Shown one piece after another: positions 1 through 64,000 of a stretch of 64,000 nt of DNA. The first letter of the stretch is position 1. The number at the start of each line of letters is the position of its first letter. Both the position numbers and the translations under genes were made by a program. The notes below the pieces were generated by a model that was not told the origin of the DNA, did not search any database, and worked only from the letters and a program-made list of their open reading frames with translations. This stretch comes from Nostoc sp. S13 (GTDB lineage Bacteria > Cyanobacteriota > Cyanobacteriia > Cyanobacteriales > Nostocaceae), in contig NZ_JAQYWQ010000003.1 of assembly GCF_029379315.1 (NCBI RefSeq), positions 1-64,000 on the forward strand, in the 5' to 3' direction.

Positions 1-45
1 AAACCTCTCCGTATTCTCTCTTAGTCTTGTTCAGAAATCAAATAG

Positions 46-1617
46 GAGTCCTATAGTAAGGAATTAGGTTACTCAGTCAGCAAGGCAGGAGACATCAACA
101 ATGATGGTATTGACGACTTGATTATTGGGGCATTTACTAATAAAGATACTAATAATAAAAACTATGTGGTGTTTGGAGGGACGAATCTGGGCAGTGGAGG
201 TACCTTAGACCTCTCTTCTTTGGATGGCACTAATGGCTTTTTGATTAACGATATTAGACCATATGACTACTCAGGCTACTCAGTCAGCAATGCGGGGGAC
301 ATCAACAATGATGGCGTTGACGACCTGATTATTGGAGCACCATATGCCTCCGCCAACGATGATGCTGGGCGAAGCTATGTGGTATTTGGCGGGAGGAATC
401 TGGGCAGTGGCGGCATCCTAGACCTCTCTTCCTTGAATGGCACTAATGGCTTTTTGATTAACGGCACTACTAATGACCTCTCAGGCTCCTCAGTCAGCAA
501 TGCGGGGGACATCAACAACGATGGCATTGACGACGTGATTATTGGAGCACCATATGCCTCCCCCAACGGCAACGATGATGCTGGGCGAAGCTATGTGGTG
601 TTTGGGGGGACGAATATAAACACTAAGGACACCCCTAACCCGGCGCTAACTCCTGGTAATTCTACCCTGACGGGCAACAGCCGTCAAGATACATTTGTGT
701 TTCGCCCTGGCGATGGCAATGACACTATCACCGATTTTGGTGGCATTGGTAAAGGCTCAAACCCTTTGGCAGCACTGATTGACAGTGTTGACACCTTGCA
801 ATTTACAGGTTCGGGTTTGACTGCCCAAAATCTGCAATTAACTCAAAATGCTAACAACTTAGAAATTACCTTTGAAAATGTGGCTAATACCAAAGTCACT
901 CTACAAAACTTCAAATTAGAAAACCTCGATAATGTGCCTGCTTCTGGAGCAAGACCTGCGATTGGCAATATCCTGTTTGATGGGCAAACCAACATCACCG
1001 ACAGCTTTGATGTCTTCGATGCCAACTCCACTCAAACTAGCCTGTTCAACAAGAACACAGTCACATTCCTCAATGACCTGAATAATAGCATCACAGGTTT
1101 TGAAAACTCCAACGATGTGATTAATGCTCAAGGGAGTAACGATTTTATCTATGGCTTGAGTGGCAATGACCTATTGCGAGGCGGTACTGGTAATGATACT
1201 CTCGTCGGCGGTGCTGGCAATGATACTCTCGTTGGCGATGCTGGCAATGATGTTCTCACCGGTAGTGCTGGTGCCGACTCTTTCGTTTACAATACCGATG
1301 CAGCTTTTGCCCTGACTGCTGTTGGTGTAGATGCCATTAGTGACTTTAAAGATTCCCAAGGCGATAAGATTATCTTGGATAAGACTACCTTTAATGCTAT
1401 TACTTCAACTGCGGGAACAGGTTTTAGTAAGAAGAGTGATTTTCAAATCACAAGTTCAGGGGCGGCTAGTACGGGGAAAATTATCTACGACGCTGTGAGT
1501 GGGCAGTTGTTCTACAACCAAAATGGTAGTGCGGCTGGTTTTGGCAGTGGTGGTCTATTTGCAACTCTGACTGGTGCGCCAACTCTCAGCGCATCAGATT
1601 TTGTGGTGCAAGCGTAG
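46..1617 (+). CDS. FG-GAP repeat and RTX-type calcium-binding protein, 5' end missing
   Basis: The N-terminal third holds three FG-GAP (integrin-alpha beta-propeller) repeats of about 70 residues, each with the calcium loop GDINNDGxDD followed by IIGAPYAS and a YVVFGG strand; they begin at 91, 298 and 508. From about 1160 come RTX nonapeptides of the GGxGNDTL type, then a C-terminal domain ending DFVVQA that is common in cyanobacterial type I secreted RTX proteins. It is probably a secreted or surface calcium-binding protein. The reading frame is open only from 46, after a TAG at 43-45. FG-GAP similarity begins at about 61, in mid-repeat, and there is no credible start or ribosome binding site; TTG at 118 lies inside the repeat. 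The gene therefore looks 5'-truncated. The first 45 bases are unlike the repeats and may be the edge of a mobile element (inference). Confidence 0.8.
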   Translation, partial: ESYSKELGYSVSKAGDINNDGIDDLIIGAFTNKDTNNKNYVVFGGTNLGSGGTLDLSSLDGTNGFLINDIRPYDYSGYSVSNAGDINNDGVDDLIIGAPYASANDDAGRSYVVFGGRNLGSGGILDLSSLNGTNGFLINGTTNDLSGSSVSNAGDINNDGIDDVIIGAPYASPNGNDDAGRSYVVFGGTNINTKDTPNPALTPGNSTLTGNSRQDTFVFRPGDGNDTITDFGGIGKGSNPLAALIDSVDTLQFTGSGLTAQNLQLTQNANNLEITFENVANTKVTLQNFKLENLDNVPASGARPAIGNILFDGQTNITDSFDVFDANSTQTSLFNKNTVTFLNDLNNSITGFENSNDVINAQGSNDFIYGLSGNDLLRGGTGNDTLVGGAGNDTLVGDAGNDVLTGSAGADSFVYNTDAAFALTAVGVDAISDFKDSQGDKIILDKTTFNAITSTAGTGFSKKSDFQITSSGAASTGKIIYDAVSGQLFYNQNGSAAGFGSGGLFATLTGAPTLSASDFVVQA

Positions 1618-1652
1618 AATCATACATCTGTATATCTGTGTCAACTTCGGTA

Positions 1653-1674
1653 GGGTAGCACAGCTGTGCTACCC
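1653..1674. repeat. perfect 22-bp palindrome after the RTX gene
   Basis: GGGTAGCACAG is followed directly by its reverse complement, 36 bases past the RTX stop. There is no T-tract, so it is either a dispersed palindromic repeat or a weak RNA-end structure. Confidence 0.6.
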
Positions 1675-1710
1675 ATGTGTTCGATTTATACGAAAATAGC
1701 TATTATATAG

Positions 1711-1752
1711 GCGATGTCTACGATGGTCACTGAGCTTTGTCGTAGACATCGC
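1711..1752. repeat. dispersed inverted repeat, 13-bp stem
   Basis: GCGATGTCTACGA at 1711-1723 pairs with TCGTAGACATCGC at 1740-1752 across a 16-base loop. Bases 1711-1744 occur again, inverted and identical over 34 bases, at 61034-61067, so this is a dispersed repeat family rather than a gene-specific terminator. Confidence 0.75.
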
Positions 1753-1852
1753 ATCAACAAATAGTCAATTTATCTTGCAGTTCTCCAAAATTAAAAATCT
1801 TATTAATGATAATTCATTCTCTTAAAATCCAACGCCTAAAATCAACGTATTT

Positions 1853-2296
1853 CTATTCTCTAGCAATGACAATATCGTTAGACTTTATGACTGCATAAGC
1901 TTCTTTTCCCTCAGATAGTTCCAACTCTTCTGCGGAAGCTCTGGTGATAATCGAGATTAACTCTACTTTGTGAATAATCTCCAGAGTTACCTCACTATTA
2001 ACAGCTCCATAAACAACTCGTTTAACCACACCTTTAAGAATATTGCGAGAGCTAACTTTTAGTGATTTCTTTTGAATAGTACTTTCTATATCAGGCTTTT
2101 GAATGTAGGCATCTTCCTGTTTTTCCTGCTGAGTTGGTGATGATATTGATGCCCAAGTGTGCTGATTAAGACTACGCACGAGTTCCCGGAGAATTTCAGT
2201 CTTGGTACGTTGAGACTGTTCGCAGAATTCCTCCAGAATCTTTCGCTCGTCCTCTGAGGTTTGAAATGTGACCCATCCTTGTTCTTTTCTTGGCAT
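1853..2296 (-). CDS. ribbon-helix-helix plus TOBE (Mop-like) regulator
   Basis: 147 residues. The N-terminus (about 1-45, WVTFQTSEDERKILEEFC then a basic helix ending EILRELVRSL) reads as a CopG/Arc-type ribbon-helix-helix DNA-binding segment. After a polar linker, residues 80-147 (SSRNILKGVVKRV, VTLEI, LISIITRASAEELEL, EAYAVIKSNDIVIARE) form a single TOBE/Mop domain, the fold that binds molybdate or tungstate in Mop and ModE. The pairing suggests an oxyanion-responsive transcription factor; ligand and targets are inference. It is transcribed away from the CBS-HEPN-like gene across a shared upstream region. No molybdate uptake gene is in the window. The start ATG has only a weak ribosome binding site. 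Confidence 0.75.
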   Translation of the reverse strand: MPRKEQGWVTFQTSEDERKILEEFCEQSQRTKTEILRELVRSLNQHTWASISSPTQQEKQEDAYIQKPDIESTIQKKSLKVSSRNILKGVVKRVVYGAVNSEVTLEIIHKVELISIITRASAEELELSEGKEAYAVIKSNDIVIARE

Positions 2297-2644
2297 AATA
2301 ATATGATCAATTTTGGTTATCTTGGTAAAATTCTAGCAAGTATCAATTCGATATGTCGTTTTAGTAATAAGATTTTTTTCTCAGCATTTTTGGCATTTTT
2401 ATCGCAAATTAATCAACTAATCTCATCTACTTAACTACATATATATTTTTTTCTAGATGCGAAATATTTTGTTACTTGAAATTGTCTAAATTATCACTAA
2501 AATATTACCAACTAAGATGGTATAACATTGGGCTATGGTATTTGTTGGGATAGCGATGCCTACGCAGGGTAAATCTGGCAGAAAATTCCGCTAGCGATCG
2601 CATGAGTGCCATAGGATTATTTAACGTGACTTCACAGCAGGGCG
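2297..2644. other. AT-rich divergent intergenic region
   Basis: This 348-base stretch between the TOBE regulator and the CBS-HEPN-like gene should hold both promoters. It is AT-rich and ends with a short GC-rich block near 2545-2610 resembling dispersed repeats elsewhere in the window. I could not assign promoter boxes with confidence and see no small gene. Confidence 0.5.
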
Positions 2645-3442
2645 ATGAAACACCTAAAATCGCGTTCTCAAAACCTACGAAGTTTATTTGAGAACAATAT
2701 CACCATTGAATACGTGGCAGAACCCCTCAAAGCTATGCCAGCTGATGCGGAGGTGACAAAAGTGCTGCATTGGATGCAGGCACAAAATTTTGATGTTATC
2801 GGCATTGAGACGGGAGATATTATTAGCGGTTATCTAGAACGCTCTAGTTTGATTCAAGGTAAAGAAGGTAAGTGTAGCGACTATCAACAGTTGTTTCATC
2901 CAAAAGAACTAATTGCTATTTCCACCCCGCTTATAAAGTTGCTACCCATTTTGCAAGAAACTCCGCGATTGTTTGTCTTAGATTGCAATCAGATAAGTGG
3001 TATTGTTACCTGTGGCGACTTGCAGAAAGCACCTGTGCGAATGCTACTGTTTGGCTTGGTAACGCTCCTAGAAATGAATTTGCTGCGGCTGGTGCGGATT
3101 TACTATCCCCAAGATTCTTGGCAAAAAGTCCTCAGAACTGAGCGCTTAGAAGTTACTCAACGGCTATGGCGAGAAAGCCAGGAAAGAAACGAAGCTACCG
3201 ATTTGTTAGATTATCTGCAATTCTGTGATAAGCGAGAGTTGATTTTAAATCAACCAGAACTTCTTCAGCAATTGGGACTAAAGTCTAAGCGGTTTGGTGA
3301 ACGCTTCCTCAAGTCTGCTGAACAGTTGCGAAACCGATTAGCTCACGCCCAAAATTTAGTTACTGGCTCCTCTTGGACAGAGTTGATTTCTTTAGCAGAG
3401 GCGATGGAAACACTCTTAATTCGCTGTGAGGAAGTTGAGTGA
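2645..3442 (+). CDS. CBS-domain protein with a C-terminal HEPN-like domain
   Basis: 265 residues. Residues 20-130 resemble a degenerate CBS pair, a nucleotide-sensing fold (VAEPLKAMPADAEVTKVLHWM, then LFVLDCNQISGIVTCGDLQ). Residues 135-262 are all-helical, with EMNLLRLVR at about 143-151 and RNRLAH at 229-234. That hexamer fits the R-x4-H catalytic motif of HEPN ribonucleases, including the frequent Asn after Arg. A nucleotide-gated RNase or RNA-binding role is an inference; many HEPN proteins are not toxins, and no MNT nucleotidyltransferase partner is adjacent. The nearest neighbour is the divergent TOBE regulator. A heptamer repeat array starts within about 20 bases of the stop codon. Confidence 0.7.
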   Translation: MKHLKSRSQNLRSLFENNITIEYVAEPLKAMPADAEVTKVLHWMQAQNFDVIGIETGDIISGYLERSSLIQGKEGKCSDYQQLFHPKELIAISTPLIKLLPILQETPRLFVLDCNQISGIVTCGDLQKAPVRMLLFGLVTLLEMNLLRLVRIYYPQDSWQKVLRTERLEVTQRLWRESQERNEATDLLDYLQFCDKRELILNQPELLQQLGLKSKRFGERFLKSAEQLRNRLAHAQNLVTGSSWTELISLAEAMETLLIRCEEVE

Positions 3443-3460
3443 AATGGTCAAACAATTTTG

Positions 3461-3493
3461 GATTTTAGATTTTAGATTTTAGATTTTAGATTG
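3461..3493. repeat. GATTTTA heptamer tandem repeat
   Basis: About 4.5 copies of the 7-base unit GATTTTA lie just after the stop codon of the preceding gene. Short tandemly repeated heptamers of this kind are characteristic of heterocystous cyanobacteria. Confidence 0.85.
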
Positions 3494-3541
3494 AAAAGAG
3501 CAATCAAGTCACTTGCTCTGTCATTTAATTTTATATTTTGC

Positions 3542-3743
3542 GGAAAGTTGCTCTTGCGGCTCTGCCGCGCCACTTCCTACAACTCTTGGAACCCCCCTTC
3601 GGGTGACGCTCGCGGACTCGCTAACGCTACGCTAACAGCAGTTCCTCATGGGGGAAACCCCCTCTGAGCGACTGCCGACGCTCCTACGTCGCTACCGCTA
3701 CGCTAACACCGCAACGGAGTGACTTGACTTGAGCAAACTTTCC
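3542..3743. repeat. composite palindromic element
   Basis: The ends are imperfect inverted repeats: GGAAAGTTGCTC at 3543 and GAGCAAACTTTCC at 3731-3743. Inside are several GC-rich palindromes. The block at 3679-3712 recurs in reverse complement, with about one mismatch, in the repeat cluster near 23038. With flanking sequence this fills the 368-base gap before the cupin gene; no coding potential is seen. Confidence 0.65.
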
Positions 3744-3810
3744 AAGACGGATGCAAGAATCTTCAATTCCATTTTCCAAAATTTAAAATCTAAAATTCGG
3801 TAAGTCCTAC

Positions 3811-4269
3811 TTACTTAAAGCGACAGGATTGGTCAATAGTCGGCGTCTCTTCAAGTTGCACCATTATCAACACCGCTGGCGCATCGCCTACTGTTCCAGA
3901 TAAGTGACCCTTATGACCTTGTGCGTCTGCTTTTGTACCTTGATCTTCTCCAAATGAAATTTCGCCTTCCCCCATCTCGACTCGCTGGCCGTCCATAGTC
4001 TCCACAAACCAGCGTCCTGACAAAGGTATAATCCACTGGGGCTTGGGGTTCTCATGCCAGTTACCAACCCAACCCACGGGTAGCACAGTAAAGGTGATTG
4101 TAGCACCAGACTGCTTCAATTTAGAAAGCCACTGCGGTGAGGTATCCGGGGCTATGCCTTTTTCGATGAAGTCCTCAATTTGACAACGGGACTGGTGACT
4201 TATACCGTCGTGGTCAGTCCAGACGTGCCAGTAGTCAATTGTTGGCTTGTGTGATGAATTCTTCTGCAT
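3811..4269 (-). CDS. cupin-domain protein
   Basis: 152 residues. The N-terminus (YWHVWTDHDGISHQ) is followed by a small beta-barrel with WHENPKPQWIIPLSGRWF, a Gly-rich turn (MGEGEISFGED) and GHKGHLSG, which together supply the His/Glu metal ligands expected of a single-domain cupin. The substrate is unknown. It stands alone between two repeat-rich gaps on the same strand as the downstream carbohydrate operon, but far from it (over 290 bases), so it is probably transcribed separately. The start ATG at 4269 is the only good one. Confidence 0.7.
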   Translation of the reverse strand: MQKNSSHKPTIDYWHVWTDHDGISHQSRCQIEDFIEKGIAPDTSPQWLSKLKQSGATITFTVLPVGWVGNWHENPKPQWIIPLSGRWFVETMDGQRVEMGEGEISFGEDQGTKADAQGHKGHLSGTVGDAPAVLIMVQLEETPTIDQSCRFK

Positions 4270-4382
4270 AAAAATGGCTCTTTTTGATTGTGGGATTAAC
4301 TTACTTTGGTTTCGTTTATTCGCTCACAGAGCTAGTAAAGCGATCGCTATTCTTGGATAATAATGTCTGCTGGGACTGGTCT

Positions 4383-4545
4383 AATACCAATTCTGTATGA
4401 AAATGCGCTAAACCATATTTAAGTACAAGAAAGAAAAACGAACCGCATTCGCGTTAGCGTCTCCCCTTGGGAGAAGGACGCAAAGGTCACAAAGAAAGAA
4501 AGAAAGAAGTTAAAAGGGTTTGGCGCAGCCTCACAAAGAAATGGT
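4383..4545. repeat. dispersed repeat, inverted copy of 21665-21829
   Basis: The segment reads ATTCTGTATGAAAATGCGCT at its left, then AAACCATATTTAAGTACAAG, and AAAGAAAGAAAGAAGTTAAA with TTTGGCGCAGCCTCACAAA at its right. The same landmarks occur in reverse complement at 21665-21829, with a different central part. In this copy it is purely intergenic. Confidence 0.75.
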
Positions 4546-4561
4546 CTAACTTGATTAGGAA

Positions 4562-6958
4562 TTATGAAACCGCAACCGTGTAATTGCGTTGTTCCCATTT
4601 ACTGCTTTCAATCCAGAAAAAGGTAAAGCTAATTGGCTGTTGCTGTTTGTCTGAAACAGAAATATCCACAAAATTCACTCCTAACTTGGTAGAAGTAGAA
4701 GGCGTATCTTGTACGGTTTGCCAATTATCCTGTGACCAGTGCAACTGAAAAGATGCTAAAGCATGAATTCGCAAGATATGACCTTTTTTAACTTTGTCTA
4801 TTTGACGGTTAAACTTCCAAATTTCTAATGATTTACACTTTTGTCTTTCGCCCAGATAGCGATTCGCCACCTCTGGAATCAAATCAAATACCTGACCATC
4901 ATGATTTGACCGTAGTAGCTTAATATATTCCGAGTGTGCCCACATTAGGGGCATTGCAGAACCTGTTGGTTTTCCTAAATACATGTGGTTTTCAGCTGTA
5001 TCTGCTTCATCCCAAACCTGTTCTGGGAGCAAACAAGTGTCTGAAGCAAATCCTTCCATTGCCTTAATATATGTTTTGACATCACCACCCGCAGCTAATT
5101 CATAATGTCCTCGTTCTCCTGCTAAGAGAGGCCAAGCACGTCCCTGACCCCAACTAACATAAGGACTGCCATCTTCTTGTTGTCCGTAGCCGTCGTGGTT
5201 GTAACGATGCCAACAAGGCCCAGCAGATGTATCTACTTTCAAGACTGCATCAATTACTTTCACAGAATCAACAATAATCGGGTCATCAGCTTTGCGAATT
5301 CCATAACGCACTAATTGCAGAAACCCGCCATCAACAATTTCTTTCGCCGGAAATTCTGCGATTTTACCAGGCGGTTGACTGCTAATAAAAAGAGTTCCTT
5401 GGTTGGGATTTTCGTTGGGTTGAGGATTATTAATATCTGTAGGAGTAATCCGAATATAATGCCGTTTGATGCCAGCAACTAAAGTCCCTTCAGTAGTTAC
5501 TGTCCAATCTTCGATGTGAGATTCTAAAAAATCAGCGTATTCTTCGATAAACTTTGCTGTTGCTTCATCCCCATGTTCACGAACAAATTGAGCAGCACAG
5601 ATTAAGGCGGCAATATTAGATGCTAGTGTTGATGGTGAATAACCGCTATTTTCTTCCCAGCGTTCTTGTTGGGTAGCCGGGCCGTGACGAATTAAATAAC
5701 CCGCCGCCCGCAAAATCATTGGATAAACATCAAAGTTTAAGCAAGTTTTCTGTTGATGCAATAGCCATGCTAACAGAATGGGAAATGCTACCTCATCAAG
5801 CTGGATACCTGTCCAGTAAGGTTTACCATCAACCCAAAAATTTTGGGGAAAACCGCCATCTTCCTGCTGACTGGTGGCAAGATAAATGAGCGATCGCACT
5901 GCTGTAGCTGTTTGACCCGCAGCCACTAAACCTGATACACTGCTAACCATATCCCGCGTCCAGACAAGGTGATATCCTCCCTGATCTTGGTCGTTTTTGG
6001 CTTCACCCCAAGGGATAGCCAGGGATGCAATCAACGCACCAGGATAAGTTTTGTCTTCATGTGCTAACAACAAACTAATGCTGTTGTGATACAACTCCCC
6101 ATCATCATAAGCAACATTTTCTAATGGTTTGACGCCCTGGCGCGATCGCTTCCATTGTTCGTTGTATTGCTCTTTCTGCTTTTCAAATGGAATATTCAGC
6201 GACTGAAAGAGTGTGGAAATCGCATTGTGCAGATTTGTACCAAACGCCAGTCCTAAAGTAAACTCTTTAGTGCTATCTAGATTTAATTCTCCAGTCAGAG
6301 CAATGTTGCCATCCACAGCACTGTCAAACTCCCAATCCATCTGAAAATTATCGGCTAAATCTGTCCAGCCATCACTTTCACCGACGTAACCACAGGAAAG
6401 ACGGGTAAAGGGAACTGTTGCACCTAGCGCTAGCCATGTTCCTCCTTTCTCGGCTGTGAGAATCCGATGTCCAGCAACTTGTATAGCGTAACCATTATTA
6501 CCTCTACCTCCAACTTCCAGATGGGGCGCACATAAAGCATATAACTGGAGTTGGGAAATAAAATCGCTATCTCCTGTTAACTTTGTGTGTTGTAAAATAC
6601 AGGAGAAATGCGGGTCAGCAATCACTTCTTTGATTACAGCATAACGCCCTTGGGGATCGGAATTAGTGATGCGGTATCCTAAACCATGAGTCCACATCGG
6701 TTCCACTTTTGATTCGAGATGGCGTTTCTCTTCGTGAAAAAAGCTTTTTCCATCAGAAATTAGATACTGTAAATCCCGAACTTGGGGTTTATCTACTGTG
6801 GGATGGTAGATTTCAGTGATAACACTGTTCCAGATCGTAAACCAAATATTACTGGAGGTAGAGTAAGCTGTACCGACTCCATCTTTATTGGCATGAGTCC
6901 ATCGCGGCTCGATACCGGGTGCGCCAAAAGCCTGTCCTTGACCAAGAATTTTTACCAT
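4562..6958 (-). CDS. GH15 glucoamylase-type glucan 1,4-alpha-glucosidase
   Basis: 798 residues, the usual length for bacterial GH15 enzymes with an N-terminal beta-sandwich (about 1-270: AFGAPGIEPRWTHANKDGVG) and an (alpha/alpha)6 catalytic barrel (about 290-690). Visible landmarks are YHLVWTRDMV, the acid pair in RWEENSGYSPS (catalytic Glu), SWGQGRAWPLLAGERGHYEL and GSAMPLMWAHSEYIKLL. It should release beta-glucose from the non-reducing ends of glycogen or maltodextrins. There is no clear signal peptide, so it is probably cytosolic. It is the last gene of the minus-strand operon, 51 bases after the CDF transporter; the debranching-type enzyme upstream makes a complete alpha-glucan-to-glucose set. 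A transglucosylating or other alpha-glucoside role remains possible. Confidence 0.85.
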   Translation of the reverse strand: MVKILGQGQAFGAPGIEPRWTHANKDGVGTAYSTSSNIWFTIWNSVITEIYHPTVDKPQVRDLQYLISDGKSFFHEEKRHLESKVEPMWTHGLGYRITNSDPQGRYAVIKEVIADPHFSCILQHTKLTGDSDFISQLQLYALCAPHLEVGGRGNNGYAIQVAGHRILTAEKGGTWLALGATVPFTRLSCGYVGESDGWTDLADNFQMDWEFDSAVDGNIALTGELNLDSTKEFTLGLAFGTNLHNAISTLFQSLNIPFEKQKEQYNEQWKRSRQGVKPLENVAYDDGELYHNSISLLLAHEDKTYPGALIASLAIPWGEAKNDQDQGGYHLVWTRDMVSSVSGLVAAGQTATAVRSLIYLATSQQEDGGFPQNFWVDGKPYWTGIQLDEVAFPILLAWLLHQQKTCLNFDVYPMILRAAGYLIRHGPATQQERWEENSGYSPSTLASNIAALICAAQFVREHGDEATAKFIEEYADFLESHIEDWTVTTEGTLVAGIKRHYIRITPTDINNPQPNENPNQGTLFISSQPPGKIAEFPAKEIVDGGFLQLVRYGIRKADDPIIVDSVKVIDAVLKVDTSAGPCWHRYNHDGYGQQEDGSPYVSWGQGRAWPLLAGERGHYELAAGGDVKTYIKAMEGFASDTCLLPEQVWDEADTAENHMYLGKPTGSAMPLMWAHSEYIKLLRSNHDGQVFDLIPEVANRYLGERQKCKSLEIWKFNRQIDKVKKGHILRIHALASFQLHWSQDNWQTVQDTPSTSTKLGVNFVDISVSDKQQQPISFTFFWIESSKWEQRNYTVAVS

Positions 6959-7009
6959 AATTTATTGTACCCATCAATAACTACTATTTAAAAATGCTGT
7001 GTTTGATAT

Positions 7010-7948
7010 TTATTCAAAAGGTTCAGAATATCTGCGAGCCGCACTTAAGTATTTGGCTTCAATAAAAATTTGTTTGATTTCAGGATGCTTTTGGCGAATT
7101 TTTGTTTCTAAACTTTCTACAGTTAATGCTATTTCTTCACCTGTCAGATTTTGAGAAAATTGAATTTCTAAGTTGAGTAATACTTCCTGTGGAGCAAGCT
7201 GCATTGTTAGTATACGGATAACTTCTTTGACTCCTGGTTCTGTTTTTGACAAAGAGCGGATATTAGCTATAGTTTTAAGATCGGCACTTTCACCAAGTAA
7301 TAATCCTTTACTTTCTCTCGCTAGTACCATCGCTACTATAGCCAAGATAATCCCAATGATAATCGAGGCGATACCATCAAAATAAACATTATTAAATAAA
7401 TGTCCTAAGAAGATTCCGATGAAGGCAACGATTAAACCTAAAATTGCCGCAGTATCTTCACATAATATTGTCAATACTGTGGGGTCTTTACTATTTTTGA
7501 TTGCTTGCCAAAAATTTTGTCTACCCTTGGTTGGCAAAAACTCTCTTAAAGCTACAATCCAAGAAAAACCCTCCAATAATATTGCTATAGCTAACACAAT
7601 ATAATCCCATTTTGCGTCTTCTAAAGGACTGGGATTAATTAAATGAATGATTCCTTGGTAAATTGACATACCGCCGCCAATGGCAAAGACCAAGAGAGCA
7701 ACGATGAAAGTCCAGAAGTAAAGTTCTTGACCATAACCAAAGGGATGGCTAGCATCTGCTGGCTTTTGGCTTCTGCGAATTCCCAGCAAAAGTACTAGTT
7801 GATCGACAGTATCTACAACTGAATGAATCCCTTCAGATGTCATGGCAGAACTGCCAGTAAAAGAGGCGGCGATAAATTTAGTAATAGCGATCGCTAAATT
7901 AGCCCCCATCGCCGCATATATAGATTTATTAGATGAATCAGATGCCAT
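7010..7948 (-). CDS. cation diffusion facilitator (CDF) transporter
   Basis: 312 residues with about six membrane helices. The motif SEGIHSVVDTVDQ in the second helix carries the His-x3-Asp metal site of CDF proteins, EDTAAILGL in the fifth helix resembles the ZnT9-like branch, and the C-terminal 90 residues form the cytoplasmic ferredoxin-like domain (KEVIRILTMQLAPQEVLLNLEI). It should export Zn, Mn or Fe using the proton gradient; the metal cannot be told from sequence. It sits 15 bases after the debranching enzyme and 51 before glucoamylase, so it is probably co-transcribed with sugar enzymes, an unusual pairing. Confidence 0.85.
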   Translation of the reverse strand: MASDSSNKSIYAAMGANLAIAITKFIAASFTGSSAMTSEGIHSVVDTVDQLVLLLGIRRSQKPADASHPFGYGQELYFWTFIVALLVFAIGGGMSIYQGIIHLINPSPLEDAKWDYIVLAIAILLEGFSWIVALREFLPTKGRQNFWQAIKNSKDPTVLTILCEDTAAILGLIVAFIGIFLGHLFNNVYFDGIASIIIGIILAIVAMVLARESKGLLLGESADLKTIANIRSLSKTEPGVKEVIRILTMQLAPQEVLLNLEIQFSQNLTGEEIALTVESLETKIRQKHPEIKQIFIEAKYLSAARRYSEPFE

Positions 7949-7963
7949 GATCGGAAATAATAA

Positions 7964-10084
7964 TTATGCAGAAACTTCTAATTCACCATCTAGATGGGTA
8001 ACTTCCCATTGGGTTTGTTCGCCATCGCGCCAAAAGCGCAATCCCACTGTAGCGTCTCCCACGGACAAATTTATGAGTTCTAAATCGGGTAAGTAATCTG
8101 GGAGTGAGGGCTGTACTTTTAATTGTTGTTTTGAGGCATCAGCTTTGAGTCCTAAAATGGTACGAATCAGTAAGAAAATTGAACCAGCAGCCCAAGCCTG
8201 GGGTATGTTAGCGTCTGGGTAGGGGACTGGAAAGTTATCATCTTGGCGTTCAATTCCCGCAAACAATTCTGGCATTCGCCCAGCTTGAAAATAACTAGCA
8301 GCAGCAAAAATACCCTCCGCAATGCGGTTAGCTTCTTTGTGATAGCCATACTTTTTTAATCCCGCCGCGATGATCGAGTTATCATGAGGCCAAACACTAC
8401 CGCGTTGATAACTAATCGGGTTATAAGCTGGATTTTGAGATGAGAGAGTCCGCACTCCCCAACCACACCACATATCTGGTTGAAAAAGTCGGTTAACAAG
8501 TTTTTTTGCTCGTTCCTGTGGGACGATACCAGACCAGAGTAGATGCCCAGGATTTGAGGTAATTGATTGAATTTGCTGCTTTTTATCGTCTAATCCTAAA
8601 CAGTAAAAACCTTCTGATTCCATCCAAAAGCGATCATTAAATCGTTGATAAAGTTCTTCCGCTTTTTGACGCAGCTTTTTCGCTTGCTCTTTTTCGCCCC
8701 AGACTTCATAAATTAAAGCTGCCCTCAGCCACGCATCATAAACGTAGCCTTGCACTTCACATAAAGCGATTGGCGGCTCAACTAATTCACCGTTTGGGTA
8801 AACTATTGCGTCACCCGAATCTTTCCAACCTTGATTGCGTAATCCTTTTGACGAACGAGTTAAATACTCAACAAATCCATCCCCGTCCAAGTCGCCGTAT
8901 TTGTCAATCCAATTTAGCGCCTTTTCCAGTGGTTCTCGACACTCATCAAGCATACTGAGGTCGGCGTTCCAGTTATAGGCTTCAGCTAAAGTAACAATCC
9001 AAAGGATGGTAGTATCTACTGTTCCGTAGTAGGGTTTGTATGGAAGTAGATTTAGTGTAGTTAACTCATCGCGCCGCAGTTCGTGTAGTATTTTGCCCGG
9101 TTGGGCATCGTGCCAATCATCCAACTCAGTTGCCTGGAGTTGAGCCAGTTTCAGCAACGTGCCACGTGCAAATTCATGATAAACTGCGATCGCTTGCAAG
9201 CTAGCAATTATTGAGTCGCGCCCAAAAACGGCGACAAACCAAGGAATACCAGCAGCAGGCATCCAAAATTGATGCCCATTGTCATATACCTCAATCCGTA
9301 GCGCTCCCATATCCACGATCGCTTGCTGATAGTATTCGGTAATTTCAGCATTAGATGATCGCAACTTTGTGGCATTAATCAGAAACTCATCTCTAACCTT
9401 TCCGGCTTTTGTATTGTGAGCCACATCGCAGGTATCTTGAGGTTTGAAGACATTTCCATCAGCTAAGGCTGTAAAGTTGATACAAGTGTGCCATGTCTTG
9501 CCAGGAGCGATCGCCACATCAAACATTAAACGACCATTGGCATAGCGTGGCTCAGAATTACCACAAACTGTTTCAATCACAATACCTCGGAAGAAAGAAC
9601 CATTGCGATATTCAGTCGTGAGTACACCATTTTCCCATCTGGTTTCTGTTTCACCCCGCGTCAATATTTGCTGTGATTTGACATCAAAAATGTCCGCAAA
9701 ATCTGAGCGCATAGCTAGCATTAATTGAAACTTAACAACTTCATTGTGATAGTTAGTTATATCAATATCTTCATGCATACCTTCCACAATGTCGCGCCGA
9801 ACAGTTACAAGCAAACTACCCGGAGGTAAAGAGCTATTGATAGTAGGAAGTTGCGGGTTGGTAAATTGGTAAAGCGCATTATGATGGGTGATATTGCTAG
9901 AGGCTAGCAGCGAAAGGGGGTAGCGATTCAGAGAAATTTCGTAGTAAGAAATTAGGCGTGTGTCCCAAACAAAAAAACCTTGAGGTAAATTTTCGTTGAT
10001 GGAACCATCACTAGCTGTTACTAAAAAAGAGGAACCATCGTTGATGGTTATCAAACCAGGATTGACAGTAACTTTTGTCGGCAT
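7964..10084 (-). CDS. glycogen-debranching-type amylo-alpha-1,6-glucosidase
   Basis: About 706 residues. Residues 1-220 match the putative debranching-enzyme N-terminal domain (SFLVTASDGSINENLPQGFF, WDTRLISYYEISLN), and 250-690 an (alpha/alpha)6 barrel (AAGIPWFVAVFGRDSIIAS, DTTILWIVTLAEAYNW, YQRGSVWPHDNSIIAAGL). The family trims alpha-1,6 branches; strict specificity is not shown. I chose ATG at 10084 over TTG at 10090: the ATG has GAGAATGG about nine bases upstream, inside the end of the preceding gene. The SDR stop lies 6 bases upstream, so the two are tightly coupled. Substrate release here would feed the downstream glucoamylase. Confidence 0.85.
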   Translation of the reverse strand: MPTKVTVNPGLITINDGSSFLVTASDGSINENLPQGFFVWDTRLISYYEISLNRYPLSLLASSNITHHNALYQFTNPQLPTINSSLPPGSLLVTVRRDIVEGMHEDIDITNYHNEVVKFQLMLAMRSDFADIFDVKSQQILTRGETETRWENGVLTTEYRNGSFFRGIVIETVCGNSEPRYANGRLMFDVAIAPGKTWHTCINFTALADGNVFKPQDTCDVAHNTKAGKVRDEFLINATKLRSSNAEITEYYQQAIVDMGALRIEVYDNGHQFWMPAAGIPWFVAVFGRDSIIASLQAIAVYHEFARGTLLKLAQLQATELDDWHDAQPGKILHELRRDELTTLNLLPYKPYYGTVDTTILWIVTLAEAYNWNADLSMLDECREPLEKALNWIDKYGDLDGDGFVEYLTRSSKGLRNQGWKDSGDAIVYPNGELVEPPIALCEVQGYVYDAWLRAALIYEVWGEKEQAKKLRQKAEELYQRFNDRFWMESEGFYCLGLDDKKQQIQSITSNPGHLLWSGIVPQERAKKLVNRLFQPDMWCGWGVRTLSSQNPAYNPISYQRGSVWPHDNSIIAAGLKKYGYHKEANRIAEGIFAAASYFQAGRMPELFAGIERQDDNFPVPYPDANIPQAWAAGSIFLLIRTILGLKADASKQQLKVQPSLPDYLPDLELINLSVGDATVGLRFWRDGEQTQWEVTHLDGELEVSA

Positions 10085-10090
10085 TGTCAA

Positions 10091-10903
10091 TTAACCATTC
10101 TCTGTAAAACCGGGGTACAAGGTCATACCACCGTCTACAAACAGTGTTATACCATTAACATAATCAGAGTCATCAGAAGCCAACCAAACTGCTGCTTTGG
10201 CGATATCTTCTACATCTCCCACACGTTTGGCTGGAATCAGTTTTAGTAACTTCTCCTCTGCTTCTGGAGTATCCCAAGCTGATTTATTAATTGGAGTTTT
10301 GATTGCACCAGGAGCAATACTATTGACGCGAATTTTGTGGGGTGCAAGTTCTTGGGCAATACTTTGCATCATCATATTTATACCGCCCTTACTGGAAGCA
10401 TAATTAACATGCCCCGCCCAAGGAATTATCTGATGCACTGAACTTATACAAATAATCTTACCTGCGGCAGATGAAATCTGGGGCTGTACACCTCGGCGCA
10501 AGAATTCTTTTGCAGCTTCCCGCGCACATAAGAATTGTCCTGTCAGGTTTACCTCAATAACTCTATTCCATTGCTCAAGGGTCATATCTACAAACGCTGA
10601 ATCTTTTTGAAGACCTGCATTGTTTATCAAAATGTCAATAGTGCCGAATTGTTCGAGTGTCTGGCTGAACATCGCCTTTATTTGGTCTTCTTTGCTGACA
10701 TCAGCTTGAATAGCAAAAGCTTCACCATTAGCCGCTTTGATCTCATCAACAAGTTTTTGGGCTGACTCAGCTTCCGAATAATAGTTGACAGCTACTGCTG
10801 CACCTGATAAAGCTAAATAGCGAGCGATCGCTTCACCAATGCCAGAACTAGCACCCGTCACAAGTGCTTTTTGACCTTTAAGTAGGTCAGGAGAATAGCT
10901 CAT
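10091..10903 (-). CDS. short-chain dehydrogenase, glucose 1-dehydrogenase-like
   Basis: 270 residues, classical SDR. It has the cofactor motif TGASSGIG at 16-23, the structural NNAG, the catalytic Ser and YASSK (Tyr-x3-Lys), and the C-terminal DYVNGITLFVDGGMTLYPGF, which resembles Bacillus-type glucose 1-dehydrogenases and related 3-oxoacyl reductases. The overall likeness favours glucose or a related polyol as substrate with NAD(P). It is the first gene of the operon with debranching enzyme, CDF transporter and glucoamylase, which fits oxidation of released glucose to gluconolactone (inference). The upstream gap of about 600 bases should contain the operon promoter. Confidence 0.8.
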   Translation of the reverse strand: MSYSPDLLKGQKALVTGASSGIGEAIARYLALSGAAVAVNYYSEAESAQKLVDEIKAANGEAFAIQADVSKEDQIKAMFSQTLEQFGTIDILINNAGLQKDSAFVDMTLEQWNRVIEVNLTGQFLCAREAAKEFLRRGVQPQISSAAGKIICISSVHQIIPWAGHVNYASSKGGINMMMQSIAQELAPHKIRVNSIAPGAIKTPINKSAWDTPEAEEKLLKLIPAKRVGDVEDIAKAAVWLASDDSDYVNGITLFVDGGMTLYPGFTENG

Positions 10904-11510
10904 AATCTTTTCGATATTTTTAAAACTTGCATTTGTTGTTGCAAGTAGCTGAAGACTTGCATGATATTTTTGCTTTGTGGGCGTAGTATTACCTTGGCGA
11001 TTTAGATCGTAAAATCGGCAAGTTATACATTAAAGAGACAAAACTTTTTATATTCTAAGAAATCTCTCGTATTTTCCTAATCTATCCAGAGAAAGATAAA
11101 CAGTATATTGTTTTACCGAGCAATATTTCAATTAGTTGTCATTCCTGTGACAACACGATGTCTTTATTTGTAAAATTGTCATTTTCAAGATCATATCAAT
11201 CTTAAGAAAGATTTCTGATATATTCAGAGCAATATCGGTTATGAATTCAGGTAAAATCTTTAGTTAATCAATCTAAATGAGAGAACCATGTAATATATTG
11301 AGGTTGGGGCAAATCAGGGTTTAGGCTATTGTTTTTGTAAATCCTGAGTGTCTGATTAGATTAGCTATTGTCAAATAACCAATCTAACTAATCAAAAACA
11401 ACCATTCTCTAGTTTTTATAAATGCCAGTTGGGATATGATTTAAACTAAAATCGTGGTTAATTTAATTAGTTTTGGGATTTGAAAAAACAAGTACTAAAA
11501 AACAGTAAAT
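10904..11510. other. 607-base divergent intergenic region
   Basis: It separates the minus-strand sugar operon from the plus-strand DUF2231 pair, so both promoters should be here. It is strongly AT-rich without GC-rich dispersed repeats, unlike most large gaps in the window, and carries one structured segment (11329-11401). No open frame longer than about 40 codons looks coding. Confidence 0.5.
11329..11401. other. nested inverted repeat, possible RNA structure or operator
   Basis: The outer arms TTGTTTTTG (11329-11337) and CAAAAACAA (11393-11401) enclose inner arms TGATTAG (11353-11359) and CTAATCA (11388-11394). The right arms are nearly contiguous and the left arms are split by a 15-base insert, so an RNA would form a bulged hairpin. 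Its role is unknown. Confidence 0.4.
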
Positions 11511-12017
11511 ATGGATAAACTTTTTTATGCTCTGTCTTTGAATAATCAAAATTTACCATACCCTGATCCTTTACACCCTATCATAGTCCACTTTGTAATT
11601 GCGATGGTACTTTTTTCTTTTGTATGCGATGTGCTGGGCTATTTCACCCGCAACGTGCGTTTGTTTGAGGTGAGTTTTTGGAATATGTTTGTTGCCTCAG
11701 TCACCATCTTTTTAGCGGTAATTTTTGGTCAGTTTGAAGCAGGTCTGGCGAACATTTACCCAGCAGTCCAACCAACACTGAATTTTCATACGGTGATGGG
11801 TTGGTCGCTGGCGGCTATTGTTGTCGCCATTACAGCTTGGCGTTACGTAATTCGCGATCGCACCCCACGGAAAGTACCGCCTGCTTATTTGGGTGCGGCA
11901 ACGTTTTTAGTCTGCCTAGTGTGCTTGCAAGTCTATCTAGGCAGTAAGCTAGTTTGGGTGTACGGGTTACACATCGAGCCAGTTGTGCAAGCGATGAAGC
12001 AAGGAGTTTCGCCATGA
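11511..12017 (+). CDS. DUF2231 membrane protein (first of a pair)
   Basis: 168 residues with four predicted membrane helices. The start of the domain, DPLHPIIVHFVIAMVLFSF, has the conserved HP and H of DUF2231, a family of small membrane proteins found near cytochromes or heme proteins in many bacteria; its molecular role is not established. The ORF ends in an ATGA overlap with the next gene, which encodes a second DUF2231 protein, so the two are translationally coupled and may form a heteromeric membrane unit. There is a long AT-rich leader and no strong ribosome binding site. Confidence 0.8.
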   Translation: MDKLFYALSLNNQNLPYPDPLHPIIVHFVIAMVLFSFVCDVLGYFTRNVRLFEVSFWNMFVASVTIFLAVIFGQFEAGLANIYPAVQPTLNFHTVMGWSLAAIVVAITAWRYVIRDRTPRKVPPAYLGAATFLVCLVCLQVYLGSKLVWVYGLHIEPVVQAMKQGVSP

Positions 12018-12619
12018 ACTGGCAACTCATTGAACAGTTGAGATTGAGGCTGAATGCTAACGGATTGCCTTATGAAATTCCGATACATCCGCAACTGGTG
12101 CATTTAACATTGGGTTTGTTGATTATTGCGATCGTTTTTGATATTGCAGGAACGTTTTTTGCTTTAGAAAAACCAATCTTCAAATTTTTAGGTCTGCCTG
12201 CCCTGCGTTCTGGTTTCTTTGATGTCGGCTGGTATAACCTCATCGGAGCAGCTTTTATCAGCTTTTTCACTGTTGCAGCTGGTTTTTTTGAGCTACTGCT
12301 AGCAAATCCACCAGTTGATCAAAAGAGCGTTTGGGGGTTAACTACTGGTTGGACGATGCTTTTGCATGGTTTGGGTGGCGTTTTCCTGTTGGGAGCGATC
12401 GCAGCCATGACTGTATGGAGAGGTTTGCAACGCTATCGCTGGCGCAAGGATGCTTCCAGGCAGGTGCAGTGGAGTTACTTGTTAGCAGGCATGGTGATAA
12501 TGGCAATATTATTCGTTCACGGAACTTTGGGAGCGCAATTGGGAGAGAACTTTGGAATTCACGTTACTGCTGCGAAGTTACTCCAAGAAGGTAAAAACCC
12601 AAATTTGATACTCAAATAA
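12014..12619 (+). CDS. DUF2231 membrane protein (second of a pair)
   Basis: 201 residues from ATG 12014, which overlaps the previous stop (ATGA) and has AAGGAG at 12001-12006; an upstream in-frame start at 11954 is not needed. It has four membrane helices and the family signature IPIHPQLVHLTLGLLIIAIVFDI, with a longer loop between helices 1 and 2 than its neighbour. The C-terminus (HGTLGAQLGENFGIHVTAAK) again holds conserved His residues. The two proteins share the fold but differ clearly in sequence, so this is an old pair, not a recent duplication. Confidence 0.8.
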   Translation: MNWQLIEQLRLRLNANGLPYEIPIHPQLVHLTLGLLIIAIVFDIAGTFFALEKPIFKFLGLPALRSGFFDVGWYNLIGAAFISFFTVAAGFFELLLANPPVDQKSVWGLTTGWTMLLHGLGGVFLLGAIAAMTVWRGLQRYRWRKDASRQVQWSYLLAGMVIMAILFVHGTLGAQLGENFGIHVTAAKLLQEGKNPNLILK

Positions 12620-12646
12620 TCAAGCATCGCGCCCGCTCATAGCTAA

Positions 12647-12809
12647 GAGGATGTTTGAAAAGTCCTATTGTAGGTATCAAAACGTTCTCGATCCTCCTAA
12701 ATCCCCCTTAAAAAGGGGGACTTTGATTCCGGTTCCCCCCTTAAAAAGGGGGGTTAGGGGGGATCAATAAGTGCTTAAAATCACAGCCAACTACTTTTCA
12801 AACAACCTC
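12647..12809. mobile_element. MITE-like element with nested palindrome
   Basis: The 17-bp terminal inverted repeats GAGG(A/T)TGTTTGAAAAGT lie at 12647-12663 and 12793-12809 (one mismatch). Inside is a second inverted repeat, GATCCTCCTAAATCCCCC at 12690-12707 pairing with GGGGGGTTAGGGGGGATC at 12748-12765. There is no transposase, so it would be a non-autonomous element of about 163 bp. Confidence 0.7.
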
Positions 12810-12895
12810 TAAAGGCGGGCAAGATGCCCACCCCACAAGATTGAATAATTTATTTGTTGCAAATCCTTTAATTGTAAGTACAGAGGCCGTCGAAT

Positions 12896-13858
12896 ATGCC
12901 TAATCAAAGCTATGTACAAGTACAAAGAATTCGAGCTATTGGATTAACGGTGACAAACTGCGATCGGTCTTTAAATTTTTATAAAGAAGCGCTTGGTTTT
13001 GAACTAGTTTCCGACATCACTGTTGAAGGACAGAATTACAGCGACCTGGAAGATGTGAGTGGGGCAAAAATTCGCATTGTTACCTTGCGACTAGGTGATG
13101 AACTTATCGAGTTGATGGAGTATCTCAACATTCAGGGTAAACCTATTCCCAGCGATTCACAAAGTAATGACCTGTGGTTTCAACATTTTGCAATTGTGGT
13201 GAGTGATATAGATCGTGCCTATGCTCACTTGCGTTCATTTCCCATTGAACCAATTTCAGTTTCCCCCCAGACAATGCCACCTAGTAATGAAGCATCTGCT
13301 GGTGTCCGTGCCTTCAAGTTTAAAGACCCTGATGGTCATGATTTAGAGTTAATTTGGTTTCCGCCTGATAAAGGAAAAGATAAATGGCATCAAAAGAGCA
13401 ATCGCTTATTTTTGGGAATTGATCATAGTGCGATCGCAGTTTCCAACACCGAGCAAAGTCTACACTTTTACTGTGACCTCCTGGGAATGCAAATTGATAG
13501 CCGCAGTCTGAACTGGCAGTCAACCCAAACTCGCTTGGATAATTTACCAGGAGCCAAAGTCAGAATTACAGGACTGCGACCAGATCAAGATAGTGTGGGA
13601 ATTGAACTGTTAGATTACATTTTGCCTGGAAAAGGCCGTCCTATACCGAGTGACTGGAAAAGTTCTGATATTGCGAAGGTGCAAATTGAACTTGTTGTCA
13701 ATAACATTGAGCAGGCGGTAGAGATATTGCGGCAGAATGAGGTTCAGTTTGTGTCATCGGCGGTTGTACAGTTTACGGATAGTGCAAGTCCTGATCGCAA
13801 GGGGTGTTTAGTTAAAGACCCTGATGGACACGCAATATTGCTAATTGCGGAATCCTGA
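12896..13858 (+). CDS. double VOC (glyoxalase/dioxygenase superfamily) protein
   Basis: 320 residues with two tandem VOC domains, about 10-160 and 173-318. Each begins with an AIGLTV or HSAIAV strand plus a SLNFYKEALGF- or SLHFYCDLLGM-type helix and ends with KFKDPDGHDLELIWF or LVKDPDGHAILLIAE. The His and Glu positions fit a divalent-metal centre. Possible roles include extradiol dioxygenase, lyase or glyoxalase-like chemistry; the substrate cannot be assigned. It lies downstream of the DUF2231 pair with a MITE between them and is probably its own transcript. Confidence 0.75.
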   Translation: MPNQSYVQVQRIRAIGLTVTNCDRSLNFYKEALGFELVSDITVEGQNYSDLEDVSGAKIRIVTLRLGDELIELMEYLNIQGKPIPSDSQSNDLWFQHFAIVVSDIDRAYAHLRSFPIEPISVSPQTMPPSNEASAGVRAFKFKDPDGHDLELIWFPPDKGKDKWHQKSNRLFLGIDHSAIAVSNTEQSLHFYCDLLGMQIDSRSLNWQSTQTRLDNLPGAKVRITGLRPDQDSVGIELLDYILPGKGRPIPSDWKSSDIAKVQIELVVNNIEQAVEILRQNEVQFVSSAVVQFTDSASPDRKGCLVKDPDGHAILLIAES

Positions 13859-13913
13859 TATGGGAAGCGGATTTAAGCCTATAATGCCTGTAGTGAGTAG
13901 GACATAAATAAAA

Positions 13914-14219
13914 ATGTCAGAAAAGACTTTCGATATTGCTTACTTATCTGATAATTTACTTGATTTATTATCAGATATCCAAAATAATGTTGAAATTACG
14001 CTAACTCGTCAAGGGGTTCCTTGGGCAAAAATTTTACCTCTGTCTCAAGCAGAGTCTACAGTTGAAAAAGGGGGTTTAAATCATGGCTTGATGGTGGTGA
14101 GTAGTGAAGATGTTTTAGAACCCAGAGTTGCAGGTTTTTGGCAAGGACAGGTTAATATTTCTGATGATTTTGATAACACTTCAGAAGAGGTAATTGCTGC
14201 TTTTTATGGAGATGATTAA
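13914..14219 (+). CDS. Phd/YefM-type antitoxin of a VapC-like system
   Basis: 101 residues. The N-terminal half (LDLLSDIQNNVEITLTRQGVPWAKILPL) matches the short Phd/YefM DNA-binding fold; the acidic C-terminus (WQGQVNISDDFDNTSEEVIAAFYGDD) resembles the toxin-binding tails of antitoxins paired with PIN-domain toxins. Its stop TAA shares its last A with the ATG of the toxin gene, the usual coupled arrangement, and it should repress its own operon with the toxin. Confidence 0.85.
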   Translation: MSEKTFDIAYLSDNLLDLLSDIQNNVEITLTRQGVPWAKILPLSQAESTVEKGGLNHGLMVVSSEDVLEPRVAGFWQGQVNISDDFDNTSEEVIAAFYGDD

Positions 14220-14602
14220 TGAGTTTTCTGCTCGATACTCATATCCTACTATGGTTTTTAGAAAATGATTCTAAGTTGTCAAATCAGGTAAGAGAAGTAA
14301 TTACTAACCCTGAGAATTTAATTTTTGTCAGTGCTATTAGTGCTTGGGAAATTTCGATTAAACAGTCTTTAGGAAAGTTAATAGCTCCTAGTAATTTAGA
14401 AGAGGCTTTGCGCTTTAGTCGGTTAGAGGTTTTAGCGATGACGTTGGCACATGGAATAAAGGTTGCTGATTTGCCAATGTATCATAAAGATCCTTTTGAT
14501 CGGATGTTAATTGCTCAGGCTTTGGTAGAAGGTCTTACGATAATTACAGTAGATCAGAAGTTTAAATTTTATAATGTAGCGTTGTTAATAACCGAATCAT
14601 AA
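14219..14602 (+). CDS. PIN-domain toxin, VapC family
   Basis: 127 residues. The PIN acidic residues are visible: LLDTHILLWFL (Asp6), SAWEISIK (Glu), and DPFDRMLIAQA with TIITVDQKF (Asp). This subtype, often annotated as a type II toxin PIN-domain ribonuclease, cuts RNA with Mg or Mn. It overlaps the antitoxin by one base and converges with the DoxX gene 23 bases away. All the usual catalytic positions appear intact, so the toxin is probably functional. Confidence 0.9.
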   Translation: MSFLLDTHILLWFLENDSKLSNQVREVITNPENLIFVSAISAWEISIKQSLGKLIAPSNLEEALRFSRLEVLAMTLAHGIKVADLPMYHKDPFDRMLIAQALVEGLTIITVDQKFKFYNVALLITES

Positions 14603-14625
14603 ATATTTGGTAAGTATTCGATGAT

Positions 14626-15168
14626 TCAACGTCCAAAAATCAAAGCATCCAGCGAATATGCACCAGGACCTAAAACTGCGATCGCAATCAGCATAACGCA
14701 ATACATAAAAGCTTTTTCCCAACTTGGGGGTTCACCTTTTCCTAAAGGTCCCTCATACTGTCCTTCAGCAATTAAGTAGGGATCTTCGGCTACAAAGGGT
14801 TTACTTCCAGAAATGTCCAAATATATTGCATAAATCATTGAGCCGAGAATGGGCAAAGTTGCTAAGAGTGTGAGGAATCCAATTATTAGAAAAATTCCGC
14901 CACCTATCATCGACGCAGCTGATAAAAAGCAAAGAAAAATAGGCATTTTTAGAGACTCAGCCCACTGTCGAAGATGCGCTATCTTTGGATATCCGTGTAG
15001 TATAAACAACCCGCCAAGGCTAACTCTTAGTAGTAAAAGTGCCAATCCTGGGAGTCCGTCAGGATACACAGGAGAAAGTGAACTAAACAAGTGTGGGCCT
15101 AGCTGTGGGTAATTAAATGCAGCTAGAAAAAAAGCAATCGCTACACCCAGCCCAAATTGATAAATCAT
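14626..15168 (-). CDS. DoxX-family membrane protein
   Basis: 180 residues, four membrane helices. LALLLLRVSLGGLFILHGYPKI is the conserved first DoxX core helix with Arg and His-Gly; a 35-residue polar loop (SKPFVAEDPYLIAEGQYEGP) precedes the last helix. DoxX proteins are linked to quinone-dependent redox processes, but the biochemical role of this type is unknown. Its ATG overlaps the stop of the gluconolactonase gene (ATGA), so the two are co-translated, which suggests a link with sugar oxidation. Confidence 0.8.
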   Translation of the reverse strand: MIYQFGLGVAIAFFLAAFNYPQLGPHLFSSLSPVYPDGLPGLALLLLRVSLGGLFILHGYPKIAHLRQWAESLKMPIFLCFLSAASMIGGGIFLIIGFLTLLATLPILGSMIYAIYLDISGSKPFVAEDPYLIAEGQYEGPLGKGEPPSWEKAFMYCVMLIAIAVLGPGAYSLDALIFGR

Positions 15169-16070
15169 AGTTGTACACCACGGGTATTAAGGTCAATAGT
15201 ATATAAGGAATGACCGGCTGTGATAAATAGGCGATCGCGTTCTTTACCACCGAATGTTAGGTTAGTGCTTGTCTCCGGGATCAGAATTTTTCCTAACTGA
15301 GTCCCATCGGGCGCGTATACCTGTACGCTGTCTTCAGAACTAGTAAAAATGTTGCCATGTTCGTCAACCCGAAATCCATCAGGTTGTCCGGGATCGATGA
15401 CACAGAACACACGGCCATTCTGCACATGGCGCTCGTCCACAACCTCATAGACACGAATATGATGAGGCCCGCCAGGAATATTAAATGCAGCTGTATCTGA
15501 AACATACAAAAGGCTTTCATCTGGACTGAAAGCCAGTCCATTCGGGCGCACCATGTCTGTTACTACCGGATAAATTTCACTAGTTGCCGGGTCAAAGCGA
15601 TACACGTAACTTCCAGGTTGTTCCTGTTCGCCGCCGTAACCTTGGTTCGGCTCGGTGATGCCATAGGGCGGATCGGTGAACCAAATTGTGTTGTCACTTT
15701 TGACTACCAAATCATTTGGACTATTAAGGCGTTTGCCCTGGTAGCGATCGACTAAAATCTTCCATTCCCCATCGTGTTCACGTCGGATGATGGCACGCAG
15801 ACCGGACGAGCAAGCAACCAGACGACCCTCCAAGTCACGGTAATTACCGCTTTGGTAATCAGATGGCGATCGCACGACGCTCACACCATCGGTAGGACTC
15901 CAGTGCAACAGGCGGTTGCCATGAGCGTCACTCCAGACAACGCTATCGTCTTCATGGAAGTAAACAGGGCCTTCGCTATGGACTGCACCGTTGGCTAGCT
16001 CTTGGAGTGAACCAACTGGGCGTAGAATACCACGCAGGCGATCGTCATAAATCTCAATGGCTTCAGCCAT
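15165..16070 (-). CDS. SMP-30/gluconolactonase (LRE) family protein
   Basis: 301 residues forming a six-bladed propeller. SEGPVYFHEDDSVVWSDAH carries the metal-binding Glu; NSPNDLVVKSDNTIWFTDPPYG supplies Asn and Asp; NGLAFSPDESLLYVSD the further ligand; and GQPDGFRVDEHGNIFTS the last blade. The family hydrolyses gluconolactone or related aldonolactones. AGGAG lies nine bases before the ATG at 16070. It is the first gene of a two-gene operon with DoxX. The product of the glucose-dehydrogenase-like SDR at 10091 would be a natural substrate (inference). Confidence 0.85.
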   Translation of the reverse strand: MAEAIEIYDDRLRGILRPVGSLQELANGAVHSEGPVYFHEDDSVVWSDAHGNRLLHWSPTDGVSVVRSPSDYQSGNYRDLEGRLVACSSGLRAIIRREHDGEWKILVDRYQGKRLNSPNDLVVKSDNTIWFTDPPYGITEPNQGYGGEQEQPGSYVYRFDPATSEIYPVVTDMVRPNGLAFSPDESLLYVSDTAAFNIPGGPHHIRVYEVVDERHVQNGRVFCVIDPGQPDGFRVDEHGNIFTSSEDSVQVYAPDGTQLGKILIPETSTNLTFGGKERDRLFITAGHSLYTIDLNTRGVQL

Positions 16071-16515
16071 AGGAATCTCCTGTTATTTAACTTGGTTACT
16101 GGCGATAAATGGCAGGTTAAAGTTAATACAAACTTAATTTTTAGAATTATCAAATATGCCTGATTTACATAATATATAAACATCAATGAAATTAAAAGGA
16201 AATATTAGCCTTCCTTTAGGCATAAATGAAAATTAGACCATTGGATAGAGTCTAAAATTTTAAATCGCGTTTTTTTAAAGGTTACTCATAGCAGTTCTAA
16301 ATTTTCTGCTCTTGGCGGTTCGATTTGCAGCATAGCTTTAATAGAATTGCTATATATCCAAAGGCTGAATTTATAATTTTATAGATACACCATTGATGAG
16401 TTGAAAAATTCAGAGTTTGTGACATAAAGTAAAGTTTGAAATCAAAAACTATCTGAATATTTTTCAGTTAATCGGCTTGATATAAATTGTTTCCAATTCT
16501 CGAAATAAATAGCTT
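16071..16515. other. 445-base AT-rich divergent gap
   Basis: It lies between the gluconolactonase operon (minus) and the second SDR (plus) and presumably holds two promoters. I see no strong inverted repeat and no GC-rich dispersed element. Confidence 0.45.
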
Positions 16516-17313
16516 ATGGATCTTGGTCTTAAAGATAAAGTCGCTGTAATTACTGGAGGTGATTCCGGCATTGGAAAAGCGACAGCTAAACTGCTTGCTT
16601 GTGAAGGTGCAAAGGTTACTATTATCAATAAGACTTCGGAAAGTCTTGAACTGGCGGCTGAGGAGTTGAGAAAGTTTGGAGAAATATTTACGGTTCAGGC
16701 GGATCTCACTCAGCCTAAGGAAGTTGCAGCTGCTAAAGAGCAAATTCTTGAACGCTTTGGAACAGTTGACATCCTTGTTCATGCGGCAGGAATCACAGGT
16801 GCTACGGGAGATTTTCTCGAACTCAGTGATGAGCAGTGGTACAAGACGATTGAGGTTGACTTGATGGGGACGGTACGCACCTGTCGCGCTTTTATTGAGC
16901 CGATGCGTAAAAGTGGTTGGGGAAGAGTTATCCTGATCAGTTCGGAAGATGCACTACAGCCCTATCCAGAAGAGATACCTTACTGCGCTTGCAAAGCAGC
17001 TGTACTAAATCTTGCTAAAAATTTATCTAAAGCTTATGCAAAAGATGGCGTGCTGGTGAATGCAGTTTCTCCTGCCTATATCGCCACCTCAATGACTGAC
17101 GCAATGATGGAAAAGCGCTCAAAAGAGCTAGGTGTCAGTTTTGATGATGCAATTGACAGTTTCCTTGATGAACAGCGCCCTCACATCGAACTCAAACGAC
17201 GTGGCAAACCAGAAGAAGTAGCGGCTGTGATTGCCTTCCTTTGCTCAGAGCAATCAAGCTTTGTGGTTGGTTCTAATTATCGGGTAGATGGTGGCTCGGT
17301 TGCAAGTTTGTGA
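16516..17313 (+). CDS. short-chain dehydrogenase/reductase
   Basis: 265 residues, classical SDR: TGGDSGIG at 14-21, HAAG as a variant of the NNAG motif, catalytic Ser in LISSEDALQPYP and YCACK for Tyr-x3-Lys. The C-terminal RVDGGSVASL completes the fold. The insert RPHIELKRRGKPEEVAAV is usual. Substrate unknown; the position between gluconolactonase and the Rieske/FAD reductase suggests a sugar or aldehyde substrate, as inference only. It is clearly different from the SDR at 10091 and not a recent copy. Confidence 0.8.
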   Translation: MDLGLKDKVAVITGGDSGIGKATAKLLACEGAKVTIINKTSESLELAAEELRKFGEIFTVQADLTQPKEVAAAKEQILERFGTVDILVHAAGITGATGDFLELSDEQWYKTIEVDLMGTVRTCRAFIEPMRKSGWGRVILISSEDALQPYPEEIPYCACKAAVLNLAKNLSKAYAKDGVLVNAVSPAYIATSMTDAMMEKRSKELGVSFDDAIDSFLDEQRPHIELKRRGKPEEVAAVIAFLCSEQSSFVVGSNYRVDGGSVASL

Positions 17314-17573
17314 GCCAAGCGGGTATAAGGGAAATTAGCCCCGCTTCTCGTAATTCGTAATTACTGTTGGCTAAGGGTTTTAAATATTTTAAATTGGGTA
17401 GTTTATTTACGTCACTCTGTACTAGCCCCGAAGAGAGTGTACAAGTTTTTTGTTGTTATATCAATTCGTAATCAAGGGGTGTAAGAAGGTTGCATCTGGT
17501 TTACCGGGTTGAAATCTGTTGCCGGATTTGAAAGAATTGGTATAACCTCTTATTCTTAATTTGAGAGTTGATT

Positions 17574-19166
17574 ATGAAACAGATAGAAACAGTTGTTGCC
17601 AATATTAACGATCTAAATGATGGTGAAATGCGACAGGTATCTGTCGGCGAGACAGAAATTTTACTGAGTCGTATAGATGGAAAGTTTTATGCTGTCGGCG
17701 CACACTGCTCTCATTATAAAGCGCTACTGGCAGAGGGGGTGCTGAGTGGGCATTGTGTTGTTTGCCCCTGGCACAATGCCTATTTTGATGTGACGACTGG
17801 CGATCAACTAGAGCCACCTGGCTTGGATTCTCTAGATTCCTATCAGGTACGGATTGAAGGTGAAAACGTTATTGTCAGCGTACCAGAGGAAACAACAGGA
17901 TTGCGATCGCCCGCAATGGCGCAATTTAACCCCAATGTTGATGGACGCACATTTGTGATCTTAGGAGCTGGAGCGGCGGGTGTCCATGCAGCACAAACTT
18001 TGCGAGTCGCTGGATATCAAGGGCGAATCGTCATGATCACTCAGGAAGATAAGCTGCCCTACGATCGCACCAAGCTGAGTAAAGACTACTTTATTGGTAA
18101 AACATCCTCCGAGGAAATGCCCCTGCGATCGGCCGATTTCTTCAAGGAACACGGCATTGAAGTGCTGTTGAATCAGCGAGTTGAACAGGTGCAAACAACG
18201 GCAAAAGCGATCGCCTTTACTAATGGAGATTCCTTAACCTATGATGCCTTACTAGTAGCAACAGGAGGTAAACCACGCCAGCTAGATATTCCTGGTGCAG
18301 ACTTGGAAAACATTTTGACATTACGCAGCTTTGATGATACTGATCGCATTTTGGCAGCCATCAAGCAAAAAGCACAAGCGGTAGTGATTGGCTCCAGTTT
18401 TATCGGTATGGAAACGGCATCTGGGCTGAGTCAGCAAGGTTTACAAGTAACTGTTATCTCACCGGATTCTGTACCTTTTAAGAAAATCCTTGGCGAGGAA
18501 ATTGGCAAAATCTTTCAGCAAGTTCATGAGGAAAGCGGCGTTTCCTTTAAGTTTGGTAGAAAAGCGGTGCAATTTGAAGGTAGCGACAAAGTAGAAGCTG
18601 TAATTTTAGATAATGGCGACCGCTTGAAAGCAGATATCGTAATTATCGGAGTTGGCGTACAGCCGGCAACAGACTTTCTTAAAGGCGTCGAATTGCATCC
18701 CAAAGATCACAGTGTTGTTGTTGATGAATACTTGTGTGCAGGTGATGGCATCTACGCCGCAGGCGATATTGCCCGTTATCCCGATTGGCGTACAAACGAA
18801 TCGATTCGCGTTGAACATTGGCGAGTTGCAGCACAGCAGGGGCGAATTGCAGCTCATAACATGGCAGGGAAAGCAGTCAAATTTAGAGGGCTTCCTTTGT
18901 TCTGGACAATGCAATTCAACTTTCCGTTGCGCTACATCGGACACGCCCAAAGTTGGGATGAAATAATTGTAGATGGGGATTTACAAAAACAGGAATTCAT
19001 TGCTTTTTACATCAAAAACAATCAAGTCTTGGCAGTTGCAACCAGCCATCGGGATACGGAAACAGCAGCTATCTCGGAATTGATGCGCTTGAACCAGATG
19101 CTAACTGTTGAGGAATTACGGCGCGGTATAGTTGATTTGATTGACAAACAAACAGCCTTAAGTTAG
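17574..19166 (+). CDS. Rieske [2Fe-2S] plus FAD/NAD(P)-dependent oxidoreductase
   Basis: 530 residues from ATG 17574, preferred to TTG 17568. Residues 1-105 are a Rieske domain (CSH at about 44 and CPWH at about 63 supply the 2Cys/2His ligands). Residues 125-400 are a two-dinucleotide-fold reductase (GAGAAGVHAAQTLR for FAD, VVIGSSFIGMETASGL for NAD(P)H, and GDGIYAAGDIARYPDW closing the FAD site), followed by a C-terminal dimerisation part. This is the architecture of AIFM3-like reductases. It may pass electrons from NADH to a partner; the partner is not known. It stands as a separate transcript between the SDR and the GMC oxidoreductase. Confidence 0.85.
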   Translation: MKQIETVVANINDLNDGEMRQVSVGETEILLSRIDGKFYAVGAHCSHYKALLAEGVLSGHCVVCPWHNAYFDVTTGDQLEPPGLDSLDSYQVRIEGENVIVSVPEETTGLRSPAMAQFNPNVDGRTFVILGAGAAGVHAAQTLRVAGYQGRIVMITQEDKLPYDRTKLSKDYFIGKTSSEEMPLRSADFFKEHGIEVLLNQRVEQVQTTAKAIAFTNGDSLTYDALLVATGGKPRQLDIPGADLENILTLRSFDDTDRILAAIKQKAQAVVIGSSFIGMETASGLSQQGLQVTVISPDSVPFKKILGEEIGKIFQQVHEESGVSFKFGRKAVQFEGSDKVEAVILDNGDRLKADIVIIGVGVQPATDFLKGVELHPKDHSVVVDEYLCAGDGIYAAGDIARYPDWRTNESIRVEHWRVAAQQGRIAAHNMAGKAVKFRGLPLFWTMQFNFPLRYIGHAQSWDEIIVDGDLQKQEFIAFYIKNNQVLAVATSHRDTETAAISELMRLNQMLTVEELRRGIVDLIDKQTALS

Positions 19167-19275
19167 TAGCAAGCGGTAGCGGAGTTTCTAGTGGGTGCTG
19201 AAGCAAGCGCTCAATTAAGCACTTTAGTACTCATACCAATTTGAAAAATGATTGCGACAGATGGATTGCTTAAGC

Positions 19276-19439
19276 AATACAGTTCAGTTAAGCAATTTTT
19301 TCCTTATCCTTCTTCTCTCAGTGCCGCGCCAGTTGCTACAACGGGGGGAACCCCGCAACGCACTGGCTTCTCTGCGCCTCTGCGGTTCGTTAAACAAAAT
19401 GACTTTGACAAAGAGTGCTAACCTTAACTGAACCGTATT
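19276..19439. mobile_element. MITE-like element with AATACxGTTCAGTTAAG ends
   Basis: The 17-bp inverted ends AATACAGTTCAGTTAAG (19276-19292) and CTTAACTGAACCGTATT (19423-19439) differ at one base. The core contains a GC-rich block with GTTGCTACAACGGGGGGAAC. No coding capacity is seen. It occupies most of the roughly 400-base gap between the reductase and the GMC gene; the rest shows only AAAATC-type heptamers near 19480. Confidence 0.7.
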
Positions 19440-19566
19440 GATTGCCTTAAGAGCTTATGCACTAACTTTTTTACAATCCAAAATCTAAAATCCAAAATGG
19501 TATAACTAGGAACCAGAGTAGACTAATAAGGCTCGATATAAAAATAATTTGCAACCTCTTGCATAT

Positions 19567-21141
19567 ATGATCAACATCACTGAGCGCTACGACATCATTA
19601 TTATCGGTACGGGAGCCGGTGGAGGTACACTGGCTCACCGCCTCGCACCTACAGGTAAAAAAATTCTAGTGCTGGAACGAGGCGACTTTTTGCCGAGAGA
19701 AAAAGCTAACTGGAATCCAGAGGAGGTTTATCAAAAACATCGCTATCATACAGATGAGCAATGGTATAACAAGGAAGATAAGGCATTTAAACCTCAGACA
19801 GGTTACTGGGTTGGTGGCAATACTAAACTTTACGGTGCAGCCTTAATTCGATTCCGAGAGCGAGATTTTGAAAGGGTAATTCATAAGGGAGGAATTTCTC
19901 CAGAATGGCCTTTGAAATATCAAGACTTTGAGCCATACTACACGCAAGCAGAAAAGCTGTATGACGTGCATGGCAAAGAAGGAGAAGACCCCACCGAACC
20001 ACCTCGCAGCGAACCATATCCCTATCCGCCAGTCAGTCATGAGCCAGATATGCAGTCCCTTGCTGATGGCATCCGTGAACTGGGTTACTACCCATTTCAC
20101 CTACCACTAGGATTAAAGCTGAATGAAAGCGATCACAGCAAAAGTCCCTGCATTCGCTGCGATACTTTTGATGGATATCCTTGTCTTGTAGGTGCAAAAG
20201 CCGATGCTGATGTTAACGCCATTCGTCCTACCCGCGAAATGTATGCCAATTTCACGCTTTTAACTAATGCTAAAGTCTTGCGACTACATACCAATGAGTC
20301 GGGGCGAGAGGTTACAAGAGTAGAAACTGAAATTGCCGGGGAAAAACATTGGTTTACCGGCGATATTGTGGTTGTTGCTTGTGGTTCTGTCAATTCAGCT
20401 GCTTTGCTGTTACGGTCTGCTAATGACAAACATCTGAATGGATTAGCAAACAGTTCTGATCAGGTGGGGCGGAATTTCATGAAGCAACTGGAAACAGCTA
20501 TAGTTTCCATACACTTAGAGGTGAATCACGCCAACTTTCAAAAAACGATCGCTGTCAACGATTTTTACTGGGGAGAGCCGGATTTTCCTTATCCCATGGG
20601 CATGGTGCAGAATACAGGTAATGTGCTAGCCGATATGATTCCCGGAGAAGCACCCCCACTAATGGCTCCATTTGTCAAGCTGATTCCTCATTATGAGCGC
20701 CATTTGTTGGCCGAGCGATCAGTTGGTTGGTGGTTGCAAACAGAAGATTTACCAGATCCGAATAATCGGGTTCGGGTGGTGGGTGACAAGATTCACGTTG
20801 ACTATACACTGAATAATACCGAAGCAAGCGATCGCTTAATCCATCGCTGGACATCTGTGCTCAAGTCAATCCCTCACTCTGCTAAAAGCGTCCTCCCATT
20901 TAGCCTTTATCCTCGCACACATCTACCAGAACAAGCCGTTGCCCATCAATGTGGTAGTTGTCGATTTGGCACAGACCCCAAAACTTCAGTCCTTGATGTT
21001 AATTGTCGTACCCATGATGTCGATAATCTCTATGTGGTAGATAGTAGTTTCTTTCCGTCAAATTCCGGTGCTAACCCGACATTAACGATTATGGCGAATG
21101 CGTTACGTGTTGCTGACCGCATAGTTGAACGATTGAAATAA
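19567..21141 (+). CDS. GMC-family FAD oxidoreductase
   Basis: About 524 residues from ATG 19567; the TTG at 19549 is a less likely start. It has an N-terminal FAD fold (YDIIIIGTGAGGGTLAHRLA, VLERGDF), GGNTKLYGAALIRFRERDF, and a C-terminal GMC motif VDSSFFPSNSGANPTLTIMANALR. The substrate domain carries HQCGSCRFGTDPKTSVLD, the pattern in which an active-site His/Asn pair is found. GMC enzymes oxidise alcohols, sugars or sterols; this subtype in bacteria is often annotated glucose-methanol-choline oxidoreductase without proven substrate. Its place in a cluster of sugar enzymes supports a sugar or polyol, as inference. Confidence 0.85.
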   Translation: MINITERYDIIIIGTGAGGGTLAHRLAPTGKKILVLERGDFLPREKANWNPEEVYQKHRYHTDEQWYNKEDKAFKPQTGYWVGGNTKLYGAALIRFRERDFERVIHKGGISPEWPLKYQDFEPYYTQAEKLYDVHGKEGEDPTEPPRSEPYPYPPVSHEPDMQSLADGIRELGYYPFHLPLGLKLNESDHSKSPCIRCDTFDGYPCLVGAKADADVNAIRPTREMYANFTLLTNAKVLRLHTNESGREVTRVETEIAGEKHWFTGDIVVVACGSVNSAALLLRSANDKHLNGLANSSDQVGRNFMKQLETAIVSIHLEVNHANFQKTIAVNDFYWGEPDFPYPMGMVQNTGNVLADMIPGEAPPLMAPFVKLIPHYERHLLAERSVGWWLQTEDLPDPNNRVRVVGDKIHVDYTLNNTEASDRLIHRWTSVLKSIPHSAKSVLPFSLYPRTHLPEQAVAHQCGSCRFGTDPKTSVLDVNCRTHDVDNLYVVDSSFFPSNSGANPTLTIMANALRVADRIVERLK

Positions 21142-21236
21142 TCAGGCATTCCGTTGGGCGGGTTAAGAGACTTGAAGGAAGTGCTGAACCCGCAAGGGTG
21201 ATTAGTTATTTGTAAGGACAAAAAGGACGAAACATT

Positions 21237-21620
21237 ATGACAAATGATCAAGGGCAAATTACACCACAACAACAACCAGAGATTCAATCTCAACAGGAGG
21301 ATTTAGAAGCGACAAATTTACCTCATCCCTTGGCTACAAATCTAGGCGCTGTAGGAGGTGGCGTTGCCGGAGCCGCACTAGGTCGCTCCATTGGTGGTAA
21401 AATGGGTGCTGCAATTGGTGTGGTTGCAGGGGCAATTACTGGTAGCATTGCAGCCAACAAGTTGGTAGAGTACGCTGGAGAATTCATTGAAGAACTCCAA
21501 CCGACAATTGGATTGGGATTAGGAGCCAATCACAAACCAATTGAACTACCCCGTCACTATTCTTGGGAAGAATTACAAGCATTATCAAAACCACAAGGTG
21601 GAGAAATTCAAGTCCCCTAA
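21237..21620 (+). CDS. small glycine-zipper protein
   Basis: 127 residues. After a Gln-rich polar N-terminus, residues 36-76 are a glycine-zipper hairpin (GAVGGGVAGAALGRSIGGKM, AAIGVVAGAITGSIAANK), followed by a conserved-looking polar tail (HYSWEELQALSKPQGG). Such domains insert into membranes or form oligomers; no specific function is known. AAGGA lies about ten bases upstream of the ATG. It follows the GMC gene by about 95 bases on the same strand and could share its transcript. Confidence 0.7.
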   Translation: MTNDQGQITPQQQPEIQSQQEDLEATNLPHPLATNLGAVGGGVAGAALGRSIGGKMGAAIGVVAGAITGSIAANKLVEYAGEFIEELQPTIGLGLGANHKPIELPRHYSWEELQALSKPQGGEIQVP

Positions 21621-21664
21621 ACCAAACATTTAAGTGCGATCGCTTCGCTCCTTATACTATTTGT

Positions 21665-21829
21665 TTGTGAGGCTGCGCCAAACCCTTTTAACTTCTTTCT
21701 TTCTTTCTTAGGACTTACGCAAAATATCTCTGAAACTCTGATTTCTCTGTGTACTCTGCGCCTTTGCGGTTCCTTTTTCTTTCTTGTACTTAAATATGGT
21801 TTAGTGCATCTTCATACAGAATTGGTATT
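21665..21829. repeat. dispersed repeat, inverted copy of 4383-4545
   Basis: It carries the landmark GGCTGCGCCAAACCCTTTTA on the left and CTTGTACTTAAATATGGTTT and CATACAGAATTGGTA on the right, all found in reverse complement at 4383-4545. An AGGACTTACGCA block at 21710-21721 equals the end sequence of the element at 35575-35735. The right end runs into the open frame of the Uma2 gene. Confidence 0.75.
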
Positions 21830-22592
21830 ACAATCTTTGCCTCCCCAACAATCCCCCTATGTTAAATTCAAGCTAGAACTCCTGCGGATAAGGAATCACG
21901 TAATCGCGGCTTCTGTAGAACATGGCTTAAATAATAGCGCTTTTATCCCTCCCTTAGAAAGTGGCGATCGCTTAACCCGCCACGAATTCGAGCGGCGCTA
22001 TACAGCAATGCCCGATAAAAAAGCAGAATTAATCGAAGGAGTCGTCTACGTGGCATCACCATTGCGTTTTAGAAGTCATGGTTTACCTCATGGAAACTTA
22101 ATTATCTGGTTAGGGAATTACAAAGTTTCCACCCCAGGCGTAGAACTAGGCGATAATGCTACTGTGCGCTTGGATTTAGACAATGAACCACAACCTGATG
22201 TTTTACTGTTAGTAGATAAACCAACCAGAGGACAGGCACAAATCAGCGAAGATGATTACGTAGAAGGCGCACCGGAATTAGTAGCAGAAGTAGCAGCCAG
22301 TAGTGCATCTATTGATTTGTACGACAAAAAACGCGCCTATCGTCGTAACGGAGTGCAGGAATATATCGTCTGGCAGACTTTAGAGAATAAACTCGACTGG
22401 TTCTGTTTGCAAAATGGAGAATATTTGCCACTCGTAGCAGATGCAGATGGGGTGATTAAAAGTAGGGTATTTCCAGGTTTGTGGTTAGCTGTCACCTCAC
22501 TAATTACAAGAGACATGACGAAAGTTTTAGCAGTGCTGCAACAAGGATTAAATTTAAAAGAACACGCTGACTTTGTTGAGCATTTAGCTTAG
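21804..22592 (+). CDS. Uma2-family (DUF820) putative endonuclease
   Basis: Up to 262 residues if the GTG at 21804 is used. From about residue 50 the family signature begins (PPLESGDRLTRHEFERRY, KKAELIEGVVYVASP) and continues through EPQPDVLLLV (Asp), PELVAEVAASS (Glu) and KKRAYRRNGVQEYIVW (Lys), which fit a PD-(D/E)xK nuclease core. Uma2 proteins are abundant in cyanobacteria; their role is unknown. The first ~9 codons lie inside a dispersed repeat (21665-21829), and no ATG occurs before the conserved part, so the original start may have been lost and the present start is uncertain. It may start at TTG 21822 or 21837, or be impaired. Confidence 0.7.
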   Translation: MHLHTELVLQSLPPQQSPYVKFKLELLRIRNHVIAASVEHGLNNSAFIPPLESGDRLTRHEFERRYTAMPDKKAELIEGVVYVASPLRFRSHGLPHGNLIIWLGNYKVSTPGVELGDNATVRLDLDNEPQPDVLLLVDKPTRGQAQISEDDYVEGAPELVAEVAASSASIDLYDKKRAYRRNGVQEYIVWQTLENKLDWFCLQNGEYLPLVADADGVIKSRVFPGLWLAVTSLITRDMTKVLAVLQQGLNLKEHADFVEHLA

Positions 22593-23374
22593 TAAAACTT
22601 AATACAAATGGTGAGGCAGTACCTGTGGCAACGATGTCTACGACGGGCGTAGCTGCGGCGCCTGCAATCCACACTTAATTCTTAGGTAAAATTCACCGCA
22701 CTCTCTGTCTGGAGGGCGCTTTTTTTATGAAGCTATAGTTATACAAATATTTACACAGATAAAATATTAAAAAAATATCTGGTGTATTTGGGTACAATTA
22801 CTAAATTGTTACTGATTTATATTAGTAAATGCATTGGTATAAATAAAAATACTTATCAAAAATGTCAGCAGTGAGCATCTCACTTTCGTAGAAAGCCTAA
22901 ACCTGACCCCAGCCCTCTCCTTAGTACAGCTTTGCGTAAAATCGTGGCGAATTGAGGGGAGAATTTAAACGCAAAGGGGAGGCAGCGGGTTGCGGTGAAT
23001 CCAGCGCTGTAGGCGGATTTCCCGCCGTAGGCGACTGGTGTTAGCGTAACGGTAGCGACGTAGGAGCGTCACCCGAAGGGGGGTTCCCACGCCACTCCCC
23101 CCAACGGAGGGAACCTCGGCAAGGGGGTGGCTAAGAGTTGTAGCGACTGCCGTCGCGCAAAGGGAAACGCAGAGTCACGCAGAGGATTCGTTATGAATTA
23201 ATGAAATGTTGTACTTAGTAAGGAGAGGGAGCAGGAATCTTCTTTATCCTATAGTGTAGTGTATTTGCTTTCACTGAGATGCTCCCCATTGGGTTTACAC
23301 TGACTAACAAATCTCAGATTTGAGTTTTCGTCTCAATTCAATATAAAATCTAAAACTTAAAATCCAAAATCCAC
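22593..23374. repeat. 782-base intergenic region with a composite repeat
   Basis: The left third is AT-rich. A GGAGGGCGCTTTTTTTAT motif at about 22707-22728 resembles the right arm and T-tract of the psbA terminator, but its left arm is poor. About 22908-23232 is a composite of palindromes bounded by CCCTCTCCTTAGTAC and GTACTTAGTAAGGAGAGGG in inverted orientation. It includes a block (about 23038-23072) that is the reverse complement of 3679-3712. AAAATC heptamers directly precede the malic enzyme start. No gene is seen. Confidence 0.6.
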
Positions 23375-24766
23375 ATGGCAGACCTAACTCCTAATTCTAG
23401 TTTTAGTTTGACGCTGCGCTTGCAGATTCCCAATCGCATCGGGATGTTAGCGTCAATAACCCAGGCGATCGCAGCCACTGGCGGTAATCTCGGTCAAATT
23501 GATCTAATCGAGCAAACCCGCAAAGAGTCTACCCGCGATCTGACTGTGGATGCCGCTAGTACTGAACACGCTGAAACCATTGTGCAAGCAGTGAAAGCAT
23601 TGCCAGACATCAAGTTACTCAGTGTCTACGATCGCACCTTTAATTTGCATCGCGGTGGCAAAATCAGCATTGTCAGCAGAATTCCCCTGAAGAGTGTTTC
23701 CGATCTAGCAATGGCTTACACGCCCGGAGTTGGTCGAATTTGTACGGCGATTGCTCAAGACCCAGAGGAAGTTTATAAGTTAACCATCAAACAAAACACC
23801 GTTGCCATTGTTACCGATGGTAGTGCCGTTTTAGGTTTGGGAAATCTCGGCCCAACCGCCGCCCTACCAGTCATGGAAGGCAAAGCAATGCTGTTTAAGG
23901 AATTTGCGGGGCTGGATGCTTTTCCCATTTGTCTGGCCACCCAAGATACAGAAGAGATTATCCAGACAGTTAAGAATATTGCTCCGGTGTTTGGAGGTGT
24001 GAATTTAGAGGATATTGCTGCCCCTCGCTGCTTTGAAATTGAAAACAGATTACGCCAGGAGTTAGATATCCCCGTTTTTCACGATGACCAGCACGGTACA
24101 GCAATTGTCACCTTAGCGGCGTTGTTTAATTCCCTAAAGCTGGTGCAAAAGTCAATAGCAGAAATCAAAATAGTGATTAACGGTGCTGGGGCGGCTGGAG
24201 TGGCGATCGCGCGGTTACTCCGTAAAGCTGGGGCAGAAAAAATCTGGATGTGCGACTCTAAAGGGATTATCTCTAATAGTCGCACCGACTTGACAGAAGA
24301 AAAACTCGAATTTGCCGTGAAAGCTCAGGGTACGTTGGCGGGTGCAATGCAAGGGGCAGATGTGTTTATTGGTGTCAGTGTACCGGGAGTTTTGACACCA
24401 GAAATGGTGCATTCAATGGCGAAAGACCCAATTGTGTTTGCAATGGCAAATCCCATTCCAGAGATTCAGCCAGAATTAATCAGTAAAGATGTTGCTGTGA
24501 TTGCTACTGGTCGCAGCGACTACCCTAATCAAATCAATAACGTCCTCGCTTTTCCTGGGGTATTCCGTGGTGCTTTAGATTGTCGGGCACAGACAATTAC
24601 CATCAGAATGTATCTGGAAGCCGCAAGTGCGATCGCCTTTTTAGTCAAGCCTTCAGACTTGGATCGGGAACATATTATTCCTTCAGTCTTTGATGAGCGC
24701 GTCGTCACTGCTGTTGCTGCTGCTGTACAACGTGCAGCGCGTGAAGAAGGTATCGCTCGGAATTAA
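23375..24766 (+). CDS. NAD(P)-dependent malic enzyme with N-terminal ACT domain
   Basis: 463 residues. Residues 8-90 are an ACT regulatory domain (LTLRLQIPNRIGMLASITQA); the rest is the short prokaryotic malic enzyme: SDLAMAYTPGVG, NTVAIVTDGSAVLGLGNLG, EGKAMLFKEFAGLDAFP with the catalytic Lys, FHDDQHGTAIV with the metal-binding Asp pair, and NGAGAAGVAIARLL for the cofactor. It converts malate to pyruvate and CO2. With the ppc gene 7 kb away it could complete a C4-acid cycle. ACT domains usually bind amino acids, so allosteric control is expected. The start ATG directly follows a run of AAAATC-like heptamers. Confidence 0.9.
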   Translation: MADLTPNSSFSLTLRLQIPNRIGMLASITQAIAATGGNLGQIDLIEQTRKESTRDLTVDAASTEHAETIVQAVKALPDIKLLSVYDRTFNLHRGGKISIVSRIPLKSVSDLAMAYTPGVGRICTAIAQDPEEVYKLTIKQNTVAIVTDGSAVLGLGNLGPTAALPVMEGKAMLFKEFAGLDAFPICLATQDTEEIIQTVKNIAPVFGGVNLEDIAAPRCFEIENRLRQELDIPVFHDDQHGTAIVTLAALFNSLKLVQKSIAEIKIVINGAGAAGVAIARLLRKAGAEKIWMCDSKGIISNSRTDLTEEKLEFAVKAQGTLAGAMQGADVFIGVSVPGVLTPEMVHSMAKDPIVFAMANPIPEIQPELISKDVAVIATGRSDYPNQINNVLAFPGVFRGALDCRAQTITIRMYLEAASAIAFLVKPSDLDREHIIPSVFDERVVTAVAAAVQRAAREEGIARN

Positions 24767-24805
24767 TTAACTAAAAGAAAGCAACGAAAAATTCAGCTTT
24801 TTGCT

Positions 24806-24828
24806 CCCCTCTCCGCGTCGGAGAGGGG
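24806..24828. other. GC-rich hairpin after malic enzyme
   Basis: CCCCTCTCCG and CGGAGAGGGG pair perfectly around a 3-base loop, 40 bases past the stop codon. No T-tract follows on the plus strand, so termination is possible but not shown. Confidence 0.5.
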
Positions 24829-24929
24829 CTGCTCTTGAGAGGTGAAATAAAACTTGTCGAACTCACGTTAAATAAAGGTTTCTTTTCCCCTCTTACTGCA
24901 CCCTTGCCGCAGCTGGACATCAATTTTAT

Positions 24930-24970
24930 CCGCCCAACTTCTATTAAGGGCGATCGCTAAAGTTGGGCGG
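24930..24970. repeat. inverted repeat with 11-bp stem between convergent genes
   Basis: CCGCCCAACTT at 24930-24940 pairs with AAGTTGGGCGG at 24960-24970 around a loop containing GCGATCGC. It lies in the 384-base gap between the malic enzyme and psbA 3' ends. The remainder of the gap holds the two other hairpins listed and no gene. Confidence 0.6.
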
Positions 24971-25096
24971 GTACGCCATAGCACAGTCCAGACAAAAACA
25001 GCACAAAACTTGAGATTGCTCAGTGGGGTAAAATCATCAGGTATTGCAGCGATCGCTATTTTTCCGTAGGTAAGACTTTTTAAAGTAATTACAAAT

Positions 25097-25130
25097 AAAA
25101 AGCGCCCCCCATCTCTGGAGGGCGCTTTTT
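25097..25130 (-). terminator. rho-independent terminator of psbA
   Basis: AAAAAGCGCCC and GGGCGCTTTTT flank a 12-base loop about 20 bases past the psbA stop. The stem is GC-rich and ends in a T-tract on either strand, so it can stop psbA and also read-through from the malic enzyme side. Confidence 0.85.
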
Positions 25131-25150
25131 ATTTAGCTAAATCTTCAGAA

Positions 25151-26233
25151 TTAACCGTTGATAGCAGGGGCAGTCATTGCTACAGGAGTAACTTCACCAG
25201 CAGCTAAGTCTAGGGGGAAGTTGTGAGCGTTACGCTCGTGCATTACTTCCATACCCAAGTTAGCGCGGTTGATTACGTCTGCCCAAGTGCTGATAACGCG
25301 ACCTTGGGAGTCAATGATTGATTGGTTGAAGTTGAAACCGTTCAAGTTGAACGCCATTGTGCTGATACCCAAAGCGGTAAACCAGATACCAACGACAGGC
25401 CAAGCTGCGAGCAAGAAGTGCAATTGACGGCTGTTTTGAAATGATGCGTATTGGAAAATTAAACGACCGAAGTAGCCGTGGGCTGCAACGATGTTATAGG
25501 TTTCTTCTTCTTGACCGAACTTGTAACCGTAGTTTAATGATTCGGTTTCAGTGGTTTCACGCACCAAGGAAGAAGTTACTAGAGAACCGTGCATTGCAGA
25601 GAACAATGAACCGCCGAATACACCAGCCACACCTAACATGTGGAAGGGGTGCATTAAGATATTATGTTCTGCTTGGAACACAATCATGAAATTGAAGGTT
25701 CCAGAGATACCCAAAGGCATACCATCAGAGAAAGAACCTTGACCGATAGGGTAGATCAAGAATACTGCGGTAGCGGAAGCCAAAGGTGCGCTGTAAGCTA
25801 CGCAGATCCAAGGACGCATACCTAAGCGGTAAGAAAGTTCCCACTGACGACCCAGGTAGGTAGCACAACCAATTAAGAAGTGGAAAATTACTAACTGGTA
25901 AGGGCCGCCATTGTACAACCACTCATCTAAGGAAGCAGCTTCCCAGATTGGGTACAAGTGCAAGCCGATGGCGTTTGAAGAAGGAACAACTGCACCAGAG
26001 ATGATGTTGTTTCCATAGATCAAAGAACCTGCAACTGGTTCGCGGATACCATCGATGTCTACAGGAGGAGCAGCGATGAAAGCAATTACGAAGCAGGTGG
26101 TCGCAGCTAGCAGGGTAGGAATCATCAAAACGCCGAACCAACCGATGTATACACGGTTTTCGGTGCTGGTGATCCACTCGCAGAAGCGATCCCATACGCT
26201 AGCGCCAGAGCGCCGTTGTAAGGTTGTGGTCAT
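25151..26233 (-). CDS. psbA: photosystem II D1 protein
   Basis: 360 residues, full length. The expected functional residues are present: Tyr161, Asp170, Glu189, His190, His198, His215, Ser264, His272, His332, Glu333, His337, Asp342 and Ala344, after which a 16-residue extension would be removed by CtpA. Residue 130 is Gln, which marks the D1:1-like form made under ordinary light rather than the Glu130 high-light form. It is a single gene here; cyanobacteria carry several copies, so others are expected elsewhere. Transcription ends at the hairpin 25097-25130. The leader is AT-rich, and no classical ribosome binding site is seen before the ATG. Confidence 0.98.
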
Positions 26234-26420
26234 TGTTTTATAAGTGCTATGGGTTGTTAAATATGGAACAAGCGGATTATTTTTCGCCTGCTAAAATCCA
26301 GTCTACAAGAATTTACTTTCAGCTGATCTGTGATTTAATATTCTGTAATATTATGATTCAACAAACTCATCAAACTGTAAAGTTTTCCTACTATGAAATA
26401 ATAATGAATTGAGGCTTTAT
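26234..26420 (-). promoter_or_regulatory. psbA promoter and leader region
   Basis: On the minus strand a TTTACA (26381-26376) lies upstream of CATAAT (26355-26350), but at 20 bases, wider than the usual 16-18. Overlapping TAATAT at 26353-26348 is an alternative -10. The transcript would have a leader of roughly 110 bases. The boxes are tentative. The rest of the 433-base gap up to 26666 holds a short element (26560-26650). Confidence 0.35.
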
Positions 26421-26559
26421 TAAGCCATTTCAAGACCAAAGGAAATGTAACTTTCAATGACGCGATCGCCTACTTACTTTGCTTTACACTTCTTTACAAT
26501 TAGAGCGGATGAAAAATTTTAAGCCTTCCTGATTTGTCACCAGACAATAAGTTCTATAT

Positions 26560-26650
26560 TAGACATCTCCAGAAATTAAATATGCGTTATCTAGAACCAT
26601 TGTAGAGAGGCGAAATTTCGCCTCTCTACATTCTTTTTGGGAGATGTCTA
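26560..26650. mobile_element. 91-bp MITE-like element with central 30-bp palindrome
   Basis: TAGACATCTCC (26560-26570) and GGAGATGTCTA (26640-26650) are perfect 11-bp inverted ends beginning and ending with TA, as expected for insertion at a TA target. The centre, 26601-26630, is a perfect 30-bp palindrome with half-site TGTAGAGAGGCGAAA, followed by TTCTTTTT, so it may also act as a terminator. Confidence 0.75.
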
Positions 26651-26666
26651 TTGTTTGATGTTTGAG

Positions 26667-28166
26667 TTAAAAATCAAAGTAGATGTAGGGTAAACTGCCT
26701 TCAGGAGCTAATAACCAAACAGCGTAGAAACATAAAGGCACGAAGACAAGCTTAAGCGGCCAGTTCAACTCTAACTTCAGAATTCGGTTGAAAGCATAGA
26801 CTACAGCCATAAGGGCAGCGATAGCTAGAAGTACCCAAGTGAGTTGGTATTGGCTCATATTTAAGGCTTCCACATAGACCTTTTCAGCAAACTGGGGATC
26901 AGCAGGATAACCCCAAAGATGCCGAATTACTAAAGAAGAGTCTTGGAGGTTAGGTAGGCGGAACCAGATCCAAGAGGTAAAAACCATCAGTTGGGTCAAT
27001 AACCAAGCAACAAAGATACCCAGAGGATTTTCCCAGAATTCTTCCAAATTTTCAAAGCGATCGCTTATAGCATCGGTAAGTCGATGAACCACCAAGGCTA
27101 ACCCGTGGAATATGCCCCAAACGACATAACCCAAAGCAGCACCGTGCCAAATACCAGCGATTAGCATTATAATAAGTAAATTCCAGCAGGTACGGACTAA
27201 ACCCCGACGGGAACCACCCAAAGGAAAGTAGATATAGTTACGTAGCCAATCTCCGAGAGTGATGTGCCAGCGCCGCCAAAATTGGGCAATATTAGTGCTG
27301 AAATAGGGAAAGTCGAAATTCTCAGGTAGAACCAAGCCGAAAAGCAAAGCACTACCACGCGCAATGTCTACGTAACCATTGAAATCTAGATATAACTGCA
27401 ATCCGTAGGCGAATGTAGCTAACCAGAGATCGGTACTACCCGCCCGTTGCAAATTACCAAAACATAAATCAACAAAAATTCCCAGGTGGTCTGCCAAAAT
27501 ACCTTTTTTGACTGCGCCCCTAGCAATCAACCACAGCGCCTCTGCGACTCTATCGCTACTGGGGAAGTCTAGTGTATTGAATTGATTTGCTAAATTGTGG
27601 TAGCGCGTAATCGGGCCGGAAATCAGTTTGGCGAAGAATAGTTTGTACGTGGCAAATTTGAGAAACTGCTCAGTAGCAGGAGCACCGCGATAGACATCTA
27701 TTAAATAGGCAATGCATTCAAAGGTGAAAAATGAAATTCCCAAGGGTGCAATCAATTTAAAAGAGCTATCTGGTGAGTTTGTTTCTAGATGAAAAACAAA
27801 CTTGAATAAAGGGGTGAAATACTTAAAACCTAATAACAGTAAAACATTTAGAGTTATACCCAGCCACAAAAGTTTTACACGGCGAAGATTCCAGTCAGTT
27901 TGGGCAAATTGCCACTCTTCGTTAGAAATTTGCCAGTCACGAGAATGTTTACCTGGTGATGTGTTATTTCCAATCTCCAGCCCCACACGAAAATTAATAA
28001 ACGTCAATGCTAATAGTAATGGTATGTACTGGATCTGCAAAGATGCGTAGAAAACCAAACTAGCAATTAGCAGCGTCCACAATCGCAATTTCTCTTGTAC
28101 TAAAGACCAGTAAATTCCTAACACACTCAACAAGAACAGCCCATAGAAAATTGATATAAAGTTCAT
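26667..28166 (-). CDS. MBOAT-family O-acyltransferase (AlgI-like)
   Basis: 499 residues, about ten membrane helices. The AlgI-type core is visible: FWRRWHITLGDWLRNYIYFP at about 296-315 and AGIWHGAALGYVVWG, with the catalytic-candidate His at 341. AlgI-like MBOATs move acetyl groups across the membrane for O-acetylation of polysaccharides. It follows, by 148 bases of tandem repeats on the same strand, a DUF1574/SGNH-like protein that is a plausible transfer partner, as AlgJ/AlgX are to AlgI. The start ATG is the last ATG of a TGACAAA heptamer array, and the leader consists of repeats. Confidence 0.9.
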   Translation of the reverse strand: MNFISIFYGLFLLSVLGIYWSLVQEKLRLWTLLIASLVFYASLQIQYIPLLLALTFINFRVGLEIGNNTSPGKHSRDWQISNEEWQFAQTDWNLRRVKLLWLGITLNVLLLLGFKYFTPLFKFVFHLETNSPDSSFKLIAPLGISFFTFECIAYLIDVYRGAPATEQFLKFATYKLFFAKLISGPITRYHNLANQFNTLDFPSSDRVAEALWLIARGAVKKGILADHLGIFVDLCFGNLQRAGSTDLWLATFAYGLQLYLDFNGYVDIARGSALLFGLVLPENFDFPYFSTNIAQFWRRWHITLGDWLRNYIYFPLGGSRRGLVRTCWNLLIIMLIAGIWHGAALGYVVWGIFHGLALVVHRLTDAISDRFENLEEFWENPLGIFVAWLLTQLMVFTSWIWFRLPNLQDSSLVIRHLWGYPADPQFAEKVYVEALNMSQYQLTWVLLAIAALMAVVYAFNRILKLELNWPLKLVFVPLCFYAVWLLAPEGSLPYIYFDF

Positions 28167-28314
28167 TTGTCATTTGTCATTTGTCATTGGGCATTGGGCA
28201 TTGGTCATTGGGCATTGGGCATTGGTCATTGGGCATTTGTCATTTGTCATTTGTTTTGGCGTTAAAACTCCTAACTCCTAACTCCCCACTCCCCACTCCC
28301 CACTCCCCACTCCC
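28167..28314. repeat. heptamer arrays between the MBOAT and DUF1574 genes
   Basis: On the plus strand, TTTGTCA, CATTGGG and CATTGGT units occupy 28167-28255 with shifts every seven bases. From about 28265 to the DUF1574 stop run AACTCCT and CCCACTC units. Read on the minus strand, the TGACAAA units lead directly into the MBOAT start codon. Confidence 0.9.
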
Positions 28315-31314
28315 CTATTTCACTGGCCAAGGAATCATCGGGTCATTAGCAAGCTTTTTCGAGACTTCGTATGCTCCAAAGCGGTTGAGGTGGCTAGGGT
28401 CAGAAAAGTAGTCATTTGCTTTTATCCACTGTTGACTCAAATCACGATAAATAAACTTGGGATTAGTAGCCAAATGCAACATATATTGCTGAAATTCTTG
28501 CTCATATTGTCTACGCACTGGATCTAAATAATCTTCCGTCAGAGGCATATTGACAAACACTAGGAAAATTTTCTGAGACTCGGCAAACTTAAGCACTTGT
28601 TGAAAGGCAGCATCTTGCTGTCCTTCTACTTGGAAAGATTTATAATCGTTGTCGTAATTTCCCGGAACTCGAGAATGTTTTTGATAGTATCTAGCAGGAT
28701 TGAAGCGAATAGACAAAGGTAGAAAGCCATCAAAGTCAACTGCTTGTTGGGAAGTACTCTCATCTGAAGTACCGTCTGTTAGCTGTTTTTGTGATGCAAC
28801 TGTCTGATTATGACCTGGTGTGAGCAGTTGTTTTTGCAGTAAACTTTTAATTTGGTCGCGGTTTTGATAGCTAGCAGAAACAGATGCTAGGGCCTGATTT
28901 AACGACTGATTAACAGCTTCATAGATACTAATCTCCGGTTTTTCTTCCTTTGTCTTTTCTTCTGGCGAATTTACCGTATTTTGTGGCAAATCATTACTAT
29001 TTGCAATTGTTGGTGTTTTTTGGAATGCTTGTTTATAACCAGCTGATGCAGCGATCGATTTAAAGGTAATATCCTCGCGTCCACCGTTAAAAGCACGGGC
29101 ACCATCTGCCCAGATAATTATTTTAGGTAGTTCTGATGGTTCGAGTACCTGGCGAATCACAAAGTCTACAACTTGTGCAGTAGCACCGTTGATCCCAAAG
29201 TTAAACACGCCAATATTTGGATAGCCCTGAGTCGCTAAAGCTTTAGAAAGTGCTGCAGGATCAATTCCCCTGAGGGCACGAGAGGAGCCAATAATTAACA
29301 CATCAGGCGGACTACCAGTTCTAGCCAAACGCTGTTTATACAATGCTAGTTGCTCGTCTAACTGCCTGACATTGAAACTTGGCATCTGCGATCGCGCTGC
29401 TAAAAGAATAGCGGTAGCGGTTGCTTTTTCCTTCAGTGGTGCGGCTGCCAAATTCTGGATTGGGGTATTATCACTTTGGGTAAATTCCGAAGCATTAAAT
29501 ACAGAACTCTGATTTGGAGGGTATTTCGTCTTAGCAGTGCTAGGAAACAATGTCGTTTTATCACTCTGATTTTTCCCAGATGTCAAAGACGCCTTTTGCC
29601 CAGAGGATGATGGGGGTGAGATATTAGTGGGCGTAGTACGGGCGATAATTAGACCCAATACCCAATCAGTTTGGAAGGTGAGTAATAATCCCAGTGTTCC
29701 CCAAACCAGAGCCACCTTAAGTCCTTGAGCATCAGGGTTTGCTTCGGCTGACTGGTAGCTTTCGGTAAATAGCTGGCTACTCAACAGGAATTTTTTCGCT
29801 GTTGCACTCGCTGTTGCTATCCAACCTCGCGCTACTTCTGTCACAAAAGTTTGAACTTCTTCTGTCGTTAAGTCGGGGCGCAAAATTGGTTCGTTATTTT
29901 CAGAGGTTACTAGATCGTTAACGTATTTAGAAGTAGCAGCAAATTCTGGGGTTGCTTCTGGGACTAAACGCTGCCGTTGCTCAAGATCAAGTCCATAGTG
30001 CCAAAAAGGTTCTTTATTGCCAGCACGGCGACCGTACACACGTATCCCCATAATACCGGGAATTTTTAACTGGCGGATAAACTGCGTAATTTTGCTTGCT
30101 ACTTGTTCACGCCCTGGACAAACAGGTGCATCACACATGATGTGCAATAAATCATTTTTGACCAGTAGGAGTACGCGAATTCCACCTGTCAATAGCCGCC
30201 AATCCAAATCAGGATTGAGTAAACGCTCCAGTAAAAATACGATCGCTGGTTGATCGCCAGTATTCGCCAAATCGAGCGGTGATGTGGCAAAGGCGGGATG
30301 CTTTGTAGCGGGTAAAGCTAGCCAATCAATCCAAGTTGCTTGCTTGTCACCTGCTTTTTGTCCGTATACGGTGGCGGCGAGAATGCCTTGAGGAGCGATC
30401 GCTTCTAACTGCGGTAAAATCGCCTCTAAGCATACTACCTTGTCTGGGATTGGGGCAGTTCCTAAGGGATCAAAAGCTGGGATACAAAAAATATGTAGCG
30501 TTGATTCTTTAACAGAAACTTGGACAGCAACTTTTAACTCTGATAGTACCTCAGTTAATAATCGAGCGATCGCTTGTACATCCCCCCAACGCGCCCACTC
30601 CTTCAGCATTACCTCTGGTGGTGTCAAATCCACCCGCAGTAGCCAATCAGGTGCGGTTTCGCCGCTCACCTGGGAAACAATTACTGCATCTTGGTAGCCG
30701 GAAAGCTTGAGAAAACGCAACTTTTGTGCTATTGGTTCAGCCAGCAATGAGGCATCAGGGCTATAGCTCGACTGGCAAAATATCCACAGGCGATTTTCTT
30801 CTGGCTGAGAGTTCTTTGGCTTAAATAGCTTAATCTTTGCCTGTACCGATACACCTAACATACTCAGACTTTCGCTGAGATACCGAGCAATGGCCTCTGG
30901 GTTCCCTTGGCGTGCCAAACTTTCGTTAGAGACAATCAGCGCCCCACCAGATTGTGTTGATTTTTCCGAGTCTGCTAGTAACGCTTGCTGCACCTGCTCC
31001 AGATGCTTATCTATTTGATTTAAGTAAACTCGATGGCACCATTTGGGGCGCTGTTCGCCTTTTCTTCGCCCATAGACGAATACTTGATATATTGACGGTT
31101 CTTCGTTGCTTGTGAGGATATCCAAGTCAGTTTGCTGTAGTGCTTGCAGCAAGTCAGACAAAGTGCGCCAACGCTGCGGACATTCTGTACCTTCACAAAG
31201 AATATGAAGGTCATTTCCCCGTAACCGGACTTTCACTCCGAAAGTGTTGATCCCTGTTGCTTGGCTTACCCATTGCAATAAGGATTGCTGGCGATCTGGT
31301 AATACTATTTTCAT
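28315..31314 (-). CDS. DUF1574/SGNH-like protein with four N-terminal repeat modules
   Basis: 999 residues. The N-terminal half has four diverged copies of a ~70-residue module (about 27-98, 158-228, 263-334, 379-447) with pattern LHIxC, a CP or similar turn, a helix, VxVYGRRAG and a W strand. A membrane helix spans about 531-553. The C-terminal part (650-999) resembles an SGNH hydrolase/acyltransferase: IIGSSRALRGID at about 674-685, FNFGINGATAQ at about 704-714, and DPSHLNRFG with Asp972 and His975. A polymer O-acetylation role with the following MBOAT is likely; the four modules are of unknown function and face the cytoplasm if the helix is a signal anchor (inference). Confidence 0.8.
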   Translation of the reverse strand: MKIVLPDRQQSLLQWVSQATGINTFGVKVRLRGNDLHILCEGTECPQRWRTLSDLLQALQQTDLDILTSNEEPSIYQVFVYGRRKGEQRPKWCHRVYLNQIDKHLEQVQQALLADSEKSTQSGGALIVSNESLARQGNPEAIARYLSESLSMLGVSVQAKIKLFKPKNSQPEENRLWIFCQSSYSPDASLLAEPIAQKLRFLKLSGYQDAVIVSQVSGETAPDWLLRVDLTPPEVMLKEWARWGDVQAIARLLTEVLSELKVAVQVSVKESTLHIFCIPAFDPLGTAPIPDKVVCLEAILPQLEAIAPQGILAATVYGQKAGDKQATWIDWLALPATKHPAFATSPLDLANTGDQPAIVFLLERLLNPDLDWRLLTGGIRVLLLVKNDLLHIMCDAPVCPGREQVASKITQFIRQLKIPGIMGIRVYGRRAGNKEPFWHYGLDLEQRQRLVPEATPEFAATSKYVNDLVTSENNEPILRPDLTTEEVQTFVTEVARGWIATASATAKKFLLSSQLFTESYQSAEANPDAQGLKVALVWGTLGLLLTFQTDWVLGLIIARTTPTNISPPSSSGQKASLTSGKNQSDKTTLFPSTAKTKYPPNQSSVFNASEFTQSDNTPIQNLAAAPLKEKATATAILLAARSQMPSFNVRQLDEQLALYKQRLARTGSPPDVLIIGSSRALRGIDPAALSKALATQGYPNIGVFNFGINGATAQVVDFVIRQVLEPSELPKIIIWADGARAFNGGREDITFKSIAASAGYKQAFQKTPTIANSNDLPQNTVNSPEEKTKEEKPEISIYEAVNQSLNQALASVSASYQNRDQIKSLLQKQLLTPGHNQTVASQKQLTDGTSDESTSQQAVDFDGFLPLSIRFNPARYYQKHSRVPGNYDNDYKSFQVEGQQDAAFQQVLKFAESQKIFLVFVNMPLTEDYLDPVRRQYEQEFQQYMLHLATNPKFIYRDLSQQWIKANDYFSDPSHLNRFGAYEVSKKLANDPMIPWPVK

Positions 31315-31755
31315 CGGAAGTTAACTTTACACAAAGCGATCGTTGGGGGATAGTGCCTGCACTTGTAAACTAGAACCATAGGTCTATCACACTCTGACGG
31401 TTTTTTTTAACAATTTTGTTACCTTCGTAGCTCACAAAATCGGACAAGATAGTCTTGTACAGGTTGCAAGTCTGACTAATGTTGAGTTTTGCGTTTATTT
31501 TACTAATAGGGAGTCAAAAATCAGAAGTTAGGAGTTAGCAGCTAGGAGTTCAGAATAATTCTATATGACTGGCTGATGACTTGTCCTTTAAAGCCGGACT
31601 TGCCTCTGACTGCGTTAACTCCTCTCATAGGCAAAACAAACAATAAGCTTATCCCATTTAAACTCCATTCCTTGATCTTTGGAGTCATCCTCACTCCTGT
31701 ACACACACGATTAATCGCGTCTCTACCCCATAATTCCCATAACCAAAAATTAGCA
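31315..31755. other. 441-base divergent gap before a small membrane protein gene
   Basis: It should contain the promoter of the DUF1574 operon near 31315-31450. TTAGGAGTTAGCAGC heptamer-like units occur at about 31527-31548. The part 31576-31755 is open in frame with the next gene but has poor coding character. No other feature is seen. Confidence 0.4.
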
Positions 31756-32010
31756 ATGTCTTCTGCCAAACAACAGCTTTCACCTAACCCCGCATCCAAT
31801 CTGGATTTATTTACCATTCCCCAGTCTTTCCTTTTACAAATAGGTACAGCGTCTATATTACTATTGCTGATTACAGGAAAAACTACAGTAAGAGCATTAG
31901 AAGCCATAGGCGAAGCCAGTGAAGAATTATTTCGAGGCGATCGCCTACCTAACCTCGACTTCCCAGATGAACACGAAACTAATCCAGATGAGAATATATA
32001 CACCAAATAA
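31756..32010 (+). CDS. small hypothetical membrane protein
   Basis: 84 residues from ATG 31756; the frame stays open 60 codons upstream but that part looks non-coding. A single membrane helix (SFLLQIGTASILLLLITG, about 26-43) is followed by a polar, acidic tail (EASEELFRGDRLPNLDFPDE). I do not recognise a family; a similar arrangement occurs in small cyanobacterial proteins next to ppc. It is 84 bases upstream of ppc on the same strand. Confidence 0.5.
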   Translation: MSSAKQQLSPNPASNLDLFTIPQSFLLQIGTASILLLLITGKTTVRALEAIGEASEELFRGDRLPNLDFPDEHETNPDENIYTK

Positions 32011-32094
32011 TTATTTGCTCAGGAACAACCCGGTGAGCATTAAGTGCAAAGCCTAGAACCGTAAACAGTAATTAGCTTTACAAGAATAGAGAAT

Positions 32095-35000
32095 ATGGGT
32101 TCCCTTTTATACTCTTCGTCTCAAACTGCGGATATATACCCGGTGTCGGAATTATTTTTGCGTCATCGTCTCCAGGTAGTGGAAGAATTGTGGGAGTCAG
32201 TTCTCCGGCAAGAATGCGGTCAAAATATGGTAGACCTGTTGGGGCAGTTGCGCGATTTATGTTCACCAGAAGGACAAGCAACAAATGACCAAGCATCCTC
32301 AGCCGTCAAATTGATTGAACAACTAAATATCAATGAAGCAATCCGCGCGGCTCGGGCTTTCGCTCTCTATTTTCAGTTGATTAACATCATAGAGCAGGAA
32401 TACGAACAACGGCAGCAATTGAGTCGCTATGAGGCAGAAACAGAGGCTACAGAGCCGCAAACACCAGCCAATGTCAACTATTCTTCCAATCAAAGAGAAG
32501 ATGACGCGCCTGTTAGCAGGGGAATTGCAGCAGCCTTCCTGAGAAAGAGTTATCTAGAAAAAGAATTAGTCAAACCAAAAGGTACTTTCGCTGCCTTGTT
32601 TCCCTATTTATTCAAACTGAATGTACCACCCCAGCAAATTCAACGTCTAATTGCACATCTGGATGTGCGCTTAGTCTTCACAGCGCACCCGACGGAAATT
32701 GTGCGTCATACCATCCGAGATAAGCAGCGACAGGTGGTACAACTCTTGCAAAAACTGGATGCGTTGGAAAACCACTCTGGTAGCACACCAGGAGCATATC
32801 CTTGGGAAGCAGCAGATGTGCGCGAACAATTGCTCGAAGAAATTCGCTTGTGGTGGCGCACAGACGAACTTCACCAGTTCAAACCGACGGTGCTGGATGA
32901 AGTAGATTATGCCCTGCACTACTTCCAAGAAGTTTTATTTGATGGCATTCCTCAACTGTATAAACGTTTTAAACACACCCTATCCAATACCTTTCCTTGG
33001 CTAGAACCACCGAGTAAAAACTTTTGCTCTTTCGGTTCCTGGGTAGGCTCAGATCGGGATGGAAACCCATCAGTCACACCCGAAATTACTTGGCAGACAG
33101 CTTGCTATCAGCGGAAAATGGTGTTAGGGAGATATATTCAGTCAGTGAAAAATCTGATTGAATTGTTGAGTGTCTCGATGCACTGGAGTGATGTTTTACC
33201 AGACTTACTAGAATCTCTAGAGTTGGATCAGTCGCAGTTAAGCGAAGTCTATGACGCACTGGCGCTACGTTATCGACAAGAACCCTATCGGCTGAAACTG
33301 GCTTATGTGCTGAAACGGCTGGAAAATACTCACGATCGCAATTTAGCTTTGTACAATCGGGAAACGCCAAAAAATCAAGATAGTCCCCTGTATCTTTCGG
33401 GAGACGATTTTTTAGCAGAACTGCGAATGATTCAGCGCAACTTAACCGAAACAGGTTTAAGCTGTCGAGAATTAGAAAATCTGATCTGTCAGGTAGAAAT
33501 TTTTGGCTTTAACTTGACACAGCTAGATATCCGCCAAGAATCATCCCGCCACGCTGATGCGCTCGATGAGATCCTGGAATACCTGCAAATATTATCTCAA
33601 CCTTACAACGAACTATCTGAGGAGCAAAGAGTCGCTTGGCTCACCGCAGAACTGCAAACCCGCCGACCATTAATTCCGGCAGAATTGCCATTTTCCGAAA
33701 AAACCAATGATGTAATTGAAACGTTTCGCGTCGTGCGATCGCTCCAACAAGAATTTGGTATCAACATCTGCCAAACTTACATTATCAGCATGTGCCGCGA
33801 CGTCAGCGACGTGCTGGAAGTGTTGCTGTTAGCCAAAGAAGCCAGACTTTTTGACCCCGCCATTGCTGTCGGAACTATTCAAGTTGTCCCCCTATTTGAA
33901 ACAGTAGAAGACTTACAACGCTCCAGAAGCGTCATGCGGAAACTGTTTGAACTCCCGTTATATCGGGCTTTGTTAGCCGGTGGCTATGAACAGACAAAAA
34001 CAGAAGATGCCGATGAAAATTCATCCTCCCCTGCCTCCCCCCTCACCCCTAATTTGCAAGAAGTAATGCTGGGGTATTCTGACAGCAACAAAGACTCTGG
34101 TTTTTTAAGCAGTAACTGGGAAATTCATAAAGCTCAAAAATCACTGCAACAAATAGCAGAAAACTATGATTTAAATTTGCGGATTTTCCACGGACGCGGC
34201 GGTTCTGTGGGACGGGGAGGCGGCCCAGCTTACGAGGCGATTTTGGCTCAACCGGGTCATAGTATCAATGGGCGGATTAAGATTACCGAACAAGGAGAAG
34301 TTTTGGCTTCCAAATACTCCTTGTTGGACTTGGCATTGTACCACATGGAAACCATAACTACAGCTGTGATTCAAGCTAGCCTGCTGCGGACAGGGTTTGA
34401 TGATATTGAACCCTGGAATGAGATTATGGAAGAATTAGCAGCGCGATCGCGTCAACATTATCGGGCGCTAATCTACGAACAGCCTGATTTTGTTGACTTC
34501 TTCCACGAAGTAACTCCAATTGAAGAAATCAGCCAGTTACAAATTAGTTCCCGCCCAGCACGCCGTCCATCTGGTAAAAAAGACTTAAGCAGTCTCCGAG
34601 CTATTCCTTGGGTATTTAGCTGGACACAAACTCGCTTTTTGCTGCCTTCATGGTATGGCGTTGGCACAGCTGTACAAGAATTCTTGAACGTAGAACCAGA
34701 AGAACACTTGAAATTGCTACGTTACTTTTATGTTAAGTGGCCTTTTTTCAAGATGGTGATTTCTAAGGCCGAGATGACCTTGGCAAAAGTAGATATACAA
34801 ATGGCACATCACTATGTCCAAGAATTGTCAAAACCAGAAGATCGACTCCGTTTTGCCAAGGTTTTTGACCAAATTGCCAGCGAGTTCTATCTTACAAGGG
34901 ATTTGGTCTTAAAAATCACCGATCACAATCGACTCTTAGATGGTGATCCTGTATTGCAACGATCTGTACAATTACGCAATGGCACAATTGTACCCTTGGG

Positions 35001-35157
35001 ATTTATCCAAGTTTCACTACTCAAGCGCCTACGACAGTCCCAAAATACGACTGCTACATCTGGAGTCATCCACTCTCGTTACAGCAAAGGCGAGTTACTG
35101 CGAGGGGCATTGTTAACTATTAATGGGATTGCTGCTGGGATGAGAAATACAGGTTGA
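32095..35157 (+). CDS. ppc: phosphoenolpyruvate carboxylase
   Basis: 1020 residues, normal for cyanobacteria. The catalytic signatures are intact: [12 protein letters not shown] with His198, [11 protein letters not shown] with the catalytic Lys, and [14 protein letters not shown] near residue 700; the C-terminus ends AGMRNTG as usual. The enzyme adds bicarbonate to PEP to make oxaloacetate, feeding the incomplete TCA cycle and nitrogen assimilation. Two polar low-complexity segments, near residue 120-135 and at about 638-655 (a Ser/Pro-rich stretch just before the [10 protein letters not shown] motif), are variable insertions. The stop codon is followed within a few bases by GGGCATT heptamers. 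Confidence 0.97.
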
Positions 35158-35159
35158 TT

Positions 35160-35262
35160 AGGAATGGGGCATTGGGCATGGGGCATTGGGCATGGGGCAT
35201 GGGGCATGGGGCATTGGGCATGGGGCATGGGACAAGTGACAAATGACAAATGACAAATGACA
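35160..35262. repeat. GGGCATT and TGACAAA heptamer arrays
   Basis: GGGCATT/GGGCATG units run from about 35165 to 35230, then TGACAAA units to 35262. ATGs occur at 35243, 35250 and 35257, each in a different frame; the last is the start of the next gene. Confidence 0.9.
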
Positions 35263-35511
35263 AAAAATAGAATTTTAATTTGCACTTTTTTGGCGCTGTC
35301 ATCAGGTTTTTTTGGGGCTTACACCAGTGGGCAAATTACTATCATGCTGCATAGCCAAAAGTGCCAAAATCAACCTTGGGGTTTCAAGGAGATGTGCAAC
35401 GCTTGGATGACACCTGGAGCAATATGGCAAGGTAGCACAACAGGGCTATGGACAGGCACTATCTTAGGGGCGTTTGTTGGGGGTTTGGTGACGCGACAAG
35501 CTCGTGATTAG
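35257..35511 (+). CDS. small membrane protein with start codon in a repeat array
   Basis: 84 residues. Two hydrophobic segments (ILICTFLALSSGFFGAYTSG; STTGLWTGTILGAFVGGLVT) flank a loop with Cys residues (QKCQNQPWGFKEMCNAW), suggesting a hairpin membrane protein with a possible disulfide. The family is not known to me. The ATG is the last of three in a TGACAAA array, so there is no normal ribosome binding site. Confidence 0.65.
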   Translation: MTKNRILICTFLALSSGFFGAYTSGQITIMLHSQKCQNQPWGFKEMCNAWMTPGAIWQGSTTGLWTGTILGAFVGGLVTRQARD

Positions 35512-35550
35512 CTTTGGCAATAGAATTTGCGGCTAGACAAACAACAGCCA

Positions 35551-35765
35551 CACCTGCGTGGGCTAAGAGAAAACAGGACTTACGCACTCAAAACCTGAAA
35601 CCTAGATCCCCCCTAACCCACGCCAGTCGCCTCAAGTCGGGAAACCCGCCCACAGCGCTGGCTCCCCTTAAAAAGGGGGGAACTTTAAAAGCCCCCTTTT
35701 TAAGGGGGTTGGGGGATCTCTTGTGCGTAAGTCCTAAAAATTAAGGTTTTTAACCCACGCAGGTG
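35551..35765. mobile_element. MITE-like element (35575-35735) nested in an older inverted repeat
   Basis: The outer inverted arms CACCTGCGTGGG (35551-35562) and CCCACGCAGGTG (35754-35765) enclose a second element with ends AGGACTTACGCAC (35575) and its complement ending GTCCT at 35735. Inside the second is a palindromic core with CCCCTTAAAAAGGGGGG. An open frame across this region (35514-35744) is repeat-derived and not coding. Confidence 0.75.
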
Positions 35766-35845
35766 GGTAAAGCCTCGTGTGACGAGGTTTTGAACCGCCC
35801 TTTTAACTGGTAAAATCTACCTATACCAAAGAAGAACAAATCACC

Positions 35846-36151
35846 ATGCCTACCGAAACTAACCCAGGGAATCAAACTACCACAGGTGCTGATGCTATTG
35901 ATGAAGCGATCGCACAGGGAATTGATTTTGATGGTTCTCCCATTCCGCCTGCCAAGCTAGAACTTTATGGAAAAGTCATGGCCCTAGAAGGCAATAGACA
36001 GCGCAGTGGGGTATCTAATACTATGCGATCGCGCATTGTGCGAATCGGTGCAAAACACATACCCCAAGCAGAACTCGACCAATTACTTGTAGATGCTGAT
36101 TTTGCACCCCTAAAAGAGAAAGAAATTGCCTTTTTCTATGGTGGCAAATAA
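35846..36151 (+). CDS. conserved cyanobacterial protein of unknown function
   Basis: 101 residues, soluble. A polar N-terminal tail is followed by a helical segment (PPAKLELYGKVMALEGNRQR) and a basic middle (NTMRSRIVRIGAKHIPQAEL) ending in FFYGGK. It looks like a small nucleic-acid- or protein-binding helical bundle, but no family is assigned. It starts 80 bases after the nested element; a TAGGAGT heptamer array begins right after its stop codon. Confidence 0.6.
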   Translation: MPTETNPGNQTTTGADAIDEAIAQGIDFDGSPIPPAKLELYGKVMALEGNRQRSGVSNTMRSRIVRIGAKHIPQAELDQLLVDADFAPLKEKEIAFFYGGK

Positions 36152-36153
36152 AT

Positions 36154-36182
36154 AGAGTTAGGAGTTAGGAGTTAGGAGTTAG
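36154..36182. repeat. TAGGAGT heptamer array
   Basis: About four units of a 7-base TAGGAGT repeat begin a few bases after the TAA of the preceding gene. Confidence 0.85.
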
Positions 36183-36398
36183 TTGAGATCAGATATCTTA
36201 GCAATGTCTAGCGACAAACTCTGACACTCCTTTGCACAGCGTAATGCTGCTACGTCCCTACCGCCACATGTCTGGGCTTAACGCATCAACTCAATTATTT
36301 ACCTACTTATTAATCCTTCATTTATCTGAAGGGTTTTCAAATCTGTCAAACTTTCAGTTACCCTGAATAGGGTGTATTTAAATCTGTAACAAATATTT

Positions 36399-36656
36399 AT
36401 GCCTCCTCGTTGGCCTCGCAAACCCGATCGCAAAGACCCAGATTACCGCAAGATCGATGACCGGATGAATTTTGCCGTGCATGTGGCGATCGCTGCTACC
36501 ATAAATTCTGGCTTGTGGTTTTTCCACATCTTAAAAGGCACTACCTGGGAGTGGCTGCCGTGGGTCACTGTAAGTTGGATAGTAATAGTGTTGGTGCATC
36601 TAATTTATATTGCTGCGATCGCTAACTACAACCAAACTCCACCCAAATCCACCTGA
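36399..36656 (+). CDS. 2TM-domain small membrane protein
   Basis: 85 residues: a basic N-terminus (PPRWPRKPDRKDPDYRKIDD), then two hydrophobic helices (HVAIAATINSGLWFFHIL and WLPWVTVSWIVIVLVHLIYI) in the pattern of the PF13239-like 2TM proteins common in cyanobacteria. The basic end should stay cytoplasmic. Function unknown. There is no strong ribosome binding site before ATG 36399. Confidence 0.7.
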   Translation: MPPRWPRKPDRKDPDYRKIDDRMNFAVHVAIAATINSGLWFFHILKGTTWEWLPWVTVSWIVIVLVHLIYIAAIANYNQTPPKST

Positions 36657-36775
36657 AGACGGATTGCTGATGCTGGGGCGATTGTAACCTGTGGTAGTAG
36701 AATCAGCCTGTTAATTGAGCGATAATGTAAAAAAGCCTAAGATTTCGCACTCTTTCTTAATGTAGGGTTATTTTT

Positions 36776-37084
36776 ATGGCTAAGACTAACACCACAGAAC
36801 TACTGGAAGCCCTAGCAGCTGAAATTGGCGAAAATGTCTACATAGACATTGCCAAATGGCATCTTTATTTATCTAATGCCAAACTGCATACCCTTGTTGC
36901 TGAACAGTTGTATCCCCTAATTACTTCCAATGCTGTAAATGAAGACCAAGTTACAAAAGTCTTGCAATCAATTCCAGTAAAAATTGGCGGCGGGAGACGT
37001 GAACTTCCTTTAATCGATTTACTACCACTGCAATGCCAAGTTACCTTAGTAGATATTTTAGAAAAATATCAACGTGAAATCTAA
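36776..37084 (+). CDS. DUF3181-family protein
   Basis: 102 residues, all-helical: LLEALAAEIGENVYIDIAKW, then LYLSNAKLHTLVAEQLYPLI and VTKVLQSIPVKIGGGRRELPLIDLLP. The pattern matches DUF3181, confined largely to cyanobacteria and plastids, of unknown function. It has its own transcript, about 120 bases after the 2TM gene. Confidence 0.75.
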   Translation: MAKTNTTELLEALAAEIGENVYIDIAKWHLYLSNAKLHTLVAEQLYPLITSNAVNEDQVTKVLQSIPVKIGGGRRELPLIDLLPLQCQVTLVDILEKYQREI

Positions 37085-37375
37085 TCGCTAAAACCAAGAT
37101 TATTTCAATTAAACAATTTTCTTCGTCAGCATTCCCTGATTCAATTTTGAATTTGAGATGCTGAATTGGGGATGAGTTTACAGTGTCAATTTTATAAAAG
37201 TAAAAATCACAGATAGATATAGATGAATCTTGTAAAATTTATTTATATATGCACTATCTGGTAAAAATTCCTTTAACAATTAAGGAATCTCAGCCTTATG
37301 ATTCGGTTGAGATGTGAGTGAGTTTATCTTAAGACTTACTTTTAACTTTCATGCAAACTTATTGAGGCAATTTAC

Positions 37376-37591
37376 ATGCTTTTACAAGTCAAAGATAGTG
37401 GCGAATTGGTAAAAATTGTTGAAATTCAGGAATTACTTGACCCGAATACTAATCTTGTTCACGCAAAAGACCAAGAAGGTCAAGAAGAACAGGAACCTGA
37501 GACTTTTAAAAAAGAAAATCTTGTTTTTCCTTCAGGTGAAGTTCTACCACGCTGTTGGTTAGATGCTGACTATAGACACAACAACGCTTAA
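37376..37591 (+). CDS. small acidic conserved cyanobacterial protein
   Basis: 71 residues with a central acidic stretch (KDQEGQEEQEPETFKKENL) and a C-terminal PSGEVLPRCWLDADYR motif. Similar short proteins recur in cyanobacterial genomes, sometimes annotated as acetyltransferase without visible support. Its ATG follows a 290-base AT-rich gap without repeats. Confidence 0.6.
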   Translation: MLLQVKDSGELVKIVEIQELLDPNTNLVHAKDQEGQEEQEPETFKKENLVFPSGEVLPRCWLDADYRHNNA

Positions 37592-38052
37592 TTGATTTTA
37601 AAATCAGGTAATTGGGAATGGGAGTAAACTGATTATCCATTATCAATTTATCTAACAAGAGTAGGTGCACATGTGTGCATACGTGTCAACTTAACCTGAA
37701 AGTTAGTCTAGAAGCAGCTTTTAGAGATTATCTCGTTCCCAGTCTCTGACTCTTAATGCATTCTCAGAGGCTCCGCCTCAAGACTTGCGGCAGAGCCGGC
37801 ATGAGGTGCATTTCCAGCTTCTGGCTGGAAACGAGGTTTTAAAAGGCTTTCACCTTAAGTTGACACCACTAATATGTGTGCCCCTACTACTAAGTAGGTG
37901 GGCGGAAAAATTTATCACTATGTCATTGCGTTGGCGTTGGCGCAGCCTCTCCGTCAGGAGAAGGGTACGGAGCAAAGCGAAGTGAACCAATCGCAAGGGT
38001 TTTCGACGATTTACATTTTGTCATATAGTTAGGTTTATTTGTGCCTACTTAC
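37592..38052. other. 461-base repeat-filled gap
   Basis: The left half (about 37720-37845) holds an imperfect inverted repeat with CTCGTTCCCAGTCTC and GGCTGGAAACGAG ends and a GGCAGAGCC block similar to that at 57078-57130. The right half is the element 37891-38055. The intervening open frames appear non-coding. Confidence 0.5.
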
Positions 38053-38055
38053 TTA
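37891..38055. mobile_element. MITE-like element touching the ABA4-like stop codon
   Basis: The ends TAAGTAGGTGGGC (37891) and GCCTACTTACTTA (38043-38055) are inverted with two mismatches. The last three bases are the stop codon of the ABA4-like gene on the minus strand. The same end sequence bounds 44461-44579, so this is a family of elements. Confidence 0.6.
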
Positions 38056-38535
38056 TGTGCCAGTTGATGATACTTCTTGTTCTGCTAGCGTCGCCGTTTC
38101 ATTCTGCTGAAACTTCGGGAAAAATGCTTTAGCAATCCAGTCAGTCAAGATGTGAGACAGTAATCCTAAAGGCCCAGCAAACAAACACAAAGCTAGGGAG
38201 TGAACTGTCCAAATGCCTGTTTTCTGCCCTTCCCAATAAATCCAACGACCGACGAATAAATCCATCACTAAAAAATGAATCCAACCTGTTGCAGCAGCTG
38301 TTTCATCTGCAAAAAATCGCGCAATATCAGCTAATTGGGGATTCGATAAAGCTTGGGCATTTTCTGGCGTAATGCTGTTGATAAACAAATACAAATATAA
38401 CCCAGCTAACAGCAAAAAAGGTAGATATGATGACATTATCCACCGTGTAGCTTTCCAGTTCGGCAATAAAATCATCAACGCCCAAAATGGCAATACGAAA
38501 AGATTAGCAACGTTAAATAGTTGGGATATCGTCAT
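38053..38535 (-). CDS. ABA4-like family membrane protein
   Basis: 160 residues with four membrane helices. The conserved core is GWIHFLVMDLFVGRWIYWEG, followed by GPLGLLSHILTDW, both typical of the ABA4-like (DUF4281) family, whose plant member is needed for neoxanthin synthesis. The cyanobacterial role is not established; a carotenoid link is inference. The stop codon coincides with the end of a repeat element, so the last residues may differ from close relatives. Confidence 0.85.
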   Translation of the reverse strand: MTISQLFNVANLFVLPFWALMILLPNWKATRWIMSSYLPFLLLAGLYLYLFINSITPENAQALSNPQLADIARFFADETAAATGWIHFLVMDLFVGRWIYWEGQKTGIWTVHSLALCLFAGPLGLLSHILTDWIAKAFFPKFQQNETATLAEQEVSSTGT

Positions 38536-38712
38536 ATTTTTGTAAAGTGAAGAATGAAAATTTATTAGTTAGGAGTGATAAGTTATGAGTTATGAGTTAA
38601 AAGAAAGAAGTTAGGGATCAAGAATAATAAATTAATATTTTTAAGTTATCAGCATTTTTTTGGGTTTGTCAATTAACTAGTTATTAATAACCCCTAATCC
38701 CTAACTCTCAAA

Positions 38713-39774
38713 TTATAAAGCTACAAGTTGTGATTCTATTTCTGAGGATTTCAAATCACGACCAATGAAAACTAAGCGGGTTTGCCGGGCCTCTTCGGGT
38801 TTCCAGGGGCGATCGTAAAATTTATCAAACCGGGTTCCCACGCCCTGCATCACTAGGCGCATAGATTTATTTGGCACTGCCACAAAGCCTTTAATTCGGT
38901 AAATTTCTTGTTGTTGTGCTAATGTTTGCAACTGCTGTTGCAGCTTTTCTGGGTCAAAGGAACGATCCAAAATTAAATTAGCTGAGGTAATTTCTTCGTC
39001 GTGATTGTGGTCTTCTTCGGTATCGTGATGACTAGGACGAGAATCTAAATTATCTTCGACTGCGGCTTGAAATCCTAATAATATAGATGCATCAAGTTGA
39101 GAATGTAGGCGTAGTCCGCCGTAGGCATCGCTCTCGACAATCTTCACCACTCTGGGCAACTCTTGCTTAATCAATTCCTCAACTCTGGCTTTTGTCTCGG
39201 CATCCACCAAGTCAACTTTATTTAACACCACCAAGTCTGCACAAGCAAGTTGGTCTTCAAACAGTTCTTGTAAGGGTGTTTCATGTTCTAGACTATCATC
39301 TGCTTGCCGTTGGGCTGCGATCGCCTCTGGATCACTAGCAAATGTCCCCGCCGCTACCGCCGCACAATCTACGACGGTAATCACCGCATCCACAGTGGCG
39401 GCGTTGCGAATTTCCTGCCAGCGAAAAGCCTTAATCAGTGGTTTAGGTAAAGCTAAACCAGAGGTTTCAATCAAAATGCAGTCGATGCTATCTCGCCGCT
39501 TGATTAACTCTTGCATCATCGGGTAAAATTCTTCCTGCACGGTGCAGCATAAGCAGCCGTTAGTTAATTCAAAGATATTAGTATCGCCCTCATCATCTTC
39601 CGGGCAAACTTGACAGGATTTTAACAATTCGCCATCAATACCGAGTTCGCCAAATTCGTTGACTATAACCGCAATACGGCGTCCTTGGTTGTTTTGTAGC
39701 AGGTGGCGAATTAGGCTGGTTTTTCCACTACCTAAGAAGCCTGTAATTACTGTGACAGGAATTTTTGCAGCCAT
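38713..39774 (-). CDS. cobW: CobW/P47K-family GTP-binding metallochaperone
   Basis: 353 residues. It has Walker A GFLGSGKT at 12-19, the CxCC metal motif in GCLCCTV at about 73-79, a guanine-specificity NKVD and a CobW C-terminal domain (IYRIKGFVAVPN). A His-rich stretch (SHHDTEEDHNHDEE) sits between the G domain and the C-terminus, a usual metal-loading loop. Family members deliver Co or Zn. Cobalamin synthesis or zinc homeostasis are both possible; no cob genes are nearby and I saw no Zur site. The preceding gap is mostly unassigned. Confidence 0.8.
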   Translation of the reverse strand: MAAKIPVTVITGFLGSGKTSLIRHLLQNNQGRRIAVIVNEFGELGIDGELLKSCQVCPEDDEGDTNIFELTNGCLCCTVQEEFYPMMQELIKRRDSIDCILIETSGLALPKPLIKAFRWQEIRNAATVDAVITVVDCAAVAAGTFASDPEAIAAQRQADDSLEHETPLQELFEDQLACADLVVLNKVDLVDAETKARVEELIKQELPRVVKIVESDAYGGLRLHSQLDASILLGFQAAVEDNLDSRPSHHDTEEDHNHDEEITSANLILDRSFDPEKLQQQLQTLAQQQEIYRIKGFVAVPNKSMRLVMQGVGTRFDKFYDRPWKPEEARQTRLVFIGRDLKSSEIESQLVAL

Positions 39775-40228
39775 ATTTTTGCCGGTTCTACTCAGTATGG
39801 TAAGTTCTATCGGTTACAAACTTAAATACTGAGATTAAGCTTGGTTTGAAGATTGACTTAGTTATTTTACAGCTATTTTCAGGTAAATAGACTCGCGGCG
39901 TAGAGGCACAGCAATAGCCTATTTGTTACAGCAATTTAATAAGGTACAACAAGGGTTTGAAGCCTTTAAATTTCAGGAACTTCAATGATACAGTTTAAAA
40001 CCTGCCGATCGCTTGGGTTGAAAGCGGCTTAATAAGTCCTTAGCATGACTTTCAGAATCACTGTTCATCTCGCCCCGTGATCCACAGCCGACAATGTTTT
40101 TGACCCCAATTAGTCAGAATTTGCTTGACCGAGGTTAGTGAAGGGCGACTGTGGAGAAGAGAGGACAGGCAAAATTTAACCCATCTCTGATCAGATGGGT
40201 TAAGAAGATAGGTGATGCTGAATTATGC
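39775..40228. other. 454-base gap with unassigned conserved-looking segment
   Basis: It should contain the cobW promoter at its left end and the HigBA-like terminator at its right. A short minus-strand frame of 28 codons (40068 to 39982) begins right after GGGGCGAG, but nothing supports translation. No dispersed repeat is recognised. Confidence 0.35.
40178..40201 (-). terminator. hairpin after the HigBA-like operon
   Basis: AACCCATCT (40178-40186) and AGATGGGTT (40193-40201) form a perfect 9-bp stem with a 6-base loop, about 28 bases after the antitoxin stop. On the minus strand TTAAATTTT partly overlaps the end of the stem, a weak T-tract. Confidence 0.55.
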
Positions 40229-40522
40229 CTACATTGCATCCACCAATTCCAAACGTATCCGTTTACCAACCACTCTGGCAGCACGAGCAATGGTGTCTAA
40301 GGATACAGATAAGTTACTGGGGTCTAACAGCCGATCAAGAGATGATCTGCTAGTTTTCATCTCTTTTGCCATTGCTGCCTTATTCAACTTTTTTTCTTCC
40401 ATTGCTTTGCTAATCTGCCATGCAATAACACGTTTAGCAGCAATCAGGTTAATTTCTTCAAGTGTCCCTTCTTCTTCAAGAAGGTCATCAAGAGACGAAC
40501 CAACATATGGATTTTTGTTCAT
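40229..40522 (-). CDS. HTH (XRE-like) antitoxin of a HigBA-type pair
   Basis: 97 residues. The central region (QISKAMEEKKLNKAAMAKEM, SRSSLDRLLDPSN) is an XRE helix-turn-helix; the tail (SLDTIARAARVVGKRIRLEL) resembles HigA-like antitoxins. It overlaps the upstream toxin by four bases (ATGA). As usual for HigBA the toxin gene comes first. Confidence 0.85.
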   Translation of the reverse strand: MNKNPYVGSSLDDLLEEEGTLEEINLIAAKRVIAWQISKAMEEKKLNKAAMAKEMKTSRSSLDRLLDPSNLSVSLDTIARAARVVGKRIRLELVDAM

Positions 40523-40869
40523 CTTTGCGCCTCCACTTTTTGCTTGCGTTCTAAGGCTAACTCCAATTCTCTTTGTGGAGTTTTCTGAGTTTTTTTGATA
40601 AACCCATTGAGAAGAATCATTTTTTCGTCATAAATGCAAAACAACACACGAGCTTTTCGACCTTGAGGTAAATTTGTACGTACCTCAAATAGTCCTTTAC
40701 CCATTGGACGGCAAGTTGGCATCCCAATTGGCCATCCAATCTCTACTGTTTTAATATCCGCACCAATTAATTTTCGATCTTCTTGGTCTAAGTCCTTTAA
40801 CCAATCACGAACAGGTTCTGTACCATTTTCGTTTTGATAGAACTGTGCAGGAATTCGTTTTTCTTCCAT
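40519..40869 (-). CDS. RelE/HigB-type (Gp49-like) toxin
   Basis: 116 residues. The family core LFEVRTNLPQGRKARVLFCI and LLNGFIKKTQKTPQRELELA, with a basic C-terminus, is the pattern of Gp49-like mRNA interferases. It sits first in a two-gene operon with an overlapping HTH antitoxin. Catalytic Lys/Arg residues appear conserved, so it is probably intact. Confidence 0.85.
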   Translation of the reverse strand: MEEKRIPAQFYQNENGTEPVRDWLKDLDQEDRKLIGADIKTVEIGWPIGMPTCRPMGKGLFEVRTNLPQGRKARVLFCIYDEKMILLNGFIKKTQKTPQRELELALERKQKVEAQR

Positions 40870-41314
40870 TTATATCAAATTTTTCTAAAAATACATAAAC
40901 CTGCAAAAGTACATATTTTAGCTTTACAGAGCTATGTTTAATTAGATAAATTTGACATCACATTACTCTTGTACCTTTTTTGGTACTAATAGTCAACAGT
41001 AGACATAAGTTACTTTTCACCCATTTACTCTAAGGGCGATCGCCCCAATCCCCCAATGCGGTCAAGCCAGGGTCAGTGGAGTCAGCAGTGGGGAAGTAGA
41101 AGCCTTAAAATAATTGAGGGGCAATATCCCCATGCTTGCTTTCACAAATCAAAAGCAGTCATAGGACTATTGCCCCTAAATATTTTGAGCGTTTTTAGCG
41201 TAGGCGTAGCCCAACCCAAGCATCGCTCTTTCCTCAGAAACACCTATGAATTATCTTTCATCAGGCTGTCTGGACTTATTACTCCACACACCATAATCCG
41301 CAATCTCAACACAG
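40870..41314. other. 445-base gap before heme oxygenase 3' end
   Basis: A promoter for the HigBA-like operon is expected at the left. At about 41118-41177 the arms AGGGGCAATA and TATTGCCCCT form an imperfect structure that may end the heme oxygenase transcript. A 90-codon frame at 41056-41328 is open but overlaps the heme oxygenase 3' end and has no family resemblance. Confidence 0.4.
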
Positions 41315-42031
41315 TTACTCAGCAGTAACGAGTTCAGTACTACCGCGTGTACGACGCCGTGTGAGGGTGTTGTAAAGCATTATACCGATCGCCTTGATTA
41401 AATTGCCTTCCAATTCCTGAAACATCTTCATGTTCGTACCAAAGGCGGCGTTAGCTTCATCAACTATGCGATCGGTTGTAGCATCGTCAAGGGGTAATTC
41501 ATCCAAAGTTTGACGATATTTGGCTTTGAATGCCTTCTCATCAGGAATCTCTGGAAATTCATAAAAGGCTGTTCCTTGCCCATCAGACAAATTCATTGCT
41601 GTTACAGCAATATTTTTGAGAATTTGTCCCCCGGATAAGTCACCCAAGTAACGAGTATATGAATGGGCGATTAACAGTTCTGGTTCAGTTTGAGATATTT
41701 CTCGGATGCGCTGTACATAAGCTTCACCTGCGGGAGATAGTTTGATTTGCTCTCTCCAGTTGGCACCAAAGTAAAAACTCAGGTCTTGCTCTAGGGTATA
41801 CTTGCGGTTTAACTGGGGAAAGTTAATTTTAGAAACTATTGGGTGCTGGCGATGCTTTTCCATTTCCTCTTCCATCGCTGAGTAGACGAAGTAGAAGTTA
41901 GCAACTAGTTTCCGGTAAGAGTTTTTCTCCACTACTCCTTTTAAAAAGCACTTGACAAAACCTACATTCTCTGCCATTGTGTGGGCTTTTTTAGTGCCTA
42001 CACGTAATTTGGTTGCTAAATTGCTGCTCAT
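41315..42031 (-). CDS. ho1: heme oxygenase
   Basis: 238 residues. The proximal heme ligand is His17 (GTKKAHTMAENVGFVKCFLKG), and the distal helix has YLGDLSGGQ with the flexible Gly residues. It cleaves heme to biliverdin IX-alpha, CO and iron using reduced ferredoxin, the first step to phycocyanobilin for phycobilisomes. Similarity to the constitutive HO1 is clear. The gene stands alone, with an upstream region shared with glmM. Confidence 0.95.
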   Translation of the reverse strand: MSSNLATKLRVGTKKAHTMAENVGFVKCFLKGVVEKNSYRKLVANFYFVYSAMEEEMEKHRQHPIVSKINFPQLNRKYTLEQDLSFYFGANWREQIKLSPAGEAYVQRIREISQTEPELLIAHSYTRYLGDLSGGQILKNIAVTAMNLSDGQGTAFYEFPEIPDEKAFKAKYRQTLDELPLDDATTDRIVDEANAAFGTNMKMFQELEGNLIKAIGIMLYNTLTRRRTRGSTELVTAE

Positions 42032-42872
42032 GCTAAAATTCTCAACTTTAAAAAGTTAACTGCCGAAGTTTTGATTCACTAACGGCTAAAAAAGCCATTA
42101 AAACGTTACCTTAAAACTTTTTGATGAGAAATTATATTAAAATTTTTTAAGCTGCAATGATTTTGTAGGTTTTTACACAGCGACAAGCACAATGCAATAT
42201 AATTTTACATTTTGTTTGGTGTTTTTATTTTTTGTTGTTATGGCTGAATTTTGGTTTCCTTCTCAGCTTTCCTGAAAAACACTTGTGATCAAACAAGGGT
42301 AATATTTATTACAGTTTCTCAATAAAAATTCATAACTCAGGAGCGGAGCTTGGGATTGCTCCGCCGAGGCATCAGAATTCAGTTTGAATTGGAGTCCGAC
42401 TTTCTTGATAGCGGAGCGTTAGCGAGTCCGCGTTTAAAAGAAGTTGCCACAAACTCCTCGACTCCCGCAAGGCATTTCTCTTCTGCTGCGGGAAACTAGT
42501 ATTAAATATTTTTCCTTGATTATTACTATATCCCTTTATGGGTATAGTAATAATCAATTCTGAATTCTGTATTCTGACTCGTGATTTATTCTTTGTTATT
42601 AGCATTGCAAAGTATGAACTAATACAGATAATCAGGACTGAAGTTAAGGGCATAAAAGGAATAATTCGCTAAAATGTGGAGACTTTACTAATAATGTAAA
42701 AAGCAATGCTGATTTCATAAAATATTTACAATTAAAAAAGGATAAATTCAGTATTATTACGTAACAATAGCCTGATCTAGAATGAATTTCTAAAGATAAA
42801 AAGCATGTCAAAATTGCTGAATAAAGTCTTAAATGGTATTTTTCAGTTTGATTGTGTAGAGTGTTTAAACAT
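42032..42872. other. 841-base divergent gap with composite repeat
   Basis: The left part (42032-42320) is AT-rich and should hold the heme oxygenase promoter. About 42345-42590 is a composite of repeats with matching CAGAATTCAG-type ends and the long hairpin at 42516-42557. The right part up to the glmM start is AT-rich. A 93-codon minus frame (42372-42653) is repeat-derived. Confidence 0.5.
42516..42557. repeat. long AT-rich hairpin between ho1 and glmM
   Basis: TTGATTATTACTATA at 42516-42530 pairs with TATAGTAATAATCAA at 42543-42557 (15 bp perfect), with a CCC/GGG extension across a one-base bulge and a 5-base loop. It has no T-tract beyond the stem. Confidence 0.65.
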
Positions 42873-44345
42873 ATGGTTTCATCTATAACTCGGACGTCGG
42901 GCATTCCTGGGGGTTCTGCTTCCGAAGTTGAGGAATTGGGCAAAGGGATTGAGAGCAGTTTTGCACTGAATTTAATCCCACTGCCAGTAAATCCCTTATT
43001 TGGCACAGATGGGATTCGCGGACGAGTCGGAGAATTACTAAGTGCGCCCCTAGCATTACAAGTTGGTTTTTGGACGGGTATTGTTTTACGTAACCATGCT
43101 ACTCAAGTCGGGCCAGTCATTCTCGGACAGGACTCTAGAAACTCCAGCGATATGCTGGCAATGGCTTTGAGTGCAGGGTTAACAGCCGCAGGATTAGAGG
43201 TCTGGTATTTGGGATTATGTCCGACTCCTGGGATTGCCTATCTCACCAGCATCAGTGAAGCGATCGGCGGAGTGATGATTTCTGCTAGCCATAATCCCCC
43301 AGAAGACAATGGTATTAAGATTTTTAGTGCCGATGGTGGCAAGTTACCGCAAATATTGCAGGCAGAAATAGAAGCCGGACTGCGTGGTAAAATATCACCT
43401 ATTGCTAGAGTCAGTAATTTCGGACGGCATTACTCACGTTTCGAGTTAGTGGGGCATTATAGCGAGGCGTTGAAAAAACCCTTGAACAGTGCCCTAAATC
43501 TTCAGGGAATGAAGATTGTTTTAGACTTGGCGTGGGGAGCAGCCGTCGGGTTAGCACCATCAGTATTTACAGAAATGGGGGCAGAGGTAATCTGCTTGCA
43601 TAACGAAGCAGATGGCGATCGCATTAATGTTAATTGCGGTTCCACACACCTAGATATTCTTGCAGCAACAGTACAAGAACAGAACGCCGACATCGGCTTT
43701 GCCTTCGATGGCGATGCTGATCGCGTCTTAGGAGTAGACAATACAGGAAGGCAAGTTAACGGCGATTACATTCTTTACCTATGGGGACTTCACTTACAAC
43801 AAAAGCAACAACTACCAGACAACCTGATTGTATCTACTGTCATGGCCAACTTAGGCTTTGAGAAAGCTTGGCAACAACAGGGTGGTAACTTAATTCGCAC
43901 CGCAGTCGGCGACCAATACGTGCAAGCCGAAATGTTGCGGACTGGGGCAATGCTAGGCGGCGAACAATCAGGTCATATTCTTTGCCGTCATTATGCTATG
44001 ACTGGAGATGGTTTGTTAACAGCATTACATATGGCAGCTTTGGTGAAAGAGGCGGGTGTTTCCCTAGCAGAATTGGTAGATCAAAGCTTCCAGACCTATC
44101 CGCAATTATTGCGGAACGTGCGAGTTATTGATCGCGATCGCCGTTTGGGATGGCAAGATTGCCAACCTGTACAACAAGCGATCGCTCTTGCGGAAGTAGC
44201 AATGGGTGATTCCGGCAGAATTTTGGTTCGCGCCTCTGGCACAGAACCAGTGATCAGAGTGATGGTGGAAGCTGCCAATGCCGAACTTGCCAACCACTGG
44301 ACAAATGAATTAGTTTCCCAAGTCCAGCAGCATCTAATGGACTAA
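42873..44345 (+). CDS. glmM: phosphoglucosamine mutase
   Basis: 490 residues from ATG 42873; a TTG at 42852 is less likely. After a ~40-residue cyanobacterial N-terminal extension come [11 protein letters not shown], the phosphoserine loop [12 protein letters not shown] (Ser139), the metal loop FAFDGDADR and the phosphate-binding [14 protein letters not shown]. It converts glucosamine-6-P to glucosamine-1-P for peptidoglycan and polysaccharide precursors. A 15-bp stem hairpin follows the stop. Confidence 0.9.
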
Positions 44346-44385
44346 ATTAGCTATTATCTCAGCTTTTAACAAGCGTCAATATTTC

Positions 44386-44436
44386 GTCACAGCTTCTACA
44401 AGTTAACCAGGCTTGGTTATCTGTAGAAGCTGTGAC
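44386..44436 (+). terminator. hairpin after glmM
   Basis: GTCACAGCTTCTACA (44386-44400) and TGTAGAAGCTGTGAC (44422-44436) form a perfect 15-bp stem. The 21-base loop has its own AACCA/TGGTT stem. ATTTGTATTTG follows, a poor T-tract, so this is a probable but unproven terminator. Confidence 0.6.
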
Positions 44437-44460
44437 ATTTGTATTTGCATTGTCAGAGCA

Positions 44461-44579
44461 TAAGTAAGTGGGTCAAATTAAATATAAAACCTCACCCTGC
44501 CTCCGGCTTGCCTCTCCTTGCTAAGGAGACGGATTAAGCGTAAGGTTTGATTTTATATTTAATTATGCCTACCTATTTA
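44461..44579. mobile_element. MITE-like element related to 37891-38055
   Basis: The left end TAAGTAAGTGGGTC followed by AAATTAAATATAAAA is mirrored at the right by TTTTATATTTAATTATGCC and ACCTATTTA. The inverted ends are about 30 bp long and imperfect. With the glmM hairpin this fills most of the gap before the hpsL-like gene. Confidence 0.65.
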
Positions 44580-44772
44580 TCTGGCTAATTTATATTTTGG
44601 AAACAGGAGAGAATCTTTTTGATAATTCCAAAAGATTAAGATTTAGCATTTTTAATCGCAAATTATTAAATCAATCAGTTAGAAATGAATTCCGATTGTA
44701 CGAGTTAGAGCAATCCAAAGAAATTTGTCAACTATAATAGATTTTCTGAGGCTGATAGGCTACAGCACCACC

Positions 44773-46431
44773 ATGCCAAAATTCAAGTCAAAATCTCAGC
44801 AATCTAAAAAGTCGAAAAAGCAGGCTAAAAAGGAAACTTCTACCCTTAGCCTCAAAGAACAGTTAGCCAAAAAGCGCAAAGCAGCTAAAGCACGTAAAGA
44901 ATTCATTAGCTTACTCACCACCGCCTCCTTTGGCGGTGTCTTCGTTGGCATTGTGCTTTTTTTTGTAGCTGGGATTAAAGCAGCAGTCCCTGGTGTCTTG
45001 GGGATAATCATCATATCCCTTTCCTACAAATACCCGCGCCAAGCACTATATGCCTTCATTATTTATGTACCTATTGGGGGTACTATCACCTATTACTTGG
45101 GCAATAGTCCCATACTCCAATTAGCTAAAGATACTTTTTACGTTCCAGCGCTAATTGGACTTTGGCAGACTTGCCGTAAACAGGGGCTACCCCTAATTAT
45201 TCCCCAAGGCATTAAAATCCCACTTTATATTGTTTTAGGTTGCAGTCTGCTAACGCTGTTGTTTATCAATGGTGGTCAGCAATTGAACCCGCCTAGTGTG
45301 GGACTATTTGAAAAAGCAGAGAAAGAAATACCATTAGCTATGGGAATTCTGGGACTAAAAGTATTTTTAGGCTATGTCCCCCTGATTGGTTGTGCTTACT
45401 ATTTAATTCGCGATAAGCGGGATTTTCTATTTTTATCACGCCTCCAGATTGTTCTCATACTAATTTGCTGTGTGCTGGGATTTTTTCAATACCTGTTACT
45501 ACTAACTGGTGTATGTCAAGGCACTAGAGGTCTTGAAGGAGATGCCTTATTTAGAGCAACACTCGATGCCAGGTGTTATATTGGTGGAGCGCTAGTATAT
45601 AGTCCCGATGAAGGGGTTATTCGCCTACCAGGGACATTTGTAGCTCCTTGGCAGTGGGCATGGTTCTTAATTGCCAGCACCTTTTTTACCTTTGCCAGCG
45701 GCTTCACCGATCCCTCTCCGATATGGCGGTTGGTTGGTTTAGGTTCTTTAGTGGGAGTCTTTCTCAATTCTGTAATCTCTGGACAGAGAATCGCCTTAGC
45801 TTTAGTACCAATCTGCTTCGGGATTTTGCTATTGATCACTGGACAAATTGGCAACCTGAAACGATTTATCCCCATAGGCGTGGGGCTTGCCTTGATTGTG
45901 GGAATTGCGATGGTGACTAACCCTACTCTCGTGCAAGAGAGAACCGAGAGTTTTACGGGTCGCTGGGACGCTTCACCACCTCAAGATTTTATCATCCAGC
46001 AATTTGAAGAGAATTGGAAAAACGTAGACGGGCCACTGGGAAGTGGCTTAGGTCGAGCAACTAACTCTACCCGTGCATTGGGTAAAAGTAAGCTTGTGGA
46101 AACCTACTACCCCAAAGTACTTTATGAAGTTGGAATTATTGGAGTACTAGCGTTTCTGGGTTTGGTAACAAGTTTAACAATTATTGGCTTTAAAACCTAT
46201 CGCTCCATAAAGAACCGTAATTTCCGCAGTTACGCAGCAGCTTTGTGGCTGTTTATAGTGTTTATCAGCTACAACACCTACTACTATCCTCTGGATGTTG
46301 ATCCGGTTGCTGTCTATTATTGGTTTTTTGCAGGAGTTCTTTTTAAAATACCAGAACTAGATAAACAAGAGAGAAAAGATGCTGAATCTCAACCACAAAT
46401 TCCAAATAAACGATTAAAAACAAAATTTTAA
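44773..46431 (+). CDS. hpsL: HpsL-like polysaccharide polymerase/ligase
   Basis: 552 residues from ATG 44773. A very basic N-terminal tail (Lys/Ser-rich, about 1-50) precedes about ten membrane helices and a long loop with CQGTRGLEGDALFR and GVIRLPGTFVAPWQW, the layout of Wzy/O-antigen ligase proteins. From memory it resembles the HpsL protein of hormogonium polysaccharide synthesis. The last ~85 codons are duplicated at 47723-47973. A perfect AAGGAGGA starts at the last base of its stop and serves the next gene. Confidence 0.7.
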   Translation: MPKFKSKSQQSKKSKKQAKKETSTLSLKEQLAKKRKAAKARKEFISLLTTASFGGVFVGIVLFFVAGIKAAVPGVLGIIIISLSYKYPRQALYAFIIYVPIGGTITYYLGNSPILQLAKDTFYVPALIGLWQTCRKQGLPLIIPQGIKIPLYIVLGCSLLTLLFINGGQQLNPPSVGLFEKAEKEIPLAMGILGLKVFLGYVPLIGCAYYLIRDKRDFLFLSRLQIVLILICCVLGFFQYLLLLTGVCQGTRGLEGDALFRATLDARCYIGGALVYSPDEGVIRLPGTFVAPWQWAWFLIASTFFTFASGFTDPSPIWRLVGLGSLVGVFLNSVISGQRIALALVPICFGILLLITGQIGNLKRFIPIGVGLALIVGIAMVTNPTLVQERTESFTGRWDASPPQDFIIQQFEENWKNVDGPLGSGLGRATNSTRALGKSKLVETYYPKVLYEVGIIGVLAFLGLVTSLTIIGFKTYRSIKNRNFRSYAAALWLFIVFISYNTYYYPLDVDPVAVYYWFFAGVLFKIPELDKQERKDAESQPQIPNKRLKTKF

Positions 46432-46441
46432 GGAGGATAAA

Positions 46442-47602
46442 ATGGTGAAAGTTATTATAGGTGGTCAACAACATCTCAGCGTTCCTAATCTTCCTCGTAA
46501 TTCTGAACATACTCTGATTCGTTCTAAAACTTTTCTCACAGGCAAATATCCTATAGATAAAGTTTGGTATCCTTTAGGAAGTTTTATGCCTTGGCGACCT
46601 GTATGGGGTGGATACGAGGTAATTCATACTTTTAATAGAATTATCTGTACTAATAAACCTTGGTTTGTCACTTTTGAAGATCATCGGTTTTTGTATAGAG
46701 ATCCGCAAACTCAACTAGAAGAATTCACTTATAAATTTCTGAATAATCGTTTGGCACTAGAAAACTGCAAAAAAATTATTGCCATATCTGATTATGCTAG
46801 ATTGCGATTCATGAACTGGGTACAAGAATGGGATACAATATCAAAAATAATCGGTAAAGTAGATGTCATACACCCAAATTTCCCTGTGAGGGTTAACCAG
46901 TATAAATCTTATCAAAATCAGCAAAATCTTCAACTTATTTTTATTGGCAACCACATTGCCAGAAAAGGCGGAGTTGTGGCTTTAAGACTAGCCAAGAAAG
47001 CAACAAAGTTAGGTTTACCTATTACTATACATATAGTGTCTGAACTATGGTGTGGTGTCGGCGTACCTACTGATTTTCCTGATGCTAATAGATATGCAGA
47101 AGATTTAAAGTTACTCGATTTAAATAATGTCGTTTTCCATAACATAATTCCGAATGCAAAAGTTATAGAATTACTATCACAAAGTCATTTTCAACTGATG
47201 CCATCATTAATGGATACCTATGGTTATAGCATTATTGAAGGTTTCTCTGTTGCGACTCCGGCAATTACAACCAATGTATGTGCTTTGACAGAAATTGTTC
47301 GTCACGGTGAAAATGGATATGTTTTAGAATTACCACTGGACAAACTCAGACATTGGGGTAATTGGCTAAATGGTGAAAAAACTAAAACTGAAGAATATTG
47401 GGAAATTGTCAATCATACCTACGATGATTTAGCAGAGCAGGCATTACAACAAGTACAAGAATTTTTAGATAGAAGTGATAAACAGGAACATTACGAGTCT
47501 CTCAGTGCTGGAGCTTTAGCACAAGTGATCAATGTCCACGACGCTGAAAAACAAAATAAGTTATTCGATAATCTCTACACAGCAGCGGCAAGGTTATACT
47601 GA
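46442..47602 (+). CDS. GT4-type glycosyltransferase in the inserted cassette
   Basis: 386 residues. The C-terminal half is a GT-B donor domain: LIFIGNHIARKGGVVALRLA, then MPSLMDTYGYSIIEGFSVAT with the Glu motif and NVCALTEIVRHGENGYVLEL. It should add a sugar to the lipid-linked repeat unit; donor unknown. AAGGAGGATA at 46431-46440 is the best ribosome binding site in the region. It sits between hpsL and the duplicated hpsL tail, and its codon use is more AT-rich than hpsN/O/P, so it was probably acquired with the tail (inference). Confidence 0.8.
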   Translation: MVKVIIGGQQHLSVPNLPRNSEHTLIRSKTFLTGKYPIDKVWYPLGSFMPWRPVWGGYEVIHTFNRIICTNKPWFVTFEDHRFLYRDPQTQLEEFTYKFLNNRLALENCKKIIAISDYARLRFMNWVQEWDTISKIIGKVDVIHPNFPVRVNQYKSYQNQQNLQLIFIGNHIARKGGVVALRLAKKATKLGLPITIHIVSELWCGVGVPTDFPDANRYAEDLKLLDLNNVVFHNIIPNAKVIELLSQSHFQLMPSLMDTYGYSIIEGFSVATPAITTNVCALTEIVRHGENGYVLELPLDKLRHWGNWLNGEKTKTEEYWEIVNHTYDDLAEQALQQVQEFLDRSDKQEHYESLSAGALAQVINVHDAEKQNKLFDNLYTAAARLY

Positions 47603-47722
47603 AGGTTCGGATGTATTAGTAGATAAACTGTACCTTCAGGAGTGCCAAGTGTTGTTAGCGGTAGCGGGGCGTTTAGTCTGTGCTGAGTAACCCCATACTT
47701 CGGTAAGCTCAGTAACCAACTC

Positions 47723-47973
47723 TAACAATTATTAGCTTTAAAACCTATTGCTCCATAAAGAACCATAATTTCCGCAGTTACGCAGCAGCTTTGTGGTTGT
47801 TTATATTGTTTATTAGCTACAACACCTACTACTATCCTCTAGATGTTGATCCAGTTGCTGTCTATTACTGGTTTTTTGCAGGAGTTCTTTTCAAATTGCC
47901 AATATTAGATAAACAAGAGAAGAAAGAAGCAGATCCTAAGCAAGCAGGAAAACAAAAACGTCTAATAAGCTGA
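47723..47973 (+). pseudogene. displaced 3' fragment of hpsL
   Basis: About 250 bases match 46175-46431, the hpsL 3' end, with scattered substitutions and a divergent final 20 codons (KKEADPKQAGKQKRLIS versus the present hpsL end). The frame is open and ends at TGA, but nothing upstream supplies the rest of hpsL. It is a remnant left when an hpsL-end/glycosyltransferase cassette recombined into the locus (inference). Confidence 0.85.
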
Positions 47974-48175
47974 CGGGACATAGTGAAAATACTCCAGTAC
48001 GCTATCGGTGGACAGAAGCTTGCTTGTGTATTAAGCTTAACCAAGAGTTGCTAAATCTTCTTAGTGGCTAAGTCTGGTATCTTTCTAGTTATCACCAGGT
48101 ATTAGCGAATAACCAGCCTGTAAAGGTCGAATTACTGGATATCAAGCTGAATATAAACTCCGAGATATCACATAG

Positions 48176-49297
48176 ATGAATACTCCTAGTCAAATACGCC
48201 AAACTAGATTTAATTGGATTGATCAGACAAAAGGATTAGCAATTTTAGCAATTGTCATATTTCATTTTTTCCAAAATTATCCAGAGCGATCGCAACTAAT
48301 TTCAGTTTTAGATAGTAATGGAGCAAAGCTCGGATATGCTGCTGTAGATATATTCTTTTTAATGGCTGGGTTGAACACAAGTTATGCTCTCATCTCTAAG
48401 TTACAAAAAAATCAGATAGTACCGATTAAAATTAATTGGAGATTATGGTTAATTAAACGTTTGTATAGAATATATCCTGCTTATATACTAGCTGTTATAT
48501 TAAGTTGCTTACTTTATTTATTTACTAATAGTAAGATTAATTTAAACCTAAATTTTTTCTTATCATTTATAGGTATAGCCGGGATAAAATTCCAATCAAT
48601 CAACCCTGGATTTTGGTTTTTCACAGTAATTCTAGAGGCTTATTTACTTACACCATTGATATTTTCATTTTCCCATAAAAAGCCGAATAAAATATTATTT
48701 TTAGGACTTACGGGAGCAATAATAACGAAGCTTTTAGCTTTTTACTTTTTTATAGTTGATGATACGAATATTTATTTATTTTTATTGCAAAATAATTTTA
48801 TAGGAAGTTATCTATTTCAGTTCTGTCTGGGACTTTATTGGGGATTTATCTATGCCGAGCATCAAACTTTTAGAAAAATAGATTTTATTGTTGCAAGTAT
48901 TATTTTTAGTATGGGAATTCTTATTTTTGCTATCTTAACTATTTTTAAAATAAAATATATATATATGTTAGGTATAGATATGCTGTTTACTCCTTTATTT
49001 TTTTTGGGTATTCAAGCATTATTATACCGTCTCGATAAAATAGCTAAAATTGGACGTATACTAAGCTTTGTTAGTATATTAGGAATTTATTCTTATCAAA
49101 TTTATCTAATTCATCAACCTTTGTATTTTGTTTTATTACCTAAATTATATTCTATGATTCAGATAAATAACTATTTGAAGATAGGGGTTTCTTTAATGAT
49201 AGTGAGTATTTTACTGGCAATTTATGTATTTTCATTTATTAAAATAGAGCGATTCGTAATGAAAATGTTTGGAAAAGTGATGAGTAAGCAAAATTAG
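48176..49297 (+). CDS. acyltransferase family 3 membrane protein
   Basis: 373 residues, about ten membrane helices. It opens with RFNWIDQTKGLAILAIVIFH, the conserved His near the first helix, and continues with YAAVDIFFLMAGLNTSYAL and RLYRIYPAYILAV, all usual for acyltransferase_3 (PF01757) proteins that O-acylate sugars. The gene is visibly the most AT-rich in the window, with runs of A/T-ending codons, which suggests transfer from another background. It probably decorates the polymer built by the surrounding glycosyltransferases. Confidence 0.85.
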   Translation: MNTPSQIRQTRFNWIDQTKGLAILAIVIFHFFQNYPERSQLISVLDSNGAKLGYAAVDIFFLMAGLNTSYALISKLQKNQIVPIKINWRLWLIKRLYRIYPAYILAVILSCLLYLFTNSKINLNLNFFLSFIGIAGIKFQSINPGFWFFTVILEAYLLTPLIFSFSHKKPNKILFLGLTGAIITKLLAFYFFIVDDTNIYLFLLQNNFIGSYLFQFCLGLYWGFIYAEHQTFRKIDFIVASIIFSMGILIFAILTIFKIKYIYMLGIDMLFTPLFFLGIQALLYRLDKIAKIGRILSFVSILGIYSYQIYLIHQPLYFVLLPKLYSMIQINNYLKIGVSLMIVSILLAIYVFSFIKIERFVMKMFGKVMSKQN

Positions 49298-49355
49298 TGT
49301 TTTGCATGATTAACGAAAATTCCAATTACCTTTAGATAAAGTAGTAGAAAAAATT

Positions 49356-50339
49356 ATGGCTAATTACCCTTTAATTTCTGTAGTTATACCAACCTATGAG
49401 CGAGAGGAACCTCTACGCGATAGTATTGTGGATGTTCTAAAACAGGACTATCCAAATTTTGAAGTTTTAGTTGTAGACCAAACCTCAAAACACCAAGCAG
49501 AAATTCAAGCCTACCTGGAAGAGATGGCGGAGGCAGGTAAAATTAAATGGTTGCGCTTAGATTGGGCAAGTTTGCCAGGGGCGCGGAATTATGCCGTCCG
49601 GCGGTCATCTGGTGAAATAATATTATTTATTGATGATGATGTTCAGCTAACGCCTGGATTGCTAGCAGCCCATGCGAAAAATTATTTGCAAAACCCAGAG
49701 GTGGGCGCTGTGGCAGGACGGGTATTTGACAGAATGAAATTGGGTGATTCTGGGGGAGATTTAGAGATTGAATATCTGCCTCCCCAGGCAATGGACCCAG
49801 GAATTGCTTGGTATCATATTGATTTAGTACATACTATCAAACCCCAGCAAGTACTGACAGCGAGGGGTTGTAATATGTCTTTTCGACGCGATATTTTTAC
49901 TAAGTACGGACTGAGATTTGATGAGAGGTTTGGCGGTAGTGCAGTGCGCGAAGAGTCAGATTTTTGTTTGCGAGTGCGACAAACGGGGTATAAGATTTGG
50001 TACGACCCAGAAGCCCATTTGGTGCATTTAGGCGAAGAAACAGGGGGTTGTCATGATATTAGTATGCGATCGCTCAAATATCAACTCACCTTCTACCACA
50101 ACCATTTTTTACTGGGGCTGAAAAACCTCACTCCGACTCAAGCTTTACGCCTATACGCTCGTTTATTTGACTGTCACGTCCTGGGACGCCCACCTTGCCA
50201 TAAAAGCGGTTCCCCTATCAAAATTGCCACTCGCGGTATTTTCTACATTTTGGGTTTTTTCAAAGCTTTGGGTACTGTCATTCAATCAATATGGAACGAT
50301 GGTCAAATTTACAGTCGGTTTGATCAAAAAGTTTCGTGA
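49356..50339 (+). CDS. hpsN: GT2 glycosyltransferase, HpsN-like
   Basis: 327 residues, GT-A fold. PLISVVIPTYEREEPLRDS opens the domain, LFIDDDVQLTPG carries the DxD metal site, and EESDFCLRVRQTGYKIWYDP the ED-type acceptor region. It resembles the HpsN glycosyltransferase of hormogonium polysaccharide synthesis (recognised from memory, not by search). The stop codon is followed at once by a CATTGGG heptamer array. It is followed by HpsO- and HpsP-like genes. Confidence 0.7.
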   Translation: MANYPLISVVIPTYEREEPLRDSIVDVLKQDYPNFEVLVVDQTSKHQAEIQAYLEEMAEAGKIKWLRLDWASLPGARNYAVRRSSGEIILFIDDDVQLTPGLLAAHAKNYLQNPEVGAVAGRVFDRMKLGDSGGDLEIEYLPPQAMDPGIAWYHIDLVHTIKPQQVLTARGCNMSFRRDIFTKYGLRFDERFGGSAVREESDFCLRVRQTGYKIWYDPEAHLVHLGEETGGCHDISMRSLKYQLTFYHNHFLLGLKNLTPTQALRLYARLFDCHVLGRPPCHKSGSPIKIATRGIFYILGFFKALGTVIQSIWNDGQIYSRFDQKVS

Positions 50340-50395
50340 TTGGGCATTGGGCATTGGGCATTGGGCATTGGGCATTGGGCATTGGGCAAAAACTC
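50340..50395. repeat. CATTGGG heptamer array after hpsN
   Basis: Six to seven uninterrupted 7-base units begin at the hpsN stop codon. Further TGACAAA units at about 50508-50520 lead to the hpsO start. Confidence 0.9.
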
Positions 50396-50531
50396 TCTAA
50401 AACTCTTATTTCTTTGCGTCCTTTGCGTCTTTCTCTAACGAGACGCTGCGCGAAGGCGGTTCATTTTTTCATAATTTTGCGTAAGTACTGGTTGTTTAAA
50501 AAAAATGACAAATGACAAATAATAAATAACA

Positions 50532-51707
50532 ATGAAAATCTTAGTTGCTAGTCACACTTATATCGTAGACCTCAACTGTGAAAAATTACGCGCTTTATCT
50601 CAACTAGAAGCGGGAGTTGAAGTGACAGTTGTAGTCCCAAAGCGCTGGAAACCAGGTGGCGTGCAAAACAGAATTATTGAAACTGAATACCGCAATGAAG
50701 GCAGATTTAGAATAGTTCCCGTTTCTAATTTCAGTCAAAATCATCAAGGACTTCTGACATTTGGGGCTGATTTGATATCTTTGTTAAAACAGTTTCGTCC
50801 CCAAATCATCCAGGTGGAACAAGGGTCTAGAGCATTGGCTTATACTCAGATGATTGGTTTAAATAAACTCTTAGGACTCAAAGCAAAAAATGTATTTTTT
50901 ACTTGGTGGAATCTACCATACAGCCTGAAGCTACCAGTTTCTTTGTTAGAAAAATATAACCTCCATCACAGCCACGGTATTATTTCTGGCAATCAGGATG
51001 GAGCAGAAGTTTTGCGACAACGAGGATATCAAGGGTCAATTAAAGTCATGCCACAACTGGGCGTAGATGAAAGTCTATTTACTCCCAAACCCCAACCAGA
51101 GTTAGCAGCTAAGTTGGACATTGAAAAAGGAGATTTTGTGGTAGGTTTTGTCGGGCGTTTTGTGCAAGAAAAGGGTTTATTAACACTTTTGCAAGCCTTA
51201 ATAACTTTGAAAAATAAACCTTGGAAATTACTTCTGCTAGGACGCGGAGAGTTGCAAAGTGAATTAATCAAAATTGCGGTAGAAAATAATATTAAAGAGC
51301 GGTTAATTTTGGTAGAGAGTGTGCCTCATGATGAGGTTGCAAACTATATCAATTTAATGAGTACTTTGGTACTGCCTTCAGAAACAACTTACAAATTTAA
51401 AACCTTAACTTCTGTTGGCTGGAAAGAACAATTTGGTCATGTCCTAATTGAGGCAATGGCTTGCCAAGTCCCTGTAATTGGTTCTGATTCTGGTGAAATT
51501 CCCTATGTAATTGGCGATACTGGTTTAGTATTTCCTGAAGGTGATACTCAAGCCCTTGCTAATTGCTTAGTTCAATTAATGGATAAACCCTCTTTTGCTT
51601 ATACTCTCGGTGAAATGGGTTATCAAAAAGCAATGATTAAATATACAAATCAAGCTTTAGCTAAACAGCAATTAGAATTTTATCAAGAATTGGTTAATAG
51701 TCATTAG
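50532..51707 (+). CDS. hpsO: GT4 glycosyltransferase, HpsO-like
   Basis: 391 residues, GT-B. The acceptor half begins MKILVASHTYIVDLNCEK; the donor half shows VGFVGRFVQEKGLLTLLQAL, LLLGRGELQSELIK and EQFGHVLIEAMACQVPVIGS with DSGEIPYVIGDTGLVFPEGD, the GT4 E-x7-E region. It resembles HpsO of the hormogonium polysaccharide set. TGACAAA units lie 12-25 bases upstream, with a degenerate AATAATAAATAACA just before the ATG. Confidence 0.7.
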   Translation: MKILVASHTYIVDLNCEKLRALSQLEAGVEVTVVVPKRWKPGGVQNRIIETEYRNEGRFRIVPVSNFSQNHQGLLTFGADLISLLKQFRPQIIQVEQGSRALAYTQMIGLNKLLGLKAKNVFFTWWNLPYSLKLPVSLLEKYNLHHSHGIISGNQDGAEVLRQRGYQGSIKVMPQLGVDESLFTPKPQPELAAKLDIEKGDFVVGFVGRFVQEKGLLTLLQALITLKNKPWKLLLLGRGELQSELIKIAVENNIKERLILVESVPHDEVANYINLMSTLVLPSETTYKFKTLTSVGWKEQFGHVLIEAMACQVPVIGSDSGEIPYVIGDTGLVFPEGDTQALANCLVQLMDKPSFAYTLGEMGYQKAMIKYTNQALAKQQLEFYQELVNSH

Positions 51708-51901
51708 TCATTAGTTATTAGTAGACCTCTTGCATAAATCACAAATAAGAACCCCAAAGAGCCAAAGCGTAGCTTTGTCTCCCCTAAGAGCAGGCTCTTA
51801 GGGGATTAAGGGGAGCCAGTGCCGGAACAGGAGTCTCCCCAAGTAGAGCATCTGGCGTGTGCGATGTTAGGGACTTTTGCAAGATATCTAGTGAATAAAA
51901 A

Positions 51902-51952
51902 ATGACAAATGACAAATGACAAATGAAAATATTACAAATGAAAATATTACAA
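51902..51952. repeat. TGACAAA array merging into the hpsP start
   Basis: ATGs at 51902, 51909, 51916 and 51923 are each 7 bases apart. The last begins hpsP. It is followed by a 15-base direct repeat, ATGAAAATATTACAA, at 51923-51937 and 51938-51952, which adds five residues at the N-terminus. Confidence 0.85.
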
Positions 51953-53116
51953 ATTGTCCCCTCAATTTCTCTGATTTACGGCGGCCCCAGTCAAATGGTA
52001 CTAGGACTAGCTCCAGCGTTGGTAAAAGAGGGAGTAGAAGTTACAATTCTCACAACTGATAGTAATGGCGATAATGGTCAAACACCTTTGGATGTTCCTT
52101 TAAATCGCCCAATTAAACAAGATGGCTATGAAATAATTTACTTTCGTTGTGCCCCGTTTCGTCGCTACAAATTTTCCCTAGATTTATTAAACTGGCTAAA
52201 ACGTCATGCTCACGAGTTTGATATAGCACATATTCATGCTCTATTTTCCCCAATAATTAGTGCTGCTGCTATTGTATGTCGTCAGCAAAAGCTACCTTAT
52301 ATTTTCCGTCCTTTGGGTACTCTCGATCCGGCTGATTTACGCAAAAAAAAGCAATTAAAACAGCTTTATGTCGCAATTATAGAACGTCAAAATTTAGCTG
52401 GTGCGGCAGCAATTCATTTTACCAGCGTTCAAGAAGCCAAAATATCAGAACGATTTGGAGTATCTACGCCAGATTTGGTGATTCCGTTGGGTGTAATTCC
52501 CCGTCAATCCCCTCTTAAAAATGTATATAGTCAGCTGGAAATACCGGAGGATGTACCGTTGGTGCTGTTTATGTCACGAATTGACCCGAAAAAGGGGTTA
52601 AATTTGTTAATTCCGGCGCTAGAGAAGCTGTTAGCGGTTGGTTATAAGTTTCATTTTGTCTTAGCTGGAACAAATCCCCAAGATCCAGATTACGAAAAAA
52701 AGATAATATCCCAAATTCAAAATTCACCACTGCGATCGCACACTACAATTACGGGCTTTGTCACTGGTGAATTAAAAATTAGTTTACTACAAGCTGCTGA
52801 TTTATTTGTCTTACCTTCCTATTACGAAAATTTTGGGATTGCTGTCGCGGAAGCGATGGTAGCAGGAACACCGGTGGTAATTTCTGACCAAGTGCATATT
52901 TGTCAACAGGTGCGTGATAGCGAGTCGGGTTGGGTAGGCGCAACAGATGTGCAAGCGCTGGTAGAGTTACTGCAAGAAGCTTTGCAAAATCCCGCAGAAC
53001 GCCAACGACGGGGATTAAACGCCCAAAAATATGCCTTGGAAAATTTTAGCTGGGATGCGATCGCTAGGCAAACAATCCAAGCCTACCAGCAAATTCTGGC
53101 GAACAAATTAATTTAA
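51923..53116 (+). CDS. hpsP: GT4 glycosyltransferase, HpsP-like
   Basis: 397 residues, GT-B. The acceptor half is IVPSISLIYGGPSQMVLGLA; the donor half has VLFMSRIDPKKGLNLLIPAL and FVLPSYYENFGIAVAEAMVA with GTPVVISDQVHI. It resembles HpsP. A 15-base tandem duplication gives it an N-terminus reading MKILQMKILQ, so either of two ATGs (51923, 51938) could be the start; the second gives the canonical N-terminus. It is the last gene of the hps-like run. Confidence 0.7.
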   Translation: MKILQMKILQIVPSISLIYGGPSQMVLGLAPALVKEGVEVTILTTDSNGDNGQTPLDVPLNRPIKQDGYEIIYFRCAPFRRYKFSLDLLNWLKRHAHEFDIAHIHALFSPIISAAAIVCRQQKLPYIFRPLGTLDPADLRKKKQLKQLYVAIIERQNLAGAAAIHFTSVQEAKISERFGVSTPDLVIPLGVIPRQSPLKNVYSQLEIPEDVPLVLFMSRIDPKKGLNLLIPALEKLLAVGYKFHFVLAGTNPQDPDYEKKIISQIQNSPLRSHTTITGFVTGELKISLLQAADLFVLPSYYENFGIAVAEAMVAGTPVVISDQVHICQQVRDSESGWVGATDVQALVELLQEALQNPAERQRRGLNAQKYALENFSWDAIARQTIQAYQQILANKLI

Positions 53117-53699
53117 CCCAATGCAGACAATAGCAGTTTTTGCCAAATAGGTGTAGCCAGTTCACAAAGGCAGCATCTCAATGAGTGTAAAAAGCCTTGT
53201 AAAACCTCAGTCCAACCCTCTGCTTACCAAGGAGAGGGAGCAAGAATCTTGTTTCTCATCTGGTATATTTGCCAAATAGGTGCAGCCAATTCACAAAAGA
53301 CCTAAAGAGCATCTCTCCTCAAGCTTTTAGGTACTTTCCCCTGAGTCTTGAAGAATAACTGTTCCTTTCTTTTCCCCACGTTCCCATGCGCCCCACGATA
53401 CACTGTTTCTAAAAGTTGTTGTCTTTTTTGGGAGATCATAGATACAATCGTCGCTCAATGCCTTATATGCTCACCCTATCCAGGGATGGGGTATTACGAC
53501 ACCTTTAATAAAAAGCTACTACCTGACGCAATGTGCAACTTTTTCTTACAACCCCCGCAACGCACTGGCTCCCCCACAGGGAGAGAGGCTTTGATTCTTG
53601 CTCCCCTTCCCGACAAAGTAAGGGGTTGGAGGTTAGGTTTGAAAGAAAGTTGCACACGGGGCTACCTCACTAACCAGTTTTGAACTTTTCCCTGATTTT
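53117..53699. other. 583-base gap with paired direct repeats
   Basis: GCCAAATAGGTG followed by a variant of AGCCAGTTCACAAA occurs twice, at about 53139 and 53270. AAGGAGAGGGAGC at about 53230 matches the boundary of the repeat cluster near 23220. From about 53540 a GC-rich dispersed block precedes the RND gene. Open frames here (such as 53348-53683) lack coding character. Confidence 0.5.
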
Positions 53700-56600
53700 A
53701 TGTTTGTCAATACCTTCATCAGACGTCCAGTCCTGACGACGGTCTGCACGTTCATTATTTTGCTGCTGGGAAGCATCTGTATTCCGATTCTCCCCATTTC
53801 TCAGCTACCAGACCTCGCTCCCGTGCAAATCACCGTTAGCTCCAACAATACTGGTGCGGATGCTCAAACAACAGAAAGCACTGTCACTAACATTATTGAG
53901 CGACAAATTAATGGTGTTAAAGATGTATCTTATATATCTTCTAATACGGGTAATGATGGTTCTAGCAATATAACTGTCTCCTTCCCAACTAATGTTAATA
54001 GCGATATTGCTCAAGTAAACGTTCAAAATAAACAAGGACTTGCTGATCCTCAATTGCCAGATACTGTTCAACGAACAGGTGTCACCGTTGAAACGGCATC
54101 AAGCAGTCTCCTTCTCGTCTTTGGGTTTTACTCAGAAAATAATGAGTATGACAACATTTTTATCAGTAACTATGTCGATCTGTATATTTTCGATCAGATC
54201 AAACGGCTTCCTGGTGTAGGAAAAGCGACGATTTTTGGGGAGCGCAAATATGCCATGCGTCTTTGGCTTGATCCCAACAAGCTTGCTCAACATCAATTGA
54301 CTCCTCAAGATGTGGTAACTGCCCTGCAAGAACAAAATATTCAGGTGGGTGCAGGGGCAATTGGTAAGGAACCAGCACCAGCTAATCAAAGCTTTGAATT
54401 TGCTTTACGGGCAACCAGTCGCTTTAAAGAAGCAGCTGAATTTGAGGACATGGTGCTGAAGGTAAGTCAAGGTCGCACTAATAGCAGCACTAATGGCAGC
54501 ACTAATGGCAGCACTAATAGCAGCACTAATAGCAGCACTAGTAGCAGCCTAGTTAAGGTCAGAGATATCGGTCGAGTTGAACTGGGAGCAGAGAGCTATC
54601 TCGCTGATGCCAAATTCACCATCCCAGGAAATGCTCCCAAGTCAGCCGTGGGTTTGGGGATATATCAACTTCCGGGTAGTAATGCTCTACAAGTTGCTCA
54701 TGCTGTTGAAGAGCAGATTGCAACACTATCGAAGAGTTTTCCACCTGGACTAAAAGCACAGTTGGCATTTGATACCACTCCATTTGTAGAAATTTCTTTA
54801 GAAGAAGTTCTACATACTCTGGTTGAGGCGATTATCCTGGTGGTCTTGGTAATTTTTGTCTTTTTGCAAGACTGGCGTACCACGATCATTCCCACTGTTG
54901 CGATCCCCGTTTCCCTGATTGGGACGTGTGCGGCTCTGTTGGTTTTAGGATTTCAGATTAATACACTCACCTTATTTGGTTTCGTCCTCGCGATCGGTAT
55001 CGTCGTCGATGATGCCATTATTGTGGTGGAGGCGGTTGCAGTCAAACTAGAGGAGGGCATGAAGCCCTTTGATGCCGCCGTCGAAGCCATGAAGGAGTTA
55101 ACCGGGGCAATCATTGCCACTTCACTTGTACTGATGGCGGTATTTATTCCAGTTGCATTCATTCCGGGCACTACTGGGATTGTCTACAAACAATTTGCGT
55201 TAACCGTTGCTTGCTCCATTGGCATCTCGACTTTCAATGCCTTAACTTTCTCTCCGACTATGGCAGCCATCCTGATGCGCCCTGCTCAGACTCCACGGGG
55301 CCCTTTGGGGTGGTTTTTTAGGCAGTTTAATCGGGGATTTAGCTGGTTCACGCGCCGCTATGTCGGATTTGTTAGCTACCTTACCCATATCAAGCCGATT
55401 GTAATTGGGGTTTTCATCACTGGTTTAGTAGCAACAGTTTTGATGTACAGAGCAGTGCCTACCGGATTTATTCCAGAGGAAGATCAGGGTTACTTTTTTG
55501 TAGTTGTCCAGGGGCCTGATGGGGTTTCTTTGAAATACACCGAATCTGTGATGGAGCGGGTTGTCAAGGAAGTAACATCGATTCCTGAAGTTCAAGCTAG
55601 TTTTATGATTAGTGGCTTTGGTTTCGATGGGAATGCTTCTAATTTAGGCATTGCCTTTGCTAACCTGAAACCCTGGAAAGAGAGAACTCTAGAATCTCAG
55701 TCTGTCTATGGAATACTTCAGAGGATGAACAAAAAGCTCTCTGCAATTACAGATGCTAGAGCGATCGCTGTGAATGCTCCTCCGGTTAGAGGGTTAAGTA
55801 CTACAGGTGGTTTTGAGTTTATCATTCAAGACAAAACCGGAAGTGCGCCGATTCAAACCCTGGTTGATACTGCTAACAAATTCATTGGGGCAGCAAATAA
55901 AAACCCTGTTCTCCAACGAGTATTCACTCAGTTCACCGCAGACACTCCCCAATTTGACATCCAAGTGAACCGCAACCAAGCCAAAGCTCTCAACGTCGAA
56001 CTCAACGACATCTTTGGGGCGTTGCAAAGTTACTTGGGGTCGCAATATGTGAATGACTTTGTGCAGGGACAACGACAGTATCGAGTATATGTCCAAGCAG
56101 ATGGGATTTTCCGCTCTAATCCCGATGATATTGGCAAGCTGTATGTTCGCTCTGCAACTGGGGCGATGATTCCATTGAGCAATTTGGTAAAGGTTACTCC
56201 CTTTGTGGGGCCGAAAACCATTTCGCATTATAACTTGTACAGGTCAATCAAAGTCCAGGGCGCTCCTGCTCCCGGTGCTAGTTCTGGACAGGCGATTCAA
56301 GCGATGGAGAAACTAGCAGCAGAGGTCTTACCTCAAGGCTTTGGTTATGAATGGACAGGGACTTATCTCCAGGAGAAGACATCTGGCGGATCTACAGGCT
56401 TGATTTTTGGCTTAGCGATCGTTATTGTTTTTCTGGTGCTATCGGCTCAGTATGAAAGTTATATTGACCCGATCATTATTTTGCTGACAGTTCCCCTAGC
56501 AGTTTTGGGAGCGATGACGGCGATTTGGCTACGTTCCAATATTTTCATGGCAAGTAGCCTCTTCCCGAAAGTGGTGGATGATATCTATTGCCAGGTAGGT

Positions 56601-57053
56601 TTGGTAACTTTGATTGGTCTAGCCGCAAAGAACGCGATTTTAGTCGTGGAATTTGCCAATCAGCTACATGAGCAGGGCATGAGCTATACACGGGCGGCAG
56701 TGAAAGCGGGGCAAGAACGTCTGCGACCGATCTTAATGACTTCCTTTGCAGCGCTGTTAGGATTTTTACCCTTGGTGATCTCTCAAGGGGCTGGAGCCAG
56801 CAGCCGTTGGTCTTTAGGAACGGCGCTCTTTGGGGGGCTGATGCTTGCGACGTTCTTGAGTTTGTTCTTAGTGCCAATTCTTTACATCTTAGTCAAGAGC
56901 GCGGCTCAGGCTATATTACCTCGGAAGGGATCGGGTGGCTCAAAGCCTCCAGATTCTCCTAATGGAACTTTGGGATCTGAACATCGGGTTTTGCCTGCTG
57001 GCTCAACTCAGCCAGAGACACAACTTAGGTCGCAGCAGGATGGGATAACCTGA
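53700..57053 (+). CDS. RND efflux transporter, HAE1 family
   Basis: 1117 residues with twelve membrane helices and two periplasmic loops. The proton relay is intact: GIVVDDAIIVVEA in helix 4 gives the Asp pair and GLAAKNAILVVEFA in helix 10 the Lys. It should export hydrophobic compounds with an MFP adaptor and a TolC-like channel. Neither adaptor nor channel gene flanks it, so it must use partners encoded elsewhere. A 12-bp tandem repeat in the first periplasmic loop adds an Asn/Ser/Thr-rich stretch (about residues 259-283). The C-terminal tail is long and polar. It ends at a clear terminator. Confidence 0.9.
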   Translation: MFVNTFIRRPVLTTVCTFIILLLGSICIPILPISQLPDLAPVQITVSSNNTGADAQTTESTVTNIIERQINGVKDVSYISSNTGNDGSSNITVSFPTNVNSDIAQVNVQNKQGLADPQLPDTVQRTGVTVETASSSLLLVFGFYSENNEYDNIFISNYVDLYIFDQIKRLPGVGKATIFGERKYAMRLWLDPNKLAQHQLTPQDVVTALQEQNIQVGAGAIGKEPAPANQSFEFALRATSRFKEAAEFEDMVLKVSQGRTNSSTNGSTNGSTNSSTNSSTSSSLVKVRDIGRVELGAESYLADAKFTIPGNAPKSAVGLGIYQLPGSNALQVAHAVEEQIATLSKSFPPGLKAQLAFDTTPFVEISLEEVLHTLVEAIILVVLVIFVFLQDWRTTIIPTVAIPVSLIGTCAALLVLGFQINTLTLFGFVLAIGIVVDDAIIVVEAVAVKLEEGMKPFDAAVEAMKELTGAIIATSLVLMAVFIPVAFIPGTTGIVYKQFALTVACSIGISTFNALTFSPTMAAILMRPAQTPRGPLGWFFRQFNRGFSWFTRRYVGFVSYLTHIKPIVIGVFITGLVATVLMYRAVPTGFIPEEDQGYFFVVVQGPDGVSLKYTESVMERVVKEVTSIPEVQASFMISGFGFDGNASNLGIAFANLKPWKERTLESQSVYGILQRMNKKLSAITDARAIAVNAPPVRGLSTTGGFEFIIQDKTGSAPIQTLVDTANKFIGAANKNPVLQRVFTQFTADTPQFDIQVNRNQAKALNVELNDIFGALQSYLGSQYVNDFVQGQRQYRVYVQADGIFRSNPDDIGKLYVRSATGAMIPLSNLVKVTPFVGPKTISHYNLYRSIKVQGAPAPGASSGQAIQAMEKLAAEVLPQGFGYEWTGTYLQEKTSGGSTGLIFGLAIVIVFLVLSAQYESYIDPIIILLTVPLAVLGAMTAIWLRSNIFMASSLFPKVVDDIYCQVGLVTLIGLAAKNAILVVEFANQLHEQGMSYTRAAVKAGQERLRPILMTSFAALLGFLPLVISQGAGASSRWSLGTALFGGLMLATFLSLFLVPILYILVKSAAQAILPRKGSGGSKPPDSPNGTLGSEHRVLPAGSTQPETQLRSQQDGIT
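54475..54546. repeat. six tandem 12-bp repeats inside the RND gene
   Basis: The unit is GCACTAATAGCA (or with GGCA), in frame, encoding STN(S/G)-type tetrapeptides. Copy-number changes would keep the frame and alter only loop length. Confidence 0.9.
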
Positions 57054-57077
57054 TTGCCGTTGTTAAATCTCTATTTT

Positions 57078-57110
57078 GGCTCTGCCGCAAGTTAAGAGGC
57101 AGAGCCTTTT
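57078..57110 (+). terminator. rho-independent terminator of the RND gene
   Basis: GGCTCTGCC (57078-57086) and GGCAGAGCC (57098-57106) form a 9-bp stem followed by TTTT, 25 bases past the stop. The rest of the 387-base gap to 57440 is AT-rich with no gene seen. Confidence 0.75.
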
Positions 57111-57440
57111 ATTAGGCATTCTCAGTCTCCGACTGCGAACGAGATAAACGGCACTCTCAAGAATAAGATGCGATCGCTAAAATAGCAGAAATCTCATCTG
57201 TAATAACGGCAACTATTTTTGAGCGGTTCATTAGTATTTCCTGTAATGCAAGTTATTGTGCTGTACTTGTATCCACATTAATACTTGATACACAAACCAT
57301 ACACTTACTGATATATATCGCTTCGATGGGCTAACAAGCTGAAAGCAACATTGAGCTATTGCCATGACAACTAAATCCTGATTTCTCACAAAATCCAGAT
57401 TGACCGCATTACCTGACAACTTTATTTAGCTACAAGAAAA

Positions 57441-59876
57441 TTACTTCAGATAAATCAGCAAATTCAATCCTGGAATTGTGCGGGAAAGTGTCCACAAAAC
57501 TAACGTGATGTAAATTACACCCAAACTCCATTGATACCAAGCTAGTGCAGAGATGAGACCTGGTAAGTGTTCGTCTCGGAGCCGAATGTCGTTAAATCCT
57601 AATCTAAGTAGGTTATTGAGGCTAAAATCATAGTAGTTGAGCCAGTTCCAACGGCGATCGCCCAACAAAGGCATATATCGTTCCCGAAATGTCTCATTCC
57701 TTGGTATCACTGGCAAACGTCCAATCAATAATCGTAACTGGCGAAAGGTGCCGTCTTCTGTGAAGTAAGAAACGTCCATTAAATCGTGATAACGACCTTG
57801 TTGGTAAAGTCGGATCAATAAAGCCATTGGGACGGGGACAATAATTATTAAAATACACCCCAATGTCAGCCAAGGTTGTTCAGCATTGCGAAAGATAGCT
57901 AGTAAGCTGAAGAATTCTAAAACGCTAAAACTGATTAATATCGAAATGGTTTCGTAAGATGTGGGAATAATTGGTATGGGATGCAGCCGACGATAGCGAT
58001 CCACTAGCCAAAACAGTAAGCCGAAATAAGCGATCGCTAATCCTCCCACGCCAAACACTAACCAAAAATTTGTACCATAGCCACTCAACAACAGCAATAC
58101 ACTCAATGCCAACCAACTCCAAGCTTGCAGTAACCACGCACCTATAGAAAGGGGTTCGCCAACAATTAGGCGATATTTTTCTAAATCGATGTCTGCTAAG
58201 GTGAGTAACTCACTGCTGTTGCGAAACGATTTTAACAGACGACGCTGGGCGATCGCTTCAGCTTGAGTTGCAGAAAAACCCAGGTTAATCAAACTTGCAA
58301 CAGTTGCACTATTAATATTTGTAGCTGTCAGACGGCGGCTCATTTCTATTAATCGCAGTCGTTGTTTTGTGTATTCCAGTTCATTAGCATCGCTAACTTG
58401 CTGTTGCTGACGAAAATTTTGCCCCAAATTCCGCAAGACATTTTGATTACCTTGCAATGTCGGGATGCAGAACATCTTACCAATCTGACCAGAATTACCT
58501 AAAATTTTTGCTTGATTGGAGTTAAAAGTTAAATCAGGTACGCTTAAACAAGCCTCTGGAGCAAACATCGCATCGCTAAAATCTGCTTGGTTAAGAATGT
58601 TCGCACCTTGCAGATTTACGAATTGGTTAAACTCCGCTTCCCGGAAGCTCACAGCTTGCTCAAAAGTCGCTTCTATAAAAAGGAGAAACTGATTAAAATT
58701 CGCTTTAGTAAACTGTACTTGATTGGCAAAGCGCACATCAGAAAAATCAGCATTTTCTTGCCACTGCACACTATTGAATTTAGCTAACTGTTTAAAAGTT
58801 GCTTGGTTAAAGTTAGCAGTTTTTTCAAAGATACTGCTTTGAAAATCAGTGATTTCCTGAAATTTGATTTGTTTAAAATTAGCTTTTTCAAAAAAAATAC
58901 TGCCCTGAAAATTGCTTTGTTGGCGGAAGTTAGCACTAGTGAAACTAACGGAACGACCGAATCTGGTTTCAGTCCAGTTAGTGGGTTGGAGAAAAGTTGC
59001 ACCTTGGGCATCCACAGATTGAAGAAAGAATGTATTAGGGAACTTCACTTCGCCATTGAAGCGAGTTTGCACCAGTGTCAATGCACCACGAAAGACGGTG
59101 ATTTCACTAAATTGAATTGGCTGTGTTCCCAAAAGCGATCGACAATCTTTGGAGTTGGGTAAAGCGTAGGCGTAGCCCGTCGTAGATATCGCGAGTGACT
59201 GCAAGCAAACAAAGCGCAAACGTTCTAGTTCTTCTTGTTCAGTGGCCGTGAAAATGGGAGCGTAGACGCCTCGCGGTGAGGGGGTCGTAGTCTTAGCGGT
59301 TGCCGTCGTTAGCGCAGCGTTAGCGAGTCTTGTCTGCGACAGGCTGCGCGAACGAGCGTCTTGCGACCCCCCGAACCCAAAGGGCTTGTCGCCAGACATC
59401 GCTTGCCAGTACAAGGGTGTTCTTAAACCCAAATCGCTACCCACAAAATCCCCCAGAATCAAAGCATAGCTGAGGTCTAAACCTAGAGGTTTTGCACCTA
59501 GTTCTTTTCGCAGTAGTTGGTAAAAAGCATCACGAAACCTAGCGTTTTCTGGGCGCAAATCAATCACCATCTTCTGCAAATCTACGGTCAAATTGCCTTC
59601 GCGAAGCATTGGTGTGCGTAGTCGTTCTTGTAATAATTCCAGAGTTAAGGATGTGCGTTCTGGTTGCGTTTGTGCTGCCCAAGCAGGTAGGGAGAGGAAG
59701 AGGAAAAGAATTAAAAAAACGCAAAGGAACGCATTCGCATTGGCGTAGCCTCTTGTAGAGAAGCGTCTCGCAGAGAAGGAAAACGCAGAGGAGCGCAAAT
59801 AAATGCCTCTGCGTAGATTTGCGTTTAACCTCTGCGTACCTATGGGTTTAAAAAATAATTTATGCAAATTGTTCAA
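57441..59876 (-). CDS. pentapeptide-repeat, helix-hairpin-helix membrane protein
   Basis: Up to 811 residues. A signal-peptide-like helix with AWA-AQ cleavage (about 49-68) is followed by a pentapeptide-repeat solenoid (about 255-440; F in every fifth position, ANFxx), a helix-hairpin-helix segment (about 518-570: INSATVASLINLGFSATQAE), and four or five C-terminal membrane helices (580-800). Function unknown. There is no ATG before residue 90; TTG at 59876, abutting the stop of the MDR gene, is the frame's opening. The Arg/Ser-rich 20-47 part, the stretch at about 166-205 and a GYAYALP piece at 234-240 are encoded by dispersed Nostoc repeats in frame. Confidence 0.8.
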   Translation of the reverse strand: MNNLHKLFFKPIGTQRLNANLRRGIYLRSSAFSFSARRFSTRGYANANAFLCVFLILFLFLSLPAWAAQTQPERTSLTLELLQERLRTPMLREGNLTVDLQKMVIDLRPENARFRDAFYQLLRKELGAKPLGLDLSYALILGDFVGSDLGLRTPLYWQAMSGDKPFGFGGSQDARSRSLSQTRLANAALTTATAKTTTPSPRGVYAPIFTATEQEELERLRFVCLQSLAISTTGYAYALPNSKDCRSLLGTQPIQFSEITVFRGALTLVQTRFNGEVKFPNTFFLQSVDAQGATFLQPTNWTETRFGRSVSFTSANFRQQSNFQGSIFFEKANFKQIKFQEITDFQSSIFEKTANFNQATFKQLAKFNSVQWQENADFSDVRFANQVQFTKANFNQFLLFIEATFEQAVSFREAEFNQFVNLQGANILNQADFSDAMFAPEACLSVPDLTFNSNQAKILGNSGQIGKMFCIPTLQGNQNVLRNLGQNFRQQQQVSDANELEYTKQRLRLIEMSRRLTATNINSATVASLINLGFSATQAEAIAQRRLLKSFRNSSELLTLADIDLEKYRLIVGEPLSIGAWLLQAWSWLALSVLLLLSGYGTNFWLVFGVGGLAIAYFGLLFWLVDRYRRLHPIPIIPTSYETISILISFSVLEFFSLLAIFRNAEQPWLTLGCILIIIVPVPMALLIRLYQQGRYHDLMDVSYFTEDGTFRQLRLLIGRLPVIPRNETFRERYMPLLGDRRWNWLNYYDFSLNNLLRLGFNDIRLRDEHLPGLISALAWYQWSLGVIYITLVLWTLSRTIPGLNLLIYLK
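59272..59386. repeat. dispersed repeat inserted in frame in the pentapeptide gene
   Basis: It is bounded by GGGGGTCGTAG and its imperfect inverse GCGACCCCC and contains GTTAGCGCAGCGTTAGCG and CAGGCTGCGCGAACGAGC, like intergenic repeats elsewhere. It adds about 38 residues rich in Ser, Thr, Ala and Arg. Confidence 0.7.
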
Positions 59877-60884
59877 TCATTCATCGCTAATCAGCAGAAC
59901 AATTTTACCCGTCACAGACCCGCTTTCAATTAATTGGTGGGCTTTAGCTGCTTCTTTCAAAGTAAATTTATGACTAACGTGGATTTTTAACTTGCCCTCA
60001 TCGATCCAGGTGGCAGATTGTTCGAGAATTTCTGCATGATGCTGGAGGCTCTCTTCCAATCCTAGCAACGCTGGTGTCAGCATTAATTCTAAACCAATGC
60101 GGAGATTACGTAGTCTAGCAGTTTTCCAAACAGTATTGGCATCTGGTTCGAGAATCGTCACAATATCGCCATATACTCGCACTGCGGGGAAGGTTTTGTG
60201 AAAGGTTTCGCCACCTATAGTGTCAAAAGCCAAGTCTACGCCTTCGCCGTCAGTCCAATCTAATATTGCTTGCACAAAATCTGTTTGTTTGTAAAAAATT
60301 ACATGATCAGCACCTAGTTGTTTGACAAAATTAGCTTTTTCTTCAGAACTGACTGTGGTGGAAACAGTAGCACCTTTAAGCTTCGCCAATTGAATTGCTA
60401 CATGACCGACACCACCAGCACCCGCATGAATGAAAACCCGTTCCCCAGGTTCCAATCGTCCCCGTTCATATAAAGCTTCCCAGGCGGTGATTAACACCAA
60501 AGGCGCTGCTGCTGCTTTGGCAAAGGAGATAGACGCGGGTTTACGTGCCACAAACCGCTCATCCACAACGGTATATTCAGCATAATTTCCTTGGTGTGCG
60601 CCCAAGCCACCATAGCAAAAATATACCTGATCACCTGGGCGAAAACGCTGAACGCCAGTACCTACCGCTTCGACAATACCGGCACCATCACATCCTAAAA
60701 TCGTCGGCAAGCGATCGGGGTAGAAAGTGCCTCGGCTACGAAGTTTAGTATCAATGGGGTTAATGCCAGCCGCCACCAAACGCACTAAAAGTTCAGTATT
60801 ACCTACAGGAACAGCAGGGTTTGGCACTTCCTCTACTTGCAGAACTTCGGGACTGCCAGCTGCTGTCATTAAGACTGCTTTCAC
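59877..60884 (-). CDS. MDR-family zinc-independent quinone oxidoreductase
   Basis: 335 residues. The GroES-like half includes GCDGAGIVEAVGTGV; the Rossmann half has VFIHAGAGGVGHVAIQLAKL. The metal-binding Cys of alcohol dehydrogenases are lacking, so it is NADPH:quinone reductase-like. Start is GTG at 60884: AGGAGGAAA lies eight bases upstream and no ATG is near. It is followed, without a gap, by the TTG of the pentapeptide gene, so the two may be translated from one message. Confidence 0.85.
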   Translation of the reverse strand: MKAVLMTAAGSPEVLQVEEVPNPAVPVGNTELLVRLVAAGINPIDTKLRSRGTFYPDRLPTILGCDGAGIVEAVGTGVQRFRPGDQVYFCYGGLGAHQGNYAEYTVVDERFVARKPASISFAKAAAAPLVLITAWEALYERGRLEPGERVFIHAGAGGVGHVAIQLAKLKGATVSTTVSSEEKANFVKQLGADHVIFYKQTDFVQAILDWTDGEGVDLAFDTIGGETFHKTFPAVRVYGDIVTILEPDANTVWKTARLRNLRIGLELMLTPALLGLEESLQHHAEILEQSATWIDEGKLKIHVSHKFTLKEAAKAHQLIESGSVTGKIVLLISDE

Positions 60885-61033
60885 AACTCTTTCCTCCTGG
60901 CTTTAGATGCACGTTCATTTGCAACTTTAGCGCAAGAGGGTAGATACAGAGCTATGTTTTAGGGAAAACTGCGTCACCGAATAGCCCGCACTTTTCTACA
61001 AGACGCTGCGCGTAGCTTGCTTCCCCGTAGGGG

Positions 61034-61067
61034 TACGACAAAGCTCAGTGACCATCGTAGACATCGC
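61034..61067. repeat. inverted copy of the 1711-1744 repeat
   Basis: These 34 bases are the exact reverse complement of 1711-1744. They lie just upstream of the toxin-antitoxin promoter. Confidence 0.85.
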
Positions 61068-61075
61068 GTTAAGGT

Positions 61076-61108
61076 TATAATAAGTGTACATTTAAATGTA
61101 CACTTATT
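61076..61108 (+). promoter_or_regulatory. promoter with 30-bp perfect palindromic operator
   Basis: TATAAT at 61076-61081 is a consensus -10 box. From 61079 to 61108 the sequence is a perfect 30-bp palindrome with half-site AATAAGTGTACATTT, ending 3 bases before the antitoxin ATG. It covers the likely transcription start, so antitoxin or antitoxin-toxin binding would block initiation. No -35 box is evident; no ribosome binding site is seen. Confidence 0.75.
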
Positions 61109-61111
61109 TAT

Positions 61112-61375
61112 ATGCTAAAGTACTTGACCATTACGGAAGCTCGACGACAACTATTAGAGTTGCCGAATGAGTTGAAAGATGAGCCAATAATCATCACCAA
61201 GCATGGTAAGCCAGTAATGGCAGCACTTAGCTTTGAACAATTTGAATCTTTATTAGAAACCCTGGCAATCTTATCTGATCGGGAGTTTGCCCATCAGCTA
61301 CAGGAGAGTATAAGCCAAGAAAAACGGGAAGAAACTATTAGCTGGAAGGAAGTAAAAGCCCAACTTGGACTCTGA
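61112..61375 (+). CDS. Phd/YefM-family antitoxin
   Basis: 87 residues: YLTITEARRQLLELPNEL and PIIITKHGKPVMAALSFEQFE form the DNA-binding Phd/YefM fold; the rest is the toxin-binding tail (SISQEKREETISWKEVKAQL). The gene is preceded by the palindromic operator and overlaps the toxin start. Confidence 0.9.
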   Translation: MLKYLTITEARRQLLELPNELKDEPIIITKHGKPVMAALSFEQFESLLETLAILSDREFAHQLQESISQEKREETISWKEVKAQLGL

Positions 61376-61730
61376 TATACCACAACCCGTTAACATAGAG
61401 TATGAAATTGAACTGACACCACTAGCTTTAGAAATGTTGGTTGGTGTTAAGGATAAGCGTCATCAGAAATCTTTGAGCGATAGAATCGACAAACTCAAGA
61501 CAGATCCAGAAAAGCAGGGAAAACCTCTCGTTGACAAGCTTAAGGGATATCGCAGTGTCAGGGCTGTCGGTCAACGCTACAGAATTATTTATAAAGTAGA
61601 GCTAGAGAAAGTCGTGGTTTTAGTAGTTGGGGTAGGACGACAAACGACTTCGTATCTACGCCCCTTCGTCAATTTTGAAAAAGGAAAAAGCTGTGAAACA
61701 TTATGTTTCACGGCTTTCAGTGTGGTGTGA
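61365..61730 (+). CDS. RelE/ParE-type toxin
   Basis: 121 residues with TTG start at 61365 inside the antitoxin. The core (IELTPLALEMLVGVKDKRHQ, PEKQGKPLVDKLKGYRSVRA, GQRYRIIYKVE, VVVLVVGVGRQ) is the RelE/ParE fold. After SYLRPF the last ~20 residues are encoded across a hairpin, so the tail may be a read-through extension. Catalytic Arg and Tyr positions appear in RYRIIYK. Confidence 0.85.
   Translation: MDSDIPQPVNIEYEIELTPLALEMLVGVKDKRHQKSLSDRIDKLKTDPEKQGKPLVDKLKGYRSVRAVGQRYRIIYKVELEKVVVLVVGVGRQTTSYLRPFVNFEKGKSCETLCFTAFSVV
61687..61717. terminator. near-perfect hairpin in the toxin 3' end
   Basis: AAAGCTGTGAAACAT pairs with ATGTTTCACGGCTTT around one base, with one G-U pair. The TTT run partly overlaps the stem. 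It lies inside the coding end of the toxin, where it could end or stabilise the transcript. Confidence 0.5.
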
Positions 61731-61951
61731 GGAGCTTAACTAAATATCATCATAAAGTAACTGCCCAATAACAACGCACTCGTAACAATTTTGGTAACAG
61801 ACTTTTTTTAGTGATCGCACTCTCAAATATAAATCCAGTGAGTCAAAAATCCCCAATTGGTTGACTAGCTTTGAATGTGCAGGTTTGGTGGAAAGAAGTT
61901 AGTCTCAAGGATGAGTTTGAAATCTGACCGCTTCTAACTTTAATCCTTTAG

Positions 61952-62965
61952 CTAACTTTCAAGCAAAGCACCACCACAACTAGAACCACACCCAGCAGTA
62001 CAACCATAGCAATAAGCAGCAGTTTGTATCTCATTAATCAGGTCTAAACTGCCAGCTTCTAACAGTTTGCTAACTGTCAAGGTTTCGCCATTGCGATTTT
62101 TCGCAGGCAAATTCATCATTTGGTTAAAGTCACAATCATATACATTGCCCAGATAGTCAATTGAAAGTTCATCACGACACATTAAATATTCAACTGTGCT
62201 GGGATTAAAATGCGACTCTAAAAATTGTAAATAACTGGTGTACAGTTTTCTCCGTTCTAAATGCATTTTGGTTCTACCAACTGGTAGGTTGGTAATGGTG
62301 AAGAGGTTGTTAAACACAATATTAAAATGTTCTTGTAAGAACATTTTGTAATCTCGTTCTAGGCTGGTCTGTTCGGGAGCTAAAGAAAATTTTTCACCCG
62401 TGGGTAACTGGGGATTAAATACCAAGTCCAAAGTTAAATTTGGCTCTTTACCATAGCCGAGTTGGTTCAGCCACTGCAAAGCTTTAACTGAACTATCAAA
62501 AACACCAGCACCGCGCATTTTATCAACATTATCTGCTAGGTAGCAAGGTAGGGAAGCCACAACTCTTACCTGGTGTTTAGCAAAGTATTCTGGTAAATCA
62601 CTAAATCCATCTTCAAAATAAATGGTCAAATTAGACCGGACAATCACTTGTTTACCAGTTGCTCTTGCTGCTTCTACCAGTGGCTTAAATCCATAATTCA
62701 TTTCTGGGGCACCACCAGTCAAATCCACAATTTTAATTTCGGGGAATCTGTGAATTAGCGAAATCAATTGTTCGCAAATTTCAGGAGAAAGTTCTTCTGT
62801 ACGTTTTGGCCCAGCTTCAACATGACAGTGTGTACAGGCAAGGTTACAACGCTTACCTAGATTAATTTGTAAAACAGTGATTCCTTTTTTTTTAAAAGGA
62901 GAATTGAGTTTGTTTTTAAATGGTATGACTGTTGAATCTAGTGTAACTTTTGATTGAGTTTGCAT
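61952..62965 (-). CDS. arsS: arsenosugar biosynthesis radical SAM protein
   Basis: 337 residues. The radical SAM cluster motif is CNLACTHC (about 39-46), followed by DLTGGAPEMN; the C-terminus is a Cys-rich domain ending YCYGCTAGCGSSCGG, as in the ArsS/DUF3641 family. It is proposed to add a 5'-deoxyadenosyl group to dimethylarsenite in arsenosugar synthesis. AAGGAG precedes the ATG. No arsM is in the window. The neighbouring Pit transporter, upstream on the same strand, could import arsenate along with phosphate. Confidence 0.9.
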   Translation of the reverse strand: MQTQSKVTLDSTVIPFKNKLNSPFKKKGITVLQINLGKRCNLACTHCHVEAGPKRTEELSPEICEQLISLIHRFPEIKIVDLTGGAPEMNYGFKPLVEAARATGKQVIVRSNLTIYFEDGFSDLPEYFAKHQVRVVASLPCYLADNVDKMRGAGVFDSSVKALQWLNQLGYGKEPNLTLDLVFNPQLPTGEKFSLAPEQTSLERDYKMFLQEHFNIVFNNLFTITNLPVGRTKMHLERRKLYTSYLQFLESHFNPSTVEYLMCRDELSIDYLGNVYDCDFNQMMNLPAKNRNGETLTVSKLLEAGSLDLINEIQTAAYCYGCTAGCGSSCGGALLES

Positions 62966-63012
62966 TAATTACTACTCCTTTTACATGGCATAAATATATT
63001 CAATCAATTTTT

Positions 63013-63972
63013 CTAACCTTGCAATAATCTATAGGTTATTGCACTAATAATTGCAGCAGTTGGTAAAGTTAAAATCCACGATAATAGTATCTGATAAAAA
63101 ACACGCATATTGGCTTTTTTGCCAGTCAACCCTACTCCAAAAATAGAACCAACTGAAACGTGAGTTGTGGAAACTGGAAGCCCAAACCGACTAGCTGCAA
63201 TGACTAGAACTCCAGTTACTATATTTGCTGATAAGCCTTGAGTATGATTCATTGAGGTAATTTTTTGACTCATGGTGACAGCAACTTTTTGGGAGTTGAT
63301 TAAACCACCAAGTGCCATTGCGATCGCAATCGTGATCATTCCTCCCTGTATCGAAAAATACTCAATAACTACAATCAGTGAGAAAATCTTGGGAGTATCA
63401 TTTAATCCTCTAGCAAAACTAACAATTCCAGCGCTGATAAAATGGCAAGTATCAATTATTTTCTGATTGACTGATAGATTCCATTTTGAATTGATATAGC
63501 CAGATAAGCTGTAAATTCCTGCTCCCAAGGGAATAGCAATGATTGGACTGAGTAATAGAGGCAAAATAAAGGAAGTTCCCAAAGCTGCAAAATTAATTTT
63601 GAGTCCGATCGCAACTAATCCAGCCCCAACCAGCGCACCTGTTAAACTGTGAGTTGTGGAAATGGGAAACCCCATGAGGGTGGCTATAAGCACTGTTAAA
63701 CCAGCCGCGATCGCTACTGCCAGATGAAACTCTGGAGCGTTAGCGATCGCATCAGGCACTAGTCCTTTTCCAGAGAAGTTTTTAATTAGTGTACTTGCCA
63801 AAAAAGTCGCAGATACTGCACCAGCCAAAGTTGTAATAGTTGCCCATAAAATTGCTGTTTGATAGCTGCTAGTTCGGCTACCAAATAACGTTGCTACCCC
63901 TTTAAAGTTGTCATTTGCACCATTTGAGTATGCTAAAAAAAGCGTGGCGATAAATAGACTAATTAACAACAT
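63013..63972 (-). CDS. pit: Pit-family inorganic phosphate transporter
   Basis: 319 residues with about nine membrane helices. The two inverted PHO4 repeats are seen: YSNGANDNFKGVATLFGSR near the N-terminus and SFARGLNDTPKIFSLI in the middle, with GFPISTTHSLTGALVG and GLPVSTTHVSVGSIFG. It imports phosphate with protons or sodium. It lies 47 bases upstream of arsS on the same strand, so the two are likely co-transcribed. Confidence 0.9.
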   Translation of the reverse strand: MLLISLFIATLFLAYSNGANDNFKGVATLFGSRTSSYQTAILWATITTLAGAVSATFLASTLIKNFSGKGLVPDAIANAPEFHLAVAIAAGLTVLIATLMGFPISTTHSLTGALVGAGLVAIGLKINFAALGTSFILPLLLSPIIAIPLGAGIYSLSGYINSKWNLSVNQKIIDTCHFISAGIVSFARGLNDTPKIFSLIVVIEYFSIQGGMITIAIAMALGGLINSQKVAVTMSQKITSMNHTQGLSANIVTGVLVIAASRFGLPVSTTHVSVGSIFGVGLTGKKANMRVFYQILLSWILTLPTAAIISAITYRLLQG

Positions 63973-64000
63973 TTTTGGGTTTATAAATTAACAAATCAGA

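What the first reader, a model, noticed from the sequence alone, without database searches (positions are those of the whole stretch)
44773..49297. Cassette exchange in the hps locus marked by a duplicated hpsL 3' end
The last ~250 bases of hpsL recur at 47723-47973 with an intact frame and a divergent terminus, bracketing a glycosyltransferase gene with a perfect Shine-Dalgarno at the hpsL stop. The simplest history is that foreign DNA carrying an hpsL end plus a glycosyltransferase recombined within hpsL, leaving the resident tail behind. The very AT-rich acyltransferase follows directly. The exchange would change the sugar and acyl decoration of hormogonium polysaccharide, like serotype switching in pathogens.
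Basis: partly seen in the sequence, partly recalled or inferred. Interest (0 to 1): 0.75.

Follow-up and report, generated by a model that had tools for sequence, protein, structure and literature searches.

The report
Recombination scar in Nostoc slime locus
A Nostoc cyanobacterium appears to have picked up a sugar-transferase gene in the locus that makes its motility slime, and the event left the old end of the neighbouring gene behind as a scar, so two genes that relatives nearly always carry as alternatives now sit side by side.

Summary
The duplicated hpsL 3' end is real: 46169-46420 recurs at 47717-47968, 252 nt, 85%. Relatives explain it. The hpsL-hpsN interval is a variable slot: of 51 same-genus relatives with hpsL, 38 have a GT4 glycosyltransferase there (hpsM position), 3 an acyltransferase (AT), 10 neither, 0 both. 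The window has both, with an old hpsL tail between. Tail 2 is the AT-type hpsL end (100/97; one clade of both tails rejected, p-AU 0.014). The window's hpsL is AT-like from 45373 to 46248, then becomes the least AT-like of 48 genomes. At the right join a dispersed repeat meets hpsL at GTAAC. Best reading: a fragment with an hpsL end plus hpsM entered an AT-type locus by one homologous and one illegitimate join, and no gene was lost. One relative (NMS9) shows a clean exchange inside hpsL. The donor is unsampled, the effect on the polysaccharide is inferred, and misassembly is unlikely but not excluded.

The parts
44773..46248 (+). hpsL, resident part
   Evidence: NF038300; in the four segments of 45373-46248 at most 1 of 47 other same-genus genomes is nearer the AT-types; in 44773-45372 8 and 6 of 47 are nearer
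46249..46431 (+). hpsL 3' end of incoming type (tail 1); the hpsL frame stays open
   Evidence: 31 of 175 positions unlike every AT-type hpsL, a larger share than in any of 47 other genomes; ends KRLKTKF*
46430..46436 (+). ribosome-binding site AAGGAGG overlapping the hpsL stop
   Evidence: Sequence
46442..47602 (+). GT4 glycosyltransferase at the hpsM position, divergent allele, open frame of 386 codons
   Evidence: PF00534; related gene in the same place in 38 of 51 same-genus relatives; D258 and E266 identical in all 29 sequences aligned, this one included
47633..47690 (+). dispersed repeat 1 in the spacer after the glycosyltransferase (ends approximate)
   Evidence: Similar stretches elsewhere in the genome
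47691..47717 (+). dispersed repeat 2, CCCCATACTTCG..AAGCTCAGTAACC, running into hpsL
   Evidence: 14 copies in the genome at up to 3 mismatches, this one included, against 0 for the reversed control; 9 of 14 continue with ATAAATAAATTTAG, here hpsL follows
47712..47716 (+). GTAAC shared by repeat 2 and resident hpsL at the right join
   Evidence: Comparison with AT-type hpsL
47717..47973 (+). tail 2: stranded 3' end of an AT-type hpsL, frame open; no ORF of 70 aa or more is listed for it
   Evidence: Clade with the 3 AT-type hpsL ends, 100/97; ORF list
47974..48175 (+). spacer between tail 2 and the acyltransferase, AT-type
   Evidence: Aligns with the same spacer in the 3 AT-type relatives, 89-92%
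48176..49297 (+). Acyl_transf_3 membrane acyltransferase
   Evidence: PF01757; 85-88% protein identity in 3 same-genus relatives at the same place
49356..53116 (+). hpsN, hpsO, hpsP downstream of the slot
   Evidence: NF038299, NF038298, NF038295 above cut-off; hpsN groups with two AT-type genomes, 100/89

Best explanation
The hpsL-hpsN interval of the hormogonium polysaccharide locus is a variable slot that holds hpsM (a GT4 glycosyltransferase), a membrane acyltransferase, or neither, and rarely both. This strain carried an acyltransferase-type locus. A DNA fragment with another strain's hpsL 3' end, its hpsM and a repeat-bearing downstream stretch entered it. The left side joined by homologous crossover within hpsL, at or somewhat before 46249. 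The right side joined illegitimately where a dispersed repeat ending in GTAACC met resident hpsL at GTAAC, a place about 80 nt upstream of the switch seen at 46249. The last ~257 nt of the resident hpsL and the acyltransferase were thereby pushed downstream intact. The new hpsL is a full-length hybrid, hpsM follows it with a strong ribosome-binding site, and the acyltransferase keeps its own upstream spacer, so the strain may express both slot genes. Shown: the duplication, the slot states, the kinship of the tails, the switch in hpsL, the repeat at the join, open frames. Inferred: direction and order of the steps, uptake by natural transformation, expression, and any change of the polysaccharide. 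Because the join lies upstream of the switch, a circular fragment or two chromosome copies probably took part (inference).
For: Duplicate and gene calls. Slot states in 51 relatives: 38 GT, 10 neither, 3 AT, 0 both. Tail 2 with the AT-types 100/97; tail 1 in the other same-genus group, 99/87. Window hpsL is AT-like in 45373-46248 and then flips: 0 of 82 positions unlike the AT-types in 46167-46248, 31 of 175 after it, p 4.8e-6. The spacer behind tail 2 is the AT-type spacer. hpsN groups with G048 and G040, 100/89. Against 16 chosen relatives, window 4562-10903 is nearest to G048 (93-94%) and 25151-31314 to G009, G040 and G048 (92-93%). Repeat running into hpsL at the join. G010 shows a separate exchange inside hpsL.
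Against: No donor: the best glycosyltransferase match outside this genome among 217 family genomes is 75%. The window allele pairs with Cylindrospermum NIES-4074 (100/95), but a tree keeping it with the genus is not rejected (p-AU 0.111). Tail 1 does not follow Cylindrospermum; it sits in the same-genus group on a long branch, so hpsL end and hpsM may differ in origin. hpsL 44773-45372 is not especially AT-like. Window, G048 and G040 do not form one clade in rpoB (p 0.304), hpsL 1-950 (p 0.122) or hpsO (p 0.224), though none of these rejects it; in 45673-46249 they group at only 89/89. In window 4562-10903 G040 and G009 matched only short pieces, so that segment does not rank them. No reads, so misassembly cannot be ruled out.
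Confidence: 0.8

Rival explanations
1. Opposite direction: the resident was a hpsL-hpsM strain, and a fragment with an AT-type hpsL end, acyltransferase and hpsN entered, joined illegitimately behind hpsM on the left and by homology in hpsN or beyond on the right.
For: It needs no circle or second chromosome. hpsN groups with AT-types while hpsO is nearest the GT-type G009.
Against: hpsL before the slot (45373-46248) is also AT-like, with at most 1 of 47 other genomes nearer in each segment, which this route does not explain. The resident hpsM would have to be an already odd allele.
Confidence: 0.12
2. Tandem duplication of the strain's own hpsL end followed by divergence.
For: Two copies lie in direct orientation 1548 nt apart.
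Against: One clade of both tails is rejected, p-AU 0.014 and 3.4e-5; tail 2 has the AT-type end and spacer.
Confidence: 0.02
3. Assembly chimera of two co-occurring Nostoc strains, one hpsM-type and one acyltransferase-type.
For: The genome is a draft of 238 contigs, completeness 93.2, and the 3 AT-type relatives are titled MAGs.
Against: Two misjoins about 1.5 kb apart would be needed. The right join shares only about 5 bases, and in the 40 best hits shown no other locus has this repeat next to hpsL. Contamination estimate 0.49.
Confidence: 0.06

Closest known systems
Vibrio cholerae T6SS effector-immunity arrays (PMC5361080, passages seen)
   Same: Model of incoming DNA anchored by homology on one side and joined illegitimately on the other; an old downstream gene is kept and displaced.
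   Different: There toxin-immunity modules; here a polysaccharide gene, with a piece of the anchor gene itself left as scar.
Rhs loci with orphaned 3' regions (named in the same passages)
   Same: Constant 5' region, variable 3' region, old 3' ends stranded downstream.
   Different: In hpsL the change is mostly a short tail; the cargo is the next gene.
Meningococcal capsule island with intact galE1 and truncated galE2 (PMC5349592, abstract in the listing)
   Same: Truncated second copy of a boundary gene beside surface-polysaccharide genes acquired by transfer.
   Different: A 24-kb island there; one gene here.
hpsL-hpsP of Nostoc punctiforme (order from a table passage of PMC10581220)
   Same: hpsL, a gene in the hpsM place, hpsN, hpsO, hpsP in this order.
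   Different: Here an acyltransferase and a stranded hpsL tail are present too.

Membership tests
hps (hormogonium polysaccharide) locus | hpsL, hpsN, hpsO, hpsP in order, above curated cut-offs | tested here: met
   NF038300, NF038299, NF038298 and NF038295 all above cut-off
HpsM | Gene between hpsL and hpsN orthologous to Npun_R0639 | tested here: inconclusive
   Position and kinship to the gene in 38 of 51 relatives met; the PCC 73102 protein itself was not compared
Homology-facilitated illegitimate recombination | One side joined through homology | tested here: met
   Switch inside hpsL seen at 46249
Homology-facilitated illegitimate recombination | Other side joined with little or no homology | tested here: met
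   Repeat-to-hpsL join sharing GTAAC
Homology-facilitated illegitimate recombination | Occurs on entry of linear DNA | not testable with these tools
   The join upstream of the switch fits a circle or two chromosome copies better (inference)
Tandem duplication | Copies are each other's nearest relatives | tested here: not met
Serotype or capsule switching | Exchange alters surface polysaccharide structure | not testable with these tools
   No chemistry available
GT4 glycosyltransferase | Glycos_transf_1 domain with E/D-x7-E motif | tested here: met
   PF00534; D258 and E266 identical in 29 sequences; the motif rule is recalled

The most novel reading that the evidence does not exclude
The hpsL-hpsN interval is a general exchange slot in Nostocaceae. 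The conserved hpsL gene acts as recombination anchor, and hpsM, acyltransferase and empty states are swapped between lineages, making the motility slime a polymorphic surface structure comparable to a capsule type. This strain caught two alternatives stacked in one locus.
Probability: 0.5. Interest if true: 0.6.

Novelty: new variant of a known kind. Interest (0 to 1): 0.45.

Why it matters
Hormogonium polysaccharide is required for movement in N. punctiforme (passages of PMC9239167), so natural variation in a gene of its locus can be tested. The stranded tail gives a directional record of a recombination event like that proposed for Vibrio effector arrays. The hps gene set is not fixed: at least 11 changes of slot state are needed on an rpoB tree of 51 rows, 50 of them counted (one gene only). 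The listings show no title or abstract on hpsM variation or on an acyltransferase in its place; most of those papers were not read, and the hps gene-set paper (Zuniga 2020, seen only in reference lists) was not among the listed papers.

Tried and rejected
Tandem duplication: rejected by tail trees. Acyltransferase as part of the import: not supported, its flanks on both sides are AT-type. A strong ribosome-binding site as a usual feature of this gene: the 6 same-genus junctions printed lack it. Donor search in 217 family genomes: nothing outside this genome above 75%. Claim that the glycosyltransferase is certainly from outside the genus: not made, p-AU 0.111. Idea that the first 80 nt of tail 2 are donor-derived, as in single-crossover integration: 4 of 80 against 3 of 174 differences, p 0.21, undecided. 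HpsL structure: a model of mean pLDDT 62.7 resembles WaaL ligase (Foldseek E 9.3e-5) and, more weakly, SEDS-type proteins; a hint only. The acyltransferase had no PDB sequence match at E up to 1, the glycosyltransferase three weak ones. No acyltransferase remnant in the GT or empty slots searched and no hpsM remnant in the 3 AT slots.

Rows left out: G090, G079 and G096 from the trees; G056-G058 also; G054-G058; G027 from the hpsL alignment behind; G038 from the hpsL 1-950 tree; G053 from the counts. rpoB was built for 51 of 53 genus genomes, without G024 and G045. Searches were given 16 of 52 relatives.
Full report
Observation. The window carries glmM, hpsL, a GT4 glycosyltransferase, a second hpsL 3' end, an Acyl_transf_3 gene (AT), then hpsN, hpsO and hpsP. 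The repeat is 252 nt at 85%. Of 217 family genomes, 193 have hpsL at E up to 1e-10 and 5 show two matches. Besides this genome these are two genes split over contigs (G038, G212), one gene in two overlapping pieces (G248) and two whole copies in a contaminated genome (G188). The search could miss short decayed copies.

What relatives have. Loci were fetched for 51 same-genus relatives with hpsL; G034 (72% complete) gave no match. Between hpsL and hpsN, 38 have the glycosyltransferase (in G038 it is broken), 10 have neither gene and 3 have the AT alone. Of the 10 empty slots, 9 keep a piece of the hpsM start, 37 nt in 3 and 88-89 nt in 6, so hpsM was deleted there. In 80 named loci the counts are 39 neither, 35 GT, 6 AT and 0 both; these overlap with the first set. 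N. punctiforme has hpsM between hpsL and hpsN (table passage of PMC10581220), so the gene is called hpsM by position; the PCC 73102 protein was not compared.

The acyltransferase. Of 217 family genomes, 13 have a relative at E up to 1e-30, this one included. In 12 of 13 it lies between hpsL and hpsN. In G237 it follows hpsL at a contig end, with stops, while hpsM and hpsN lie on another contig, so G237 may once have had both. G116 has both, as hpsL-AT-hpsM-hpsN without a tail copy. Holding both is therefore not unique to the window; the order and the stranded tail were seen only here. The AT gene is 25-27% G+C in all four genus members that have it, so its composition is no sign of recent arrival. 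H30 is identical in the 12 sequences aligned.

Kinship of the two tails. Tail 2 groups with the three AT-type hpsL ends (100/97), tail 1 with the other genus members (99/87); holding the two tails together is rejected (p-AU 0.014; 3.4e-5 on the last 179 columns). The 202-nt spacer after tail 2 is the AT-type spacer. In the four segments of hpsL 45373-46248 at most 1 of 47 other genomes is nearer the AT-types than the window is; from 46249 the window is the farthest of all. In 44773-45372, 8 and 6 of 47 are nearer. AT-type sequence thus flanks the insert on both sides, which makes the AT-type the likelier resident.

The right join. The spacer behind the glycosyltransferase holds two dispersed repeats. 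The second has 14 copies in this genome, this one included; 9 of 14 continue with ATAAATAAATTTAG, but here hpsL follows. Repeat and hpsL share GTAAC. By hand calculation, from no call, a chance overlap of five or more bases has a probability near 0.5%.

The glycosyltransferase allele. It is 67-76% identical to 37 other genus alleles, whose own pairwise mean is 85%. It pairs with Cylindrospermum NIES-4074 (100/95), but a genus clade including it is not rejected (p-AU 0.111). Tail 1 does not follow Cylindrospermum. The insert may itself be a mosaic.

A second exchange. NMS9 (G010) groups with seven empty-slot genomes over hpsL 1-950 (100/100) and with the AT-types over the last 179 columns (100/96). 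One clade of window and AT-types is rejected for the first stretch (p 3.8e-5), and one clade of G010 with the empty-slot genomes for the second (p 0.00114). Its hpsN, hpsO and hpsP are nearest empty-slot genomes. rpoB also rejects one clade of the three AT genomes (p 0.0003). The switch lies near hpsL nucleotides 975-1125, with no scar. The hpsL ends of seven empty-slot genomes form one clade (100/93) that rpoB strongly rejects, but their hpsL bodies group too, so larger stretches may travel. rpoB is one gene and may itself recombine.

Mechanism. The pattern fits one homologous and one illegitimate join, as proposed for V. cholerae effector arrays (PMC5361080, passages). Natural competence is reported for the filamentous Phormidium lacuna and Chlorogloeopsis fritschii (PMC12288463, passages); for this strain it is assumed. 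The opposite direction is kept as a rival at 0.12.

Function. HPS is needed for hormogonium movement (PMC9239167, passages). Both slot genes have open frames here. What they do to the polysaccharide is unknown, so a changed slime is inference.

Noticed in passing
L056, L060, L062-L065, L073, L080-L082, after hpsL: hpsM is missing in ten genus members; nine keep a 37-nt or 88-89-nt remnant of its start, L063 none.
   Followed up: partly
L152 8634-9820: Two transposase-like ORFs (DDE_3 and HTH domains) between hpsL and hpsM in Nostoc carneum NIES-2107.
   Followed up: partly
   Followed up: no
window 40229-40869, - strand: Gp49-like protein (PF05973) beside a small ORF, resembling a toxin-antitoxin pair by recall; the second ORF has no Pfam match at E up to 0.001.
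   Followed up: partly
window 50339-50388: Seven-base tandem repeat ATTGGGC directly after hpsN.
   Followed up: no
window 44460-44580: Imperfect inverted repeat, 37-nt arms, upstream of hpsL.
   Followed up: no
window 44773-46431: The HpsL model (mean pLDDT 62.7) resembles the WaaL O-antigen ligase, hinting at a polymerase or ligase role.
   Followed up: partly
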